DNA from: Desulfurococcales archaeon
GTDB taxonomy: Archaea; Thermoproteota; Thermoprotei_A; Sulfolobales; WAQK01
Assembly: GCA_027083135.1 (NCBI GenBank)
Contig: JALWQH010000034.1
Location: 1 to 51,425, forward strand
Length of the DNA: 51,425 nt
Reading direction: 5' to 3'
Shown: one piece after another, positions 1 to 51,425 of the stretch
Layout of the letters: every line of letters starts with the position of its first letter
Numbering within the stretch: the first letter of the stretch is position 1
Position numbers and translations under genes: made by a program
The notes under the pieces: model-generated
The model's database searches: none
What the model saw: the letters and a program-made list of their open reading frames with translations, nothing else
What the model was told of the DNA's origin: nothing

Positions 1-1
1 G

Positions 2-190
2 AAGCTGGGGGTTAGTGTTGAGGAGTACTTGGTGGAGCTGCTCAGCCAGGGCCTCGACCCCAAGGATAAAGCCCTAAAATACCTTGAAGCTGCAGAAGAC
101 CTGCTGGAAGAGGCTAGAGAGAAGCTAAGATACGAGGGTTCAGTCAGATGTGCGGAGAACCTCTGGCTTCATGGGAGGCTGGAATACTGA
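2..190 (+). CDS. PaREP1-like protein, C-terminal end (partial, probably truncated)
   Basis: The open frame enters from the left edge and stops at TGA 188-190, giving about 62 residues. It reads as a short ribbon-like start (LGVSVEEYLVELL) followed by a helical hairpin rich in Leu, Glu and Ala (YLEAAEDLLEEAREKL) and AENLW. This pattern is typical of the PaREP1/PaREP8 families that are multiplied in Thermoproteales and Desulfurococcales; their function is unknown. Normal members continue after the (A/S)E-LW motif with another Ala-rich helical hairpin. Here the frame changes character and stops ten residues later, so the gene is probably truncated or frameshifted. The family call is by eye only. 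Confidence 0.45.
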   Translation, partial: KLGVSVEEYLVELLSQGLDPKDKALKYLEAAEDLLEEAREKLRYEGSVRCAENLWLHGRLEY

Positions 191-214
191 GCCCACCTGT
201 TTTACTATCTATGC

Positions 215-1069
215 TTAAGGAGGTATTCTGGCCAGCTCCCTCCACGAGGGAGTGTTTTCCCTGGGGTTTGATGCCACTATGACCTTAGTGTTCCTCCCTA
301 AAACTGGCTCAATGTAATCCAGCACCTCTATGTTCTTGTAGAAGATCCGGGCCACCGCTGCTATCTGGCTTGCTTCCCATAATCTGGACTCGGTTATCCC
401 CAGGTATTCTAGTTGGGGGAGCTTGTAGGCAAGCCTTCTCTGAACACCCCTACGAGTATCATACTCCTTGAATACGGTCAGTACTTCTCCCTCAACTAGG
501 ATCCTGCGGAAAGAGTTGTTTATGAGGATGGGTGGGAGGAGGTCTGCCTGCTGGATCACCAGGATCCCACCGGGCGCCTGAACCTCCCTGGCCCCCGCCA
601 GAAATAATACTAAGCCGTAGACATCGAGGTGGGGCATGGAGCTACCCCAGCATATAATTAGATCGAAACCCCTCCCCCCAAGATCCTCGGGGATCCTGGT
701 AGCATCCACCCTGGCATAGCTTATGCTAACCCTGTCTCCACCTATGCCTACAACTCTAGCCCACTTCTCAGCTAGGAGCAACTCCTCTACCCTGAGATCA
801 GTGACAAGCAGCTTTACCTTCACTCCCCTGGAGGCAAGGGCCTTAGCAAAAGCAACCCCCGCTATGCCTGAAGCAGCCATAACGTCTAAGATCCTCACAG
901 AATCCCTAGCCTCTAGAGAGCCCAGCGATCCACCCCTCACTAGATGCCTGGCAAACCCTTCAATACTCCTAAACCTCTCATAGGCAGCAGGATCGTCGGG
1001 ATTAGTTGGCCAACCAAGCACCCTGTAAAGCCTTGAAAGTTCCATCTTCTCCAACTCCACGCCCTCCAC
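215..1069 (-). CDS. Class I SAM-dependent methyltransferase
   Basis: A 284-residue protein with a Rossmann-fold SAM site: the glycine-containing motif I ILDVMAASGIAG lies near residues 61-72, a motif II acidic strand end (LLVTDLR) follows, and DLIICWGSS sits at the motif IV position. Substrate is not identifiable; the IV motif is not the NPPY of N-methylases. The listed start is GTG; an in-frame ATG at 1045 (MELSRLYRVLGW) is an equally good start. It is transcribed away from the PaREP1-like remnant and is followed upstream by an ICMT-like gene on the same strand, 35 bases away, so co-transcription is possible. Confidence 0.7.
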   Translation of the reverse strand: MEGVELEKMELSRLYRVLGWPTNPDDPAAYERFRSIEGFARHLVRGGSLGSLEARDSVRILDVMAASGIAGVAFAKALASRGVKVKLLVTDLRVEELLLAEKWARVVGIGGDRVSISYARVDATRIPEDLGGRGFDLIICWGSSMPHLDVYGLVLFLAGAREVQAPGGILVIQQADLLPPILINNSFRRILVEGEVLTVFKEYDTRRGVQRRLAYKLPQLEYLGITESRLWEASQIAAVARIFYKNIEVLDYIEPVLGRNTKVIVASNPRENTPSWRELARIPP

Positions 1070-1104
1070 CAGGGATTTTCTAGCAGATTAAGATACTCAG
1101 GCTC

Positions 1105-1644
1105 TTAAACCCTTCTCAAAGCCTTGAAACCCTTGAAGATGCATCTTGGATCAATGCTCATAGCCCCTACGCGCCTCATGTAGGCATAATAGGAGTCGCC
1201 GAACTTTGAGAGGCACTCCGGCTCCTCCACAAGCAGCACGAAGAGCAGCGTGGCTACTACACCCCAGCCCGACGCCAGGATGGCTGGAGGCGAGGCTAGG
1301 ATAAGGGCTAGGGCGGGAGGTATGAGAGCTAAGCCCGTGTGCTGCGGGTGCCTGGAGCAGGAATATACGCCTCTGTCCACCAGCCTGTCAGGCCAGAAGG
1401 AGCCAGGCCTGCTATGCCCGTAGAGGCGGAGGGTTCGGCCTCCAAGAGAGGCTAACATGGTGGCGTAGAGGGCTAGGAAGACACCAGTGATTCTGAGGAG
1501 CAGCGCCCAGCCTCCCTTCAAAGCAGAGGAATCCCCACCGAAGACAAGGTATGGTAGGATAACGCTTAGCAGCCATACTATAGGCCAGTACGCAAACTTC
1601 CATGCATCCTTCAAGGCTTCACCGAGGCGTAGAGGCGAAACCAA
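1105..1644 (-). CDS. ICMT/PEMT-like membrane methyltransferase
   Basis: A 179-residue integral membrane protein with about four hydrophobic segments. Its C-terminal half carries the signature of the isoprenylcysteine carboxyl methyltransferase / phospholipid N-methyltransferase superfamily: GVYSCSRHPQHTGL (the RHP motif that contacts SAM) near residues 90-103, and a later EEPECLSKFGDSYYAYMRRV, matching the family's E-E-x(n)-F-x-x-Y-x-x-Y motif. Members methylate thiols, lipids or small molecules at the membrane; the substrate here is unknown. The start codon appears to be TTG, with no better ATG in frame. It probably forms a unit with the methyltransferase gene downstream. Confidence 0.6.
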   Translation of the reverse strand: MVSPLRLGEALKDAWKFAYWPIVWLLSVILPYLVFGGDSSALKGGWALLLRITGVFLALYATMLASLGGRTLRLYGHSRPGSFWPDRLVDRGVYSCSRHPQHTGLALIPPALALILASPPAILASGWGVVATLLFVLLVEEPECLSKFGDSYYAYMRRVGAMSIDPRCIFKGFKALRRV

Positions 1645-1698
1645 ACAATATTACCCTGATCCCATGCTTATCAATAAGGGCCATGCTGATTGCTGAGA

Positions 1699-2368
1699 AT
1701 GCCTAGGGAGAGCGGCATATACAGTATATGGGTAGCCTCGCTGGCCTTCGCAGCACCCTTCATGCACTCCTACGGGCCTAGGCCCCTAGTATTAGACGCG
1801 CTTGCAGGATCGCTGGCAATGCTGCCTGCCACGGAGTATGCAAGGATGCGGAGCATAAGCTTCAGGCTCGCAGCTCTCCTATCAGTTGCAGCCCCCTATG
1901 CTGTTGTGGTAGCCTACACCTGGCCTCAAGGCATTTTAGCCGCTGCTACTGGAATTCCTACTCTACTCCTCGCTCCGCTTCCAGGCCTTAACAGTTGTTC
2001 TGGGGGATGGGCTAGTAGCCTTCCATGGCACCATGCTGGCCCTAGCATCCCATGCGCCTCTAATACTAGCATCTCTCCCGGTACCATACGCGATCCTAGG
2101 CTCCGCTGAAGCCCTCACAAGGGTCTCAGGGGAGTCTATTCAAGTTCTAGTTGCAGAAGCTTCATGCATGGTCTTAGTACTAGGCTTCGCAGTGCTCTAT
2201 GCTGGTGCATGGAGCCTGGCGGGAGCCATAGTGATCATAGATGTTGCCCTCAGAATACTGGTGAGAATAATGGGCCTAGCTGCCCGAATACCATTGAAGG
2301 CTTGCGGTGTCATAGAGTTTATATGCTTAACACTAGTGCTCAGCATAGTAGGCTTATATTATGCTTAG
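1699..2368 (+). CDS. Multi-spanning membrane protein, apparently frameshifted
   Basis: Two overlapping plus-strand frames give one convincing membrane protein only when joined. The first starts at ATG 1699 and is hydrophobic up to about 1945, after which it turns into non-membrane, Pro/Ser/Cys-rich sequence and stops at 2109. The second frame, open from 1940, reads EFLLYSSLRFQALTVVLG directly into the long hydrophobic region that ends at 2368. A one-base frame change near 1940-1955 would restore a protein of about 220 residues with roughly six to seven transmembrane helices. No family is recognised. The break could be a sequencing error, a real pseudogene, or programmed frameshifting. Confidence 0.5.
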
Positions 2369-2472
2369 AGAGGTTGGATGGGCCGGAGCGGACCCGGCTC
2401 CACCATCCACCCTGCCAGGGTTTCATGCATGTCAGCCGGGCCACCGGAGAATAGTTCTAGGCGAGGGGTGTT

Positions 2473-3867
2473 TTAATCCTTGGCTTCCAGCAAGACTTCT
2501 GCTTCTTCTAGGGCTTTCCTATAGAGAGGCTCCGATATGTAGCCCTTGCTGAAAGCCTCCTCTAACTTCTCCCTATCAACTATGATAGGCTTCTCCCCCG
2601 GCTTTCTGACGACATCCACGGCTAGGTCAACATATTCTATGGAGTCAGGCCTCAGCTCTGGAGGAGTATTAATATTCACGTATTCCCCCTTAAACACGCC
2701 TTCCACAGAATAATATCTGTGAATGATCTTCCACCTACCTGTCTCCACCACCATTACATCGTAGTCTCCAGGCTCTTTCTCCACTCCCAGAGCATCGTAG
2801 AGTCCTTTGCTCCTGAATACTCGTTTCACCTCAATCCTGTAACCCGTGGCTGTGGGGAGCACGGTCTGAACTCTTCCCGGCGTTAATCTAAGCACCTCTC
2901 CGCGCAGCGTCCTATGGATTACTTGAATGCTCCTCGCCTTGGAGAGAAGGCTTACCATGTAGTCCAGTAAGGCTTTCCCCACAATTCCGGGATCAACGCC
3001 ATGTTTTAGGAGCTCCTCAGAGTAGTCGACAAGCATCTCTAGATCTCCGCGGCCAGCTGACTTAAGGCTATGATGTCCTCTCACAGTGGGGGTTACCTTA
3101 TCCCTAACATCGTCTAAGAGCTGCTTGGATGGTAGGCTGAGGAAGCCTAGTCCAATGTATTCTCCAGGGCTTATCACCATGGGTTCTCCAGGGGTATTCC
3201 CGCTAATTCTCCTCAGCTCCTCCGCCAGTCTTTTAAGCTCCCTCGCAGCCTCCTCTGAGCTACATAGTGCTGCATTGCTTCTCCACCTTACTCCTAGGCC
3301 TTCAGCATACTCTGCTGCGAGGGCGAGCAGCCTGGCCCTATCGTCAGGGGAGCGTATATGCTCGCTTACGCTTACCCCTCCCCCTATGCTTACAATAGAG
3401 CATACTCCAGGTAAGCTTGGCCCCGGCTTGAGGCCAGCCTTCTCGTAAGGCTTTATTGGAGCCTTAACCACTGTGGCTAATCCTCCATCCCTACCACAAG
3501 GCCTCAGAACCCCTCTAACCCCTCCTGGAAGCTCCACGAGGCATTCACCACCCCTATCCTCCAGAACCCTGTAGGAGACTGTGGCGTAGAGGCCTAGAGG
3601 AGACTCCCAGAACACAAGGTGGGGAAGCCTACGTCTCAGCGCCTCAGCTACTTCGCGGCCCCTGCGTCCAAGCACCAGAAGCTCGGAGGGATCCCTATCA
3701 TTATTCTTAACAGTAGCATCCGCTGGAAGCATTATTTCGGGGAGCCCTAGTCTCTCACGTATGATCCTGGAGGCCTGAGTTATGATAAAGCCCTCGTCGA
3801 GCAGTAGGCGTGTAAGGGCCGTCGCATAGATTCCCCTAACCCTGACCTTAGCAGCACCTCCAGGCAT
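2473..3867 (-). CDS. fau-1: FAU-1 family RNA-binding ribonuclease-like protein
   Basis: A 464-residue protein matching archaeal FAU-1 (AU-1), which binds AU-rich RNA and has been linked to 5S rRNA maturation. The N-terminal third starts with KVRVRGIYATALTRLLLDEG, typical of the S1/RNase E-like part. The C-terminal part (YDVMVVETGRWKIIHRYYS through PPELRPDSIEYVDLAVDVV) is a DUF402 domain, whose EYVDLAVDVV stretch is conserved. The ATG start at 3867 is clear. The UPF0147 gene lies 21 bases upstream on the same strand, so they probably share a transcript. Confidence 0.85.
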   Translation of the reverse strand: MPGGAAKVRVRGIYATALTRLLLDEGFIITQASRIIRERLGLPEIMLPADATVKNNDRDPSELLVLGRRGREVAEALRRRLPHLVFWESPLGLYATVSYRVLEDRGGECLVELPGGVRGVLRPCGRDGGLATVVKAPIKPYEKAGLKPGPSLPGVCSIVSIGGGVSVSEHIRSPDDRARLLALAAEYAEGLGVRWRSNAALCSSEEAARELKRLAEELRRISGNTPGEPMVISPGEYIGLGFLSLPSKQLLDDVRDKVTPTVRGHHSLKSAGRGDLEMLVDYSEELLKHGVDPGIVGKALLDYMVSLLSKARSIQVIHRTLRGEVLRLTPGRVQTVLPTATGYRIEVKRVFRSKGLYDALGVEKEPGDYDVMVVETGRWKIIHRYYSVEGVFKGEYVNINTPPELRPDSIEYVDLAVDVVRKPGEKPIIVDREKLEEAFSKGYISEPLYRKALEEAEVLLEAKD

Positions 3868-3888
3868 CTAAGGCTCCTCCGAGGCAGA

Positions 3889-4158
3889 CTAATCCTTGAC
3901 TGTTTCAAGCAGCGTCATAATATTCCAGATAGTTATACGTGTATGGACAGGCATGTTTGGATCCTGGCTTATCTCATCTAAAACACTTATAGCGTTAGCT
4001 GCCCTCACCCCCGGGCTGAGGCTCTCATCCCTCAGCTGCCTTATAGCCTCCGTAGCAGCCCTCCTAATGTTTCGGGGAACGCTTGCATCATTAACTATTC
4101 TCATCAGCATGACGAGCGCCTGCCTTATCTTAGCCTGATTATCATATATGGATGCCAA
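3889..4158 (-). CDS. UPF0147 family protein
   Basis: An 89-residue all-helical protein whose [20 protein letters not shown] and [18 protein letters not shown] segments match the UPF0147 family, small archaeal proteins of unknown function common across archaea. The start is TTG at 4158, preceded by a GGTGGTGAC Shine-Dalgarno-like run; there is no in-frame ATG near the N-terminus. It is divergent from the UPF0148 zinc protein. Confidence 0.8.
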
Positions 4159-4207
4159 GAGTCACCACCACCTATGCACAGGCATCTACGCAGTAGGCTT
4201 TACGCCA

Positions 4208-4217
4208 CTTATATTTA
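4208..4217 (+). promoter_or_regulatory. Box A (TATA) for the UPF0148 gene
   Basis: CTTATATTTA is a good archaeal TATA element. It would place transcription start near 4233-4240, just before the GTG at 4250, which argues that the longer open frame beginning at 4148 is not the real N-terminus. Confidence 0.5.
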
Positions 4218-4249
4218 GGTTTGGCGTTATTGATGGGGCTGGTGTCATA

Positions 4250-4627
4250 GTGTTGGGGGAGGATAAGAACGCTGTTATACGCAGGATGGCTGACCTGCTG
4301 AGAGCAGGGGCAACCATGCTTCAGGAGAGATGCCCAATATGCGGCTCCCCGCTCTTCAGGCTTAGAAATGGGGAAGTTGTCTGCCCCATTCATGGGAGAG
4401 TATACATTGTGAGAAGCGACGAGGAGGCTGCGAAAATCACGCTTAAAGGAGTCCTCGAGAAGCTTGAGGAAAGCATAGTATTCAAGCTGAACTCTCTTCA
4501 GAGGAGGGTTAATGAAGGCGGGGTGGAGGAGGCAAGGGAGATAATAGCATGGCTTGAAGCGCTTGAAAGGATTGAGAGACTAGTCTCTCCCCCCACGTCT
4601 CCCAAGAAAGCCGAGGATAAGGGATAA
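4250..4627 (+). CDS. UPF0148 (p27/SSSCA1-type) zinc-ribbon protein
   Basis: About 125 residues from GTG 4250. MADLLRAGATMLQERCPICGSPLF followed by VVCPIHGRVYIV is the zinc-binding signature of UPF0148, related to the human autoantigen p27 (SSSCA1/ZNRD2). Ligands are CPIC and CPIH, about 18 residues apart. A helical, coiled-coil-like tail follows. The box A at 4208-4217 supports GTG 4250 or ATG 4286 as start. Its end overlaps the end of thymidylate kinase, convergent, by 48 bases. Function is unknown. Confidence 0.75.
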   Translation: MLGEDKNAVIRRMADLLRAGATMLQERCPICGSPLFRLRNGEVVCPIHGRVYIVRSDEEAAKITLKGVLEKLEESIVFKLNSLQRRVNEGGVEEAREIIAWLEALERIERLVSPPTSPKKAEDKG

Positions 4628-5191
4628 CACGTCACCATAGACTTTGCTGAGAGGCCTGTCGGCATCAACTAGGATCAGCTCTCCCCCTTCAGCCAGCCTC
4701 CTATAAATTCCCCTAACCCTCTCCAAGAGGCCTAGCTTCTGGAACCTGGCCTTATCCCAAGCCTCCCCCTCTTTACGGCTCAACCCAACCCTGGGGTCAA
4801 CGTCAAGGTATATTGCCATGTCGGGGCGAGGCACAAACCTGTTTAAACTCCTAATCCATTCTAACGGCACCCCTCTTGCCCCCTGATAAGCCAGAGAGGA
4901 ATGATAGTATCTATCCACAATGACTATATGGCCCTTCATCAAGGCTGGGCGCAGTATCCTTGAATAATGAAGAAGCCTATCAGCAGCGAATAGCATGGCC
5001 TCCACATATATTGACTCCCTATCCTCTCCCAGCCCCCTTATAAGCCGCTTATACTCCTCGAACCTGGGTTCATAGCTGCATGTTACAGGGTAGCCTCTCT
5101 TGGAAAGCTCCTTGCATAGTAGGCCTGCAATAGCGCTTTTGCCTGACCCATCTATTCCTTCAAGCGTTATCAGTGCACCTTTCCCCCACAT
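4580..5191 (-). CDS. tmk: Thymidylate kinase
   Basis: A 203-residue dTMP kinase, making dTDP from dTMP and ATP for DNA synthesis. The P-loop is EGIDGSGKS (residues 11-19), the DR(Y/H) motif is VDRYYHSSLAYQGA near residue 91, and the substrate Arg lies in CSYEPRFEE. The family length is normal. The ATG start at 5191 lies within the end of the upstream AcnX small-subunit gene (32-base overlap), so translation is probably coupled. Confidence 0.92.
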   Translation of the reverse strand: MWGKGALITLEGIDGSGKSAIAGLLCKELSKRGYPVTCSYEPRFEEYKRLIRGLGEDRESIYVEAMLFAADRLLHYSRILRPALMKGHIVIVDRYYHSSLAYQGARGVPLEWIRSLNRFVPRPDMAIYLDVDPRVGLSRKEGEAWDKARFQKLGLLERVRGIYRRLAEGGELILVDADRPLSKVYGDVLSLILGFLGRRGGRD

Positions 5192-5576
5192 ATACTACAC
5201 CTCTGCTCCCATCAACTCTTAGGATCTCACCACTGCTGACTTCCCTTAGAATGCTTCTCGGAACACCTGAAACCAGAGGTATTCCTGCAAGCACGCATCC
5301 AGTAATTATTATGGGCTCAGCCTCCACTACAACCATGGCTGCTGGAGCCAAACCCCTCGTAGCCAGCCCGTATATAATATAGGATCCAACAGTGCTCCCC
5401 CTCCCAGCTTCGAATACAAGTATTCTTCCTACAAGCCTTTCACCTCCATTCATCTTCAACACACCTGTACCAGCATCCACGTCTCCTAGGAACGAGATCC
5501 TCCCCTCGACGACGAGTGCTCTCCCCTCAGCCTTCCCTCCGACTATTCCCCTACCCTTATACACCCTGCACTGCAT
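5160..5576 (-). CDS. Phosphomevalonate dehydratase small subunit (AcnX swivel domain)
   Basis: A 138-residue protein of the DUF126 / aconitase-X swivel family. With the large subunit it dehydrates mevalonate 5-phosphate to trans-anhydromevalonate 5-phosphate in the archaeal mevalonate branch described in Aeropyrum. Recognisable segments are GRGIVGGKAEGRALV, the conserved GRGSTVGSYIIYGL loop, and EAEPIIITGCVLAGIPLV. It starts with ATG 5576, overlapping the large-subunit gene by 20 bases, which fits a two-subunit enzyme made from one message. Confidence 0.88.
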   Translation of the reverse strand: MQCRVYKGRGIVGGKAEGRALVVEGRISFLGDVDAGTGVLKMNGGERLVGRILVFEAGRGSTVGSYIIYGLATRGLAPAAMVVVEAEPIIITGCVLAGIPLVSGVPRSILREVSSGEILRVDGSRGVVYVGERCTDNA

Positions 5577-6744
5577 GACGGGCCATCTCCTCCACGCTCA
5601 TGAGCACTACTCTTACGCCATGAATTCTAGGCATGTAGAATGCAGCCTTAACCGAGTTTGTCGCCATAACCCTGTATCCCAGGCTTTTGAAGGGAGCTAC
5701 TATGGGGCAGGTATCCCTCCAAACTCTTATGCCCTTAGACTCCAGGCTACGTACTATGCCTTTCGAGGAGGCCTGATCATACTCATGTCTCGACAAAGTA
5801 ACCCAGAATTCCACTTTAACCCTGCCTTTAACAAGCCTGTCAAGCATTATGAGTTCGCTGAGAGATGCATGGGGGCATCCGAGGAAATAAAGGTCAGGCT
5901 GATCCGAGGAGCCTATTTCCTCCTTAAGTCTCTCAAGCTCAACCCTATCCACTGATAACTTCTCCTCGCTGCTCGGAGGGCTTCCTGCCTCAGGGGATAC
6001 GCCTTCTATTAGGCATAAGGCTAGGCTTCCCAGAGCCCCCGCCGCGGCGCACATTTCTTTAAGCCAGTATTCAGGCGTGCCTTGTTTTATCCCCCTGACA
6101 TATGGTATTTCCCCCTCCTTCAGCGTTTTTCCCAGGTAGCCTCCCAGCAGCGATGCTTCTAAGCTGTTCTTAGGCGCCTCAGCCTCCACGCTCAAGTTTG
6201 GCCTCCTATTCTCGTCTAGGTGGAGGCCAGCATAGTATGTTCTACCGGTAAGTGCCGCCATTATGGTTAGTGGTCCTCCCTCCCTGTTGCTACGTGCTCC
6301 CAGCAGGCTGTTAGCATAGGCTACTGCGCTCGACTCACCCCATGCTAGATGCTCCCCCAGCCTAGGCTTCCTAACGTAGTAGGGAGTGCATGTGAGGGTT
6401 AGCTTGAAACCCATGGCTTTAAGGGCTTCGAGAACCTCCAGCTGCTTCTCAGCAAAGCTTCTAGGCACATGCATGTCCATCCAAGCATCTGCATCCATGC
6501 CTATAGGGTTAACCGTCGCATAAGTCTTGACTCTGCCACCGGCCTCGGCAAGCCTCCTAAGCAATCTGAGGCCTGGTTCACCTATATTATTATATGAGAT
6601 CCCCGAGGCATGTGCATGGCTTACCTCCACCAGCCTCTCAGCCCCCAGGGCTTCTCCAACCTTCACTATCACCTTCATGGCTAGAGCTCTGGCCTCGCCT
6701 TCCTCCCCATCCAGCATTCTCTCCTCAATCCTGGTTAGATGCAT
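5557..6744 (-). CDS. Phosphomevalonate dehydratase large subunit (AcnX catalytic)
   Basis: A 395-residue DUF521 / aconitase-X protein. Family landmarks include SHAHASGISYNNIGEPG, the substrate region CTPYYV, WGESSAVAYANSLLGARSNREGG, and FLGCPHASLSEL, which contain the cysteines expected to hold the Fe-S cluster. It forms phosphomevalonate dehydratase with the overlapping small subunit. The gene sits three bases downstream of the UbiD-family decarboxylase that performs the next step, giving a compact pathway operon. Confidence 0.88.
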   Translation of the reverse strand: MHLTRIEERMLDGEEGEARALAMKVIVKVGEALGAERLVEVSHAHASGISYNNIGEPGLRLLRRLAEAGGRVKTYATVNPIGMDADAWMDMHVPRSFAEKQLEVLEALKAMGFKLTLTCTPYYVRKPRLGEHLAWGESSAVAYANSLLGARSNREGGPLTIMAALTGRTYYAGLHLDENRRPNLSVEAEAPKNSLEASLLGGYLGKTLKEGEIPYVRGIKQGTPEYWLKEMCAAAGALGSLALCLIEGVSPEAGSPPSSEEKLSVDRVELERLKEEIGSSDQPDLYFLGCPHASLSELIMLDRLVKGRVKVEFWVTLSRHEYDQASSKGIVRSLESKGIRVWRDTCPIVAPFKSLGYRVMATNSVKAAFYMPRIHGVRVVLMSVEEMARHAVQGV

Positions 6745-6747
6745 CCC

Positions 6748-8025
6748 CTATCCCTCGGGTACTCTGGCCTTTCTAAAGGCTTCTCTCCTATCAAGAGGCA
6801 TCGTGGCATCGAGTCCCATTTTAGCCCCCAATCCCTCCCTGCCGCTTGGATCAAGGGTTGAGAGCCTTGCATCCTTAATGATGACTAGGTCTCTATCAGC
6901 CTGGAACCTGGTGGCTAAGGCCCACTCCACGTCCAGGGGGTCATCTATATTGATGTCACCGTCCACCACTATCACGTGCTTCAGGCTTGGATGAGCTGAG
7001 AATGCTGCCAGTATAGCGTTCTTACCGTCACCACTATGAGCCTTATCTATGGATACTACTGCATGAAGCCATCCTCCACCCCCGCTGGTAAGCCTAACTC
7101 CATGAACCTTTGGAACAACCCTTGACACTGAGCGCCATATAGCCGCCTCGCGTGGAAACCCCATGAGCATCTTATGCTCAGAGCCTCCTGGGAGGATCAC
7201 GTGGAAGAGGGGGTTTGAGGCCAAGTACACTGCCTCAAGCTGGAAGACAGGCTGAACTCTCCTGTGATCGTATGTTCCAGTGAGATCTACGAATGGGCCT
7301 TCCTCTGCCTCCCTGCCCGTGAATGCTCCCTCCATGACTACTGAGGCTTCGAGGGGGACAGGAATATCGTGGATAGGTGTACGCGCTATTTTAAGCTCTC
7401 CTCCAAGCAGACCTGCTGCAACCTCGTATTCGAATACTCCTAGAGGTGGGCTCATAGCTGAGGCTAGAAGCACGGCTGGATGAACACCTACTGCAACTGC
7501 TGCTGGCAGTTCCTCACCTCTGCCTATAGCCTTCCTGTAAAGATAGTAGAGGTGCCGTGGAACCATCCTCACCGCTGCCTCCTGTGGCCCCAGCACCATC
7601 ATTCTATGAATGGAGGCGTTGCATACTTCTCCTAGGCATGCTGTGATTATTGCTGATGTAAGATATAGGCCTCCATCCCCTTCATAGAATTTAACTGCAG
7701 GTAGGTCTGAGAGAGTGAGGTTTGTCTTCCTCAGCGTGAAGGCTTCCTCCCTAAGCCTCCCCCTATTCTCCTCGGCTTCAAGGATCCTGGTATACGCCTC
7801 TTCAAGACTCCGGGCTTTTAAGGCGAGCATAACCTTATTCCTGGTGTTAGCCAGGTTGGATACGCATTTTAACTGGGATTCCCTGATCCTATAGAGCAGG
7901 GCCGGTCCTTCATCATGCATCCATATAAGCCTTGAGGCACCGTAAATCCTGCTTACAGGCTCCTCTACCTCTAATACTAGGCCTCTACCTCTAAGCTCTT
8001 CTATAAAATCCTTCAGGCAGGGCAT
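6748..8025 (-). CDS. UbiD-family decarboxylase, probable anhydromevalonate phosphate decarboxylase
   Basis: A UbiD-fold protein of 425 residues from ATG 8025 (MPCLKDFIEELRGRG). Landmarks are the N-terminal KDFIEEL, ATRFQADRDLVII and the catalytic-region EGPFVDLTGTYD. Crenarchaeal members next to AcnX subunits act as anhydromevalonate phosphate decarboxylase, giving isopentenyl phosphate and needing prenylated FMN. Neighbourhood makes that the best call here. A GGAGAGG ribosome site precedes ATG 8025, and the gene overlaps the end of the Clp1 gene by 13 bases, so the longer frame to 8103 is not needed. No UbiX is in the window. Confidence 0.8.
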   Translation of the reverse strand: MPCLKDFIEELRGRGLVLEVEEPVSRIYGASRLIWMHDEGPALLYRIRESQLKCVSNLANTRNKVMLALKARSLEEAYTRILEAEENRGRLREEAFTLRKTNLTLSDLPAVKFYEGDGGLYLTSAIITACLGEVCNASIHRMMVLGPQEAAVRMVPRHLYYLYRKAIGRGEELPAAVAVGVHPAVLLASAMSPPLGVFEYEVAAGLLGGELKIARTPIHDIPVPLEASVVMEGAFTGREAEEGPFVDLTGTYDHRRVQPVFQLEAVYLASNPLFHVILPGGSEHKMLMGFPREAAIWRSVSRVVPKVHGVRLTSGGGGWLHAVVSIDKAHSGDGKNAILAAFSAHPSLKHVIVVDGDINIDDPLDVEWALATRFQADRDLVIIKDARLSTLDPSGREGLGAKMGLDATMPLDRREAFRKARVPEG

Positions 8026-9272
8026 CCCGTAATCCTCTCCTCCACATAGTCTTCCTTTAACCTTATCCTTCCTATATGTATGCCTCTGATCTCGCCCTTC
8101 CATGACGTTCTGAGGAAAACCTTGTTCTCCCTGTAGTCTATTTTCTCTAGGACTGCAGGCATCTGCTCCGCGGGATCATCCCCTATGATTGATGCTAGCA
8201 GCCCCTTCTCCAAGCCAGCCTCGATCACTACTGCCTGGCCTACGGCTTCAGCAATCCTGCCTGCAAGCTCGGGGGTAAGGTGATCCTCAGCCACTATGAC
8301 CAGCTTATCGCTCCTAGATGCAGCTATTATTCTAAGCCCTGTTAGATCCTCTATTGCCCGAAGCTCAGCTTCGCTTAAAGGCTTCCCAGCATAGAAGCAG
8401 GATCCCAGGACAGCCACCTCATCTAAACTTACTTCAAGCACGTCTGCATTCTCCAAATATTTCTTGTAGGCTTCTCTCCTAAGGATCCTTCTATCCTCCC
8501 GGCTACGCGGCCTTATGCTGGAGGGTGGGGGGACCTCCTCCAGCCTTGATCCAAGTATTCTCGAAGCCTTCTCGAAGAAGGAGGCATGCTTTCCGCCTAG
8601 AAGTATAATTGTTGATGGTTCAAGCATCTCCATGAGCATGTACTTGTATTGGAGGGCTCTCACCGAGTCCATCCATCCATCAGTATCTACAACTACTATG
8701 CTGCTCTCAGCCTTTCTGCGTAGGAGGTGGAGGGCTGAGGCAACCATGCCTGGATCAGGTGTTGGAGAGACCTGGCCTACGAACACCATGCGGCTCGCCT
8801 TAAGCTCCCTTAGCCATAACACGGGTTTCTCTGGGTAAGCCATTGATACGAAGCCTGGTGGACCTATGTCCGCCTGCCCTACATCCCCATCTATGACGGC
8901 TGGTTTAAGGGATTCTCCTAAAGCCGTATTGGAGATCAAGGCTGCGAATGAGGTTTTACCTGAATCAACCGGGCCTAGGATCAGTACTGTTCCCCCTCTC
9001 CTTACAGCCTGCGCCGCCGTGTTCTCCCATTCCACCATTACGCCGCTGTTTTCCAGAAGCCTATATTCACCGCCTCCCCCCAGCATTATTGTCAGCGATG
9101 TGCCGCCTAGGGATGCCAGTGTATAGCTTCTAAACCGCGGCACCACGAGTCTTGAATTCTCACCATACGATGCTCCTAGAATTCTCACGCTTCCTGTAGA
9201 GATGACGATTGATGCTGGCCCTGCTATCCAGAGGAACTCGCCGTCACTGAGCCTTACCTCCTCCTTCCTCAA
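8013..9272 (-). CDS. Clp1/Grc3-type polynucleotide 5'-hydroxyl kinase
   Basis: A 419-residue P-loop protein of the Clp1 family, which phosphorylates 5'-OH ends of RNA or DNA. The order is an N-terminal beta domain, Walker A GPVDSGKTSF near residues 100-109, IDGDVGQADIGPPG (the family's DxD/GQ lid region), and VVDTDGWMDS (Walker B-like), then a C-terminal domain. The start appears to be TTG 9272 after GGTGAGCAGCA; the frame overlaps the preceding gene by 29 bases. A role in RNA end processing is known for an archaeal homolog. Confidence 0.82.
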   Translation of the reverse strand: MRKEEVRLSDGEFLWIAGPASIVISTGSVRILGASYGENSRLVVPRFRSYTLASLGGTSLTIMLGGGGEYRLLENSGVMVEWENTAAQAVRRGGTVLILGPVDSGKTSFAALISNTALGESLKPAVIDGDVGQADIGPPGFVSMAYPEKPVLWLRELKASRMVFVGQVSPTPDPGMVASALHLLRRKAESSIVVVDTDGWMDSVRALQYKYMLMEMLEPSTIILLGGKHASFFEKASRILGSRLEEVPPPSSIRPRSREDRRILRREAYKKYLENADVLEVSLDEVAVLGSCFYAGKPLSEAELRAIEDLTGLRIIAASRSDKLVIVAEDHLTPELAGRIAEAVGQAVVIEAGLEKGLLASIIGDDPAEQMPAVLEKIDYRENKVFLRTSWKGEIRGIHIGRIRLKEDYVEERITGCPA

Positions 9273-9885
9273 TGCTGCTCACCGTTGCCTCAAGTCTCAT
9301 GCCCTTCTTATACGCTATATTTATGGCTGCAGCCACGTCTCTGTCCTTTATTTCCGTGAAACGTGGGTTGCTTCTCGAGGTCCTATGCTCATCTACTATT
9401 TCTATTCTAATGTCTTTCAGGGATGCGTGTATTAGGGAGTCCATTATGCTGGCTAAGGCTTCCCCCGAATCCCCTATTCTGATAACAGCTCTTTCATGAG
9501 GGATTCGTGCCAGGGTTTTCCTCACCTGCTCCACGAGGATCGGCGGCTCAGCCTCTCCTTTCTCCAATAGATCATCGTCCGCTATGATAACATAGGTTGG
9601 AGGATCCCCTGGATCAATCCCCACTATCACTGCATTATATTTGTCTCCTCCCTTAGCCAGGCATATTGCTTCCTCAAGTCTCTCCTCCCAGTTGTTCTCC
9701 AGGCTCACAATAGGCCGCGTGCATCCTGCGTAGAGTTCAGGCTTATCTGTCACCACTACCCCGCTCTCCGGGCATTTAGGCCTAGGATCCTCTGGAACCC
9801 TGAATGACGCCCCCCTCCGCCGCAGCACCTCTAGTACTCTTAGGAAGAGCCTTGGATCATCGATATAGACGGTGATCACTTCCAT
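9244..9885 (-). CDS. Putative RNase H-fold (RuvC/YqgF-like) archaeal protein
   Basis: About 213 residues from ATG 9885 (MEVITVYIDDPRLFLRVLEV); an ATG at 9909 is also in frame but lies too close to the TATA element at 9914-9926. The central YNAVIVGIDPGDPPTYVIIADD looks like the first strand of an RNase H fold with an acidic residue, followed by GEALASIMDSL, a late IEIVDEHRTSR and DRDVAAAINIAYKKG, resembling the last acidic helix of RuvC-like proteins. Function is not known. It is head-to-head with the RadB-like gene and overlaps the Clp1 gene, so a nucleic-acid role is plausible. Confidence 0.5.
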   Translation of the reverse strand: MEVITVYIDDPRLFLRVLEVLRRRGASFRVPEDPRPKCPESGVVVTDKPELYAGCTRPIVSLENNWEERLEEAICLAKGGDKYNAVIVGIDPGDPPTYVIIADDDLLEKGEAEPPILVEQVRKTLARIPHERAVIRIGDSGEALASIMDSLIHASLKDIRIEIVDEHRTSRSNPRFTEIKDRDVAAAINIAYKKGMRLEATVSSIEEGGGKAQ

Positions 9886-9913
9886 GTCCTCGAACCCGTT
9901 ATATTGCATTCAG

Positions 9914-9926
9914 CCTAATATTACAT
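9914..9926. promoter_or_regulatory. Shared divergent box A between the RNase H-like and RadB-like genes
   Basis: CCTAATATTACAT is the only AT-rich patch in the 33-57 bases between the divergent genes. Read rightwards it places a start near 9943, at the TTG of the RadB-like gene (leaderless). Read leftwards it places a start near 9896, just before ATG 9885. One near-palindromic TATA could serve both. Confidence 0.4.
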
Positions 9927-9941
9927 AGCGATGCAGCGGTA

Positions 9942-10571
9942 TTGAGCACCCTGGCGAGAATATTCGGGGATATTAGTGGGCCTGTACTCCTCTATGGTGA
10001 GGCAGGGGTAGGTAAGACCAACCTGGTTTTAGAGGCTCTCCGAGAGGCTTCCATGCGTGGAATGAGGGGCTTCTATCTCTCAACGGAGGGCTCACAGTAT
10101 GTTGCCCGTGTCCTACAGCTCGGAGGAATGGATAATGTTCTTTTCAGCGAGGCTTTAAGCCTAGGCGAGCAGACTAGGATAATATTATGGGGGCTTCCGA
10201 GAATAGCTGGCATGCTGCGCATAGTGGTGGTGGATACTATAAACTCGCTTTACCGGCTGGATGCAGGGGAAGGTGAAAGAGCATTTATTCATCTAGGCGT
10301 GCAGATGGCGTCGCTTTACCGGCTGGCGTCTAGGGGGATAATGGTCGTGGTAACAGGGCAGGTGCATGGGGAAGGAGATGAGGCAAGCGGCATGTGGCTT
10401 ACAAGATTCTGGGCTAAGAAGATACTGAGGGTTGAGAGAAGGGGTGATTCTAGAGTAATGCGGTGCATAGAGCCCTGCTGTGCAGAGCATTATTTTGTTA
10501 TTGAGAGGAAGGGTATTAGGTGGCTTAATGCTCCTAGGGGTCTCGGCGCAGAATCCCGGCTCTCTTCTTAA
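9942..10571 (+). CDS. RadB-like RecA-superfamily ATPase
   Basis: A 209-residue RecA-core protein without the N-terminal HhH domain of RadA. Walker A is [11 protein letters not shown] (about residues 19-29), Walker B is [14 protein letters not shown], and a later VVVTGQVH resembles the L1-preceding strand. Archaeal RadB and aRadC-type paralogs modulate homologous recombination and DNA repair. The start is TTG 9942, probably leaderless. The 3' end overlaps nop10 (convergent) by 38 bases. Whether it is RadB or another RadA paralog cannot be decided by eye. Confidence 0.7.
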
Positions 10572-10707
10572 GCATATACCTGTATTTCAGGTACTTGTCT
10601 TCGGGGGAGAATCTAGGTGGATGGGGTATTTTCACAGGTGCGCCGCATACAGGGCATTTATCTGTGCGTAGAGTGTAGCGTCCACATTTAGTGCATTTTC
10701 TAAGCAT
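10534..10707 (-). CDS. nop10: Nop10, H/ACA RNP protein
   Basis: A 57-residue protein from ATG 10707 ([13 protein letters not shown]). It has the Nop10 zinc ribbon with two CxxC pairs (CTKC and CPVC), then the [21 protein letters not shown] segment that wraps Cbf5. It acts in the box H/ACA pseudouridylation complex. It overlaps the end of the aIF2-alpha gene, a common archaeal arrangement. A TTG at 10716 is in frame but the ATG is preferred. Confidence 0.93.
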
Positions 10708-10712
10708 CCATC

Positions 10713-11492
10713 TCAAGCCTTCTCCCTCTCAAACCTGGCGGCAACTTCTAGTTCGCGGGCCCTGCTCAGGGCTTTTTCCAAGGTTTTCTCTAAGACGCGT
10801 TCAGCTGACTTGTAATCGTTTGCCTCTACCTCCACCCTGTATCTAGGGGCACCTATAGTATACACCCTTATCTTCAGATCGCTGGCTCCATCAGCAGCCT
10901 CTGAGAATACTTTCAGCACTTCTTTTATCCTATCCACACCGTCGGGCTTAAGTGTATGGAGGGTCAGTATACCCTTTATCTTAACCCGCTTAACCTCTAT
11001 GTGCTTCTCAGCCTCCTCCTTCAGTACTCTAGCCCACTCCTCGGGAACTCCTGCTTCACGCAGTGCTTCAACTCCTCTAATGACAGCCTGCTCCAATCCA
11101 GCCATTATCTCGCCGTAATGGTTTTCCAGCCTCCAGCCTGCCTGCTCATACGCCTCGTCAAGGCTTCTGCCAAGCCTCTGAGCTGCGAGTTCCAGTATTT
11201 TCTCAGCTTTTTGCGCCCTCTTCCACTCAATCATCTTGTTCCTCCTCTCATTATCGCTTACCCTCTTCAAGGATACGTCTACATGCCCTCTCCTAGAGTG
11301 GACTCTAATGACCTTGACAACTACCTTGTGGCCCTCCTTGACTAGATCCCTGATATTGCGGACCCATCTCGACGCTACTTCGCTCCAGGGGAGATAAGCC
11401 TGCATGTCATTGTACTCGTCAAGCGTGACGTATGCCCCGTACTCGAATACCTCGCGTACAGTTGCAACCACTAAGTCCCCTACGCTTGGCAT
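10713..11492 (-). CDS. Translation initiation factor aIF2 alpha subunit
   Basis: The alpha subunit of aIF2, which brings initiator tRNA to the ribosome. From ATG 11492 the protein begins [22 protein letters not shown], the usual S1-domain start, followed by a helical domain and the C-terminal alpha-beta domain ending in [18 protein letters not shown] sits six bases before this ATG. The frame extends to GTG 11522, but the S1 alignment and ribosome site favour the ATG. A TATA-like GATTTATTATTC lies at about 11545-11558. Confidence 0.93.
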
Positions 11493-11584
11493 TCTCTTCC
11501 TCCTGCGGACCAATTGCGGCACCTCGAGTATCCTGTATATGTGGCTGAATAATAAATCAATGGCTTAAAACATCGCTATGGATT

Positions 11585-11782
11585 TCAGCCTAGTATGCGT
11601 ACTACTTCTCCCAGGATCTTAGCCTTGCCTCCCCTAGGCTCAACTAGAATAGTCCCGCATATAAGGCATCGTACAGGAAAGGTGGCATGGTCGAACACTA
11701 TCTGCTCGTTTCCGCATACAGGGCACCTTACACGTATGAAGCGGCTCTTAGGTTCAGGTACAAGCTGCTTCCTCTTTTTCAC
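11585..11782 (-). CDS. rps27e: Ribosomal protein S27e
   Basis: A 65-residue zinc-ribbon ribosomal protein: CPVCGNEQIVFDHATF followed by VRCLICGTILVEPRGGKA. The four cysteines (CPVC, CLIC) and the GGKA end are standard. It lies one base from the L44e gene, giving the usual archaeal L44e-S27e-aIF2-alpha-Nop10 order. Confidence 0.95.
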   Translation of the reverse strand: MKKRKQLVPEPKSRFIRVRCPVCGNEQIVFDHATFPVRCLICGTILVEPRGGKAKILGEVVRILG

Positions 11783-11783
11783 G

Positions 11784-12068
11784 CTACCTCACCTCCACAA
11801 GCTCGGCTTTCTTCAACCTTATTCCTCTCCTATGGAGAATATATCCGCACTCCACGCATCTCAGCTTAAGTACAACCTTCTTCGTCACCTTTGCAAATCT
11901 CTTCTGCTCAGGCTTCCTCTGGCTACCGTAGCCCTCCTGCTTCCTCCTATACCTCCTCTCACCTTCAGCCAGGCTCCTCCTCTTACCGGCCTTATATATA
12001 ACCACAGTATGCTCAGTATGCCTTCCACATCGAGGGCAATACGTTCTTATCCTCTTCGGTATTTTCAC
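11784..12068 (-). CDS. rpl44e: Ribosomal protein L44e
   Basis: A 94-residue protein beginning [20 protein letters not shown], with basic middle [20 protein letters not shown] and the C-terminal [14 protein letters not shown] zinc half. This matches archaeal/eukaryotic L44e (eL42) of the E site. It leads the S27e gene on the minus strand. Confidence 0.95.
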
Positions 12069-12119
12069 GTTTCACCACTCTCCCTATCGGCCGAGCACCC
12101 TTATCTAGATCCGGGTTTT

Positions 12120-12578
12120 TTAGGTGTTTCCATTCCTTCCGGGAAGTATTGGTGCAGCTCTCCCCTCGGCAAGAGCGTCTGCAGCTTCGCTTAGGCTTAC
12201 CAGCATCGATGAGCCTGGAGGTATAAGTACTCCGTTTACAAGCATGGGTTTCTCTGCTCTTATGAGCAGCCTGCCATCAGCTGTAAGCATAAGTGCCCCC
12301 GAGTACGCTGAGGAAAGTATTTCAATTATCCTTAGAATTTTCTCCAGTATGCCGTGGTCTAGGCTTTCCTCGGGAACAGGCATACCCCTAAGCGTTTTCT
12401 TAACTCTGACTAGGGCGAGAAGCCTTGAAGCCCTCTCCACAGCCTTCTTATAGCTGGGGAAATCGGATTCCGCTATGGCATCATACTCTGCTGCTATTTT
12501 TCGAAGGGTCTCGGAATCCATAGATCTAAGCTCACCTGTCCGCCACGACTCAGCTATAAGCTCTTCAAGCAGCCTCAA
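12120..12578 (-). CDS. GINS complex subunit (Gins15-like)
   Basis: A 152-residue protein with a helical A domain (LIAESWRTGELRSMDSETLRKIAAEYDAI and a basic helix LLALVRVKKTLRGM) and a small C-terminal beta B domain (ADGRLLIRAEKPMLVNGVLIPPGSSMLVS). Its end-on overlap with PriS is the arrangement known for Sulfolobus Gins15, the CMG helicase component. The domain order A then B fits Gins15 (eukaryotic Sld5/Psf1 type). Confidence 0.75.
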   Translation of the reverse strand: MRLLEELIAESWRTGELRSMDSETLRKIAAEYDAIAESDFPSYKKAVERASRLLALVRVKKTLRGMPVPEESLDHGILEKILRIIEILSSAYSGALMLTADGRLLIRAEKPMLVNGVLIPPGSSMLVSLSEAADALAEGRAAPILPGRNGNT

Positions 12579-13738
12579 CTTATCTCAACCTCCTCCATGC
12601 TTAGGATTACTGCTATCCCCTTAGCAGCCAGGTATACCCCCTTATATGCCTCCATTCTCACAGCCTCTCCTCTGGAGAGCTCGACTCTTCCGGCGCCAGG
12701 TATCTCGAAATCGATTGAGAGAAGCGGTTTAAGCAGTATCTTCCCCCTGAAAGCAGCATATTCCTCTAGGCTTGGTTTAAAGCTGTTTAGATCGCTTAGC
12801 TCTACTCTTCTAACCCTGAGCCCTGTTTTACCGTGGAGCGAGCCAGGTATTCTGACCAGCCGCTTAGTATCAATAGTGACCTTCTCGTCGAGCCCTATAC
12901 CCCACTCCTTCACGGCTACTTTCACCAGTTCCTCAACACCCATACCTATGTCTCTAAGAGCATCTTTCAGCTTCTTTGAACCTGGGGAGAGATGTTCGAG
13001 GGTCTTTCCTAAAAGTCCCCGCCAGCCAGGATCACTTGGGCTAGGAGAGGCTGCGGAGAATCCTCTACTACTCTGAGCTGGAAACAATATGTCTGGGTTA
13101 AGCCCTATGCCTTTCAAGTAATCAACCAACTCTCTCCTATGCCCTGAGTCCAGCTGGGAGCACGGTTCTTCGCATTCTACGTGAAGGTGAAATCCTCTGT
13201 GGCCGGAGAAGTACACTGTAGGCCTAAGCCCCAGCTCGGATTCAAGTCTCTCTGCAAGCCTTAAGGCCTCTCTTGCAGCCTTTTCCAAACATTCTCCTGG
13301 AACCACTATGAACTCGCTTAAAGAGTGGCCGCATCTAGGACACTTCTCTCCACGGTATTCCTGCCCAACTATCATGCCGCATGCTGGGCAGAACCTTATC
13401 TTAAGGGAGCTGCATCCAGGCAGGTGGTCAGCATCTATGTCGAATATCAGGTCTGAGCCTAGCCAGCCCTTATCATCCATGTTGGGTGCCTCTGGATACT
13501 GGTATTTGGCGGACGAATAGTAGAGGTGGAGAGGTGTTTTACGCCTAAGCTCGTCGAGCAGCATGGATTTGTTCTGGAAGGCCAGGTGTCTCACATAGCT
13601 TTTAGAGCCGAAGGGCTGGTAGGCGAACTCCCTTAGCTCCATGTCTGCCGGTAGTTCTAGAGGAGGACCCGCAGCATAGTATGCGTGGAAAAGTCTTTGG
13701 AGAGGCCTACTCGATCCTGGGTGCAACGTAGAAGTCAA
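12575..13738 (-). CDS. priS: DNA primase small (catalytic) subunit PriS
   Basis: A 387-residue catalytic primase. FDIDADHLPG supplies the metal-binding DxD; CPACG...CPRCG is the zinc knuckle; YFSGHRGFHLHVEC is the SGxRGxH motif; and RIPGSLHGKTGL is the nucleotide-binding motif. It makes RNA/DNA primers with PriL (not in the window). The far N-terminus is uncertain: the frame opens at TTG 13738, inside the end of the PCNA gene, and no ATG precedes YYAAGPPLELPADMELREFA. Overlaps on both sides suggest coupled translation of PCNA, PriS and GINS. Confidence 0.93.
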   Translation of the reverse strand: MTSTLHPGSSRPLQRLFHAYYAAGPPLELPADMELREFAYQPFGSKSYVRHLAFQNKSMLLDELRRKTPLHLYYSSAKYQYPEAPNMDDKGWLGSDLIFDIDADHLPGCSSLKIRFCPACGMIVGQEYRGEKCPRCGHSLSEFIVVPGECLEKAAREALRLAERLESELGLRPTVYFSGHRGFHLHVECEEPCSQLDSGHRRELVDYLKGIGLNPDILFPAQSSRGFSAASPSPSDPGWRGLLGKTLEHLSPGSKKLKDALRDIGMGVEELVKVAVKEWGIGLDEKVTIDTKRLVRIPGSLHGKTGLRVRRVELSDLNSFKPSLEEYAAFRGKILLKPLLSIDFEIPGAGRVELSRGEAVRMEAYKGVYLAAKGIAVILSMEEVEIS

Positions 13739-14444
13739 GATGGGCCCCCTGGGGAAGAGAATATTCTACTCTGCAGGGCATATCAGTGCTTAGATGAAGT
13801 GTTACAAGGTCTGACGCCTGTGCGGCTGAAACTATGTCGCTGAAATAATCTAGGCTGAAGGCAGCTCTCTCCACTCCTTCAGCCTCCACCTCTATGAGGT
13901 TGCCTGACTCTAAGGTAAGCTCAACCTCGGCTTCACCCAGATCACTCATGCTTCTTGCCACGAGTTTCTCGGGGCTCACCTCGAAGATCACCATGTCTCC
14001 AATAGGCTCTAGATCCTTGATGATCTCTCTGAAAACAGTGCTAAGCATCCTAGCCCTAGCCTTCAACTCCAGCCTGGGCTCAGGAAGCTCTTCCGCCTCC
14101 AGTGATAATAGAGGCATGACGAATTTCCTCGTATTCTTACCTCTAAATATTATGGTTAGCCTGTCCCCTGAGCTCTCTAGTTCAAGCTGATCCTCCTTTC
14201 CAGCTCTCTTCAAGATTTTCACGAGATCGCTGATATTCACACCTATTTCCTCTTCACCATCAACGCTGTATTCGTCGAAAGCTGTGGGCGGGAATAATAG
14301 GTCTACCATGGTGATCCTGGATGGATCCATGGCTCTAAGGCTTAGTCCATCCTCCGTTGCCTTGAACACTGCTTCACTCAGCGTCTTGCTTATAGCTGTC
14401 ACTATGTAGCGCCACACCCTGGCATCCATGAAGACAAGCCTCAC
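13707..14444 (-). CDS. pcn: Sliding clamp PCNA
   Basis: A 245-residue PCNA homolog: MRLVFMDARVWRYIVTAISK start, the conserved LRAMDPSRITMVDLLFP, and a C-terminal DMPCRVEYSLPQGAHLDFYVAPRIE ending typical of crenarchaeal clamps. Start is GTG 14444. Crenarchaea usually have several PCNA paralogs forming a heterotrimer; only one is in this window. It overlaps PriS by 32 bases and follows a small unknown gene. Confidence 0.94.
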   Translation of the reverse strand: MRLVFMDARVWRYIVTAISKTLSEAVFKATEDGLSLRAMDPSRITMVDLLFPPTAFDEYSVDGEEEIGVNISDLVKILKRAGKEDQLELESSGDRLTIIFRGKNTRKFVMPLLSLEAEELPEPRLELKARARMLSTVFREIIKDLEPIGDMVIFEVSPEKLVARSMSDLGEAEVELTLESGNLIEVEAEGVERAAFSLDYFSDIVSAAQASDLVTLHLSTDMPCRVEYSLPQGAHLDFYVAPRIE

Positions 14445-14461
14445 AGACGATCCCTGTGAAA

Positions 14462-14671
14462 CTATGCCTTACGCTCCTCTTTAAGATAAACGGTTTGTGG
14501 ATCCCTGCTTACGGATAAGCTATAGCCTGCTAAGGCTAGCCTAAAAGCCCTCTCAATATGCCTGTAGGAAGAGATGTGAGGGGGGGTTCGTGCAAGAGCT
14601 TCATGTAGATCCTTAACAAGCCTTATGAACACTCTTCTATAGAACTCCTCCCTCAGCTCCTCTTCAAGCAT
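14462..14671 (-). CDS. Small conserved-type helical protein of unknown function
   Basis: A 69-residue, mostly helical, charged protein (MLEEELREEFYRRVFIRLVKDLHEAL). No family is recognised. It is two bases from the TFS gene and 17 from PCNA on the same strand, so it is almost certainly translated as part of the replication-transcription operon. Confidence 0.6.
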   Translation of the reverse strand: MLEEELREEFYRRVFIRLVKDLHEALARTPPHISSYRHIERAFRLALAGYSLSVSRDPQTVYLKEERKA

Positions 14672-14673
14672 CG

Positions 14674-15012
14674 CTACTCATACTCCCTCCACACATACCC
14701 GCATTTAGTACACTTATAGAACCTTGTGGAAGGTTCATCAGCTGACCTAGTCTGCACAACCCAGTAGTAGGCTTCATCATTACCGCATCTAGGGCATCTC
14801 ACGCCCTTTATCTTTGGAAGCCCTTTAGGCTCATCATCCTCTATTACAACTATCTTATCCTTCTCGGAGTGCTGTATGGTTCTTGAGATTCTGAGGGGAC
14901 TTATATTGCTCTGCGCCTCCTCCTCGTAGCCGCAGTTAGGGCAGACGTACACCAGCTTGCCTCCCTTTCTACGCGGAATCATCATGGCTCCGCATCTAGG
15001 GCAGAACTTCAA
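14674..15012 (-). CDS. tfs: Transcription factor S (TFIIS/RPB9-like)
   Basis: A 112-residue protein with an N-terminal zinc ribbon (CPRCG...CPNCG, residues 4-27) and a C-terminal TFIIS-type ribbon (CPRCGNDEAYYWVVQTRSADE through CTKCGYVW). The RSADEP hairpin carries the acidic pair that activates RNA cleavage by stalled RNA polymerase, so this is an active TFS1-type factor, not an inhibitory paralog. Confidence 0.93.
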   Translation of the reverse strand: MKFCPRCGAMMIPRRKGGKLVYVCPNCGYEEEAQSNISPLRISRTIQHSEKDKIVVIEDDEPKGLPKIKGVRCPRCGNDEAYYWVVQTRSADEPSTRFYKCTKCGYVWREYE

Positions 15013-15050
15013 TGCTCCCAGCCTCTTTACTCCTAGGATAAAATGTGCCG

Positions 15051-15389
15051 TTATAACGGTTTCCCAGTAGGAGCGGCTTTACCGCCTGCTAGTTCAGCTA
15101 CCCTAGATGCTACGAGTTCTGCAAACCGCCTATAGGCTTCAATAATGCTCCAAGCATCCCTTGGAACCATGTCTGCTGACGCTTCTTTAAGCGGTAGGCC
15201 GAGGCCTCCACCGACAGAGTACTCCAGCTCGTGGAACACCGTTGATCTAACTATCATTTCCGCCAGGCCTTCAACGCCCTTCATGCTTAGGAAAACAGCC
15301 TCAACAGAGAAGACTCCTCTCAACACTAGGCCGCAGCATACTGGGCCTCTACAGCCGTGTACAAGTATTCTAGCCTCTCTTTTAATCAA
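15051..15389 (-). CDS. Hypothetical archaeal protein between TFS and RpoL
   Basis: A 112-residue protein with a cysteine-rich start (HGCRGPVCCGLVLRG), a hydrophobic centre and a C-terminal helix DAWSIIEAYRRFAELVASRVAEL. No family is recognised with confidence; the position and size recall small KEOPS-type or RNA-binding proteins, but the sequence does not prove it. It is six bases from rpoL, hence in the same operon. Confidence 0.55.
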   Translation of the reverse strand: MIKREARILVHGCRGPVCCGLVLRGVFSVEAVFLSMKGVEGLAEMIVRSTVFHELEYSVGGGLGLPLKEASADMVPRDAWSIIEAYRRFAELVASRVAELAGGKAAPTGKPL

Positions 15390-15395
15390 TCTCGG

Positions 15396-15686
15396 CTACC
15401 CTGAGGATCCCAGCTGCTCCTCCAATGCCTCCCGGAACTCCCTAGACATGTCGCGTATCTCCTCTAATATTTCCCTTAGTATTTCAGCTGGGTTAAGGTC
15501 TCCTGATGTACGTATAACTATTCTTGGAACACCTATTAATGGGTGGTCGATAGTGTAGGATGCGTATTCTACTCCGCGTTTATTTAAGGCTAGCTTGACT
15601 ATGAGGTTGGCTAGGCTGTGATCCTCTTCTGGAAGCTCTATTTCCAGGAGGTTGGCTTCCCTGCGCCTTACATTTATTCTCGCCAA
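15396..15686 (-). CDS. rpoL: RNA polymerase subunit L (Rpb11-like)
   Basis: A 96-residue protein with the RpoL/Rpb11 signature: ELPEEDHSLANLIVKLALNKRGVEYASYTIDHPLIG, then a long C-terminal helix. It pairs with RpoD in the polymerase assembly platform. The operon context (TFS downstream, Csl4 upstream) is standard in crenarchaea. Confidence 0.94.
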   Translation of the reverse strand: MARINVRRREANLLEIELPEEDHSLANLIVKLALNKRGVEYASYTIDHPLIGVPRIVIRTSGDLNPAEILREILEEIRDMSREFREALEEQLGSSG

Positions 15687-15730
15687 GGATTATCACCATT
15701 GCCTAGACGCGTGTAGGTGTGTCCAGCTAA

Positions 15731-16360
15731 TTAAGTTAACCTGCCTCTAAGGCTTTTGACAAGCATGCGTAGAGCTGTCTTCCACTCCTTTACAAGTATT
15801 AATGCACCTGTGTCAGGGTCCCTTACCAATACTCCCAGCCTTTCAGCCTCCTCTATGGTTTCCTCAGGCTCTATGTCTAGTATGGCTGAAGCAGCAGTGA
15901 TCATCTTACGCGCCGCTGATCCTCTCAGAGATGGGGGGAGGGAGTGGAAGATCTCGGCTATTCTCGCCGCGGCATTGACTAGTGTGTCGGGATCAGCAGT
16001 GCTCCTCACCTCGCTGCCTGATATTGTTGTAGGATAGCCCTGCATTGCTAGCACTTCCTCAAGTACCTGTGACGGGAAGGTAAGCCTGGTTTTCGAGAGC
16101 AATGCCTCCAGGGTTGTTCTGACGCCTCTCCTCGACCTTGTAAGGCTCTTAGAGCTTGAGGCTATTCTCCTAGCCTTGATCCAGGCCTCCTTGATCTCGG
16201 GGCTTAGGCCCGAGATCTTTATCCATATGCCGTTGCCGGTGACCCTGTATTGTATGCTATTAGCCTTCACGTTGTCTAGGAGGGAGTCAAGTATATCCCA
16301 GCATTCATTGCCGCTGCAGCTGATGTAGAACTCCCTGCTTCTACTTCTTCGCCTCCCCAC
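15731..16360 (-). CDS. DUF2067-like crenarchaeal protein
   Basis: A 209-residue protein with no signal peptide or membrane segment. EFYISCSGNECWDILDSLLDNVKANSIQYRVTGNGIWIKISG resembles the start of DUF2067 proteins, found near csl4 and rpoL in crenarchaea. The family call is tentative and the function unknown. It overlaps the Csl4 gene end by 20 bases. Confidence 0.55.
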   Translation of the reverse strand: MGRRRSRSREFYISCSGNECWDILDSLLDNVKANSIQYRVTGNGIWIKISGLSPEIKEAWIKARRIASSSKSLTRSRRGVRTTLEALLSKTRLTFPSQVLEEVLAMQGYPTTISGSEVRSTADPDTLVNAAARIAEIFHSLPPSLRGSAARKMITAASAILDIEPEETIEEAERLGVLVRDPDTGALILVKEWKTALRMLVKSLRGRLT

Positions 16361-16949
16361 TCCTCCTTCTCCCCCTGCTTCTCAGCATGTAGTCTGGGGC
16401 TAGTTTTCTGGGCTCCGTGTTCCCGCATCTAGGGCATTTCAGCATGTTTGAACCATGCTCTGCTACTAATAGCGCTCCGCATTGAGAGCAGTATGCTGCT
16501 AGCACTCCTAGCTGAGCATCCCTCATTGATACGTGCATCGGAATAGTGTCTCTCAGCACCTTTACTCTAACTAAATCTCCTAGGCGCACAGCGTCTGTTA
16601 TGCTCCTAGTATACTGTCTGCTCGCATGAGATACGTGCAGTATGCCGGTGAATGGTGTTCCAAAGGGCCTCCACTTATTATCCATGAGTATGCTGATCGT
16701 GGCTGAATCCTCCTTAACCGAGGTGACTACTCCTATAACCAGGCTTCCCGCCACAGGCCTTGGGGATTCCCTGTGGAAAGGCTTCACGATGACCCGCCTA
16801 GATGAATAATCGTAGAGCACTATTCCGGGAACCGCTGCTCTGACCTCGCCTCCCCTAACATACGTTAAGGATCCTGGCATGAACTCCTCAGGCGCGCATA
16901 GATAGTCTCCTGGAAGCACAGTTCTACTCTTAGCACCTCCCGCCTGCAC
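16341..16949 (-). CDS. csl4: Exosome RNA-binding subunit Csl4
   Basis: A 202-residue protein with the three Csl4 parts: an N-terminal domain (VLPGDYLCAPEEFMPGSLTYV), an S1 domain (VIGVVTSVKEDSATISIL through GDLVRVKVL), and a C-terminal zinc ribbon (CSQCGALLVAEHGSNMLKCPRCGNTEPRKLA). It forms the RNA-binding cap of the archaeal exosome. It overlaps the methyltransferase upstream by 20 bases. Confidence 0.93.
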   Translation of the reverse strand: MQAGGAKSRTVLPGDYLCAPEEFMPGSLTYVRGGEVRAAVPGIVLYDYSSRRVIVKPFHRESPRPVAGSLVIGVVTSVKEDSATISILMDNKWRPFGTPFTGILHVSHASRQYTRSITDAVRLGDLVRVKVLRDTIPMHVSMRDAQLGVLAAYCSQCGALLVAEHGSNMLKCPRCGNTEPRKLAPDYMLRSRGRRRSGEAKK

Positions 16950-17583
16950 TGCCTGTCATCCTCCTAAACATGTATGCATCTACATTTACATAGTGGAGCC
17001 TCTTATAGTGTTCCCTATACATTGCCCTTAGAGGAAACCTGTAGGACGAGATTATTGTACATGTGAATCCGTGTCTGCATGCTATTCTACACAGCGTGCT
17101 CCTTGATCCTGGATTATAGGAGTGCAGGCTATACACAGTGTTCCCCATGCTTAGGGCTGCCTCAAGAAACCTAACATCCGCGTGCCTCCTGATATGGCCG
17201 AAGGGAGGGTTTTGAAGCACTGTGTCAATTCTTCTTGATAGTCTGAAGCGCATGGCATCTGAGACTATGTGGTCGATTGCCCCCAGCATGTTTTTCTCTA
17301 CTAGAAACCTTCTAGAAGCCTCCGCAGCATTTTCATCTATCTCCACCATGATGACGTGCCGCGCGCCCAGCAAGGCCGCAGCATATCCGAGTCTACCTGT
17401 ACCTGCCCCTAGATCCACGACTATTTTGCCCTCAATATCCCCCTTGAAGAAAGCTGTAAGCACGAGGTCTGCGGCTATCTCGCCTGGAGTAGGATACTGT
17501 TCAAGCTCTCTTCTGGGATTAGGGAAGGGAGGGGTTTCTTCAAGCATTATTGCAAGCTTATCCTTGCTTAATCCTCTTACCAT
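16930..17583 (-). CDS. METTL5-like N6-adenine RNA methyltransferase
   Basis: A 217-residue class I methyltransferase: EQYPTPGEIAADLV start, motif I VVDLGAGTGRLGYAAALLGA, acidic MVEIDENA, and NPPFG catalytic motif IV (LQNPPFGHIRRHADVRFL). The NPPF plus overall size matches METTL5 homologs that methylate A1832-type positions of small-subunit rRNA. It overlaps dph2 by seven bases and csl4 by 20. Confidence 0.85.
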   Translation of the reverse strand: MVRGLSKDKLAIMLEETPPFPNPRRELEQYPTPGEIAADLVLTAFFKGDIEGKIVVDLGAGTGRLGYAAALLGARHVIMVEIDENAAEASRRFLVEKNMLGAIDHIVSDAMRFRLSRRIDTVLQNPPFGHIRRHADVRFLEAALSMGNTVYSLHSYNPGSRSTLCRIACRHGFTCTIISSYRFPLRAMYREHYKRLHYVNVDAYMFRRMTGSAGGRC

Positions 17584-18611
17584 GGGAACATGTACTCCTC
17601 AATATTTCCTGTTAGAGCCATCCTCGCCTCCCCAGGCGTTAAAACAGGTTTATGATAGTCTCCTAAATCATCTATTGCTATCCGTGGACACGATGTAACT
17701 ATGTAGGCGTCTATCCAGGGAGTATCTATGTTGCCAAGTATCTCCTTGTTCAGCTCATCGGTTATGAACTCCACGTACTGCATGTTATTCCTCTCTAATA
17801 GTTCTTCTAGTACAAGTATCATGGCAGGCCTATACTGCCCGCTTTTCGAACCTATGATGACTCCCCAGTTCCTAGCATCCATTGAAGCAACTATTTTCGC
17901 ATATCTTGCCTGAAGTATCCTAGAGGCCTCTGATGAAACATCTATGGCTCTGCCTTCATAGGGATCTATTTTTATCACGGGCTTACGGGTTGCTAGGAAG
18001 GCTCCTATGGCATGGAACATTCCGCCACTTATGATCATGTATCCATCCACGCTTCTAGCCACGCTTCTAGCTGCGGAGTACTCGCATCCTAGAACCTGGC
18101 CGGGCAGCTCTTCCTTAAAGAAAGGCTTCCCTACAACAACCTCTAATCCATTCTTCTCGAGCATTAGTTCAACACGTTCAAGTATGTTTACATGCTGTAT
18201 TGTTGCCAGGAGGCCTATTCTCTCCAGCCCCCTGCTTCTCGCAAGCTCCACGGCGTCGGAGATAAGGTTGGGGGGTATTTCATGCTTGCTGTGCGCATAT
18301 ATGAAGATCACCTTTATGTCTCCCAGCTCAGGGCGCGTGGCAAGCTCATTAGGATATGGTGTGTGGCCTATATGTATAATGTGATCCGCCCCGAGGAGGC
18401 GGGCCTCCCTTATCCCGAGGTCGCATCCACCATAAGTGTGGCTGGCCCTAACATACACCCTGCATCCACAGGTTCTTTTAACAGCCTGTGAGAGCCTAGC
18501 CATAAAATGTTTCAACCCGTCAGGTGCTTCGAGGAGGACTGTATGGGCTCCTGCCTCCCTAAGCTTTCTAACAACCTGCTGCGGATTTACTGTATAGTAT
18601 TCCTCTATCAT
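17577..18611 (-). CDS. dph2: Diphthamide synthase radical enzyme Dph2
   Basis: A 344-residue Dph1/Dph2 protein that transfers the 3-amino-3-carboxypropyl group of SAM to a histidine of aEF2. The three cysteines expected to bind the [4Fe-4S] cluster are visible in YGGCDLG, VLGCEYSAARSV and TSCPRIAIDDLG. Length is normal. ATG 18611 is clear. Confidence 0.92.
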   Translation of the reverse strand: MIEEYYTVNPQQVVRKLREAGAHTVLLEAPDGLKHFMARLSQAVKRTCGCRVYVRASHTYGGCDLGIREARLLGADHIIHIGHTPYPNELATRPELGDIKVIFIYAHSKHEIPPNLISDAVELARSRGLERIGLLATIQHVNILERVELMLEKNGLEVVVGKPFFKEELPGQVLGCEYSAARSVARSVDGYMIISGGMFHAIGAFLATRKPVIKIDPYEGRAIDVSSEASRILQARYAKIVASMDARNWGVIIGSKSGQYRPAMILVLEELLERNNMQYVEFITDELNKEILGNIDTPWIDAYIVTSCPRIAIDDLGDYHKPVLTPGEARMALTGNIEEYMFPW

Positions 18612-18629
18612 GGATTCTCCTCAGCGGGT

Positions 18630-19136
18630 TCAGCTTAGCTCAACTATCCTTATTCTAACAGGTAGGGGGAGCTTTGATCCCCCTCTCCTGAGAGCCTCTT
18701 TAGCGTGCTCTAGGTGCTCTTTCTTAACTCTGACCTCCAAGACAGCCTGGCCTGGATAGACTCTTGCAGCAGTGCCTATAGGCTTCCCAAACGCTTGCCT
18801 CATGCCGTCCTGAAGCCTATCTGCCCCTGCAAACGCCATCATCTTGTTCTCCCTCAACACGTGGTGGGGGTACACTCTAACTTTAAAGAAGTAGTTATCC
18901 TCCCCTATTGTTGTCGCAAGATATTTGTGAGTCATAACTCTCGCTGCCTCCAGGGCATTGTGCCTTATCTGCCCCGCCTCGGTGACGTATAATTCAACCC
19001 TATAATCATAGTCGCCGTCAAGCCTGCCCATCTCAAACTTCGTTATCTTAGGCGGCGGCACGCCTGGAATATACTCTCTCCTAGTGTAAGGCGGCCCTGA
19101 GAAATGCGTGTAGCATCTTGCTGGTCTAAGCGGCAT
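18630..19136 (-). CDS. rpl10e: Ribosomal protein L10e (uL16)
   Basis: A 168-residue protein starting [31 protein letters not shown], with [23 protein letters not shown] and the C-terminal [21 protein letters not shown]. This is the archaeal L10e at the central protuberance near the A site. Its ATG lies 41 bases from the end of the THUMP methylase gene. Confidence 0.95.
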
Positions 19137-19177
19137 GACTCATCCCTCTCAGGGGCCTTAAGGATTAGCTGGGTATT

Positions 19178-20248
19178 TTAAGCTTCTCGCTTCAGAACCA
19201 TTATTTCAGCCCATAGATCCCCGTGCTGCACTCTCCTCGAATGTTCTTCTGCAAGCTTAATGCTGGGCAGTATTTTACGCCTAATATGCTCGGCCTCAGT
19301 GGTTATTATGGAGGCCTTACCTCCTATGCGCAGAACCTTCGACAGGGATTCCAGGAAACCTCTATATAGTCTTCTAACCTCTGAGGGGCTGCCCATCCTT
19401 ATACCGTAAGGCGGGTTGGAGGCGACTCTATCAACCATGCCGACGAGTTTCTCCAGCCTACGGGCATCCCCCACGATGAACTTGATCCTAGGGTAGACCC
19501 GCGCCGCGGCGGCGTTCAGCATGGCTCCTCGAACATGGCGGGGGTTCTTATCAATGCATATTATGCCTGCATCCTCGAAGAGCATTGCAGCCTCCACTGC
19601 AACTGTTCCTCCCCCGCACATGGGATCCATTATTGTTTCACCATCTTTTGCGTCGCTGAGCCTTAGCAAGGCGTAGGCGAGCGTGGGCTTAAGGGCTGCC
19701 GGGTGATCATAGATCCTGTATCCTCTCCTATGCATCGATATGTCGCCTGTGAGCTCTATGGTTACAAAGTACTCATCCATGACTACATGGACGCCTACTA
19801 TTATGTTAGGGCTTCTAAGGTTGACTGGAGGCCTGAAGCCATGCCTTGATCTAACAGCCTCTATGACGGCGTCTCCAGCTATCCTAGCTATATCCATGCT
19901 TGTGTAGCTGTGGCTTCCATACCTGTATGCCCTTACAGCGAAGCTTGTTTGGGGAGTAATGTATTCCTCCACGCCTGACGAGGCTACTGCTGATCCGAGA
20001 TCCTTCAGGCATTTCTCTTCGGGGCATATACTTCCCCTGGAGAGAATTATTGAGGCTCTATGGATGCTGTGCATCTCGCCTGCTCTGCGTGTAAGTGTGA
20101 ATACGTCGAGCTTCGAGTCAACTATTATTCTTCCACGCATCCATCGTGTTTCAACTATATCTGCTGGAGCCAGGATCCTCTCAGCCTCCTCTACAGTTAG
20201 GTCCTCTATTCCCGGATTAGTTGTCAGCAGTATCTGCATGGGTCTCAC
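19178..20248 (-). CDS. THUMP-domain RNA methyltransferase (Trm14/RlmL type)
   Basis: About 353 residues from ATG 20239 (MQILLTTNPGIEDLTVEEAERIL). The N-terminal ferredoxin-like plus THUMP domain (EYITPQTSFAVRAYRYGSHSY) binds RNA; the C-terminal Rossmann domain has IMDPMCGGGTVAVEAA and the SNPPYGIRMG catalytic motif. Homologs make m2G in tRNA (Trm14, position 6) or rRNA. The 3-base-upstream TTG/ATG alternatives overlap trmJ by about 30 bases. Confidence 0.85.
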   Translation of the reverse strand: MRPMQILLTTNPGIEDLTVEEAERILAPADIVETRWMRGRIIVDSKLDVFTLTRRAGEMHSIHRASIILSRGSICPEEKCLKDLGSAVASSGVEEYITPQTSFAVRAYRYGSHSYTSMDIARIAGDAVIEAVRSRHGFRPPVNLRSPNIIVGVHVVMDEYFVTIELTGDISMHRRGYRIYDHPAALKPTLAYALLRLSDAKDGETIMDPMCGGGTVAVEAAMLFEDAGIICIDKNPRHVRGAMLNAAAARVYPRIKFIVGDARRLEKLVGMVDRVASNPPYGIRMGSPSEVRRLYRGFLESLSKVLRIGGKASIITTEAEHIRRKILPSIKLAEEHSRRVQHGDLWAEIMVLKREA

Positions 20249-20975
20249 CGCTCTTAGCTATGCATTTATTTATAAGGTATAGTATGCTCTGAGCCTCTTT
20301 CCTGGAGGCTGCAGCCTGGAATAATATGTGTCTAAGGGAGAGGATCACCTGGCTGCGTCTAGGCTCCTTTACTCCAAGCAGCTCCACCAGGATTCTAACC
20401 TTATCCTCTACTAGGCGTAGCAGCCTGGAATCAGCTTTCTCATACAATGTTTCCGGGCTTCCAGCCCTATGCTTCCATAACTCGTAGAGAACTACAGCCA
20501 CAGCGTGTGAGAGGTTGAGGACAGGGTATTCGGGGTTCGCTGGAATCGACACTACTATGCTGCACATTGATAATTCGCGTCTCGTAAGCCCTGTGCTCTC
20601 CCGTCCAAATACTAATGCTATGCTTCTCCACCTCCCAGCAGTCTCGGCTAGCTTCTCCGGGCTTATTGGATGTCTGAGTACATCGTGTCTTCCACCCTTT
20701 TTACTAGAGGTGCATACCGCTACATCTACTCCTGCAAGGGCTTCACTTAGATCTCCCACTATAACCGCTTTCCTCAGGAATCCGCGAGCCTTGGCTGCAT
20801 ACCTGTAGGCCTCCTCATCCACGGGGATCTTAGGGTTAACTATCCATAACTCGTCTACACCGAAGTTGACAGCGCTCCTAGCCACGAATCCCAGGTTAAT
20901 TTTCCCCTCGGGCTCCACTAATACTACTCTTATCCTAGGCTGCTCCAAGCTTCTCCACTCTCTGGGAAGCATCAT
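20217..20975 (-). CDS. trmJ: TrmJ-type SPOUT 2'-O-methyltransferase
   Basis: A 252-residue SPOUT enzyme: VVLVEPEGKINLGFVARSAVNFG (motif 1), LVFGRESTGLTRREL (motif 2) and IPANPEYPVLNLSHAVAVVLYEL (motif 3 of the trefoil knot). TrmJ methylates the ribose of C32 in archaeal tRNA. A C-terminal helical extension follows. It overlaps the THUMP methyltransferase gene, grouping two tRNA-modifying genes. Confidence 0.87.
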   Translation of the reverse strand: MMLPREWRSLEQPRIRVVLVEPEGKINLGFVARSAVNFGVDELWIVNPKIPVDEEAYRYAAKARGFLRKAVIVGDLSEALAGVDVAVCTSSKKGGRHDVLRHPISPEKLAETAGRWRSIALVFGRESTGLTRRELSMCSIVVSIPANPEYPVLNLSHAVAVVLYELWKHRAGSPETLYEKADSRLLRLVEDKVRILVELLGVKEPRRSQVILSLRHILFQAAASRKEAQSILYLINKCIAKSGETHADTADN

Positions 20976-21000
20976 GGTTTAAAGGTCTCAGCCCGCATTC

Positions 21001-21573
21001 TTATTTGTCTTGTTGCCTCCTGAGAAGCAGCGCCATTATTGTTTCGAAGAAAACATGTTTGGAGGCTATTACGCTGACCTCATAACCCCTTCTCCCAGCT
21101 TCCCTTATGATGCTCTTCAGGTCAGCTGTAGTAGAGGTTACAATTATCATCTGGCGGCAGCCTATCCTAGCAGCCCATTCTATGAATTCTAAGGCCTGTT
21201 TCACCCCTCTCTCACCGCCGCTCCAAGCCTCTGCCCCAGGGATCTTATCCTCGAGTGGAAGATATGGTGTATTGAAGACGGCTGTACCGCAGGAGTTTCC
21301 CCTAAGGGGGGTTAGAACATCCCCCTGCACCACGTGTATACGGGGGGAATTATGGGTGTTGAGAAGGGTGTTGAGACATGCCTTCCAGCTTATATCGATG
21401 GCCACCACCTCTACTCCACGTCTGGCCGCACATATTGCCTCTATTCCTGTGCCAGGCCCCACGTCTATCACAGGTTCGGCTAGCTCTGCCTTAGCCATTG
21501 CTTCAAGCAGCAGCTCCGAGTCGTCGCTTGGCTCGTAGACGCCTCTGCACACGTGAAGCCTTACTCCACACAT
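21001..21573 (-). CDS. HemK2/Mtq2-like protein methyltransferase
   Basis: About 190 residues from ATG 21573, preceded by GGAGAG. HVCRGVYEPSDDSELLLEAM is the typical HemK2/Mtq2 start; motif I is VIDVGPGTGIEAI and motif IV is FNTPYLPLEDK, where the usual NPPY is NTPY as in many archaeal members. Mtq2 methylates the GGQ glutamine of release factor aRF1. The frame runs on to 21660 inside ksgA, but that extension is not conserved-looking; the genes overlap by 13 bases. Confidence 0.8.
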   Translation of the reverse strand: MCGVRLHVCRGVYEPSDDSELLLEAMAKAELAEPVIDVGPGTGIEAICAARRGVEVVAIDISWKACLNTLLNTHNSPRIHVVQGDVLTPLRGNSCGTAVFNTPYLPLEDKIPGAEAWSGGERGVKQALEFIEWAARIGCRQMIIVTSTTADLKSIIREAGRRGYEVSVIASKHVFFETIMALLLRRQQDK

Positions 21574-22391
21574 TGTTCTCTCCTTCTCAACCATGCATGG
21601 ACTATCAGCTCTATTTGCCGGGGGAACAGGTCTTTCACCCTCGCTTCTCCAGGTATCCATGATGCGTCAAGCCCTGTACATATGGATATTATTTTAACAG
21701 CCTTCTTATTCCTCTGTGTGAATAGGCATCTAATTATGTTCTCATAGGCTTCTGCCACTTGATCGTAGTCTCTAATTCTTTTGAGGAAGACCGTCATCGA
21801 GGCTACCCTGGGGGCAGGGTAAAAGCTTCTCGACCCATATTTCCTCCCAAGCCTTATTTCCGCTAGGAACTGGGTGTAGGCTGATATCCTCCCATACTTC
21901 CTGGAGCCGGGGGGTGAAGCCAGCTTCTCAGCTAGCTCTGCCTGAAGTATGAGGGCTGCTTTCCGCACAGTATTTTCTCTAAGTATTCTCGCTATCATAG
22001 GCCCTGCAATATGGTAGGGTAGGCTTGATACAACGGCCTCTCCTGTAAGAGGGGTTTTCATAGCGTCTCCCACCACTACCTCCACGTTTCCCAGTTCTCC
22101 TACAGTATCCCTGGCTATCCTGGCTAGCCTAGGGTCAAGCTCCACTGCTATGACGCGGCTTACATGGAGAGCAGTATGATAGGTCAGCGTGCCTAACCCT
22201 GCCCCTATCTCAACTATGCTTCTAGGCTTCTCGGCTTTAATCCAGCCTATAATTTCCCTTATAGCTAGAGGCTCCACTAGGAAGCTCTGGCTAAGCCTCT
22301 TCCTAGGCTTAACGTCATAGGCTCTCAGCACTCTGAGAGTCCAGGAAAGCAGGGCTTTCCTGGACTCTAGTGGCGGAGGCTTGATCACCAT
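21561..22391 (-). CDS. ksgA: rRNA adenine dimethyltransferase KsgA/Dim1
   Basis: A 276-residue enzyme that makes the two adjacent m6,2A residues near the 3' end of 16S rRNA. Landmarks are KRLSQSFLVEPLAIREII, motif I IVEIGAGLGTLTYHTA, AVELDPRLARIA, and motif IV SSLPYHIAGPMI. Motif IV in most homologs begins with Asn (NLPY or NIPY); here the residue is Ser, worth noting. The C-terminal helical domain RCLFTQRNKKAVKII is intact. Confidence 0.92.
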   Translation of the reverse strand: MVIKPPPLESRKALLSWTLRVLRAYDVKPRKRLSQSFLVEPLAIREIIGWIKAEKPRSIVEIGAGLGTLTYHTALHVSRVIAVELDPRLARIARDTVGELGNVEVVVGDAMKTPLTGEAVVSSLPYHIAGPMIARILRENTVRKAALILQAELAEKLASPPGSRKYGRISAYTQFLAEIRLGRKYGSRSFYPAPRVASMTVFLKRIRDYDQVAEAYENIIRCLFTQRNKKAVKIISICTGLDASWIPGEARVKDLFPRQIELIVHAWLRRREQCVE

Positions 22392-22401
22392 ACCCGAATA
22401 T

Positions 22402-23550
22402 TCACTCCTCTACGAATATCTGGCCTTCTGCGACGACTAGTGTGGGGTAGGAGTCCAGGCTGAATGGATCGCCGCTCCACGCTATGAGGCTTGCCCACTT
22501 CCCCTTCTCAATGGTGCCTAGCTTATCAGCTACACCTAGGATCTCAGCGTTCCTCAGCGTTATCAGGGATAATGCTTCTCCTCTGCTCATACCCTGTCTG
22601 AGGAAGAAGCGTAGCTGGAGGTATAGGTTTCTCTGAAGGGTGACGGGGTGATCGCTCATGAGGCCGTAGAGGGGTGAGGCTTTGATGAGTGCTGCAATGT
22701 TTCTCCAGGAATAGTGGCGTAGCTCCGTCTTGTAGGGGAAGGCATCGAGGGGGCCGTAGATTACAGGTATTCCTGCTTCCCTTATCTTGGAGAAGGTTTT
22801 CTCCCTATATATGTCTCCAGCATGCTCTATTGTTGCCTTGAAGCCGAACTCTTTCTTCAACATGAGTAGGGCTATCACATCATCCGCTCTATGTACATGT
22901 ACTCTCAGAGGCTCTTCACCCTTGATCACGGGGAAAATGGCCTTGACCTCGGGTTCAACCTCCTCTAGGCTCTTCTTCCCCTTCTCAACTAGTTTAAGCG
23001 TGTCTGACGCCTTGATCAGCCAGCGGCGCAGTATGCCTGCAGCCCCCATCCTCGTGTAGGGTCTTGTTCCCTTCCACTCATATGTTGACCTTGGATTATA
23101 GCCGAATGCCGCTTTCATTCCAGTATGCTTCACGAAGGCTTCCTCCACGTCATCAGCATAGTTTCTTATCAGCGCTGATCTTCCGCCTATGATGTTCCCG
23201 CTTCCAGGCAGCACGCAGGAGTATAGGACCCCATGCTCCACTGAGTCCTTGAAGGCAGGATCATCCATATAGACGCTGTGGATAGCGTCTAGGTATGGTA
23301 GAACCGAGTCGAGCCTCTCATTCGACTCTCCCTCATCTGGCGGGTCTCCAGCTCTCCTCATCCCAATATGGCTGTGGGCATCTATGAAGGCAGGTGTTAC
23401 TACAGGGTACTCCCCTACAATCTCTGCTCCACGGGGCTTACGCCTCGTAACGGATATTATTCTGCCCTCATTCCATGAAACATACATGTTTTGAAGGGGG
23501 GGTTCAGGCCTACCTGTATACAGGGCTCCGGCTTTAATCGCCTTAACCAT
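22402..23550 (-). CDS. Amidohydrolase (imidazolonepropionase-like)
   Basis: About 382 residues from ATG 23550 (MVKAIKAGALYTG); GTG 23562 is also in frame. The TIM-barrel metal sites are visible: PAFIDAHSHIGM (HxH), RVHVHRADD (His), TIEHAGDI (His) and SDHPVT (Asp). IEKGKWASLIAWSGDPF is the C-terminal beta-sandwich return. Archaeal members hydrolyse cyclic amides or ureas; the substrate is unknown. It stands 11 bases upstream of ksgA on the same strand. Confidence 0.8.
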   Translation of the reverse strand: MVKAIKAGALYTGRPEPPLQNMYVSWNEGRIISVTRRKPRGAEIVGEYPVVTPAFIDAHSHIGMRRAGDPPDEGESNERLDSVLPYLDAIHSVYMDDPAFKDSVEHGVLYSCVLPGSGNIIGGRSALIRNYADDVEEAFVKHTGMKAAFGYNPRSTYEWKGTRPYTRMGAAGILRRWLIKASDTLKLVEKGKKSLEEVEPEVKAIFPVIKGEEPLRVHVHRADDVIALLMLKKEFGFKATIEHAGDIYREKTFSKIREAGIPVIYGPLDAFPYKTELRHYSWRNIAALIKASPLYGLMSDHPVTLQRNLYLQLRFFLRQGMSRGEALSLITLRNAEILGVADKLGTIEKGKWASLIAWSGDPFSLDSYPTLVVAEGQIFVEE

Positions 23551-23608
23551 GTATTCGCACACCTATGGGTGTGAGTCAGGGGCATTATTATTAAACATTG
23601 ATTAGGGC

Positions 23609-23884
23609 CTACTCCTCCCTTCTTTCAGTGGGGAATGATGATACGACGGTCTCCTGTCCATTATGGGATGATGAGCTTTCCCCATGCTCTCGGACCCCCT
23701 CCTCTCCACTCAGAATATCCAGCAGCCTCTCCACATCGCTCTTCTCTCCCTGTTCTTCTCCAAGCGCTATCTTGATCTCCCTGTAAAGCTTGCCAAGCTC
23801 TCTTCCAAGCTCTATGAGTTCTCTCGGCTTCAGGAATAGGAGGGCGAATGCCAGGATTATGAGTACTTCACCCTCCTCAAACAT
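23609..23884 (-). CDS. tatA: Twin-arginine translocase subunit TatA
   Basis: A 91-residue protein with one N-terminal membrane helix (GEVLIILAFALLFLKPRELIELGRELGKL), the amphipathic helix, and an acidic, Ser-rich tail. The xLFxP-x-x-L-x-x-x-G-(R/K) pattern is TatA/TatB. It works in Tat export of folded proteins; no tatC is in the window. The ATG at 23884 is preceded by GGTGG. Confidence 0.82.
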   Translation of the reverse strand: MFEEGEVLIILAFALLFLKPRELIELGRELGKLYREIKIALGEEQGEKSDVERLLDILSGEEGVREHGESSSSHNGQETVVSSFPTERREE

Positions 23885-23889
23885 TTTCC

Positions 23890-23995
23890 ACCACCTTTTT
23901 CTAAGGCCTCAGGGCGGGCCTTCTCGCCATCCGCTGGCAGCGTCGGGAGGGCTACGCCCCGGGTTCCCACCTCACAGGCCCCGGGTAATGTTAAT
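23890..23995. other. GC-rich intergenic patch, possible structured RNA
   Basis: About 100 bases between tatA and tRNA-His have unusually high GC with several short complementary runs, for example GGGCTACGCCC, two CCCGGG copies about 25 bases apart, and GCTGGCAGC. No protein frame is convincing. It could be an H/ACA- or C/D-type guide RNA or another small structured RNA upstream of tatA, but no box motifs are decisive. Listed because nothing else explains it. Confidence 0.25.
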
Positions 23996-24085
23996 ATGTA
24001 CAGCCTAATAGGGATGTGGGCCTAGTAGTAGGATATTTAATCCTTAGGGGATGATTTCATGTATTGGGGCCCGGCCCGCAGGTAG

Positions 24086-24183
24086 GCCGCGGTAGCTCAG
24101 CTTGGTAGAGCGCGGGGCTGTGGTTCCCGCGCTTGTGGGGAGCAGTGACCCCGAGGCCCCGGGTTCGAATCCCGGCCGCGGCC
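24086..24183 (+). tRNA. tRNA-His (GTG) with 24-nt intron
   Basis: Acceptor GCCGCGG pairs with CCGCGGC at 24176-24182. The discriminator is C and an unpaired-looking G precedes at 24085 (the G-1 typical of tRNA-His). Anticodon stem CGGGG (24113-24117) pairs with CCCCG after the intron; anticodon GTG is at 24120-24122. The intron is 24124-24147 after position 37, the canonical archaeal site. The T arm CCGGGTTCGAATCCCGG is intact and CCA is encoded to 24186. A TATA-like GGATATTTAA lies at 24031-24040. Confidence 0.93.
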
Positions 24184-24208
24184 CCACCATGCCTGGATGG
24201 GTGCATTC

Positions 24209-24712
24209 ATGCGTGTACATGTAGTATTCCTGGATTCATGCAGGTGGGATGAGGTTTACAGCAAGGCTGCAGGAATAGCTGCTTCAGCCCTTCTTCTAAG
24301 CCGCAGTATAAGGCGTGATACAGGAGTCTACATAGTGCTTAGATGCGTCTCAACAGGCTCATATAGGTGGCTCTACATCAATGGGGGAAGGATCCGTAAC
24401 CTCAGGCCTGACGAGGAGAGTTCTACAGGCCTTATAAAGGCGCTTGTATGGGGGAGGGGTGCAGAGGCAGCGCGTATCGGCATGGGTCTACCCGAGATCT
24501 CAGGCCTTATAATAGAGGTTGCATCCGGCGGGAGGCTTCAGGCTCCAAGCATCGTCTGTAACAGCGATATTGTCGTCATATATAATCATAGAGGAGAATA
24601 CATGGTTAGAGAGACATTACTTCTCCCGAGGCCTAGAAGGCTCCTCGAACATCAGGTAGCGATAGCTAACATTATTCTGGATAGACTATGCTCTGGGCGC
24701 AGATTGTTTTAG
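24209..24712 (+). CDS. trmY: TrmY, tRNA pseudouridine-54 N1-methyltransferase
   Basis: About 167 residues. LFLSRSIRRD-like text (ALLLSRSIRRDTGVYIVLRC) and INGGRIRNLRPDEESSTGLIKALVWG match TrmY, a SPOUT enzyme that converts pseudouridine 54 to m1-pseudouridine in archaeal tRNA. ATG 24209 (MRVHVVFLDSC) is favoured over ATG 24197, which is only 11 bases after tRNA-His. The next gene, Pus10, makes pseudouridine 54, so the two act in sequence. Confidence 0.85.
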   Translation: MRVHVVFLDSCRWDEVYSKAAGIAASALLLSRSIRRDTGVYIVLRCVSTGSYRWLYINGGRIRNLRPDEESSTGLIKALVWGRGAEAARIGMGLPEISGLIIEVASGGRLQAPSIVCNSDIVVIYNHRGEYMVRETLLLPRPRRLLEHQVAIANIILDRLCSGRRLF

Positions 24713-24733
24713 GGATGTGGGCTTAAAGCCTTC

Positions 24734-26035
24734 ATGGGATCCTGCGTGGACAGTATTGTTGAGAAGGCTAGGGAATTATTGGAGGATAAGCCTCTCTGCG
24801 ATAGGTGTCTTGGCAGAATGTTTGCCAGACTCGGCATGGGACTCAGCAACGAGGAGCGGGGAAGGGCTTTGAAAACACTCATCCTCATGGATATTCATCG
24901 AAGGCTGAGGGAGGGAGACCGAAACGCCCTGGAAGAGCTTGCCAGGCTGGCTCCCAGGCTAGGGGAGCCTGCATGGATCCTCCTCGAAGAGCTGCGTGGA
25001 GCCTCCCCGCGCAGGGTTGAGGAGTGCTGGATATGCTCTGGGAGGCTCAATGAAATCATAGAGGAGGCCTCGGTTAAGGCTGCTAGACTTGCATCAAGCT
25101 ATGATGCGGAGAGCTTCCTCATAGGATGCAGGATCTCCAGGGAGACTGCTGAGCGTGAGGAAGAGTTGAAGCTGAAGCATAGTTTAATCTACGCTGAATC
25201 AATACGCAGCGAGATCAAGCGGGAGGTGGGTAAAAGGGTTTCAGAGATAACAGGGCTTGAACCATGCTTTGAGGAGCCTGATCTAACATTGATAGTGGAT
25301 TTCGAGGCAGGTGATGTAGAGCCCATAGTATCCCCACTTCTAATTAAAGGACTATACTGGAAGACTGGGAGACGAGTAAGCCAGTCCCTATGGATCACGC
25401 GTAGAGGTGAACGCAGATATAATTTCTCAGTAGAGGAGGCATTCCACCCCCTCCTAAAGCTATATCAGGCTTCACGCATAGTGCTTCATGCTGCAGGCAG
25501 GGAGGATGCAGATGCGAGAATGCTGGGGACAGGGAGGCCTCTTATAGTTGAGCTTAAAGAGCCGCAGCGCAGACGCGTCTCGCTTAAGGAAGCCGAGGAG
25601 GAGGTGAATAAATCTAATCCTGTGGTTAAGGTGAGGCTTATCGGTAAGGCCCGTAGGAGGGATGTGAGGCTATATAAGAGTGAGAAGCTCAGGCTGAGGA
25701 AAACGTATAGGGCCCTCATACTGGTTGACAGGCCTTTAAGCAGCAGGGATGCTAGTATTCTTGAAGAAAGGCTTAGCAGGGCGGAGATAGTTCAACGTAC
25801 ACCTCTCAGAGTCCTCCATAGGAGGGCAGATACGACTAGGCGGCGTATAGTGTACGGGGTGGCTGTGAGGAGGCTTTCAGCGCATCTGCTGGAAGCCCTA
25901 ATAGAAGCTGAGGGGGGATTATATGTGAAGGAGCTTGTAAGCGGCGATGAGGGGCGTACAAAGCCCAGCTTCTCAGAGATCCTGGGCTCTCAGGCTAGAT
26001 GCATCGAGTTGGACGTGGTCAGCGTGAAGAGCTGA
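24734..26035 (+). CDS. pus10: Pus10, tRNA pseudouridine 54/55 synthase
   Basis: A 433-residue Pus10. The N-terminal part has CDRCLGRMFARLGMGLSNEERG and a second CxxC (CWIC), forming the zinc/THUMP region. The C-terminal catalytic domain contains HAAGREDADARMLGTGRPLIVEL with the conserved catalytic Asp (in REDADARML). Pus10 makes pseudouridine 54 and 55 in archaeal tRNA. It follows trmY by 21 bases. Confidence 0.93.
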   Translation: MGSCVDSIVEKARELLEDKPLCDRCLGRMFARLGMGLSNEERGRALKTLILMDIHRRLREGDRNALEELARLAPRLGEPAWILLEELRGASPRRVEECWICSGRLNEIIEEASVKAARLASSYDAESFLIGCRISRETAEREEELKLKHSLIYAESIRSEIKREVGKRVSEITGLEPCFEEPDLTLIVDFEAGDVEPIVSPLLIKGLYWKTGRRVSQSLWITRRGERRYNFSVEEAFHPLLKLYQASRIVLHAAGREDADARMLGTGRPLIVELKEPQRRRVSLKEAEEEVNKSNPVVKVRLIGKARRRDVRLYKSEKLRLRKTYRALILVDRPLSSRDASILEERLSRAEIVQRTPLRVLHRRADTTRRRIVYGVAVRRLSAHLLEALIEAEGGLYVKELVSGDEGRTKPSFSEILGSQARCIELDVVSVKS

Positions 26036-26061
26036 GGCATGACTCACGATCCTGGAATAGA

Positions 26062-26070
26062 CTTATATTA
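26062..26070 (+). promoter_or_regulatory. Box A for the L21e gene
   Basis: CTTATATTA lies 27-40 bases before the L21e ATG and is followed by GGGGGAGGAG, a strong ribosome site just before the ATG at 26102. Confidence 0.55.
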
Positions 26071-26101
26071 GGGGTTTCTCCAAGCCTCTGGGGGAGGAGT
26101 A

Positions 26102-26398
26102 ATGGTTAAGGCTCCTAGAGGCTTCAGGCATCGTACGAGAATGGTGTTTAGGAAGCATATTAGGGAGAGGGGTGCAGTGCCTCCTCTAAGCCTAGTGTTA
26201 CACGAGTATAAGCCTGGAGACAAGGTTCACATAGTGGTGAACCCTTCAATACATTCAGGCATGCCTCATAGGAGGTATCACGGGAAGACAGGGGTCATTG
26301 TGGGTCGAAGAGGGAAGGCTTACCTAGTTAGTGTTTCGCTGGGTGGAAAGCAGAAGACACTGATAATTCGTCCAGAGCATCTCAGGCCTGCAGCCTAG
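26102..26398 (+). CDS. rpl21e: Ribosomal protein L21e
   Basis: A 98-residue protein: KAPRGFRHRTRMVFRKHIRERG, YKPGDKVHIVVNPSIHSGMPHRRYHGKTGVIVGRRG, all hallmarks of eL21. The strong ribosome site GGGGGAGGAG and a box A precede it. rpoF and DUF655 follow on the same strand, the standard archaeal L21e-RpoF-DUF655-(KsgA) order, although KsgA is elsewhere in this window. Confidence 0.95.
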   Translation: MVKAPRGFRHRTRMVFRKHIRERGAVPPLSLVLHEYKPGDKVHIVVNPSIHSGMPHRRYHGKTGVIVGRRGKAYLVSVSLGGKQKTLIIRPEHLRPAA

Positions 26399-26452
26399 TT
26401 TTCTGGGAACACTATTTAACCATGAAGGACACCCTATTTATAGAGAATATGA

Positions 26453-26809
26453 GTGGGCGTGATTAGAGTGGGAGAGATCATTGAGACCAGGATAATCACT
26501 ATGCCTGAGGCTCTGGACATTCTAAGGAGACGTGTAGAGGAGGCTGAGCCCACTGATCTGCAGAATAGAACCCTTGAGCACCTGGAATCATTCGCCAAGT
26601 GCGGCTCATCTGAGGCTAGCCGTTTGTTCGAAGCCCTCCTGGAGAGAGGGCTTAAGCCTGAGACTGCTGCAATGATAGTTAATATTTCTCCGAGGAGCAG
26701 GGATGAGCTTAGAACGCTGCTATACTTTGAGGAGAAAACCATGGGGACGGAAGAGCTGGACGGTATTCTAAGCCTTGTTGAAGAATTATGCGGGGAGAAT
26801 GAGGAGTAG
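26453..26809 (+). CDS. rpoF: RNA polymerase subunit F (Rpb4-like)
   Basis: A 118-residue RpoF/Rpb4: RVGEIIETRIITMPEALDILRRR, DLQNRTLEHLESFAK and the HRDC-like end LKPETAAMIVNISPRSRDELRTLL. It pairs with RpoE in the polymerase stalk. The start is one of three GTG codons (26453, 26459, 26468); no ATG is in frame. A CTATTTATAG box at 26434-26443 favours the later ones. Confidence 0.92.
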   Translation: MGVIRVGEIIETRIITMPEALDILRRRVEEAEPTDLQNRTLEHLESFAKCGSSEASRLFEALLERGLKPETAAMIVNISPRSRDELRTLLYFEEKTMGTEELDGILSLVEELCGENEE

Positions 26810-26841
26810 CTGGGTTCTACCCCATAGAGGGGTGTAAAGCC

Positions 26842-27498
26842 TTGGATTCTAGGATGCGTGATGAGAAGACGCGTTTCTTCGAGGAGTATGCCTATGTGCT
26901 TGACTATCTGCCTAGAGGTAACCCCCTAGACAAGCATCCCCAGCATAGGAGGTCGCCTCTAGCACAGGTGTTGGGCGACAGGTTCTTCATACTGCTTGAA
27001 ATACAGCCTAGGAAGAAGCTTGAAAGCCTGCTTGAACCTGGAAGCAGAATATATTTAGGCGAGGAGGCTAGGAGGGAGCTCTTCCACGTTCACGGTAGAA
27101 TATGCTATGATGATCTCACAACAGTTGCTAAGGGAAACCTGCCGCTCATTGTGAGAAGAATTGTTGTTGAAAAGGAAAGCATTTTCGTCGGATTCTTCAA
27201 TATGGCGCGTCCTATAACACTCAGACTACACAGCCTCGAGCTTCTACCAGGAATAGGTAAGAGGACTCTTAAAACAATATTGGAGGAGAGGAGGCGGAAG
27301 CCCTTCGAATCATTCCAGGATATCCATGAGAGAACCCGTATACCCGACCCCGCAGGAGTGATAGCTGAGCGAATAGTCTCGGAGATTATGGGGGATGAGA
27401 AGTATTATCTATTCGTGCCTCCACCGAGAAGGCAGAGGACATCAGTATACATGGGTTACCTTGAACTCCTATACAAGGAGCATGGAGGCTCAGCTTAG
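26842..27498 (+). CDS. DUF655 HhH nucleic-acid-binding protein
   Basis: A 218-residue DUF655 protein: EEYAYVLDYLPRGNPLDKHPQHRRSPLAQVLG at the start, an OB-like centre, and a helix-hairpin-helix pair (LELLPGIGKRTLKTILEERRRKPFESF). It is conserved in archaea next to L21e and rpoF; its role is unknown but presumably RNA or DNA binding. TTG 26842 is preceded by GAGGGGTG; ATG 26854 is the alternative. Confidence 0.9.
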   Translation: MDSRMRDEKTRFFEEYAYVLDYLPRGNPLDKHPQHRRSPLAQVLGDRFFILLEIQPRKKLESLLEPGSRIYLGEEARRELFHVHGRICYDDLTTVAKGNLPLIVRRIVVEKESIFVGFFNMARPITLRLHSLELLPGIGKRTLKTILEERRRKPFESFQDIHERTRIPDPAGVIAERIVSEIMGDEKYYLFVPPPRRQRTSVYMGYLELLYKEHGGSA

Positions 27499-27536
27499 GA
27501 AACCTTTAAACCCCTCCTTCATCCACACAGGATGGG

Positions 27537-27609
<73 letters not shown>

Positions 27610-27702
27610 CCATCCCCCTAGAAGGCATCCATGTATTCTCCAGGCATGCCATGCGTGCAATTATTTTCCCCTGCTGCTGATGTTATGCTTGGCTGATCAG
27701 CT

Positions 27703-28272
27703 GTGAGCATTGAAGAAGCCCCGCATGGCGGTGGATGCAGCGCTGAGGATCTCCTACGCTTAATAAAGACTCGTAGAAGTGTTAGAGTCTACGAGGCGGG
27801 ACGTGTAATCCCCTTAGAGCATATACGAATGATCCTTGATGCTGGTCGATGGGCTCCCAGTGGAAGCAATATTCAGCCCTGGGTTTTCATAGCTGTCAGA
27901 GACGGCGAGGTTATCAGGAAGATAAGAATGCTCTCCCCAGGTATTTTCAGTTTTCCTTCAGCAATAATAGTGCTATGCATTGACAGGGAGCATAGCCGAA
28001 GGGGTGGGAGAATGGGGGATACCATGGCCTTGATGGATGTATCCATGGCTGCCCAGAACATGATGCTGCAGGCGCATGCGCTCGGCATAGCCTCATGCGT
28101 GGTCTTATCGTTCAGTAAGAATGGGGTTGCAAGGCTGCTCGACCTGCCGGAGCATGTTGAGCCTGTGCTCCTCCTAACACTAGGATATGCTAAAATTAGG
28201 CCTAAGCCTCCTAGGAGAAGGGGGTTAGAGGAGGTGGCTCACATTGACAGGTATGGGAGAAGGTTTAAGTGA
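27703..28272 (+). CDS. Nitroreductase-family flavoprotein
   Basis: A 189-residue nitroreductase-fold protein: IKTRRSVRVYE (FMN phosphate site), DAGRWAPSGSNIQPWVFI (FMN and active site), and a C-terminal LTLGYAKIRPKPPRR. These FMN enzymes reduce nitro compounds, quinones or flavin-like substrates with NAD(P)H. The start is GTG 27703. The next gene overlaps by 29 bases. Confidence 0.85.
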   Translation: MSIEEAPHGGGCSAEDLLRLIKTRRSVRVYEAGRVIPLEHIRMILDAGRWAPSGSNIQPWVFIAVRDGEVIRKIRMLSPGIFSFPSAIIVLCIDREHSRRGGRMGDTMALMDVSMAAQNMMLQAHALGIASCVVLSFSKNGVARLLDLPEHVEPVLLLTLGYAKIRPKPPRRRGLEEVAHIDRYGRRFK

Positions 28273-28540
28273 AGAGCTATTCGAGCTCTTATCATTCATG
28301 ATATCCAGCGCCCAGGGATTATTCGAAGAGCCTCAGAGCTACGGTCCCCTCAGATTATTGGAGGCTGCTAAAAGGCTTGTGGAAATCATGGAGAAGCATG
28401 GGCTGGCAGGCGAGGCTGAGCGTAGGATTAGGAGCCTCATAGAGGAGAACATACATTTAGTGCTGAGCAGCGAAGAGGATTTCAAGGCATTTGTAGATAA
28501 GCTTGTCGAAGAACTTGCATCCATCATAGCTTCAAGGTAG
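28244..28540 (+). CDS. Small helical protein, DUF6092-like
   Basis: A 98-residue soluble helical protein: ELLSFMISSAQGLFEEPQSYGPLRLLEAAKRLVEIM resembles DUF6092 proteins of crenarchaea. Function is unknown. The TTG start at 28244 follows GGAGGTGG with good spacing and lies inside the nitroreductase gene, so the pair is likely coupled. ATG 28253 is the alternative. Confidence 0.6.
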   Translation: MTGMGEGLSEELFELLSFMISSAQGLFEEPQSYGPLRLLEAAKRLVEIMEKHGLAGEAERRIRSLIEENIHLVLSSEEDFKAFVDKLVEELASIIASR

Positions 28541-28604
28541 CCTTCCAGGATAGAGGGATTAGAGGCAGCCAATATTATTCTCTTCAATCATCATATATCC
28601 AGGT

Positions 28605-30746
28605 GTGTTCATAGTGGGTTCGCGAGATCCCCGGCTCCTATTCTTAAGCCTAGCTATCCTGGCCTTAGTTGTAGCGATGCCTCCAGCAGCCTCCGCCTAC
28701 ACACCGCCTCCTAGTCACAGGGTAGGATTAGCTGATGCGCCGAAGCAGTATGTGCAGGGTGTGCTTGAAGGAAGGGCTACTGCAAGCCTCATCAGAGATA
28801 ATGTTGCCTCAATGCTCTCCGCGCTTAGGGAGAGGGGGGTAGATATAAATGCAGTATACCAGGAGGCTGAGAAATGGTTCTCTAATCTCCCCTCCTATGT
28901 AGCCTTGGAGCTTAGGGGTTTGGCTGATGGTAGTGGTGTTGGTCTTCGGGACATTGTTCTGCTCAACTATGCTGGGGAGAGCTTGTTCGGGGAGGAGTGC
29001 ACCGCGGCAGTCATAGCCCCAAACCTAACCCAAACCCACACACCAATAATATGGAAAAACAGGGATGTTGGATATAGATGGGTGCAGCACCAGGTGATCA
29101 CTGTTGTCAATGATGGGCAGGGCTACAGATTCGTAGCCATAACCACGGCTGGATATTGGGGCGTGGCTATGGGTGTTAATGAGAAGGGCTTAGCCGTGGT
29201 CAACACTGCTGTATCCGTGAAGTACTCTAACCCTAATCCTAGGTGGGGGAATCTTGACCTAATCCGCCTTATACTGTATAATGCCTCCACGGTGGAGGAA
29301 GCCTATAGGCTGCTGAACTCCACTGTGGGGAAGTATAGTGGCTCCTCGTTCCTAGTGGTTGATCCACATAAGGCTGCCGTCATCGATGTTGTCGGTGATC
29401 ACCTGCAGGTGATAACATATGCTAGCAGCTTCCTCGTCAGAACTAATCACTGGGTAGGCGTGGCTCCGAAAGAACTGTGGCCCTATCAGAAACACTCCTA
29501 TAGTAATAGTAGCTCCACTGTTCAACGCTACATGGCGGCATACAAGGCTCTGGTGAACCTCAGCAGCGATGGTGTAATATCCTTTAAGGACATGCTGGAA
29601 CTGGCACGTAATACTGGGAACGGGTACTCCTATAATTCCCCCTGCCGGTTCCCCAAGCATCCAGGCGCTCCTAAGGAGGCTGTGAGGGAGGCAGCTACTG
29701 TGAGCTCAGCGATAATTTCGCCTGATCCCAATGATCCTGGACTAACGGTTATGTGGGCTTCCCTGGGTAATCCCCTGACAACCCTCTTCATACCTGTGAG
29801 CGTCACGCTAAGCAACTATACCACCCAGTCAGTGGAGCTTAGGAATCCTAGCACGGATGATGAGTGGATGTTCAAGCTGCTGGCAAGCGCCGAGCCATGG
29901 CTGGCAAGCGAGGATCTAAGGGTCCTCCTCTTCAATGAGGAGAGAGGCATGGCGTTCAAGGATCCCGGCCTCTTTAATAATATTAGAAGCCTCATGACGG
30001 ACACCGAGCTGGCAGTGTGGAACTACATGGGCAGTGTGGATGATTTCCTCTTCAACGCTACAGCCCATATAAATATGGAGAATGAGACTGTGAGCCTGAT
30101 AAATGAGACTGAGACACACCTTGGAGAAATATTATCGCTGCTCAATGCTTCCACAGAATATAACTTCTCATCAATAAAGGAGCCCTTCCTAAGAATCTAC
30201 ATGTCGCTTTACGTCTCGCTTAGATCAGATGCCTGGGGCCTCTACGCTGAGACAGGGGAGAAGGTGTGGGATGATGTTGAAGGCATGTTCCTCCACGCAT
30301 ACTACGATGCGAAAGACATGCTTCCAGCAATGGTTGTAGGCTCACTTTACCCTGCTACGGTGACGGCGACTGAAACGGTAAGCACTACTGTGACGAGCAT
30401 TAAGACGGAGACCACAACGGTTTCTGAGACCTATACCAGCACATACACTTCAACTACTACTAGGACGGAGACCCTTGTGAAGACCGCTACTAAGACTCTT
30501 ACATCCACTCTGCCTACAACAATATATAAGACTAGGACGGCAACTGTGACGTCGCCTAAAACAATTACAAGTACAGTTACTCAGAGCAAGACTGTTAAGA
30601 CAACTGAGACAAAAATAATTCCAACAACTCTGACAAGCATAACAACTACTACTCTAAGGGAGACTAAGGCATCCTACCTGGTGATCACACTAATAGTAGG
30701 ACTAGTCATAGGTGCAGCCATAATGATACCTAGGAGGCACGGATAA
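28605..30746 (+). CDS. Secreted C45-type Ntn hydrolase on a Thr-rich membrane stalk
   Basis: A 713-residue extracellular protein. A signal peptide occupies about residues 1-31 (hydrophobic core ending AASA). The catalytic N-terminal nucleophile is probably Cys132 in EECTAAVIAPN, followed by IIWKNRDVGYRW, AMGVNEKGLAVVNTAVS and SSFLVVDPHKAAVIDV, the pattern of the acyl-CoA:6-aminopenicillanate acyltransferase / C45 peptidase family. Residues about 584-690 are almost only Thr, Ser, Val and charged residues, a probable O-glycosylated stalk, and a C-terminal helix (LVITLIVGLVIGAAIMI) with an RRHG tail anchors it. Several N-x-S/T sites are present. Substrate unknown. Confidence 0.78.
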   Translation: MFIVGSRDPRLLFLSLAILALVVAMPPAASAYTPPPSHRVGLADAPKQYVQGVLEGRATASLIRDNVASMLSALRERGVDINAVYQEAEKWFSNLPSYVALELRGLADGSGVGLRDIVLLNYAGESLFGEECTAAVIAPNLTQTHTPIIWKNRDVGYRWVQHQVITVVNDGQGYRFVAITTAGYWGVAMGVNEKGLAVVNTAVSVKYSNPNPRWGNLDLIRLILYNASTVEEAYRLLNSTVGKYSGSSFLVVDPHKAAVIDVVGDHLQVITYASSFLVRTNHWVGVAPKELWPYQKHSYSNSSSTVQRYMAAYKALVNLSSDGVISFKDMLELARNTGNGYSYNSPCRFPKHPGAPKEAVREAATVSSAIISPDPNDPGLTVMWASLGNPLTTLFIPVSVTLSNYTTQSVELRNPSTDDEWMFKLLASAEPWLASEDLRVLLFNEERGMAFKDPGLFNNIRSLMTDTELAVWNYMGSVDDFLFNATAHINMENETVSLINETETHLGEILSLLNASTEYNFSSIKEPFLRIYMSLYVSLRSDAWGLYAETGEKVWDDVEGMFLHAYYDAKDMLPAMVVGSLYPATVTATETVSTTVTSIKTETTTVSETYTSTYTSTTTRTETLVKTATKTLTSTLPTTIYKTRTATVTSPKTITSTVTQSKTVKTTETKIIPTTLTSITTTTLRETKASYLVITLIVGLVIGAAIMIPRRHG

Positions 30747-30845
30747 AATACTAACCATTCTTTTTCCTACTCCTCTATCTCCAGCGGAATTCCCCCGGGG
30801 CTGCGGCAAAGATGTTTTTAATATCCGCCTAGATGTTTTTGTTGG

Positions 30846-30919
30846 GGGCCCGTAGCTCAGCCTGGTGGAGCGCCCGGCTGATAACCGGGAGGTCCGGGGT
30901 TCGAATCCCCGCGGGCCCA
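30846..30919 (+). tRNA. tRNA-Ile (GAT)
   Basis: Acceptor GGGCCCG pairs with CGGGCCC (30912-30918). D arm GCTCAGCCTGGTGGAGC, anticodon stem CCCGG/CCGGG with loop CTGATAA (anticodon GAT), T arm CGGGGTTCGAATCCCCG. No intron; CCA to 30922. A box A TTTTTAATA lies at 30815-30823, 27 bases ahead. Confidence 0.95.
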
Positions 30920-31104
30920 CCATTCTGAATTACTTCTCAGAGCCCTGTCCTCCTCATCCTTTGAGATCAGATTATCCGCTGCTCATCATGATGCCTGCGG
31001 GCCTGCCTAGGCTTCTCCTCCATGCTACAATGGTTCTTCATCCCTTCTAAGGGTCTATCCGCCCATCGTTTCTCATCGGATCCTAGGCAGGATTCCCGGC
31101 TATA

Positions 31105-32070
31105 TTAAACAGTGTTTTTAACTGCTTTAACAATGTTCTGCAGCTTTAATAGTCCTATTTTATATGCCTCCTCCTGATCCTCTGTGGCTCCTTGGAGAGC
31201 CTTGAAGCCGCAGTCGGCTGAGGCGTAGTCTACTCTGCCTCCAGCAGCCTCTGAGACTTTTTTCAGCAGGCCTCTGATCTCCTCCACGCTCTCCACGGTA
31301 GGGTTCCTCGAGCTGGCCAGTCCCGGCGAGAGCGTCTTGTCTCCCTTCTCCAGATCCTCTCTGCTTATTGATGATATGTTGGAGGGGCTATCCTTGAACT
31401 CGAAGTTAAGTATGTTGAGCTTATCCACCGATGCTAGGAGTGAGAAGAGCCTCCCGCTTATCCGCCCACATACATGTACCCCCCTCATATATGCGCCTCC
31501 AGCTTTCCCAGCAATATAGCTGAGGTTCTCGGCTATGCTCTCCTCAGTGTGCCCGTAGAGTATTCTCCTCCTACCAACTATTACGCCCAGCATGGGTTCA
31601 TCCATGAACACCAGGCTGTATCCTAGTTCAGCCATATATGAGGCGTTCATGGCTACATACTCCTTGAAGAAGGAGTCAACAATATCTCTCCTCGCAATCA
31701 TTGTTGACCTTAAGCCTCCATTCCCTCCGGCGACTAGGACTTCCCCTGCAAGCGTATAGGCTCCTGTCACAGGGCCTCTGAGCCCCTTAAACCCCATTCT
31801 GCCTGCAATCCTTATGGAGGCCTCGGCTTCAGGGATCCTTATGCGGGGGGGATGCGCATTTAATAGTTCTTCAGGGTCTCCATAGTATCTGCCGCCATAC
31901 TTCTCAAGCAGGCCTGCATGAACAAGTGGTTCTAGAAATATGTCTATGAAGCTCCTTGTCTGAGGATATGGGGGGTAATCCAACCCTATTCCCGCTAGAT
32001 CCCTAAGTATCCTCTTCTCCACTCCGGGCGCTGGGTCTAGGGGGAAGCTGCCTACATGCGTGGTATTCAT
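31105..32070 (-). CDS. Core methionine synthase (MetE C-terminal-type, folate-domain-free)
   Basis: About 321 residues from ATG 32070 (MNTTHVGSFPLDPAPG). Only the homocysteine/zinc half of MetE is present: HVGSFPL start, FMDEPMLG, the zinc ligands in RGVHVCGR (His-x-Cys) and SADCGF (Cys). Known core-MetE proteins of archaea use methylcobalamin or a methylated corrinoid protein as donor. That fits the adjacent divergent corrinoid-protein gene. The frame continues to 32142 but overlaps the neighbour's start; a TATA-like ATTAAACC at about 32093-32102 supports a leaderless start at 32070. Confidence 0.85.
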   Translation of the reverse strand: MNTTHVGSFPLDPAPGVEKRILRDLAGIGLDYPPYPQTRSFIDIFLEPLVHAGLLEKYGGRYYGDPEELLNAHPPRIRIPEAEASIRIAGRMGFKGLRGPVTGAYTLAGEVLVAGGNGGLRSTMIARRDIVDSFFKEYVAMNASYMAELGYSLVFMDEPMLGVIVGRRRILYGHTEESIAENLSYIAGKAGGAYMRGVHVCGRISGRLFSLLASVDKLNILNFEFKDSPSNISSISREDLEKGDKTLSPGLASSRNPTVESVEEIRGLLKKVSEAAGGRVDYASADCGFKALQGATEDQEEAYKIGLLKLQNIVKAVKNTV

Positions 32071-32092
32071 GGCGTGTCCCAGACGCATAGGG

Positions 32093-32110
32093 TTTAATTC
32101 ATATTTATCC
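32093..32110. promoter_or_regulatory. Bidirectional promoter between methionine synthase and corrinoid protein
   Basis: The short AT-rich patch contains ATATTTATCC (rightward, placing a start near 32132 before ATG 32141) and, on the other strand, ATTAAACC (leftward, placing a start near 32070). The compact layout suggests coordinate control of the two genes. Confidence 0.4.
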
Positions 32111-32140
32111 TTGGCGAGCCTAGTAGGGGTGGAGTGATGC

Positions 32141-32809
32141 ATGGGGAGCCTGGAGGACGCTTACAGAAGGATTGAGGAGTGCCTAGTGGATCTCGATGCT
32201 GGATGTGTGGAGGAGGCTGTGGAGGATGCGTTGAAGAGGGGTTCAAAAGCCACTGACATCATACTAGGCCCTATGAGCAGGGCTATGGATGAGATCGGCA
32301 GGCTCTACGAGGAGGGGGAGTACTTCATAGCAGAGCTACTAGAAGCCGCGGAGATCTTCAAGTCCATTATGAATAGGCTTGAACCAATGCTTAAAGAGGA
32401 GGCTGGAGGCGGATCGAGGAGGACTAGGAGAGACATTGTAATAGTGCTTGGAACAGTTAGAGGCGATATACATGACATAGGTAAAACCCTCGTTAAAATC
32501 ATGTTGCAGGCTTCAGGCTACACGGTCATAGATCTAGGGGTCGACGTGCCTGCTGAGAGGTTCGCTGATGCCGTGGAGCGGCATGGGGCTAGGATAGTCG
32601 GTATGAGCGCTCTCCTCACAACGACCATGAGGTATATGCGCCGGGTAGTCGAGGAGCTTGAGAGGCGGGGGCTTAGGGGGAAGGTGTACGTGCTGATAGG
32701 CGGTGCTCCTACAAGCCCTGAGTACGCTGAGAAGATAGGCGCCGATGCGTGGGCTAGGGATGCCGTGGATGCTGTCAGAGTTGTTTCAAGGCTGGTGGGG
32801 GAGAGTTGA
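32141..32809 (+). CDS. Corrinoid (B12-binding) methyl-carrier protein
   Basis: A 222-residue protein of the MtbC/MttC/MtaC type: N-terminal four-helix cap (VEDALKRGSKATDIILGPMSRAMDEIGRLYEEGEYFIAELLEAAEIF) and a Rossmann-like cobalamin domain with the DxHxxG motif D109-x-H111-x-x-G114 (GDIHDIGK), the serine-rich SALLTTT loop and GGAPTS. The His is the expected lower cobalt ligand. It would carry the methyl group between an MtrH-type methyltransferase and the core methionine synthase. It ends four bases into the activator gene. Confidence 0.9.
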   Translation: MGSLEDAYRRIEECLVDLDAGCVEEAVEDALKRGSKATDIILGPMSRAMDEIGRLYEEGEYFIAELLEAAEIFKSIMNRLEPMLKEEAGGGSRRTRRDIVIVLGTVRGDIHDIGKTLVKIMLQASGYTVIDLGVDVPAERFADAVERHGARIVGMSALLTTTMRYMRRVVEELERRGLRGKVYVLIGGAPTSPEYAEKIGADAWARDAVDAVRVVSRLVGES

Positions 32810-34446
32810 CGAGGCATGTGATCCATGTTAAAGGCTATGGCGACGTAGAGGCTGAGCACGGGTCGAATCTAGGCAGGATCCTGGCTTCAAAAGGCATCCT
32901 ACCGCTCCCATGTGGAGGTAGAGGGTTCTGCGGCCAATGCGTGGTTAGGGTTAAGGGCCCTGTATCCCCTCCCACGGGGAACGAGCTTGTGAGGAGGCTG
33001 GGAGGAGATCTCAGGCTGGCATGCCAGACACGTGTGCTCGGAGACCTGGAGGTCGAGCTTCTCTACAAGCCTCTCCCCAAGGTATCATCGATCTCAATGC
33101 ATCTAGAGGTCACGAAGCCGCGGCCCATGTTCACCATTATAGAGCCGCTGCCCGGATACCCTGTTTATAGGGGAGGCCTACCTGTAGAGGCTTCCCTGAA
33201 GCTCAGCTTCAAGCCTGGCAGCCTCGTAGGATGCTGCGGCTCTGTGAGGGGGGCTGTAAGCGGGGATCCTCTTGTAAGCCTCGTTGATCTAGGTACAACT
33301 AAGATCGCCTACCAGCTGTTAGATGTGGGGGGAGGCCTCGTAGGCGAGGGTGTCATATCCAATCCTCTCTCAGCCTACGGCGCGGATATTATAACGAGGC
33401 TTACCGCCGCATTAGAGGATTCCGAGGCTTCTGAAAAGATGAGGAGCATGCTGGTGGAGGCTGTAGCCTCCATAACACCTATGGATAGGGCGGCGCTAAT
33501 AGCTGTTGCAGGTAACAGTGTTATGGAGAGCCTCCTCCTAGGACTGCCTTTAGAGCAGCTTGGAGAGAAGCCTTTTCAGCCCTTTATTGCAGGGCCTTTT
33601 ACAGGGAGCCTTAGAGGAGCAGCATTATGGGTTGCCCCGATGATCGGGGGCTTCGTGGGCGGAGATGCTGCGGCGGATCTAGCAGCAGCCATAGGCTTGA
33701 AGGCGAGATCCCCGTTCCTCATAATTGATCTGGGGACAAACACGGAGGTGCTTCTCTATACGGGTAAGACGCTCTATGCTGCCAGTACTCCTGCGGGACC
33801 TGCCTTCGAGGAGCATGTTGAGAGGGGGGCAGGTGTAGGGGCGGCGGGGATAAGCAGGGTCAGGGTAGCCGGGATTGATGGGAAGGGGAAGCCTAGATTC
33901 GAGGTCAGTGTTGCGGGTGAAGGCGAGCCCCTAGGGCTCCTAGGCTCAGGCGTCATAAGCCTGGCTGCAGAGCTGTCACGCCATGGTTTTATAGGTGAGG
34001 ATGGGAGGATTAGGAGAGGGTATGTGAGGATCCGGGGGGTTAAGGCTATTAGGATAGGTAGGGGGCTTCTCGGAGACATATATTTTACTCAGAGGGATGT
34101 GAGGGAGTTTCAGAAAGCCATGGCTTCAATTAAGGCTGCCTGGCGCATAGTGCTTGGCGAGGCTGGGGTTAAGCCCAGTGATCTGAGAACCGTTTTCGTT
34201 GCAGGTAATCTTGGAAGCAGTGTTGATCCGGGGGATCTCTTATACCTTGGCCTCATACCTCCTGTAGGGGAGGAAAACGTTGTATCCACTGGTAACATGG
34301 TTTTACCAGGCCTTAAGGCCGTGGTCTTCGACTCGGAGGTTAGGGGGAGGGTTGAAGGGATCATGGGATCCGCGCATTTAGTTAAACTCGCCGAGCATGA
34401 GGGCTTTATGAATGAGTGGGTTAGGGGGTTGTCCTTCCCTAGATGA
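32806..34446 (+). CDS. RACo-like reductive activator of corrinoid protein (2Fe-2S plus ASKHA)
   Basis: A 546-residue protein: an N-terminal plant-type [2Fe-2S] domain with Cys36, 42, 45 and 73 (PCGGRGFCGQC, LACQT), a linker, and an actin-like ATPase domain with two nucleotide motifs (VSLVDLGTTKIAYQLL and LIIDLGTNTEVLLYTG), as in the RACo/DUF4445 family. Such proteins use ATP to reduce inactive Co(II) to Co(I) in corrinoid proteins. TTG 32806 overlaps the corrinoid-protein stop codon and follows GGGGGAG. The 3' end overlaps the convergent MetF gene by 8 bases. Confidence 0.88.
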   Translation: MTRHVIHVKGYGDVEAEHGSNLGRILASKGILPLPCGGRGFCGQCVVRVKGPVSPPTGNELVRRLGGDLRLACQTRVLGDLEVELLYKPLPKVSSISMHLEVTKPRPMFTIIEPLPGYPVYRGGLPVEASLKLSFKPGSLVGCCGSVRGAVSGDPLVSLVDLGTTKIAYQLLDVGGGLVGEGVISNPLSAYGADIITRLTAALEDSEASEKMRSMLVEAVASITPMDRAALIAVAGNSVMESLLLGLPLEQLGEKPFQPFIAGPFTGSLRGAALWVAPMIGGFVGGDAAADLAAAIGLKARSPFLIIDLGTNTEVLLYTGKTLYAASTPAGPAFEEHVERGAGVGAAGISRVRVAGIDGKGKPRFEVSVAGEGEPLGLLGSGVISLAAELSRHGFIGEDGRIRRGYVRIRGVKAIRIGRGLLGDIYFTQRDVREFQKAMASIKAAWRIVLGEAGVKPSDLRTVFVAGNLGSSVDPGDLLYLGLIPPVGEENVVSTGNMVLPGLKAVVFDSEVRGRVEGIMGSAHLVKLAEHEGFMNEWVRGLSFPR

Positions 34447-35536
34447 CCTCCCTGATCCTTTCAGCAGTATTTATTGCTGCATCCACGTTGCCCATTGTGA
34501 GGACATGTATGCCTACCACTCCCTCTAGATCCATTATTCTTGAGGCAAGGCTTGCAGCATAATCGTATGCTCCTCTCAGCCCCCTCCTAGACACAGCGTC
34601 CATGTAGGCTTGGGGCACGCTTATCCCCATGTATTTCTCCACCATTCTAAGGGTCTCAGCTCTTCCTGCTACAAGTATGCTTGCTATTAGAGGAGTGTCT
34701 ACGCCTATGCTCCGCATGGTTTCCATGAAGGCTGAGAGAACATTGTATGAGAATATAGGCTGTGTTTCAGCGAACTCCGCTCCGGCCCTCCTCTTCTTCG
34801 CTAGTCTCAGGGCCTCCAGTCTCGGAGGCTTGAAGTATGGGTTAACTGCTACTCCCACATGTATTGTTCGGGGAACCCTTACCTTGGCTCCCGAGGGTGT
34901 TCTGCCGAGATCAACCATTATTCTAGCCATGTATACTAGGCGGACTGAGTCGAGGTCGAATACTGGTTTAGGGGCCTCGGCCCCCATGAGGCCAGGCCAA
35001 TCCCCCGTAACCGCCAGCATGTTTCCAACGCCGTGTAGGCCTAGGGCGAGGATCAATGCTTCCAGCTGAAGCCTGCTCTTATCCTTACATGACACCTGTA
35101 CTACGGGTTCTACTCCCAGCCTGGCTGCAAGTATTCCGAGGGCTGCAGGATCTACGTGGGGTAAGCCTAGAGGAGTGTCAACGAAGTTGACGGCTGTGAA
35201 TATTTCTCCAAGCCTCTTCAAATCATCTTCTATTCTGCTTGGATGAGGCTTGCTTCCAGCAACATACTCGTAGCTTAGGATTGGACCCCCCCTCATGATC
35301 TCCTCCATGAGCCTTGTGGAGGGGTTCCTAGGCTTAGGCCTGTATCCTGTTACCTTGAATCCCTCGTCCAGTATGATTGTGTGGAAGGCATAGTGGTCGG
35401 GGTTTTCAAGGTACTTTTCAACCCATGGGCACTTACCCCCCGTCACCTCGCATACGTTGCCGCTTCCCCCGCCGCAGGGGCCGTTGTACATGAGCTTTGG
35501 GCATCCCTGCACAGGCGGCCTGGATTCGACTCGCAT
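34439..35536 (-). CDS. Methylenetetrahydro(methano)pterin reductase MetF with N-terminal MetV-type domain
   Basis: About 365 residues from ATG 35536. The first 45 residues carry the MetV / MTHFR-C cysteine motif (GCPKLMYNGPCGG, NVCEV, GKCPW), normally a separate subunit or C-terminal; the rest is the MetF TIM barrel (SYEYVAGSKPHPSRIEDDLKRL, ML AVTGDWPG, AEFAETQPIFS). It should reduce methylene- to methyl-tetrahydropterin. TTG 35554 is an alternative start. It is eight to 26 bases from the MtrH-like gene on the same strand, so donor synthesis and transfer are co-transcribed. Confidence 0.85.
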   Translation of the reverse strand: MRVESRPPVQGCPKLMYNGPCGGGSGNVCEVTGGKCPWVEKYLENPDHYAFHTIILDEGFKVTGYRPKPRNPSTRLMEEIMRGGPILSYEYVAGSKPHPSRIEDDLKRLGEIFTAVNFVDTPLGLPHVDPAALGILAARLGVEPVVQVSCKDKSRLQLEALILALGLHGVGNMLAVTGDWPGLMGAEAPKPVFDLDSVRLVYMARIMVDLGRTPSGAKVRVPRTIHVGVAVNPYFKPPRLEALRLAKKRRAGAEFAETQPIFSYNVLSAFMETMRSIGVDTPLIASILVAGRAETLRMVEKYMGISVPQAYMDAVSRRGLRGAYDYAASLASRIMDLEGVVGIHVLTMGNVDAAINTAERIREVI

Positions 35537-35561
35537 GTATTCATGATTATCCAAGGCTTCG

Positions 35562-36542
35562 TCAACCCTCCTGTACGAATAGTTTCTGCACTCTTCGGAG
35601 AATCTTCCTTGAGGGGTGGTTTCTTGGAATGCGTTCTCCCTCCCTCTGCGCCAGGTATCCTAGGTATGCGTCAACCATTGCTGCGGCTGGTGCTACATAC
35701 TTTATTCTTCTCAGCGGCCCATACATTATGAAGTCTGCCCCCATCATTCTAAGCATCGCGGCTGTTCCGCCATGTATTCCAGCCACCTCTACTGCTGTGA
35801 ATCTCTTCTTGGATACGGGTCCAAGAGCGTTGGCGGGGGCGCATCCTGATGGAAGCCCGTACTCATCCTTCACTACCTTGACTGCTGCGGCGCTTAGCGC
35901 TATGCTTCCAGGATCAAGTACTACTGCGTCAACCATTATGCTTGTTACCTCTGCTCTAGATGCTTTTGGAAGCAGTTCTCCGAGGACTTTGAGCCTGGCT
36001 TGAGGGTGCAGGGACTCGTATGGTCTACGTGGATCGAATGCTAGGAGGATGGCTGCCTTTATTCCAGCCTCCCTTATGGCTTCAAGCTCATCTACGCTTG
36101 TATCAACAGCTATGCCGTTGGCTATCATTCTATCCTGTACTCCCATCTCTCCTGCAAGCCTGTATGCCTTCACCCTGGCTTCAGGGTCGGGGGAATCTAT
36201 GAGCACTGGCACCCCGTATTCCGATATGTGGCTTAAGATCTCTTCGACTAGGCTTCCCCTAGGTATCACGGCGTCTAATGCTAGCTGGACACCGTATTCC
36301 TCCGCCATGCTTAGGGCTTCTGAGACCTGGCTGTCAGCCTTCTCCCAGCTGATCCTCCCCTCCTCCTCGTCTAGCCAGAGCTTGTCGCCTCTGTGAAACA
36401 TTGTTCCTATGAGCAGCACAGGATTGTCTCCAGGCCTCCCCCCAATCTTCACGCCGCCTATGCTGACAACCTGCTGCTCCGCCTTGAAGCTTGGCCTAAG
36501 GCTGCTCTCCAATTCTTGCCTGCCTCCCTGCTCTCCATGCAT
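35562..36542 (-). CDS. MtrH-family methyltransferase
   Basis: A 326-residue MtrH-like protein: VSIGGVKIGGRPGDNPVLLIGTMFHRGDKLW, LALDAVIPRGSLVEEI, PVLIDSPDPEARVKAYRLA, GCAPANALG. In methanogens MtrH moves the methyl group of methyl-tetrahydromethanopterin to the corrinoid of MtrA; free-standing MtrH relatives pair with soluble corrinoid proteins. No other Mtr subunits are present, so the partner is probably the corrinoid protein at 32141. Upstream, ATTTTATGC-type sequence at about 36556-36568 could act as its TATA element. Confidence 0.87.
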   Translation of the reverse strand: MHGEQGGRQELESSLRPSFKAEQQVVSIGGVKIGGRPGDNPVLLIGTMFHRGDKLWLDEEEGRISWEKADSQVSEALSMAEEYGVQLALDAVIPRGSLVEEILSHISEYGVPVLIDSPDPEARVKAYRLAGEMGVQDRMIANGIAVDTSVDELEAIREAGIKAAILLAFDPRRPYESLHPQARLKVLGELLPKASRAEVTSIMVDAVVLDPGSIALSAAAVKVVKDEYGLPSGCAPANALGPVSKKRFTAVEVAGIHGGTAAMLRMMGADFIMYGPLRRIKYVAPAAAMVDAYLGYLAQREGERIPRNHPSRKILRRVQKLFVQEG

Positions 36543-36640
36543 GTACAGGTAGCCAGCATAAAATTCTAGCGTTCATCTAACATATTATTTCTTAATATAA
36601 ACATTACTTTCAAATATATGGGAAATAATGAGTGATAAAA

Positions 36641-36650
36641 TACTTATTTA
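36641..36650 (+). promoter_or_regulatory. Box A for the HdrB/LutA-like gene
   Basis: TACTTATTTA, preceded by the purine-rich GATAAAA (BRE-like), lies 38-47 bases before ATG 36688. The 145-base divergent spacer with the MtrH gene is the most AT-rich chromosomal stretch here. Confidence 0.45.
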
Positions 36651-36687
36651 GGATGTGCTGTATGCTTAGAGTGGGACTGATGCCTGT

Positions 36688-37452
36688 ATGCGTGATAGGG
36701 TGCTCTACTACGGGTACTCCTATTTGGAGAAAATAGGTATGAATGAGATCGATGATGCTGCTAGGGAGGTTTTGAACAGGCTTGGCGTCGAGTACATTGT
36801 GCTGAAGCCTGAGCCTGTTGGTTTGGAGTGGCTGCCTAGCCTCGGCTATACTGAAAAGGCTCTGCCGCTTATAGAGAGATTTAACAGGATACTCGACGAG
36901 CTTGATGTCTGCTGTGTTGTGACTACTCTTGGAGGCCACGTGTTGGCCTGGAATAAGAGTTTGAAGGGGCTTGGAGTGAAGCCTGCTGCTAGCTTCGTTG
37001 ACCTCACGTCATTCGTCTATGATTGGATAGAGACTACTGGTGTGAAGCCTGTGTTCAGGGAGTTTAAGAGGAGGGCTTATCTCCACTACCCCTGCTGTCT
37101 TGGGAGGAAGCTGAATACGGATGTATTCGCCAAGAAGATTAAGGGGCTTCTCAGCATGATTCCCGGCTTAGAGATAGTTGAGACTATTTACCCTGAGGTT
37201 GCTGAGGGTGTTGCATCTGCTTGGGAGTGGTCTCCATGTGCTTTAACCTCGCTGAAACTATTGTTTCCAGAGCTGCATTCTAAGGCTTTGACAGAGGAGC
37301 TACGCCCTGATCTAGAGGAGCTTAAGCCTGATTTAATTATAACTCCGTGCGCCCGCTCCGTGTGGAGCTTCCGCAGCGCGTTTGAGGCTGAGGGTATAAG
37401 GGGGATTGAGGCCATGCATACGGCTAACCTGTTAGTAAAGGTTATGGGGTGA
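36688..37452 (+). CDS. HdrB/LutA-like protein with degenerate CCG domains
   Basis: A 254-residue protein with the length and fold pattern of HdrB/LutA (two CCG repeats). The expected cysteines are incomplete: the first repeat keeps only DVCCVVTTLGGH; the second has HYPCCLGRK, WEWSPCALTS and ITPCARSVW. Canonical members have C, CC and CxxC in each repeat. It may bind one cluster, or bind it differently. Its stop overlaps the start of the LUD-type Fe-S protein, with which it probably forms a complex, and the pair lies head-to-head with MtrH and MetF. Confidence 0.7.
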   Translation: MRDRVLYYGYSYLEKIGMNEIDDAAREVLNRLGVEYIVLKPEPVGLEWLPSLGYTEKALPLIERFNRILDELDVCCVVTTLGGHVLAWNKSLKGLGVKPAASFVDLTSFVYDWIETTGVKPVFREFKRRAYLHYPCCLGRKLNTDVFAKKIKGLLSMIPGLEIVETIYPEVAEGVASAWEWSPCALTSLKLLFPELHSKALTEELRPDLEELKPDLIITPCARSVWSFRSAFEAEGIRGIEAMHTANLLVKVMG

Positions 37453-37454
37453 TC

Positions 37455-38753
37455 ATGATGGGTGTGGAGTCTCAGGATGTGTTTGCAAAGTACCGTGAGA
37501 TGCTGGCCAGGGTGGCTACTGAGACCGAGGTTCCAAAGGCTCTTAGAAGGGCTGTAACGTCTTATAGGGGTAACGTGGCCAGGGTTTTGAAGCTCTTCCC
37601 TGATACTCTCCAACTAGCCCAGGAGGTACGCAGGATCAAGGAGTTCTCAATCGATCATTTGGACGAGCTTGTCGATGCTGCTTGCAGGAGCTTTGAGCGG
37701 AATAAGGTTCACTGCCATCTTGCAAGGGATGCTGCTGAGGCTAACAGGATTGTGGGTGAGATAGTTGGTTCAGGCAAGCTTGTCGTTAAGGGTAAATCCA
37801 TGGTGACCGAGGAGATTGGTTTGAGGGAGTATTTGGAGGGGCTTGGAAACGAGGTCTGGGAGACTGATCTAGGAGAACTAATAATACAGCTAGCAGGAGA
37901 GAGGCCGATGCATCTCACCTCCCCCAGCATACATATGACTAGGGAGAGGGTGGCAGAGCTCTTCAGGGAGAAGCTCGGCGTTGATGTTGAGCCTAATATT
38001 CCGGAACTAGTGGCTGCTGCCCGCCGCTTCCTGAGGGATAAGCTGGTGAACGCTGATGTAGGTATAAGCGGCGCCAATGCTGTTGCAGCTGAGACTGGAA
38101 GCATTGTGACCATTGAGAATGAGGGTAATATTAGGCTGGCTACAGGCCTTCCACCAGTCTACATCGCTGTCACAGGGATAGAGAAGATAGTGCCTAGGCT
38201 TAGGGATGCCATGATGGTTGCTGAAACCGCGTGGAGGTTTGCAGGGTATGTTGCCCCAGCCTACGTCAACGTGATTTCCTCTCCCAGCAAGACAGGCGAT
38301 ATTGAGAAGACCATAACTTATGGTGCGCAGGGACCTAGGGAGATGCATGTGGTGCTGGTGGATAACGGTCGCTCTGAGATGGCTAAGCACCCCGTGTTGA
38401 AGGAGGCTCTCTACTGCCTTAAATGCGGGGCATGCATGCTTGAATGCCCCATATTCGACCTCGTTGCAGGGAACTATGGGGACAAGTATCCTGGAGGCAT
38501 AGGCCTTGTGTGGAGCTACTTCACAGGAGGGGATAAGCAGCGCGTAGCGGCTATGCTCTACCTGTGCGCAATGTGCTACCGCTGCAAGGAGAGATGCCCG
38601 CTGAGCATAGATACGCCTAAAATGATAGTAGCTCTTAGAAACATGCTCGCCAAGGAGGGGATAGTGCCGCCGCAAGTCGCTAAGAATGCTGAAGAGACCC
38701 TGAAGGCGAATGAAAAGATACTCGAGGAGCTTGAGAAGAAGGTTTTAGGGTAA
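37455..38753 (+). CDS. LutB/LldF-like LUD-domain iron-sulfur protein
   Basis: About 432 residues from ATG 37455 (preceded by GGGGTGATC). The LUD domain includes KLVVKGKSMVTEEIGLREYLEGLG, ELAGERPMHLTSPSIHM and ANAVAAETGSIVTIENEGN; the C-terminal domain has two [4Fe-4S] motifs, CLKCGACMLECP and CAMCYRCKERCP. Family members include the lactate oxidase subunit LutB and related electron-transfer proteins. With the HdrB/LutA-like partner and no LutC or lactate permease nearby, a role in feeding electrons to MetF or in corrinoid reduction is an alternative to lactate use. Confidence 0.8.
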   Translation: MMGVESQDVFAKYREMLARVATETEVPKALRRAVTSYRGNVARVLKLFPDTLQLAQEVRRIKEFSIDHLDELVDAACRSFERNKVHCHLARDAAEANRIVGEIVGSGKLVVKGKSMVTEEIGLREYLEGLGNEVWETDLGELIIQLAGERPMHLTSPSIHMTRERVAELFREKLGVDVEPNIPELVAAARRFLRDKLVNADVGISGANAVAAETGSIVTIENEGNIRLATGLPPVYIAVTGIEKIVPRLRDAMMVAETAWRFAGYVAPAYVNVISSPSKTGDIEKTITYGAQGPREMHVVLVDNGRSEMAKHPVLKEALYCLKCGACMLECPIFDLVAGNYGDKYPGGIGLVWSYFTGGDKQRVAAMLYLCAMCYRCKERCPLSIDTPKMIVALRNMLAKEGIVPPQVAKNAEETLKANEKILEELEKKVLG

Positions 38754-38768
38754 AGCAGATATTCTAAG

Positions 38769-39197
38769 CTAACATTGCTCTTTATTTTCCCTCTTCTCAG
38801 CGTATGGCTTAAGAACCTGTTTGGCCGCGTATTGTCTAGGTGTGCGCGGGGGTGCCCGAGCTAGGTCAAAGGGGTCGGGCTTAGGACCCGATGGCGCAGG
38901 CCTGCGTGGGTTCAAATCCCACCCCCCGCACCATGTTTTAGCTATGCGGTTAACTACGTCCTCTACGATCATCTTGGCGAGGCGCTTGTACATACCTCGT
39001 TTCGGCTTGTAGTTAACTGTTAACCCTTGCTTATAGGCCTGATATAGGAGGGTCATTTCCTCGAGGGGGCCTATGTACCGTGTCACTGGCCTGCCGTCAA
39101 GCCTGTACTCCTCGTAGACGTAGAGCCTTCCCTTAATCCTCTTAACCACAAGGGTCATGGAGTCTTGCCCAACCCTAATGATAGGCTGCCTGCTCAT
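38769..39197 (-). CDS. int(N): N-terminal part of the split tyrosine integrase
   Basis: Residues 1-88 (MSRQPIIRVGQDSMTL to RIAKT) belong to the integrase; from codon 89 the frame reads antisense through the tRNA (WCGGWDLNPRRP) and ends in chromosomal DNA at 38769. KRIKGRLYVYEEYRLDGRPV and YIGPLEEM resemble N-terminal regions of archaeal SSV-like integrases. The frame position at 38933 is exactly that of int(C) at 48996, so excision would rebuild one protein of 396 residues. ATG 39197 is clear. Confidence 0.85.
   Translation of the reverse strand: MSRQPIIRVGQDSMTLVVKRIKGRLYVYEEYRLDGRPVTRYIGPLEEMTLLYQAYKQGLTVNYKPKRGMYKRLAKMIVEDVVNRIAKTWCGGWDLNPRRPAPSGPKPDPFDLARAPPRTPRQYAAKQVLKPYAEKRENKEQC
38846..38930 (+). 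tRNA. tRNA-Leu (TAG), integration target
   Basis: Acceptor GCGGGGG (38846-38852) pairs with CCCCCGC (38923-38929), discriminator A 38930, CCA to 38933. Anticodon stem TCGGG/CCCGA with loop CTTAGGA gives anticodon TAG. A long variable arm (TGGCGCAGGCCTGCG region) marks it as class II Leu. No intron. A TATA-like GGCTTAAGAA lies at about 38806-38815. Its 3' half (38877-38933) is repeated at 48940-48996: the element's insertion keeps the gene whole. Confidence 0.93.
38877..38933 (+). repeat. attL core (tRNA-Leu 3' half)
   Basis: A 57-base copy running from the anticodon stem (GGGCTTAGGACCCG) to the CCA end. It matches 48940-48996 except for one base (C at 38897, T at 48960). The identity stops right after CCA, as expected for the tRNA-derived crossover region. 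Confidence 0.93.
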
Positions 39198-39240
39198 TTA
39201 ACCCTCAGCCCCCATCACGCCTCTAGGCGTGGTTACCTGC

Positions 39241-39849
39241 TCACCGCTCACGGCCCAGCCTAGTGGCCTCTTCTCTTGCCAGCCAGCCGTATCTGTGGAG
39301 CTCGTCTATGATGGTTTGAAGCACTGTGTCGTAGGCACGTATCCACGATGATATGGTGGCGTTGATCGCCTCTTCCACGTCTTCGCAGAACTTGCTGGGC
39401 CCATAGAAGTTGAAGATTGTGGAGCTTAGGAGCGGTCTTCTAGGGTTTAGGCAGGTTTCTGCTCTTCCTTCTATATCGTCTCCATACTTCTTTTTTAGCC
39501 TGTTTTCCAGCTCTTTTGCCCTCTGCATTGCTTTTTCATCCGCATACTTGTCTGGGTGGCTGGCGCCCAGCTTCTCTGATACTGCTTTCCTCACGTCTGG
39601 GGGCAGTATGTTCCATAATGCCAGTATCCTCGCCCTATAGTTGTCCCGCAGCCTGGTATCATAGTGGGCTTTTGCTGAGGCTTCCATGGCTCTGGCTATG
39701 GCGGAGCTCAGCACCCCCACGTAGGTCGGCATAATGTATTGTGGCGTGGATGCCTGGGGTTTCCCACCTGCCTGCCTTGATGCTGGCCTCACCTCTGCCT
39801 CACCTCTCGCGGCCCAGCCTGGTGGCCTCGGCCTTGACAAGCCAGCCAT
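39241..39849 (-). CDS. Element protein of unknown function, copy 1 of a tandem pair
   Basis: A 202-residue soluble protein, Lys/Arg/Glu-rich. It is a diverged duplicate of the next gene upstream: shared blocks are YIMPTYVGVLS, ARAM, ALWNILPPDVRK, VSEKLGASHPDKY, and the C-terminal DELHRYGWLAREEATRLGRER. The N-terminal 30 residues overlap the neighbour's end and are low complexity, so the true start may be a later GTG. No known domain is recognised. Confidence 0.6.
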   Translation of the reverse strand: MAGLSRPRPPGWAARGEAEVRPASRQAGGKPQASTPQYIMPTYVGVLSSAIARAMEASAKAHYDTRLRDNYRARILALWNILPPDVRKAVSEKLGASHPDKYADEKAMQRAKELENRLKKKYGDDIEGRAETCLNPRRPLLSSTIFNFYGPSKFCEDVEEAINATISSWIRAYDTVLQTIIDELHRYGWLAREEATRLGRER

Positions 39850-40399
39850 GATAGTAGAGGGCGTCTATGATTGTTCGGAGCACCTTGTCAAGGGCGTCCG
39901 CCTTTGCCGAGAGGAGGCTGCGTTCCACGCTCTTCACATCATCTAGGACTTCTGGGCATTCGAAGAGACTGCGATAGAGGTGTTTAGAATCCAGTTTTTT
40001 CGGCTCTATGCCCATTCCTTTAAGACGTTTGATCATTTCTTCCTCTTCTATTTCTAGGCAGTGTGCCAGGTTGCTGTAGCCGTGGCGTTTGTTCAGCCAG
40101 CTCCACAGCTTTTTCTCCTTTTCCTTCTCTATTCTGGCCACATAGGCGTCTGGGTGGCTGGCGCCCAGCTTCTCCGCCACGTCTCTGCGTACATCGGGTG
40201 TGAGTATGTTCCACAGCGCCATCACGCTTGACCTGAGAAGGCTTACCTTCCTCACATTGCGGTAGGTTTGCTGAACAGCGTTCATGGCCCTGGCTATCCC
40301 CTCGCTTAGTACTCCGATGTAGGTGGGCATGATGTACTTGGGGGCTGAGGACTGGGGTTTAGGCTGGGTTTGAGGTTTGGGTTTAGACATGGATTCCAC
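39800..40399 (-). CDS. Element protein of unknown function, copy 2 of a tandem pair
   Basis: A 199-residue paralog of the downstream gene, sharing YIMPTYIGVLS, ALWNILTPDVRRDVAEKLGASHPDAY and the ending DALYYHGWLVKAEATRLGRER. The Pro/Gln/Lys-rich first 20 residues are probably disordered. The conserved segments lie at both ends; the middle, including a charged helix (EKEKEKKLWSWLNKR), diverges. It overlaps the P-loop/HTH gene by 17 bases, so it is in the main operon. Confidence 0.65.
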   Translation of the reverse strand: MESMSKPKPQTQPKPQSSAPKYIMPTYIGVLSEGIARAMNAVQQTYRNVRKVSLLRSSVMALWNILTPDVRRDVAEKLGASHPDAYVARIEKEKEKKLWSWLNKRHGYSNLAHCLEIEEEEMIKRLKGMGIEPKKLDSKHLYRSLFECPEVLDDVKSVERSLLSAKADALDKVLRTIIDALYYHGWLVKAEATRLGRER

Positions 40400-41411
40400 C
40401 CTTTGTGAGCTTCTTTTTGACCTGGGAGATCGTGATGTGTGAGACGTGTAAGCGTCTCGCGATCTCGCGGTAGGAGAGGCCTTTCCCGAGGAGCTCGGCT
40501 ATCAGGGCTTCCTTGTCTCCGCGCCCCTCTGGGCTCTTCCTGCCCGCGGCTCTGGCCAGGTTTTGGAGCACGTAGTCTGTGTAGGTCTTCCGCTTCTCAT
40601 AGTAGTAGGGGTAGGCGTCCAGGCTCCGCTTAAACTCGTCTATGAATACGCGTTTAATCATAGTGTCCCCGCTGGGCATGACTAGGAGCCTGTAGCCTCT
40701 CGCCACGCTCCACTCCTTATCCTTCTTGGTGACTAGGACCAGCAGGCTGTCCACGCTTCTGAAGTGCCTGAGTATGAATGAGGGGTTAGGCGTGTTCATT
40801 AGAAGGGTGTTGAGCTTGACTCTGGCCGTCTGGAACAATGCGCTCATCAGCATCACCTTCCTCTTATCAATGAAGTAGAGGTATGAGGAGCCGTGGACCC
40901 CTGCATCATCCCATACTAGGACGGGTATCCTGGCCTCTGATTCCAGGAGCCTGTCTATCATGTCGTCAAGGCTGAACAACACGTATCGGTCGATAAGATG
41001 CTTCCAGGTCAGCCTTCTATTCAGGTAGCCCAGCACCTCGGCTGCAACCTTGATGTTGTAGACGCTCTTACCCACTCCCTGGCGCCCAAAGGTTATGACT
41101 GAGAGGAAGCCGTGTGTGTACCATTCATTGAGTATGAGGTCGGAGAGCACGAAGCCCGTGCTCCGCCTACGCGGGATTTCCTGAGCCTCTATGCCAGCAT
41201 TCTCCTCGAGGAGCACGGCCTCATCCACCGTCTCCACAGCCGCAGCCGCCTCGAGGAAGCTTGTAGCACGTGTAGCAGGCATGTAGCGCTCCCAAGTATG
41301 AGATAACGCTTGAAATATACCTACACTACGACCAGTAGCGGCTTGTAGCGGGCCTAGCCTCAGCCTAGTATAGTATGTATGTACGTGTGTATATAATGCT
41401 GTAGCAGCCAT
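40383..41411 (-). CDS. P-loop ATPase with C-terminal helix-turn-helix
   Basis: About 342 residues from ATG 41411, which overlaps the primase stop (TTAATGG) and follows GGGGGAG. Walker A is FGRQGVGKS (about residues 108-116), Walker B is IPVLVWDDAG, and TLLMNTPNPSFILRHFR resembles a sensor region. The last 40 residues form a helix-turn-helix (ALIAELLGKGLSYREIARRLHVSHITISQVKKKL). A TATA-like ATTATATACAC on this strand at about 41385-41396 hints at an internal promoter and a shorter product from ATG 41282 (MPATRATSF). Proteins like this may act in plasmid partition or copy control. Confidence 0.7.
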   Translation of the reverse strand: MAATALYTHVHTYYTRLRLGPLQAATGRSVGIFQALSHTWERYMPATRATSFLEAAAAVETVDEAVLLEENAGIEAQEIPRRRSTGFVLSDLILNEWYTHGFLSVITFGRQGVGKSVYNIKVAAEVLGYLNRRLTWKHLIDRYVLFSLDDMIDRLLESEARIPVLVWDDAGVHGSSYLYFIDKRKVMLMSALFQTARVKLNTLLMNTPNPSFILRHFRSVDSLLVLVTKKDKEWSVARGYRLLVMPSGDTMIKRVFIDEFKRSLDAYPYYYEKRKTYTDYVLQNLARAAGRKSPEGRGDKEALIAELLGKGLSYREIARRLHVSHITISQVKKKLTKGGIHV

Positions 41412-42814
41412 TAAGGCTCCCCCGCCACGTAGAATTTGACGCTGCGTGAGGGCGGCTCTTCGAGCTTGCCTGGCCCCACGTCTACCCACTCGCCATCCAC
41501 CAGGAATTTTCTGCCGAGTAGGCCTCTCTGGGCTAGGCTTCTAAGCAGCCTCGAGTAGCTGCTCCACTCCTCAGCCGTGAGGGAGCCGTGCCTGGACTCC
41601 AGCCACCTCTTAAAGTCATCATACCCGAATTCCCGTAGGCCAGTCTCCTCGAGGAACCTGCCCACCAAGCCTAGGCTGGAGGGATCCCATTCTGCCTGGC
41701 GGCCCAGGCTCTTCTTGCCTAGAGCTCCTGGTGAGAAGCGGGGCTGTTTTCCAATGGTCTGGGTTATGATGGCGTAGAGTTCTGGGTCCTTCTGCCTCAC
41801 TGTCTCGAGGCTTGGCGGGTGCTTGCCGTAGGATAATGCGCTTCTCACGTAGCTCTCGGCCTCGGCTCTGCTTATCCTGCTGCTCCCCCTGTAGTCTGGG
41901 CGCTTCTCGCTTCTCTCAGCGAAGTCTAGGAGCGTCTCCACGGCCTCGTCTTCAGGCATCTTGAGGGTGACTGCCAGGTATTTTGAGGCTATGTAGAATA
42001 TGAAGCGTCTACGCCCGTCTGGCAGGCCCCGCCTCAATATTTCTTCTATCCAGGGTATGCTGCGCGGCCTGTATCCATGCTTCTTGGAGAGGAAGCGTTT
42101 AGCCTGCCTTGCAGCCTGTCTTGCCAGGGCTTTTGAGACGGCTTGGCCTACCAGGCTTCTGGGCAGGGGGTGTGAGAGGTAGGGCTGCAGGCTGAAGCTC
42201 TCAGGCTCGATGGGTTTGAAGTCTGTGTCGAGGGGTGTCACAGTGTTGCCTGTTCCGTGGTGCTTGGTGTAGGGGGGCCTTGAGAGCACCGTGGGCCTTA
42301 TCACCACATAGTCTAGGCTTCTGAGCCCTAGGCCCGTTATGCCTAGAAGGCCTGCCAGCTCGGAGTAGATGTCTCCAGGTGTTTCTCGGCTGAGCATGCT
42401 TACATCTATGACTGTTGGGAGCCAGGCATGGATGTGTAGGCCTCTGCCACCAGTGTAGAGTACCAGGGGCTCGCAGTAGCTTCTCAGATGCTCTGCGAGC
42501 CTGCGTCCCTCGCTGAAAACCTTGTCTAGCGTGACACTGCCCTTGGCATCGAGGTCAAGCATGAGGCGCTCCACGCCTACAAGCAGGCCGTGGCCAGCAT
42601 AATACGATATAGATATGTAGACTGAGAACCCTGAGTCCATCCTCCCCTGGATCCACTGGGCCAGCCCATGGGCCTTCTCTGGCGGCCAGTAGTGCTGGCT
42701 GGGGGTTCCAAGCATCCTGCCCCACCCGAGCCCAGCCATCTCCTCGAGGCCGAGGCGCCCAGCAAACCATGCCTGCCAGACCTCATGTACATCCACGGCC
42801 CAGCACCCCCTCAT
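41411..42814 (-). CDS. Archaeo-eukaryotic primase-polymerase (prim-pol)
   Basis: About 467 residues from ATG 42814 (MRGCWAVDVHEVWQ). Motif I is VERLMLDLDAKG (Asp87, Asp89), motif II is VLYTGGRGLHIHAW (residues 118-131), and motif III is RPPYTKHHGTGNTVTP, the same three motifs as PriS. A helical-bundle domain (RRRFIFYIASKYLAVTLKMPEDEAVETLLDF) and a C-terminal winged-helix-like end follow. It would prime and perhaps copy the element. The frame stays open to 42967 through an iteron cluster; those 51 residues (His- and Gly-rich) look non-coding. Confidence 0.83.
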   Translation of the reverse strand: MRGCWAVDVHEVWQAWFAGRLGLEEMAGLGWGRMLGTPSQHYWPPEKAHGLAQWIQGRMDSGFSVYISISYYAGHGLLVGVERLMLDLDAKGSVTLDKVFSEGRRLAEHLRSYCEPLVLYTGGRGLHIHAWLPTVIDVSMLSRETPGDIYSELAGLLGITGLGLRSLDYVVIRPTVLSRPPYTKHHGTGNTVTPLDTDFKPIEPESFSLQPYLSHPLPRSLVGQAVSKALARQAARQAKRFLSKKHGYRPRSIPWIEEILRRGLPDGRRRFIFYIASKYLAVTLKMPEDEAVETLLDFAERSEKRPDYRGSSRISRAEAESYVRSALSYGKHPPSLETVRQKDPELYAIITQTIGKQPRFSPGALGKKSLGRQAEWDPSSLGLVGRFLEETGLREFGYDDFKRWLESRHGSLTAEEWSSYSRLLRSLAQRGLLGRKFLVDGEWVDVGPGKLEEPPSRSVKFYVAGEP

Positions 42815-42931
42815 CGGACAGGCATCGGACATGGATCGGACAAGAACGGACAAGCCCTCATGTCCGATCCCTTGATCACCATGTCCGTTTCCATGGATTT
42901 CATGGTGATTTTCATGGTGTAAGATCGGACA
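42813..42931. repeat. TGTCCGAT iteron cluster A
   Basis: Perfect octamers ATCGGACA or TGTCCGAT start at 42813, 42824, 42835, 42861 (opposite orientation) and 42924, with partial copies at 42845 and 42882. The first three are spaced exactly 11 bases apart, about one helix turn. The cluster lies at the start of the prim-pol gene. It resembles plasmid origin iterons or an operator array. Confidence 0.75.
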
Positions 42932-42963
42932 CACGGTGTTGTAGAGAGTGAGAGAGAATTTTT
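42924..42963 (-). repeat. Long inverted repeat, left arm
   Basis: Reads, on the minus strand, as an A-run, a CT-rich TTCTCTCTC tract, ACAAC and GTGTGTCCGAT. It matches the right arm at 43543-43583 at roughly 80 percent of positions, in opposite orientation, and joins directly to iteron cluster A. Confidence 0.7.
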
Positions 42964-42995
42964 CCATGGTTTTCCGAGGGTGGGTGAAAGTATTC

Positions 42996-43319
42996 CTAGG
43001 CGGTGATCCATGGTGCTGTCAGCCTCCTCAGCTTCTCAGCCAGCCTGGCCCCAGTCTCGGGCAGAGGGGCATCTTCCTCCAGCATAGCGTCTCTGAGGCC
43101 TCTGGGCAGGTTGTAGCATCCCTCACCCTTCTCGAGGAACCCCTTCTCCACTAGGCTCCTAGCCACGGCCTGGGGGTCCTTGATGCCCCTCACCCTGAGA
43201 TCCCTGTGTGCTGCGAGCTCCCCCACTGAGACCTCTTCGAGGAAGTAGGCCATGGCCTCTAGCTCCGCGGCCCCCAGCTCTCTGAGCATCCTTCTAAGCC
43301 AGGTGTTCAGGCCAGGCAT
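42996..43319 (-). CDS. Winged-helix DNA-binding protein
   Basis: A 107-residue protein with a winged-helix pattern: LEAMAYFLEEVSVGELAAHRDL, QAVARSLVEKGFLEKGEGCYNL (recognition helix plus wing) and a C-terminal amphipathic helix. It lies exactly between the two TGTCCGAT clusters and the inverted-repeat arms, and overlaps the helicase-like gene by 13 bases. It is a natural candidate to bind the iterons. It resembles the C-terminal domain of the helicase-like protein, perhaps by duplication. Confidence 0.65.
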   Translation of the reverse strand: MPGLNTWLRRMLRELGAAELEAMAYFLEEVSVGELAAHRDLRVRGIKDPQAVARSLVEKGFLEKGEGCYNLPRGLRDAMLEEDAPLPETGARLAEKLRRLTAPWITA

Positions 43320-45286
43320 ATTGACGGCACCCCCTCGCCTGTTAGACGCTCCTCCACGACCCCGTTCTCCACAAGTGTTTTGATCAGGCCTGAGGCCTGC
43401 TCCCTGGATAGGTGTAGGGTGCTGGCCAGGGCCTCTATGAGCTCGGGTAGGGGTCTACAGGTCTCGCCATAGGTTTCGAGGAGTGCTAGGTAGGCGTCCC
43501 TCGGAGAAACCTCCTGTTCCTGCCCAGCAGCCTTCTCCTCGGAAAAAATTCTCTCTCTCATCTCACAACATTGTGTGTCCGATGTTTCTACCCCTGTTTC
43601 CGTACCTGTCCCACCGTGATCGGACATGGATCGGACATGGAGTTTGTCCGATGTTTGTCCGATGTTTCCTTGAGCCGTGTCCGATCCTTGTCCGACCCCT
43701 GCGTCCCCCGTCTGGGAGAGGATTTCCCTTACCTCAGCGTAGGCCTCGGGTATAATGAGGTACTTGTGGGGCCTGCCCTTCTCATCCTTAGCCAGGATCC
43801 CCAGGTCTACTAGGTGGTTCAGCACTCGTCTGAGGTGGCGGGCAGAGGATCCCACACATGCTTGGAGCGCCTTATCGCTGGCTGTCGCGGGCTTCTCAGA
43901 ATCCATGCCTAGGCCGAGCTTCTCCATGCATCTCAGCGCCTTAAGGTCCACTTCCTTGAAGCCGCGGGCCTGGAGCGATATGTCTCCGAGCATCCACCGC
44001 TTAACATAATCCACATCCTCTCTGGCCGCCACCACGTATTCTTCTCCGCCTATCTCTACTTTCTCCCTGGTGTGCTGGTGTAATGCTGCCATGGCCATGA
44101 CTGCGGCTAATAGTTTCTTGAAGTCCCTGCGCACCCTGACCGAGTCCGTGGGCAGGGCCTTCATCAGCTCCTCTGCATAGTCCCGCGGAATGTACACCTT
44201 GACTGGTCTCAGGTCTCTGAAGAAGAATCTGAGGAGCTTGGCCTTGGCCTCGATCTCCTTACCACGCTTAATGTATTCTGGACTGCTGACGAGGCTGGCC
44301 AGGTGCTCGAGGATCCGCCTGGTCTGCTGCTCGCTGGTGTCTGGCGTGGCGTAGAAGGTCCTGTTCTCCATGTCCTCATCAATCGTTATGGCTGTCGTGG
44401 TTGTGATGAATACTGGCACACCGACCAGCCTCTTCTCCACTGTCTCAAGCTCCCCTGTCTTCTCGTTCCGCTTCACGTAGAGGATGGATATGTAGCCCTC
44501 GCTCAGCGTTATCCTCACGCTGTATGAGGATGAGCGCACACCCTCATACTCCTGGATGTAGAGGATCTGGCGGTCAATATTGTCTGGCAGGTAGTCTAGG
44601 GCTGTCCTAGTCAATCTCGTTACCACTTTCCACCACTTCTTAGGGGTCACCTTGAGGAAGGCCCTTACTAGGTTGTTTTTGCCTACTGATGAGGGTCCCT
44701 GGAGAACCATGTGTAGGCGCCACTCCTGGGGAAGGAAGCGCGAGGCGATCACGGGGATGGCCTGCCTCTTAGCCTTATCATCCCCGATGTGGTGGAAGTC
44801 CACGACCTCGAGGATGCGGCTGACAGGGTCCTCGTAGATCGGCCTGAGCTCATCCCAGTGCTGCTCCCTGTACTCTTCTAGCCTTCTACGCCTCTCCTCC
44901 CTCTTCCGCCTGACCTTCTCCCTGTAGAGCTCTATGAGCCTTGGAACAACCTCCACGTCAAGGTAGCTGAACAGCTCCCCCAGCTTCAGCCGCTTCTTAC
45001 CGATTACTGGGAGCCGTTTCCTCAGCGCTGTCCTGAACATATCATACTTTGGATAGATATAGAGGTCCAGCTTGCCTGCAGGGATCTCCATCCTGCTGAC
45101 AACCTTATCGCCTTCAACCAATGCCAGCTCGACAAAATACTTGGCAGTCCTACCCTTGCCTACGCGCTCCAAGCTTACTGCCAGGTGGGCTGACCCCGCC
45201 AGCGGTATAACCGCCACTCCATCCTCGATCTCATGGGTCAGCCCCTCAGGCCTAGAGACCAGCTCCTCGGGCCTCTCCACACTCAC
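43307..45286 (-). CDS. Helicase-like AAA+/SF3 ATPase with C-terminal winged helix
   Basis: A 659-residue protein. The ATPase core has a P-loop VLQGPSSVGKNNLVRAF in which the Ser/Thr after Lys is Asn (GKNN, codons AAA AAC AAC), a Walker B-like RQILYIQEYEG, VFITTTTAITIDEDMENRTF (sensor and arginine-finger-like NR) and DTSEQQTRRI. This layout matches phage and plasmid replicative helicases. A basic helix (RRKREERRRRLEEYREQHWD) precedes the core; winged-helix segments (KALQACVGSSARHLRRVLNHLVDLG and the last 60 residues) follow, joined by an iteron-encoded linker. GTG 45286 overlaps the Cas4-like stop (ATGTGAGTG). Confidence 0.75.
   Translation of the reverse strand: MSVERPEELVSRPEGLTHEIEDGVAVIPLAGSAHLAVSLERVGKGRTAKYFVELALVEGDKVVSRMEIPAGKLDLYIYPKYDMFRTALRKRLPVIGKKRLKLGELFSYLDVEVVPRLIELYREKVRRKREERRRRLEEYREQHWDELRPIYEDPVSRILEVVDFHHIGDDKAKRQAIPVIASRFLPQEWRLHMVLQGPSSVGKNNLVRAFLKVTPKKWWKVVTRLTRTALDYLPDNIDRQILYIQEYEGVRSSSYSVRITLSEGYISILYVKRNEKTGELETVEKRLVGVPVFITTTTAITIDEDMENRTFYATPDTSEQQTRRILEHLASLVSSPEYIKRGKEIEAKAKLLRFFFRDLRPVKVYIPRDYAEELMKALPTDSVRVRRDFKKLLAAVMAMAALHQHTREKVEIGGEEYVVAAREDVDYVKRWMLGDISLQARGFKEVDLKALRCMEKLGLGMDSEKPATASDKALQACVGSSARHLRRVLNHLVDLGILAKDEKGRPHKYLIIPEAYAEVREILSQTGDAGVGQGSDTAQGNIGQTSDKLHVRSMSDHGGTGTETGVETSDTQCCEMRERIFSEEKAAGQEQEVSPRDAYLALLETYGETCRPLPELIEALASTLHLSREQASGLIKTLVENGVVEERLTGEGVPSICLA
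43543..43583 (+). repeat. Long inverted repeat, right arm
   Basis: An A-run, TTCTCTCTCTC tract, CACAAC and GTGTGTCCGAT, the mirror copy of 42924-42963. It lies inside the helicase-like reading frame, in the stretch encoding its flexible linker. Confidence 0.7.
43576..43696. repeat. TGTCCGAT iteron cluster B
   Basis: Perfect octamers start at 43576, 43619, 43630, 43645, 43656 and 43678, in both orientations, with a partial copy at 43689. Pairs are again 11 bases apart (43619/43630 and 43645/43656). The cluster is translated as a Gly/Ser/Thr/Asp-rich linker between the ATPase core and the terminal winged helix of the helicase-like protein. Confidence 0.75.
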
Positions 45287-45915
45287 ATCTCCTCACCTCC
45301 ACGAGAAGCATAACACCTCAATGCATATGGACAAAAACTGCAAAGAATGCTGGGCTCGGGTCTTGGGGGCTTGTTCTCGAGGATTGCTCGATGGAGTGTC
45401 CTGGCCCTCTCCACTAGGAGACGCCAGAGCTCGGGGTCCCATTGGTGCCTGTAGACTCTGACCAGGCCGTCCTTCTTCTTGATGTAGACAACATAGCCGT
45501 GCTTGGCTCTCAGCATGTAGAGATAAGCGTTAAGCTGCATTACGTGCGAGCGGTAGGGGGACTCAGGCGTCTTTGAAGCCGTCTTGAGCTCCACTACAAT
45601 GCTGTTCTCGGGGTGGTATAGGTCTGCGTGGCCTGCAAGCTTGAAGCCTCCGAGGTCAGCGTAGGCCTCCACCTCGCTCAGCCAGCCCTGCCCAGCCAGG
45701 TATGCCTGGAGAGCCTCATGAACACCATTACCGATGGCGTAGACTATGAAGCGTGGATGAGCCTCGCTTAAACCGTATTTCCTCTCATACCAGGCCTTTC
45801 GCAGACACCCCGTAGCCTCGGATACATGGATGACATTGGGCCTATACTGCCTGGCCCTATGCTTAGCGATTTCATAAAACCAGCGATAGACCACGCTTGC
45901 CGTCAGCTCAGCCAT
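45283..45915 (-). CDS. Cas4-like RecB-family nuclease
   Basis: About 210 residues from ATG 45915, eight bases after GGAGG. The PD-(D/E)xK core is GFKLAGHADLYHPENSIVVELKTASKTPESPY with catalytic D, E-x-K and downstream HVMQLNAYLYML (motif QxxxY). Four cysteines, GCLRKAWYERKY plus CSFCPYALRC at the C-terminus, can bind the [4Fe-4S] cluster of Cas4. There is no CRISPR array or cas1/cas2 in the window; such stand-alone Cas4 proteins occur on archaeal viruses and plasmids and may serve in replication or recombination of the element. Confidence 0.85.
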   Translation of the reverse strand: MAELTASVVYRWFYEIAKHRARQYRPNVIHVSEATGCLRKAWYERKYGLSEAHPRFIVYAIGNGVHEALQAYLAGQGWLSEVEAYADLGGFKLAGHADLYHPENSIVVELKTASKTPESPYRSHVMQLNAYLYMLRAKHGYVVYIKKKDGLVRVYRHQWDPELWRLLVERARTLHRAILENKPPRPEPSILCSFCPYALRCYASRGGEEM

Positions 45916-46321
45916 CACCATCGCCTCCACTAAAGCCTTGCATAAAGGGACATCGAGGGGTGCCGTAGAGCCCGCAGACCCCTGAGTCCGAGAAGCATGA
46001 GGATAAGCAGGGATGCTCCTCGAGCCAGAGGTGTAGCTCCTGGGGCACGAGGTAAAGCAGGGGCCTTGAAGTCCTCCATGGGACGAGTAGGCCTAGCCTG
46101 GCAAGGTGTCTTAGGGCTAGGCCCACCTCAGTGTAAGCATTGCGGCCCTCGAGGCCTAGGGCCTGAACAACCCGTTTAGCGCTCAGCGCCTTAGCCCCAG
46201 GATGAAGCCTGAGGTAGGTAAGCACGAGGCCTAAGCCTCTAGCCAGTCTAAGCTTGTAAATTCTCGAAGTGGTTTTAGGGCGTGAAGAAAAAGATGTGAC
46301 CAGGGGAGCCCGTATCGCCAT
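45908..46321 (-). CDS. Winged-helix regulator with Cys-rich tail
   Basis: A 137-residue protein: ALSAKRVVQALGLEGRNAYTEVGLALRHLARLGLLVPW is a winged-helix DNA-binding domain. The tail (CLSSCFSDSGVCGLYGTPRCPF) has four cysteines that could bind a metal. It overlaps the Cas4-like gene by about 8-23 bases and is in the leftward operon. Confidence 0.65.
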   Translation of the reverse strand: MAIRAPLVTSFSSRPKTTSRIYKLRLARGLGLVLTYLRLHPGAKALSAKRVVQALGLEGRNAYTEVGLALRHLARLGLLVPWRTSRPLLYLVPQELHLWLEEHPCLSSCFSDSGVCGLYGTPRCPFMQGFSGGDGDG

Positions 46322-46327
46322 AGGTCC

Positions 46328-46654
46328 TCACCTCCTGGCCTCGGCCTCCTGAGGCTGAGGGGTGGGGGCCTTCTCCGCCTTCTTTATTATTCTAAAGGCA
46401 TCGTTCACACCGCTGTAGGGCCACATTCCGCTAGCCACTTCTCTAAGTGCCTCCAGGATATTGGTGCGCAGGGCTTCCAGCATCACTAGAACCGTGTGCT
46501 TGTCCAGCGCATGACTGGCGGACTGCTCCACCGCGTCTTCCAAGGCTAGGATAGCCTGAAGAGCTCCTTCGAGTTCTGCGCGGGCTGCTAGAGCCATAGC
46601 CTCATCGGCATCCAGCGTGTTCCCATTAACACTATACCACGCGTAGAGGTACAT
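46328..46654 (-). CDS. Small helical element protein, unknown
   Basis: About 108 residues from ATG 46654 (GTG 46660 or 46663 also possible). A helical, Ala-rich middle (LDADEAMALAARAELEGALQAILALEDAVEQSAS and LVMLEALRTNILEALREVASGM) and a Pro/Gln-rich tail. No family recognised. It follows the small coiled-coil gene with a TGA-ATG junction. Confidence 0.5.
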   Translation of the reverse strand: MYLYAWYSVNGNTLDADEAMALAARAELEGALQAILALEDAVEQSASHALDKHTVLVMLEALRTNILEALREVASGMWPYSGVNDAFRIIKKAEKAPTPQPQEAEARR

Positions 46655-46656
46655 GC

Positions 46657-46773
46657 TCACCACCCCTCCTTCTCTCCAATCTCAGCGAGCAGGCTGTCTA
46701 GACTCTCCACGAGCTCCCTCAGCTCTTTCAGTTCTCGCTCTAGCCTCGCTACACGCGCCTCAAGGCTCCCCAT
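46657..46773 (-). CDS. Short coiled-coil protein (38 residues)
   Basis: ATG 46773 opens a 38-residue frame ending TGA 46657: MGSLEARVARLERELKEL continuing in heptads, with Leu at regular spacing, and ending KEGW. The compact coiled-coil and the direct junction with the next gene (GGTGGTGAGCATG) suggest it is a real small gene, as is common in archaeal plasmids, though it is too short for certainty. Confidence 0.45.
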   Translation of the reverse strand: MGSLEARVARLERELKELRELVESLDSLLAEIGEKEGW

Positions 46774-46804
46774 ACTTCGAGTTTGGGCCTTGGAATACAT
46801 CCCT

Positions 46805-46975
46805 CTACGCCCCCTGCTCCCTTGCTACAACCTTTGATGGGGTCTCGCCAGACTCGATGGGCTTGATAACGATCTCTACATATCGGCCGTGAAGCGCCTG
46901 CCCAAAGATGGGCGGGAGTGTTATCATGTAGACGCGGCCTGCTTTGGCAACTCTTCTAATGAAATGATATTCCAC
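46805..46975 (-). CDS. AbrB/SpoVT-like small regulator
   Basis: GTG 46975 opens a 56-residue frame. FIRRVAKAGRVYMITLPPIFG followed by GRYVEIVIKPIE resembles the swapped-hairpin AbrB fold (RKVxxxGRVxITLP...LxGxxVEVxI), common for plasmid antitoxins and transition-state regulators in archaea. GGTGAG precedes the start, and a TATA box (47011-47021) fits as its promoter. It is probably the first gene of the leftward operon. Confidence 0.55.
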   Translation of the reverse strand: MEYHFIRRVAKAGRVYMITLPPIFGQALHGRYVEIVIKPIESGETPSKVVAREQGA

Positions 46976-47010
46976 ATTTCTCACCTGCTAAGAAAAATTT
47001 AGCATCTGCC

Positions 47011-47021
47011 CTTTATAAATC
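47011..47021 (-). promoter_or_regulatory. Box A for the leftward element operon
   Basis: On the minus strand GATTTATAAAG lies 36-46 bases before GTG 46975. It is the only AT-rich patch upstream of the ten leftward element genes, so it is their likely main promoter. Confidence 0.5.
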
Positions 47022-47053
47022 TTTTGTAATATTTCCTCTCAGATGGGCTAAAA

Positions 47054-47061
47054 TTTATATT
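47054..47061 (+). promoter_or_regulatory. Box A for the rightward regulator gene
   Basis: TTTATATT in an A-rich context lies about 38-45 bases before ATG 47099, back-to-back with the leftward box. The two promoters lie within 50 bases, an arrangement that lets one regulator control both. Confidence 0.5.
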
Positions 47062-47098
47062 AAATAGTGATAGAGAAGGTTATGAAGAGGTGATATTC

Positions 47099-47887
47099 AT
47101 GGAAGGTGGCAAATCGTATCTAAAAATAGAGAAGAAAGTGGAGATGCTATTTTCTAAAATTCTAGAGCAAGGGCCGCTTTCAACTGTGATGCTAATTGAG
47201 ATATTTCAGAAAGAGGGTGGACTAACAAAATCTACTGCTAGATCCTCTGTCTCTCAAGTTCTACGAGAGATGCTTGACCTGGATGTTCTGAAGGTTGTTG
47301 GCTATAGGTCAAGAGGTGTAAGGGTTATTGATGTGTCGCCCCATGGTTTTTGGGCTATAATAAGGTACCTAGCATTAAGGCATCGCGATAAACCTCTATG
47401 GGAGAATAAGCTCGGATATCTACTGGGAACTGCCCTAGAGAGGATGAAACATTATTCCATTCTGGGATTCGCATGCATATATCATGAACTTAGCAGAGAA
47501 ATACCGACACGAGAAGTTGAAGAAGAGGTTAGAAAGATGTCTCTCTATGATTTCATTGTAAGCTATGTGGCATTTGATGAACCTGAAGACATACCAAGTG
47601 ATTGGGCAGAGCTTGAGGAGGTGCTTGAAGACAAGATTGTTGAGGAATTGATAGACATATTAAAGGAGCGTGGCGGTGTCTCTAAGATAAAGCACATTAT
47701 TGACAAGATACGGGCTCAATATAAGGCTTCTCCATTTCCCCATCTCAAAGATAAAGATATGCAATATTACCTGATGCAGGTGTTGGAAGCCGCAAGTGAT
47801 GAAACAAAACAGGAAATAGATGAGTTGAGAAGAGTTGAGGAGAAGATACAAAGCATCTTGGAAGAGCTTAAGAAGTATAAGCAGTGA
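47099..47887 (+). CDS. Winged-helix regulator, AT-rich, only rightward gene of the element
   Basis: About 262 residues from ATG 47099, preceded by GAGGTG. The N-terminal 80 residues form a winged helix (LFSKILEQGPLSTVMLIEIFQKEGGLTKSTARSSVSQVLREM, VLKVVGYRSRGVRVIDVS). A helical middle and a long C-terminal coiled coil (EIDELRRVEEKIQSILEELKKY) suggest dimerisation. Its codon use is markedly AT-rich against the GC-rich neighbours, so it may have a different origin. It sits opposite the leftward operon and probably represses it. Confidence 0.65.
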   Translation: MEGGKSYLKIEKKVEMLFSKILEQGPLSTVMLIEIFQKEGGLTKSTARSSVSQVLREMLDLDVLKVVGYRSRGVRVIDVSPHGFWAIIRYLALRHRDKPLWENKLGYLLGTALERMKHYSILGFACIYHELSREIPTREVEEEVRKMSLYDFIVSYVAFDEPEDIPSDWAELEEVLEDKIVEELIDILKERGGVSKIKHIIDKIRAQYKASPFPHLKDKDMQYYLMQVLEAASDETKQEIDELRRVEEKIQSILEELKKYKQ

Positions 47888-47891
47888 GGCC

Positions 47892-48083
47892 CTATTCCTT
47901 TTTTCCTAGTATCTTTTTGAGTGTTAGGGTTTCTGCTAGGAGTGTGAGTGTGGTTAGGGGGGTGGCTAGGAGTATGGCTAGGGGGCCTGGCACCCCATGG
48001 ATGTAGAGTATCCTGGCGTAGACCGCCAGCATGGCGTATATCACGATTAGCAGGGGCAGGTGCTCGGCCTCAGCTGGAAACAC
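47892..48083 (-). CDS. Small membrane protein downstream of int(C)
   Basis: A 63-residue protein with two hydrophobic segments (LPLLIVIYAMLAVYARILYI and PGPLAILLATPLTTLTLLAETL) and a basic end. GTG 48083 follows GGGGAGATGA with good spacing and lies inside the end of int(C), so the two are likely translated together. Function unknown. Confidence 0.5.
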   Translation of the reverse strand: MFPAEAEHLPLLIVIYAMLAVYARILYIHGVPGPLAILLATPLTTLTLLAETLTLKKILGKKE

Positions 48084-48996
48084 GGCTCATCTCCCCTGCC
48101 TGCAGCATAGTAACATGTCTACGCGTATTGGTGCCGTGCAGGCCTGCCCCCCTCAGCCATTCGGCATAGATGGGGTAGAAGGTGTCTGCGAGTGTTATGA
48201 GTCTGAGGTAGTGTCTGCTTAGGACTTTGCGTGGAATCCTGCCCTGGATGAAGTCTATTGTGCTCTCGATCTCGGTCATCCTGTGCTTGAGGGCCAGCTC
48301 ATACATCTTGGTGGCAGCGATCTTCCTCACATACTTGGGGGAGAGGAGCCTGTGCTTGGATGCCCAGTTGCTCACCCACTTCGCAGACACGGTTAACCGT
48401 GGGGGGACCTCTATGCTGTAGAGCTGGTAGCTGTCCTTAGTGCCCCGCTCCCAGTCTATGGGGTACCTGTAGAGGCCTGGCTTGAACTCCACCCACAATT
48501 CAGGCCTCTGGGTTGACAGGACCTTGGTGACCTCGTCCAGCCTCATCCCAGAGTAGAGGAGCAGCCTATACGTCCAGCACAAGGCTTCCGAGGACCTGCA
48601 GGCCCTGTCCACGGCTTGCAGGGCTTCCTCTGTGCTGGGAACCCTGCTGTCAGGCCTGCTCCTCTTGCTCTTCACGGCTCTGAACAGCCTGCACGCATCC
48701 TCGAGGCCCATCTGCTCGCACATCCACCTCAAGAAGCGTTTCCAAGCTGTCACGCTCCACCTGTTGGAAGGGTTGAGGGGCTTCTGCAGGTAGCGTATAT
48801 AGCCCTTGCACTGCTCCTCAGACGCGCTCCTCAAGCACCACTCGTGGAAGCCTTTGAGACGCCTGTTATCCACAAGCCTCTGCAAGTCCACGTAGTTAAC
48901 TCTAAGCGTGATAAGCGTATGTGAGCTAGGATGGGCGCTGGGCTTAGGACCCGATGGCGTAGGCCTGCGTGGGTTCAAATCCCACCCCCCGCACCA
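48070..48996 (-). CDS. int(C): catalytic part of the split tyrosine integrase
   Basis: The catalytic half of a tyrosine recombinase, 308 residues from the att core to the stop at 48070. LLLYSGMRLDEVTKVL holds the first catalytic Arg, STIDFIQGRIPRKVLSRHYL the second Arg and the His, and TFYPIYAEWL the Tyr region characteristic of SSV-type archaeal integrases. The open frame continues 60 codons beyond the att core to 49176 in chromosomal DNA, but this part is not needed. In the excised circle the frame joins int(N) exactly, giving 396 residues. Confidence 0.88.
   Translation of the reverse strand, partial: WCGGWDLNPRRPTPSGPKPSAHPSSHTLITLRVNYVDLQRLVDNRRLKGFHEWCLRSASEEQCKGYIRYLQKPLNPSNRWSVTAWKRFLRWMCEQMGLEDACRLFRAVKSKRSRPDSRVPSTEEALQAVDRACRSSEALCWTYRLLLYSGMRLDEVTKVLSTQRPELWVEFKPGLYRYPIDWERGTKDSYQLYSIEVPPRLTVSAKWVSNWASKHRLLSPKYVRKIAATKMYELALKHRMTEIESTIDFIQGRIPRKVLSRHYLRLITLADTFYPIYAEWLRGAGLHGTNTRRHVTMLQAGEMSRVSS
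48940..48996 (+). repeat. attR core (partial tRNA-Leu copy)
   Basis: The 57-base duplicate of the tRNA-Leu 3' half, from the anticodon stem to CCA, with one mismatch (T at 48960). The 5' half is absent, so it is not a tRNA. A short GAGCTAGG upstream (48923-48930) also recalls the tRNA, offset by two bases. Confidence 0.93.
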
Positions 48997-49197
48997 CTGC
49001 TCCTCAATCACCGCTACCACACATAATAGCGGTTTTATAGCATCGTCTACTGGGAGTCCGAGCAGCTGGACTCTTCTCTGCCTCTCATTATTCTCAAGAG
49101 GACTAATGTGTTGCTCCAATATGAGGTAACAGTAGGTCCTCTGCTCAGACCCCGATTTCTTAATATAGGGGTACATGTTTAGCTGCCTGTTTTGCTA
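48997..49197. other. Chromosomal spacer after attR
   Basis: About 200 bases between attR and the acetyltransferase gene, presumably the original downstream flank of tRNA-Leu. No real gene is seen. The minus-strand frame stays open through it into int(C), which may be chance or a decayed remnant of an earlier int(N). Confidence 0.35.
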
Positions 49198-49728
49198 TTA
49201 TGTTTTTAACGGTTTTTGCTCATCTATGTTTGATCCGTGCTTGTGCTCGGCGCTCCTTGTTTTCCTCATTATTATTTCTGAGTGTCCTTTGATGATTGCG
49301 TCGGGTATTTCGCCTACTATGCTGTAGCCTCTTTTAAGGTAGAATTTCAGTGCATTCTTGTTGAAGGATGATACTAGTAGGAACACGTTATCCCTGTATT
49401 CCAGGATTTTCTCCTCGGCTTTGCTCATCAGTGCTGAGCCTACTCCTCTATCCCTATGCTTCTCCGCTACTGCGAGTGCCCTTATGTATCCTCCTAGGGG
49501 GAAGCCGTCGAAAACCCTGAACAGTATGAAGCCCACTATGCTGCCATGCTCCTCTGCCACGAGGCTCCACCCCTCCTCCACGGCTGATTCAACAGTGTCG
49601 CAGCACATGTCCCACGTGTATCTCAGCGTGATGTAGGGCTCTGTTGCCACCATTATTCTACACATCTCCTCCACATCGCTCCAGGAGGCCCTCCTCACCA
49701 GCACTGATCCCCGCACCCATGAATACAT
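49198..49728 (-). CDS. GNAT N-acetyltransferase (RimI-like)
   Basis: A 176-residue GNAT-fold enzyme. LAVAEKHRDRGVGSALMSKAEEKI contains the acetyl-CoA-binding R/Q-x-x-G-x-G/A motif; VLVRRASWSDVEEMCRIM is the usual N-terminal strand-helix and VSSFNKNALKFYLKRGYSIVG the C-terminal strand-bulge. Substrate is not known; some archaeal homologs acetylate protein N-termini. It reads away from the 16S gene. Confidence 0.82.
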   Translation of the reverse strand: MYSWVRGSVLVRRASWSDVEEMCRIMVATEPYITLRYTWDMCCDTVESAVEEGWSLVAEEHGSIVGFILFRVFDGFPLGGYIRALAVAEKHRDRGVGSALMSKAEEKILEYRDNVFLLVSSFNKNALKFYLKRGYSIVGEIPDAIIKGHSEIIMRKTRSAEHKHGSNIDEQKPLKT

Positions 49729-50097
49729 GGTTCTACAAGGCCTTCTGCTTAGCGGTTCCTACAGCCAGGCATCCCTGTGGAAACCCTTATATTATCTCGA
49801 ATAGAACCAATAGGATCGGCACCACCGCCCCTGGAACTAGACCCGCGGCTACCCGGCGGCGGCGCGGCTTCGACTCGGAGCAAAGCTCCGCGGATGAGCG
49901 GCCAGCCTCCAGCCGCGGGGATAACACTAATATACCAGGCTGGACGGTGGTGTACTCCGGCTCACAGTGGCTGTGGAGGCCTGAACACCTCGGGGGAAAT
50001 ACCTCCGAGAAGTTCAGGCTTGACAAGGGGCTTGCACCACAGGTGGGGGTCAGCCGCGCATAGGCTCCAGCCCCTCAGCCTCCGCCTTGCGGCCGTA
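49729..50097 (+). other. rRNA promoter and 16S leader with inverted repeats
   Basis: This 369-base gene-free stretch holds the rRNA promoter (box A at 49779-49797) and a GC-rich leader. Perfect stems are visible: CCCGCGGCT (49842-49850) with AGCCGCGGG (49911-49919), the hairpin CGGAGC-AAA-GCTCCG (49876-49890), and CCTGAAC (49980-49986) with GTTCAGG (50012-50018), with an inner CTCGG/CCGAG pair. These are the type of leader helices used for pre-16S processing. Confidence 0.55.
49779..49797 (+). promoter_or_regulatory. rRNA promoter (BRE plus box A)
   Basis: GGAAAC (BRE-like) followed by CCTTATATTAT, a strong archaeal box A, about 300 bases before the mature 16S start. It is the only good TATA element upstream of the 16S gene on this strand. 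Confidence 0.6.
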
Positions 50098-50174
50098 ACT
50101 CCGGTTGATCCTGCCGGACCCGACCGCTATCGGGGTAGGGCTAAGCCATGGGAGTCGCACGCCCCGCCGCTGCG

Positions 50175-50209
<35 letters not shown>

Positions 50210-50378
50210 CTGCCCTCGGGACGGGGATAACTCCGGGAAACTGGAGCTAATCCCCGATAGGCGAGGAGGCCTGGAAGGGTTCCTCGCCTAAAGGGTGCAT
50301 CGGGGGTTATCGCCGATGCGCCGCCCGAGGATGGGGCTGCGGCCCATCAGGTAGTTGGCGGGGTAACGGCCCGCCAAG

Positions 50379-50417
<39 letters not shown>

Positions 50418-50477
50418 ATGGGCACTGAGATAAGGGCCCAGGCCCTACGGGGTGCACCAGGCGCGAAACCTCCGCAA

Positions 50478-51280
50478 ATGGGGGAGACTGGCCTGTTCCA
50501 CTTAATAGTAGGCTAGGATAGTAGTTTGACTGGGGAGATGGGTCGAGGTTTAACATGGATTTCATACGGTATTCGAAGTGGGATAAGAAGCGGGGTATAA
50601 GGATACCATGCAGACCTAGCAGCCGTTTAGCTGAGGAGACGGCTATTCATACTGGTGATGGGTATTTAACCTATAGTAAGAGGAGTGGGAGCTATAGGTT
50701 TGGAGTAGGTTTTAATCGTAGGAATGAGAAAGTATATGCTACATGGATCTCAAGGCTAATAGAAGCTGTATATGGGTATAAGCCGCCGATCTATGAGACC
50801 CGTATTGAGGTAATGTCTCTAGCAATAGGCTTGTTCAAGCACAGGGTTATCGGATTCCCTGTAGGAAGAAGAGTTGGAAGAGAATTGCCGCGAAACATTG
50901 AATGGATCATGGAGAAGAACGCATATGAAATAGCGTTTATAAGAGGTATCTTTGACACTGAAGGGACAATTAAGAAGCAGGGAAATACTGTTGGAGCTGT
51001 GATAAAAATGCGGTGCCCACACACGATCTCACTGATCCACAATATCCTGATTGATCTGGGCTTTAAGCCTAAAAGATATAGCTGGCTTGAAAGAGGCAGA
51101 CCAGTATATGTTGCAGAGATAATTGGAAAGGAGAGTATCAGGCATTTCCTCACCATAATAAAGCCGAATAACCCTAAGCATCTGGCAAGGATCAGCATGC
51201 TTAACCTTTAAGGTAGACGTATATACCAAACCCCCGTGTCTTTTATGCTTACTAATATTTGGCCGGTCCCCCCAGCGGAA
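50478..51280 (+). other. Group of archaeal BHB-type intron in 16S rRNA
   Basis: An 803-base intron. At the 5' side exon ...CCGC is followed by AAA and then TGGGGGA; at the 3' side TCCCCCCA is followed by GCGG, AAT and the exon GCGGG. This forms a bulge-helix-bulge: a 4-bp central helix CCGC/GCGG with 3-base bulges AAA and AAT, and an inner GGGGG/CCCCC helix. Cutting after the second base of each bulge gives exactly the expected exon join. It encodes a homing endonuclease. Confidence 0.9.
50555..51211 (+). CDS. LAGLIDADG homing endonuclease in the 16S intron
   Basis: A 218-residue protein from ATG 50555. Two LAGLIDADG-type helices are visible: LAEETAIHTGDGYL (residues 25-38) and AFIRGIFDTEGTI (about 127-139), each with the acidic residue near the end that binds the metal. 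Basic stretches suit DNA binding. It would cut intronless 16S genes and so spread the intron. Its codon use is more AT-rich than the surrounding rRNA, and the gene has its own start inside the intron. Confidence 0.88.
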   Translation: MDFIRYSKWDKKRGIRIPCRPSSRLAEETAIHTGDGYLTYSKRSGSYRFGVGFNRRNEKVYATWISRLIEAVYGYKPPIYETRIEVMSLAIGLFKHRVIGFPVGRRVGRELPRNIEWIMEKNAYEIAFIRGIFDTEGTIKKQGNTVGAVIKMRCPHTISLIHNILIDLGFKPKRYSWLERGRPVYVAEIIGKESIRHFLTIIKPNNPKHLARISMLNL

Positions 51281-51372
51281 TGCGGGCAACCGTGACGGGG
51301 TTACCCCGAGTGCCCCCCTCGTGGGGGCTTTTCCCCGCTGTAAAAAGGCGGGGGAATAAGCGGGGGGCAAGA

Positions 51373-51417
<45 letters not shown>

Positions 51418-51425
51418 GTGATTAC

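Follow-up and report, generated by a model that had tools for sequence, protein, structure and literature searches.

The window analysed here is a stretch of 51,425 nucleotides of a heat-loving Desulfurococcales archaeon. Between positions 31,105 and 38,753 it carries seven open reading frames, all present where the original prediction had placed them. The families proposed for them score above the curated cut-offs, with the exception of the LutA-like frame. Five of the genes are assigned to a putative methionine-forming unit and two are judged to be neighbours:

31105..32070, minus strand: MetEc, core MetE-type methionine synthase without a folate domain (PF01717, zinc ligands, MetE fold)
32141..32809, plus strand: CorP, small MetH/MtgC/MtbC-type corrinoid protein, its gene divergent from that of MetEc (PF02310 and PF02607, DIHDIG at residue 109)
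32806..34446, plus strand: RACo/AcsV-type ATP-dependent corrinoid reductive activator with an N-terminal 2Fe-2S domain (PF14574, PF17651, PF00111)
34439..35536, minus strand: MetF (methylene-pterin reductase) with an N-terminal MetV-like cysteine domain (PF02219 and PF12225)
35562..36542, minus strand: stand-alone methyl-pterin:corrinoid methyltransferase of the MtrH family, encoded upstream of MetF in the same orientation (PF02007)
36688..37452, plus strand: cysteine-rich LutA/HdrB-like protein, judged outside the unit (CCG, E=0.057)
37449..38753, plus strand: LutB-like LUD and 4Fe-4S protein, judged outside the unit (PF02589, Fer4, TIGR00273)

MetEc and CorP diverge from a short common region, and the CorP and RACo genes overlap by 4 bases. 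MtrH and MetF form one minus-strand run that converges on RACo, which it overlaps by 8 bases. This layout is consistent with a coordinated expression of the genes. A TTG at 35554 is a possible alternative start of MetF. The longest frame of MetEc starts at 32142, but homology begins only at about its M25, so that the start at 32070 chosen originally is the right one.

Identity of the gene products

PF01717 (27.3 bits, cut-off 21) is the sole Pfam domain in the 321 residues of MetEc counted from M25. The zinc-binding pattern HxC...E...C is invariant in an alignment of 12 homologues sharing 39-57% identity with the window protein: H199, C201, E224, and C287 are retained throughout, as is D157, and S8 is kept in 90% or more of them. 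In a profile alignment, the four ligands all pair with those of T. maritima MetE, and MetE proteins are the only matches of the MetEc profile among sequences of solved structures. The AF2 model (pLDDT 93.1) retrieves MetE structures first from the PDB, followed later by methyltransferase and UroD structures, the fold being common to MetE and UroD proteins. MetEc thus displays a MetE barrel devoid of the N-terminal folate half, the zinc ligands, and the serine and aspartate that bind homocysteine, which are the marks of core methionine synthases. It is predicted to be a homocysteine methylating enzyme fed by a methyl-corrinoid.

The PRK00957 (MesA-like) model, which we take to represent the MesA family, gives MetEc 50.6 bits against a cut-off of 258; on two other synthase models MetEc reaches 36.7 bits (cut-off 387) and 30.8 bits (cut-off 406). 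In a tree of 90 rows, the 78 MetEc-type rows split off with a support of 100/100 from the split MetEs and the MesA-like proteins of the f14 lineage (see below), in a topology that includes long branches and whose root serves for drawing only. Membership of MetEc in MesA was rejected on both its low score and its separation from the f14 proteins, which score 253.5 bits on the same model.

CorP combines PF02310 and PF02607 and bears the expected DxHxxG motif. Among solved chains it lies closest to small corrinoid proteins and to the B12 domain of MetH, and the MetH model scores 151 bits on it. In RACo, the proposed 2Fe-2S/ASKHA activator, Fer2 and the Cx5Cx2C motif are found, together with PF00111, PF17651, and PF14574, all over cut-off, which corresponds to the three-domain architecture of RACo/AcsV proteins. 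The AcsV model yields 166 bits, and the nearest solved relative is RACo itself (3zyy, phmmer E=3.9e-33). MetF possesses both the reductase domain and the announced cysteine domain, with the cysteine motif CPKLMYNGPCGG, and its best PDB match is the Thermus MTHFR (E=1.1e-7). MtrH scores 142.9 bits on PF02007 (cut-off 22.8), as anticipated, while staying under the curated cut-offs of narrower NCBIfam models. Its nearest solved protein is the methylcorrinoid:tetrahydrofolate methyltransferase 6sj8 (E=2.9e-43). The identity of these genes and the conservation of the MetEc catalytic residues are thereby directly established.

The two remaining frames had been counted as Hdr/Lut-like parts of the cluster. 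The LUD protein is what it had been taken for (PF02589, 4Fe-4S, TIGR00273 at 358 bits), whereas the HdrB/LutA likeness of its partner is weak: no curated family matches the 36688-37452 protein, and CCG stays below its cut-off (14 bits vs 20.6). The pair directly adjoins MtrH in the window and might feed electrons to MetF or RACo. However, it is oriented divergently from MtrH, its first gene is only weakly CCG-like, and it is never found beside MetEc in the 49 other named loci (see below). For this last reason we place it outside the unit and rejected it as the electron supply; its belonging to the system is extremely improbable.

Linkage and distribution among archaea

A single scan of named genome contigs yielded 49 further loci for comparison, almost every one of which belongs to Desulfurococcales-type archaea (Ignisphaera, Thermogladius, Staphylothermus, Zestosphaera), other Thermoproteota, or Bathyarchaeota. 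With the window counted in, this gives 50 loci. Among them, CorP lies near MetEc in at least 26 (24 of them at 2 kb or less), RACo in at least 27, MtrH in at least 14, and MetF or a compact relative of MTHFR fold in at least 19 (full MetF 3, compact 16). MttB is found nearby in 4, UroD in 3, and the Lut pair in 1. All these counts are lower bounds because contigs end near the loci. A full MetF beside MtrH is restricted to the window and one close group (L052, L053, L049). The remaining loci harbor a MetF-like protein of 222-277 residues, under the Pfam threshold, for which the AF2 model (pLDDT 92.2) has MTHFR structures as top matches; a MetF or MetF-like gene adjoins in most MtrH-type loci.

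The gene combination, originally presented as a trait of one crenarchaeon, therefore recurs widely in Desulfurococcales-type archaea. Scattering in relatives, which was to count against the prediction, is seen in two genomes of the same family (G001, G002), where the parts are present but spread over different contigs, several of them ending close to the genes, and where MetEc stands apart from the window protein in the tree. Elsewhere the linkage recurs. Many deeper MetEc relatives are encoded alone, with no linked partners, and together with G001 and G002 they indicate that linkage is not universal.

Several loci devoid of MtrH have an MttB or UroD protein in its place. MttB-family proteins (PF06253, 244-252 bits) are beside CorP and MetEc in L061, L070, L073, L079, and L221, and UroD proteins in L062, L080, and L081. 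MtrH is thus only one of several types of methyl-input protein. The pairing of MetEc with CorP persists while the methyl input varies, which would be explained most simply if one kind of CorP were loaded from various methyl sources. In Ignisphaera-type genomes (family f3), MetEc is solitary and CoFeSP mostly present, while several CorPs sit elsewhere with UroD or MttB genes; CoFeSP as the MetEc donor would fit these genomes.

Among 40 related genomes, MetEc is strong in 13. A strong CorP accompanies it in 12 of these 13, and the other 27 genomes have none (hypergeometric P 2e-9, a value inflated by shared ancestry); the only MetEc genome lacking a strong CorP is the contig-broken G025. MtrH is found in 12 of the 40, every one MetEc-positive. 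The folate-type split MetE of archaea has a homologous barrel and forms the same product; it is thought to use a folate-type methyl donor and no corrinoid. Defined here by PF01717 over 200 bits, it is present in 23 of the 40 relatives, and the two enzymes meet only in G004. Across 349 genomes of the phylum, with MetEc counted at 198 bits or more, MetEc is found in 53 and split MetE in 55; both again occur only in G004, against 8.4 co-occurrences expected when kinship is ignored. Both types are nevertheless represented within families f2 and f3. The G004 MetEc was also considered as a pseudogene, which was rejected: its frame is open, and the apparent stops lie in an over-extended N-terminus.

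The comparison of genomes with and without metE and metH, suggested along with the prediction, thus reveals near-exclusivity of MetEc and split MetE, and PF02574, the homocysteine domain of MetH and BHMT, is found in 0 of the 40 relatives. Neither split MetE nor PF02574 was found in the organism's own genome, so a second methionine synthase serving it was rejected, in agreement with the original expectation that no folate-type enzyme does the job. The predicted lack of CoFeSP holds as well, PF03599 being without a match across the whole genome; in G002 a partial CdhD match is seen. Linkage, co-occurrence, and near-exclusivity with split MetE are direct observations. They support, together with the missing MetH-type homocysteine domain, the idea of a self-contained corrinoid-based methionine unit working without CoFeSP.

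A search for CobS gave no match in the own genome. The same holds for 8 of the 10 MetEc-positive genomes without full CoFeSP (own genome counted) and for most MtrH-type genomes. The corrinoid must therefore be imported or made otherwise, and these archaea seem to depend on an external corrinoid source to form methionine.

Relation to known methionine synthases

MetEc resembles MesA, MesB, and MesC in its single catalytic MetE barrel without the folate half, its conserved zinc site, and its presumed corrinoid-protein donor (PMC7857596, PMC7005905). The partners predicted for these families are MtrA or CoFeSP, and MesB and MesC have been reported only together with the Wood-Ljungdahl pathway (PMC7857596, PMC7005905). 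In contrast, a dedicated small CorP, RACo, and MtrH are linked here, and CoFeSP is missing in most MetEc genomes. In MesB (Q3Z939), the zinc-site spacing is 19 residues from C to E and 76 from E to C (PMC7857596), as compared to 23 and 63 in MetEc. Most MesC members display HxH at the zinc site, an E to C spacing of 89, and the Wood-Ljungdahl pathway (PMC7857596), whereas HxC is invariant in MetEc. With its own genome lacking CoFeSP, MetEc is set apart from both by their published descriptions; judged by these descriptions only, its membership in MesB or MesC is unlikely.

A corrinoid protein, MtrH, and a metE homologue lie side by side in Ca. Methanomethylicus, an anabolic role having been mentioned as possible (PMC7886697). 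The comparable run in our set belongs to a second lineage, f14, of which three loci (L231, L233, L234) carry CorP, a MesA-like metE, and MtrH. It differs from the present cluster in that its synthase falls outside the MetEc clade and that no RACo or MetF is adjacent.

With MetH and the split MtgC-MtgD (PMC12478193), the locus shares its chemical logic and a homologous B12 domain. It differs from MetH by a MetE-type barrel instead of PF02574 and by RACo instead of the SAM-dependent reactivation domain, and membership in MetH was ruled out since the PF02574 domain is missing. The closest characterised relatives of the proteins described here include two members of the glycine betaine system MtgABC of Desulfitobacterium, the MtrH-family protein MtgA and the corrinoid protein MtgC. 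MtgABC demethylates, whereas the flow here would be toward homocysteine, and MttB is lacking in the window.

Predicted methyl transfer and competing readings

The locus probably encodes a modular, corrinoid-dependent methionine synthase. In the series of reactions that we infer from the genes, MetF would reduce methylene-pterin to methyl-pterin, and MtrH, the only Mtr subunit of the cluster, would transfer the methyl group from methyl-pterin to the Co(I) corrinoid of CorP. The zinc of MetEc would bind homocysteine, onto which the methyl group of methyl-CorP would be passed, yielding methionine and Co(I)-CorP. CorP oxidised to Co(II) would be rescued by RACo at the expense of ATP and a low-potential electron. 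The direction of the flow, the type of pterin, and a direct contact of MetEc with CorP are part of the same proposal. The whole would amount to a MetH cut into separate proteins.

Pairs of CorP and MtrH have been interpreted as methylotrophic (PMC7886697, PMC9723716), which suggests a catabolic or salvage unit in which CorP and MtrH bring outside methyl groups to the pterin, MetEc acting on another thiol, e.g. of the methanethiol type. The catabolic direction of 6sj8, the existence of the MttB and UroD variants of the locus, and the fold common to MetE and UroD proteins point the same way. However, the window cluster has no substrate-specific methyltransferase, a MetF or MetF-like gene accompanies most MtrH-type loci, and the homocysteine-binding positions of MetEc are conserved. 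The near-complete exclusion between MetEc and split MetE leads us to predict a biosynthetic role, and we regard the catabolic function as unlikely. Less likely still is that MetEc, while being the synthase, takes its methyl group from free methylcobalamin or another corrinoid protein, with CorP, RACo, and MtrH forming a separate neighbouring system. MesA and MesB are active on free methylcobalamin in vitro (PMC7857596, PMC7005905), MetEc is solitary in many lineages, and full CoFeSP co-occurs in 18 of the 53 strong MetEc genomes; it is, however, missing in the other 35, the presence of CorP matches that of MetEc almost perfectly across the order, and the two remain neighbours despite the changed methyl input.

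Beyond the corrinoid-dependent synthase itself, we lean slightly toward viewing MetEc as a fifth core methionine synthase family with a RACo-maintained CorP as its donor. It would form a plug-in unit receiving methyl groups from MtrH and MetF, from MttB-type or UroD-type proteins, or, in relatives with the Wood-Ljungdahl pathway, from CoFeSP, according to the carbon source of each organism. A literature search, sparse in subscription journals, retrieved no description of the Desulfurococcales cluster and no earlier description of interchangeable methyl inputs. The known frame is that of a core synthase with a corrinoid donor; genome comparison lends good support to a specific conserved partner set and putatively swappable methyl inputs as additions to it.

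Core synthases would thereby be extended to archaea without the Wood-Ljungdahl pathway, and a methionine route is suggested for many Desulfurococcales-type genomes devoid of MetE and MetH. Such a MetH-like machine built of different parts may help metabolic annotation and inform views of early methyl metabolism. The methyl donor of core synthases has been an open question, as PMC7005905 relates, ever since the Methanobacterium enzyme was studied in 1999, with MtrA or CoFeSP as proposals. The genome context now names a dedicated small, soluble, presumably heat-stable candidate donor and its activator, and the donor question therefore becomes testable in vitro with five proteins.

Synthase arrangements and a compact reductase-like protein

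Genome family f14 carries, at loci L231, L233 and L234, a single run of CorP (the small corrinoid protein), a MesA-like synthase and MtrH, the methyl-pterin:corrinoid methyltransferase. This run follows the same idea as the cluster of MetEc, the short core MetE-type methionine synthase, but is a separate version built on a different synthase. G004 is the sole sampled genome holding both MetEc and the folate-type split MetE (C1:244851-245807 and 590901-591821), which is possibly an ongoing replacement.

A compact protein of ~220-280 residues with an MTHFR fold, scoring under Pfam's MTHFR threshold, adjoins MetEc or MtrH at L054, L055, L067, L069, L072, L076, L078, L094 and other loci. It may represent an uncharacterised type of methylene-pterin reductase.

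Corrinoid supply and UroD-family loci

CobS had no match in the MetEc genomes G001, G002, G011, G013, G015, G021, G025 and the one containing the window, whereas 17 of the 27 MetEc-negative relatives have one. On this distribution, these corrinoid-dependent genomes look like corrinoid importers.

At L080 (13535-17494) and L081 (8218-12153), a UroD-family methyltransferase adjoins CorP and is followed by a GH38 α-mannosidase; one thought is that methylated sugars are demethylated there.

Other features of the window

28605-30746: AAT-type hydrolase (PF03417)
38877-48996: ~10 kb flanked by the 3' end of tRNA-Leu, directly repeated over 57 bp (98%), containing:
archaeal phage integrase fragment (PF16795)
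PriX-type primase protein
Cas4-like nuclease

The hydrolase, with hydrophobic segments at its N- and C-terminal ends and a long Thr/Ser-rich stalk, is probably a surface-anchored enzyme. Given the tRNA-Leu repeat and the three proteins it encloses, the ~10-kb region appears to be an archaeal element that has integrated and carries a split integrase of the SSV type.

Follow-up and report, generated by a model that had tools for sequence, protein, structure and literature searches.

Mirror-image iteron arrays around a PBP2-like gene: a candidate split replication origin in an integrative archaeal plasmid

What is the function of two mirrored clusters of one octamer that lie on either side of a small gene in an archaeal contig? 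The window analyzed here is a stretch of 51,425 nucleotides from a Desulfurococcales archaeon, and the integrative element in it that holds both arrays is called the W element. The preliminary description of this DNA had counted eleven perfect TGTCCGAT/ATCGGACA octamers, and all eleven are in place. It had also judged them to be rare by chance; dinucleotide shuffles of the window average 0.79 copies, with a maximum of 4. The genome-wide count that it proposed as a check gives 17 copies of TGTCCGAT in 1,747,803 bases. Eleven of the 17 fall in 42813-43685, and the six outside the arrays are all singletons. The reversed spelling of TGTCCGAT (read backwards) occurs 68 times in the genome. With up to one mismatch allowed, sites at 42845, 42882 and 43689 are gained, which gives 14 sites in the arrays (seven per side) and one in the rest of the window. 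Read outward from the center, the strands are -,+,+,-,-,-,- on the left and +,-,-,+,+,+,+ on the right, opposite in 7/7 pairs. Randomized layouts matched the mirrored positions equally well in 370 of 100,000 trials. The inverted arms of about 40 bases are found as well, as 43-nt inner arms, and they are the top-ranked inverted repeat within the surrounding 10 kb. Taken alone they are modest, with a score of 25, and 10-kb shuffles reach up to 28. Aligned as mirror images, the ~170-nt half-sites score 41.5, while 500 random pairs from the element score 17 or less. The analysis confirms the pattern and makes it stronger than first described. As in iteron origins, the word in the W element is short, regularly spaced at roughly helical distance, unique to the replicon and beside replication genes. 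Coordinates are collected in Table 1.

The W element is ~10.1 kb long and is bounded by 57-bp direct repeats that are identical at 56/57 positions. The integrase matches PF16795 (2.2e-28) and PHROG 5127 (2.9e-64). Its N-terminal fragment (38934-39197) lies at the opposite end from the C-terminal part, as in SSV-type partitioned integrases. With its split integrase, tRNA-Leu gene and direct repeats, W is an SSV-type integrative element. The gene order on the minus strand is Cas4-like nuclease, helicase-like P-loop protein, PBP2-like protein, prim-pol and DnaA-like ATPase. The small conserved protein encoded 5' of the nuclease gene has no Pfam match. Near the attachment site, 39241-40399 encodes two adjoining similar proteins (202 and 199 aa) with no assigned function. 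The helicase shows 47-53% identity with those of relatives and weak relatedness to fusellovirus proteins. Past approximately residue 515, its reading frame continues into an iteron-encoding linker and then a C-terminal HTH-like domain. The right cluster had been placed inside the helicase-like frame; this is correct, and it occupies specifically the in-frame linker between the conserved part and the HTH-like domain. The predicted structure of the helicase has a low pLDDT of 36.5, and its DNA-binding domains are putative. The prim-pol gives PDB profile matches to PriX and PriS. The left cluster had been assigned to the start of the prim-pol frame. It probably precedes the gene instead, because homologues begin near 42832 or 42814, and it sits between the PBP2-like gene and this probable start.

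Table 1. Features of the W element and iteron words of its relatives (1 mm, one mismatch; spacing in bp)
Feature	Position	Strand	Remark
Attachment repeat, one end	38877..38933	.	3' part of tRNA-Leu gene 38846-38933 (ARAGORN)
Attachment repeat, other end	48940..48996	.	within integrase reading frame
DnaA-like ATPase, C-terminal HTH	40383..41489	-	PHROG 5484, 5e-34
Prim-pol with PriX-like and C-terminal domains	41411..42832	-	PriX PF18689, 6.8e-20
Left half-site	42813..42931	.	seven TGTCCGAT-type iterons, spacing mostly 10/11 bp
Left iterons	42813-, 42824-, 42835-, 42845- (1 mm), 42861+, 42882+ (1 mm), 42924-
Left inner arm	42921..42963	+	79% complementary to 43544-43586; matches in blocks, P=0.006
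PolB1-binding-protein-2-like (PBP2) gene	42996..43319	-	PF22511, 8.7e-25
P-loop helicase-like replication protein	43307..45286	-	homologues align to ~residue 515
Right inner arm	43544..43586	-	79% complementary to 42921-42963
Right half-site	43576..43696	.	seven iterons, in linker of helicase ORF
Right iterons	43576+, 43619-, 43630-, 43645+, 43656+, 43678+, 43689+ (1 mm)
Cas4/RecB-like nuclease	45283..45930	-	87% identical to nuclease of second element, same genome
Small conserved protein, 5' of nuclease gene	45908..46321	-	75% in L036; 33-37% in L037, L038, L040
L036 iteron word			GGTAGATGGA, spacing 10
L038 iteron word			ACTTGACCGAC, spacing 9
L039 iteron word			CATTCCGTTT, spacing 12
L040 iteron word			GTTCCAG, spacing 9
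L041 iteron word			GTACCATAA, spacing 9
L042 iteron word			AAAGGTCATG, spacing 11
L043 iteron word			ACTTACTACA, spacing 9

Relatives were collected by prim-pol searches and taken with their flanks, followed by an unbiased word count and a scan for self-inverted repeats; L-numbers denote loci of relatives and comparisons. Scans of viral and genome contigs with the helicase and prim-pol proteins gave no matches. Eight relatives with both helicase and prim-pol genes were examined (L036-L043), and related elements share the gene order of W. At the helicase/prim-pol junction, all eight carry a mirrored array or a long imperfect palindrome, and each spells it with its own word. The check for the same octamer in relatives is borne out for the layout, which recurs, but not for the octamer, which is not shared; the words differ by element. 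With W included, no inverted repeat in the surrounding 7-10 kb outscores the junction repeat in any of the nine elements, though in L036 there is a tie. The nine scores are 20-80 against shuffle means of 16-18, and seven of them beat all 30 shuffles; the exceptions are W, as given above, and L036 (20, maximum 23). L037 has the palindrome with merely weak TTCCA repeats. Elements with a W-type helicase (W, L042 and L039) space their words by 11-12 bp; where the remaining elements have clear tandem words, these are 9-10 bp apart. L042 is also split. Its 119-nt arms are 73% identical and 512 nt apart, and PBP2 plus a C-terminal helicase extension lie between them. Near two more distant prim-pol genes (L044 and L045), the scan found no such palindrome. 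This genome has another element of the family, L036 (G000 contig 44, 14854-20000), with a compact palindrome at 16646-16749. Its DUF5906/SF3-type helicase is homologous to the replication proteins of pRN2 and pDL10 (1e-21). Elsewhere, a 328-nt palindrome with ten GTCGGTA in mirrored groups lies downstream of a prim-pol gene (L068 2652-2979, G123 contig 1). Mirrored CCGTGAC and GGTGAAA arrays at 8-9-bp spacing occur near more distant prim-pol genes (L077/L078 and L073).

The gene between the W arms had been described as encoding a winged-helix protein. Such a gene is present, and its product can now be named more precisely as PBP2-like, with a PF22511 match of 86.7 bits against a curated cut-off of 27. 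The host's own PBP2 (G000:C16) shows 51% identity with it over 78 aa. Sulfolobus PBP2 is a winged-helix protein that binds the thumb of PolB1, and no binding to single- or double-stranded DNA was detected (PMC5418573). The earlier idea of an operator with a regulator bound on both sides is unsupported, since the protein encoded between the arms is a homologue of this PBP2. A further PBP2 copy in G084 led to a third PBP2-carrying element, L184. Here the helicase linker holds an unsplit array with GTGTCC three times per side, and the genes for PBP2 and for a prim-pol-like relative of the L042 protein come next. Next to the PBP2 copies in G217, G008 and G175, recognizable element genes were not found. 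It is unusual for a plasmid to carry a polymerase subunit and to place its gene between half-sites.

As a positive control, pRN1 was scanned blind, and the 100-bp stem-loop at 5084-5183 ranked first. This stem-loop is essential for replication by experiment (PMC3869888, PMC4234260). The counterpart also ranks first in pRN2, pHEN7 and pSSVx, and in pDL10 it is weak and third. The arms of pRN1 contain TGTCC twice each, 9 bp apart, and those of pRN1 and pRN2 are built of tandem 9-bp-spaced TGTCC/GGTCC words. The recurrence of this layout at the matching junction of eight relatives, together with the recovery of the pRN1 origin by the scan, supports the iteron-origin part of the preliminary description, with origin activity in W as a candidate function. 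On this comparison, the two arrays are probably the mirror-image half-sites of the origin from which an integrative archaeal plasmid replicates. Most likely the feature is a split, iteron-rich origin, a new form of a generally known kind.

The two elements of this genome suggest which protein recognizes the words. Between W and L036, the nuclease (87%), the prim-pol C-terminus (77%) and the 137-aa protein (75%) are shared, while the helicase, the prim-pol N-terminus and the iteron word differ. Because the helicase and the prim-pol N-terminus differ together with the word, the simplest inference points to one of them as the predicted reader. PBP2 is an unlikely reader, since its Sulfolobus homologue binds PolB1 with no DNA binding detected (PMC5418573). 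The DnaA-like ATPase was considered as a reader and dropped, as its relatives were found only in L040 and L041 and most examined loci yielded none, although contig ends cut some of the loci short.

In the split-origin reading, the element would excise, and its own helicase/prim-pol would then use winged-helix domains to bind the iterons in double-stranded form. One helicase could be loaded at each half-site, in opposite orientations and next to the inner arm, and prim-pol would make primers after helicase loading. The PBP2-like protein may recruit or hold host PolB1, which is the most speculative step. The sites may stay silent during integration. A universal AT-rich unwinding box beside the iterons was considered and is unsupported. 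Melting is only slightly favored at the inner arms of W (7th-10th percentile of stability), and it is not favored at those of L042. Further points count against the split origin. In relatives the palindromes are found within or next to operons, which would also fit a role in controlling the operon, and pRN1 mutants suggest a paired stem. Silent or regulatory roles of the arrays are possible as well.

The leading alternative takes the functional form to be a stem-loop or cruciform, the shape put forward for pRN1, in which the iterons would merely result from the stem. As single strands, compact relatives form strong folds (z -5 to -12.7, with pRN1 at -7.9), and the W region folds better than its own shuffles (z -5.8). 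A pRN1 stem mutation that abolished replication was rescued by a compensatory change that restored symmetry (PMC4234260). However, the arms are 580 nt apart in W and 512 nt in L042 with genes in between, a poor cruciform; the compact ~100-nt stem-loop of pRN1-type origins is absent from W, where each half-site alone folds only locally. In four of the six elements tested, the arm matches group into blocks (W, L042, L037 and L068 at P 0.002-0.010); L039 and L041 do not show this. A stem, moreover, needs no tandem iterons at constant spacing. We regard the stem-loop form as unlikely. An operator is less probable still: a DNA-binding protein of the element would bind both arrays and control the helicase-PBP2-prim-pol operon by looping. 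The distance of ~0.65 kb between arrays, the 11-bp phasing and the left array just 5' of prim-pol would suit this, and iteron origins often autoregulate too. The right array, however, lies within the helicase reading frame and not at a promoter, and compact relatives carry one palindrome only. The pRN1 equivalent is an origin located downstream of its operon, and the protein encoded between the arms is PBP2-like, with a homologue that lacks DNA binding (PMC5418573).

Element-specific iteron-like arrays would also suit a centromere-like partition site or an incompatibility site in place of an origin. No segregation gene was recognized among the element proteins scanned, though, and replication of pRN1 depends on the counterpart; we consider this reading very improbable. 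The lowest probability, close to nil, is given to arrays that mark the termini of an insertion sequence or an invertible segment. A ~600-bp segment is indeed flanked by mirrored repeats, and 29 genome contigs, almost all of them bacterial, contain TGTCCGAT triplets spaced by 11 bp. But no transposase or recombinase gene lies between the arms, and relatives retain the layout despite unrelated words and with loops down to ~24 nt. Ten neighbor proteins, taken from a sample of these contigs and from viral contigs, were varied (RecG-C/AlbA-type, secretion ATPase, phage integrase) and included no transposase, and octamer arrays as insertion-sequence ends were dropped on these grounds. The bacterial tandem TGTCCGAT arrays are probably unrelated operators. 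Such arrays with 11-bp spacing are seen in L113-L141 (e.g. L115, L116 and L121), and three adjoin RecG-C-type (HATPase_c_4) proteins.

The replication start of archaeal prim-pol plasmids is disputed, with rolling circle or another mode argued for pRN1, and the sequence of the pRN1 stem-loop is not conserved. A mirrored design with differing words, split forms included, makes the choice between stem-loop and binding sites directly testable. Element-specific words linked to the helicase could explain the coexistence of related elements, two of them in this genome. The split form suggests a unifying reading of pRN1-type origins, which we put forward tentatively, as a proposal that could well go either way. 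Archaeal prim-pol plasmids and some fuselloviruses may have one origin design in common, mirrored iteron half-sites rewritten together with the helicase. The pRN1 stem-loop would be the compact member, and W and L042 would be "exploded" members, in which each half-site is its own helicase loader and a PBP2-like polymerase subunit is supplied from between.

Among known systems, the closest are pRN1, pRN2 and pHEN7, which also replicate by prim-pol and helicase and have a mirrored structure (there a ~100-bp palindrome) beside the replication genes, with a sequence that varies between plasmids. In pRN1, the prim-pol and helicase are joined in one protein, and the origin, previously described as without iterons, lies 3' of the gene with a 58-nt loop. 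W instead has separate genes, 11-bp spacing and seven sites per half, and its halves are 580 nt apart around PBP2 and a winged-helix-like domain, both of which also lie between the halves of L042. Long palindromes also adjoin homologues of the W helicase in the fuselloviruses ASV1 (L060 3447-3599) and SSV12 (L061 3099-3262), and the SSV12 palindrome has 9-bp-spaced CGACACA words. Unlike W, these are virus genomes with a compact palindrome. They are possible virus origins. Lambda-type origins encode iterons within the initiator gene, in a linker of the replication protein, as does the right array of W in its helicase; however, the W proteins are unrelated and a second mirrored array lies outside the gene. 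In crenarchaeal chromosomal oriC, ORB elements read by Orc1/Cdc6 flank an AT-rich region (PMC3718332). W similarly has candidate initiator sites on either side of a central region, but the words of the W family, unlike ORB elements, are element-specific.
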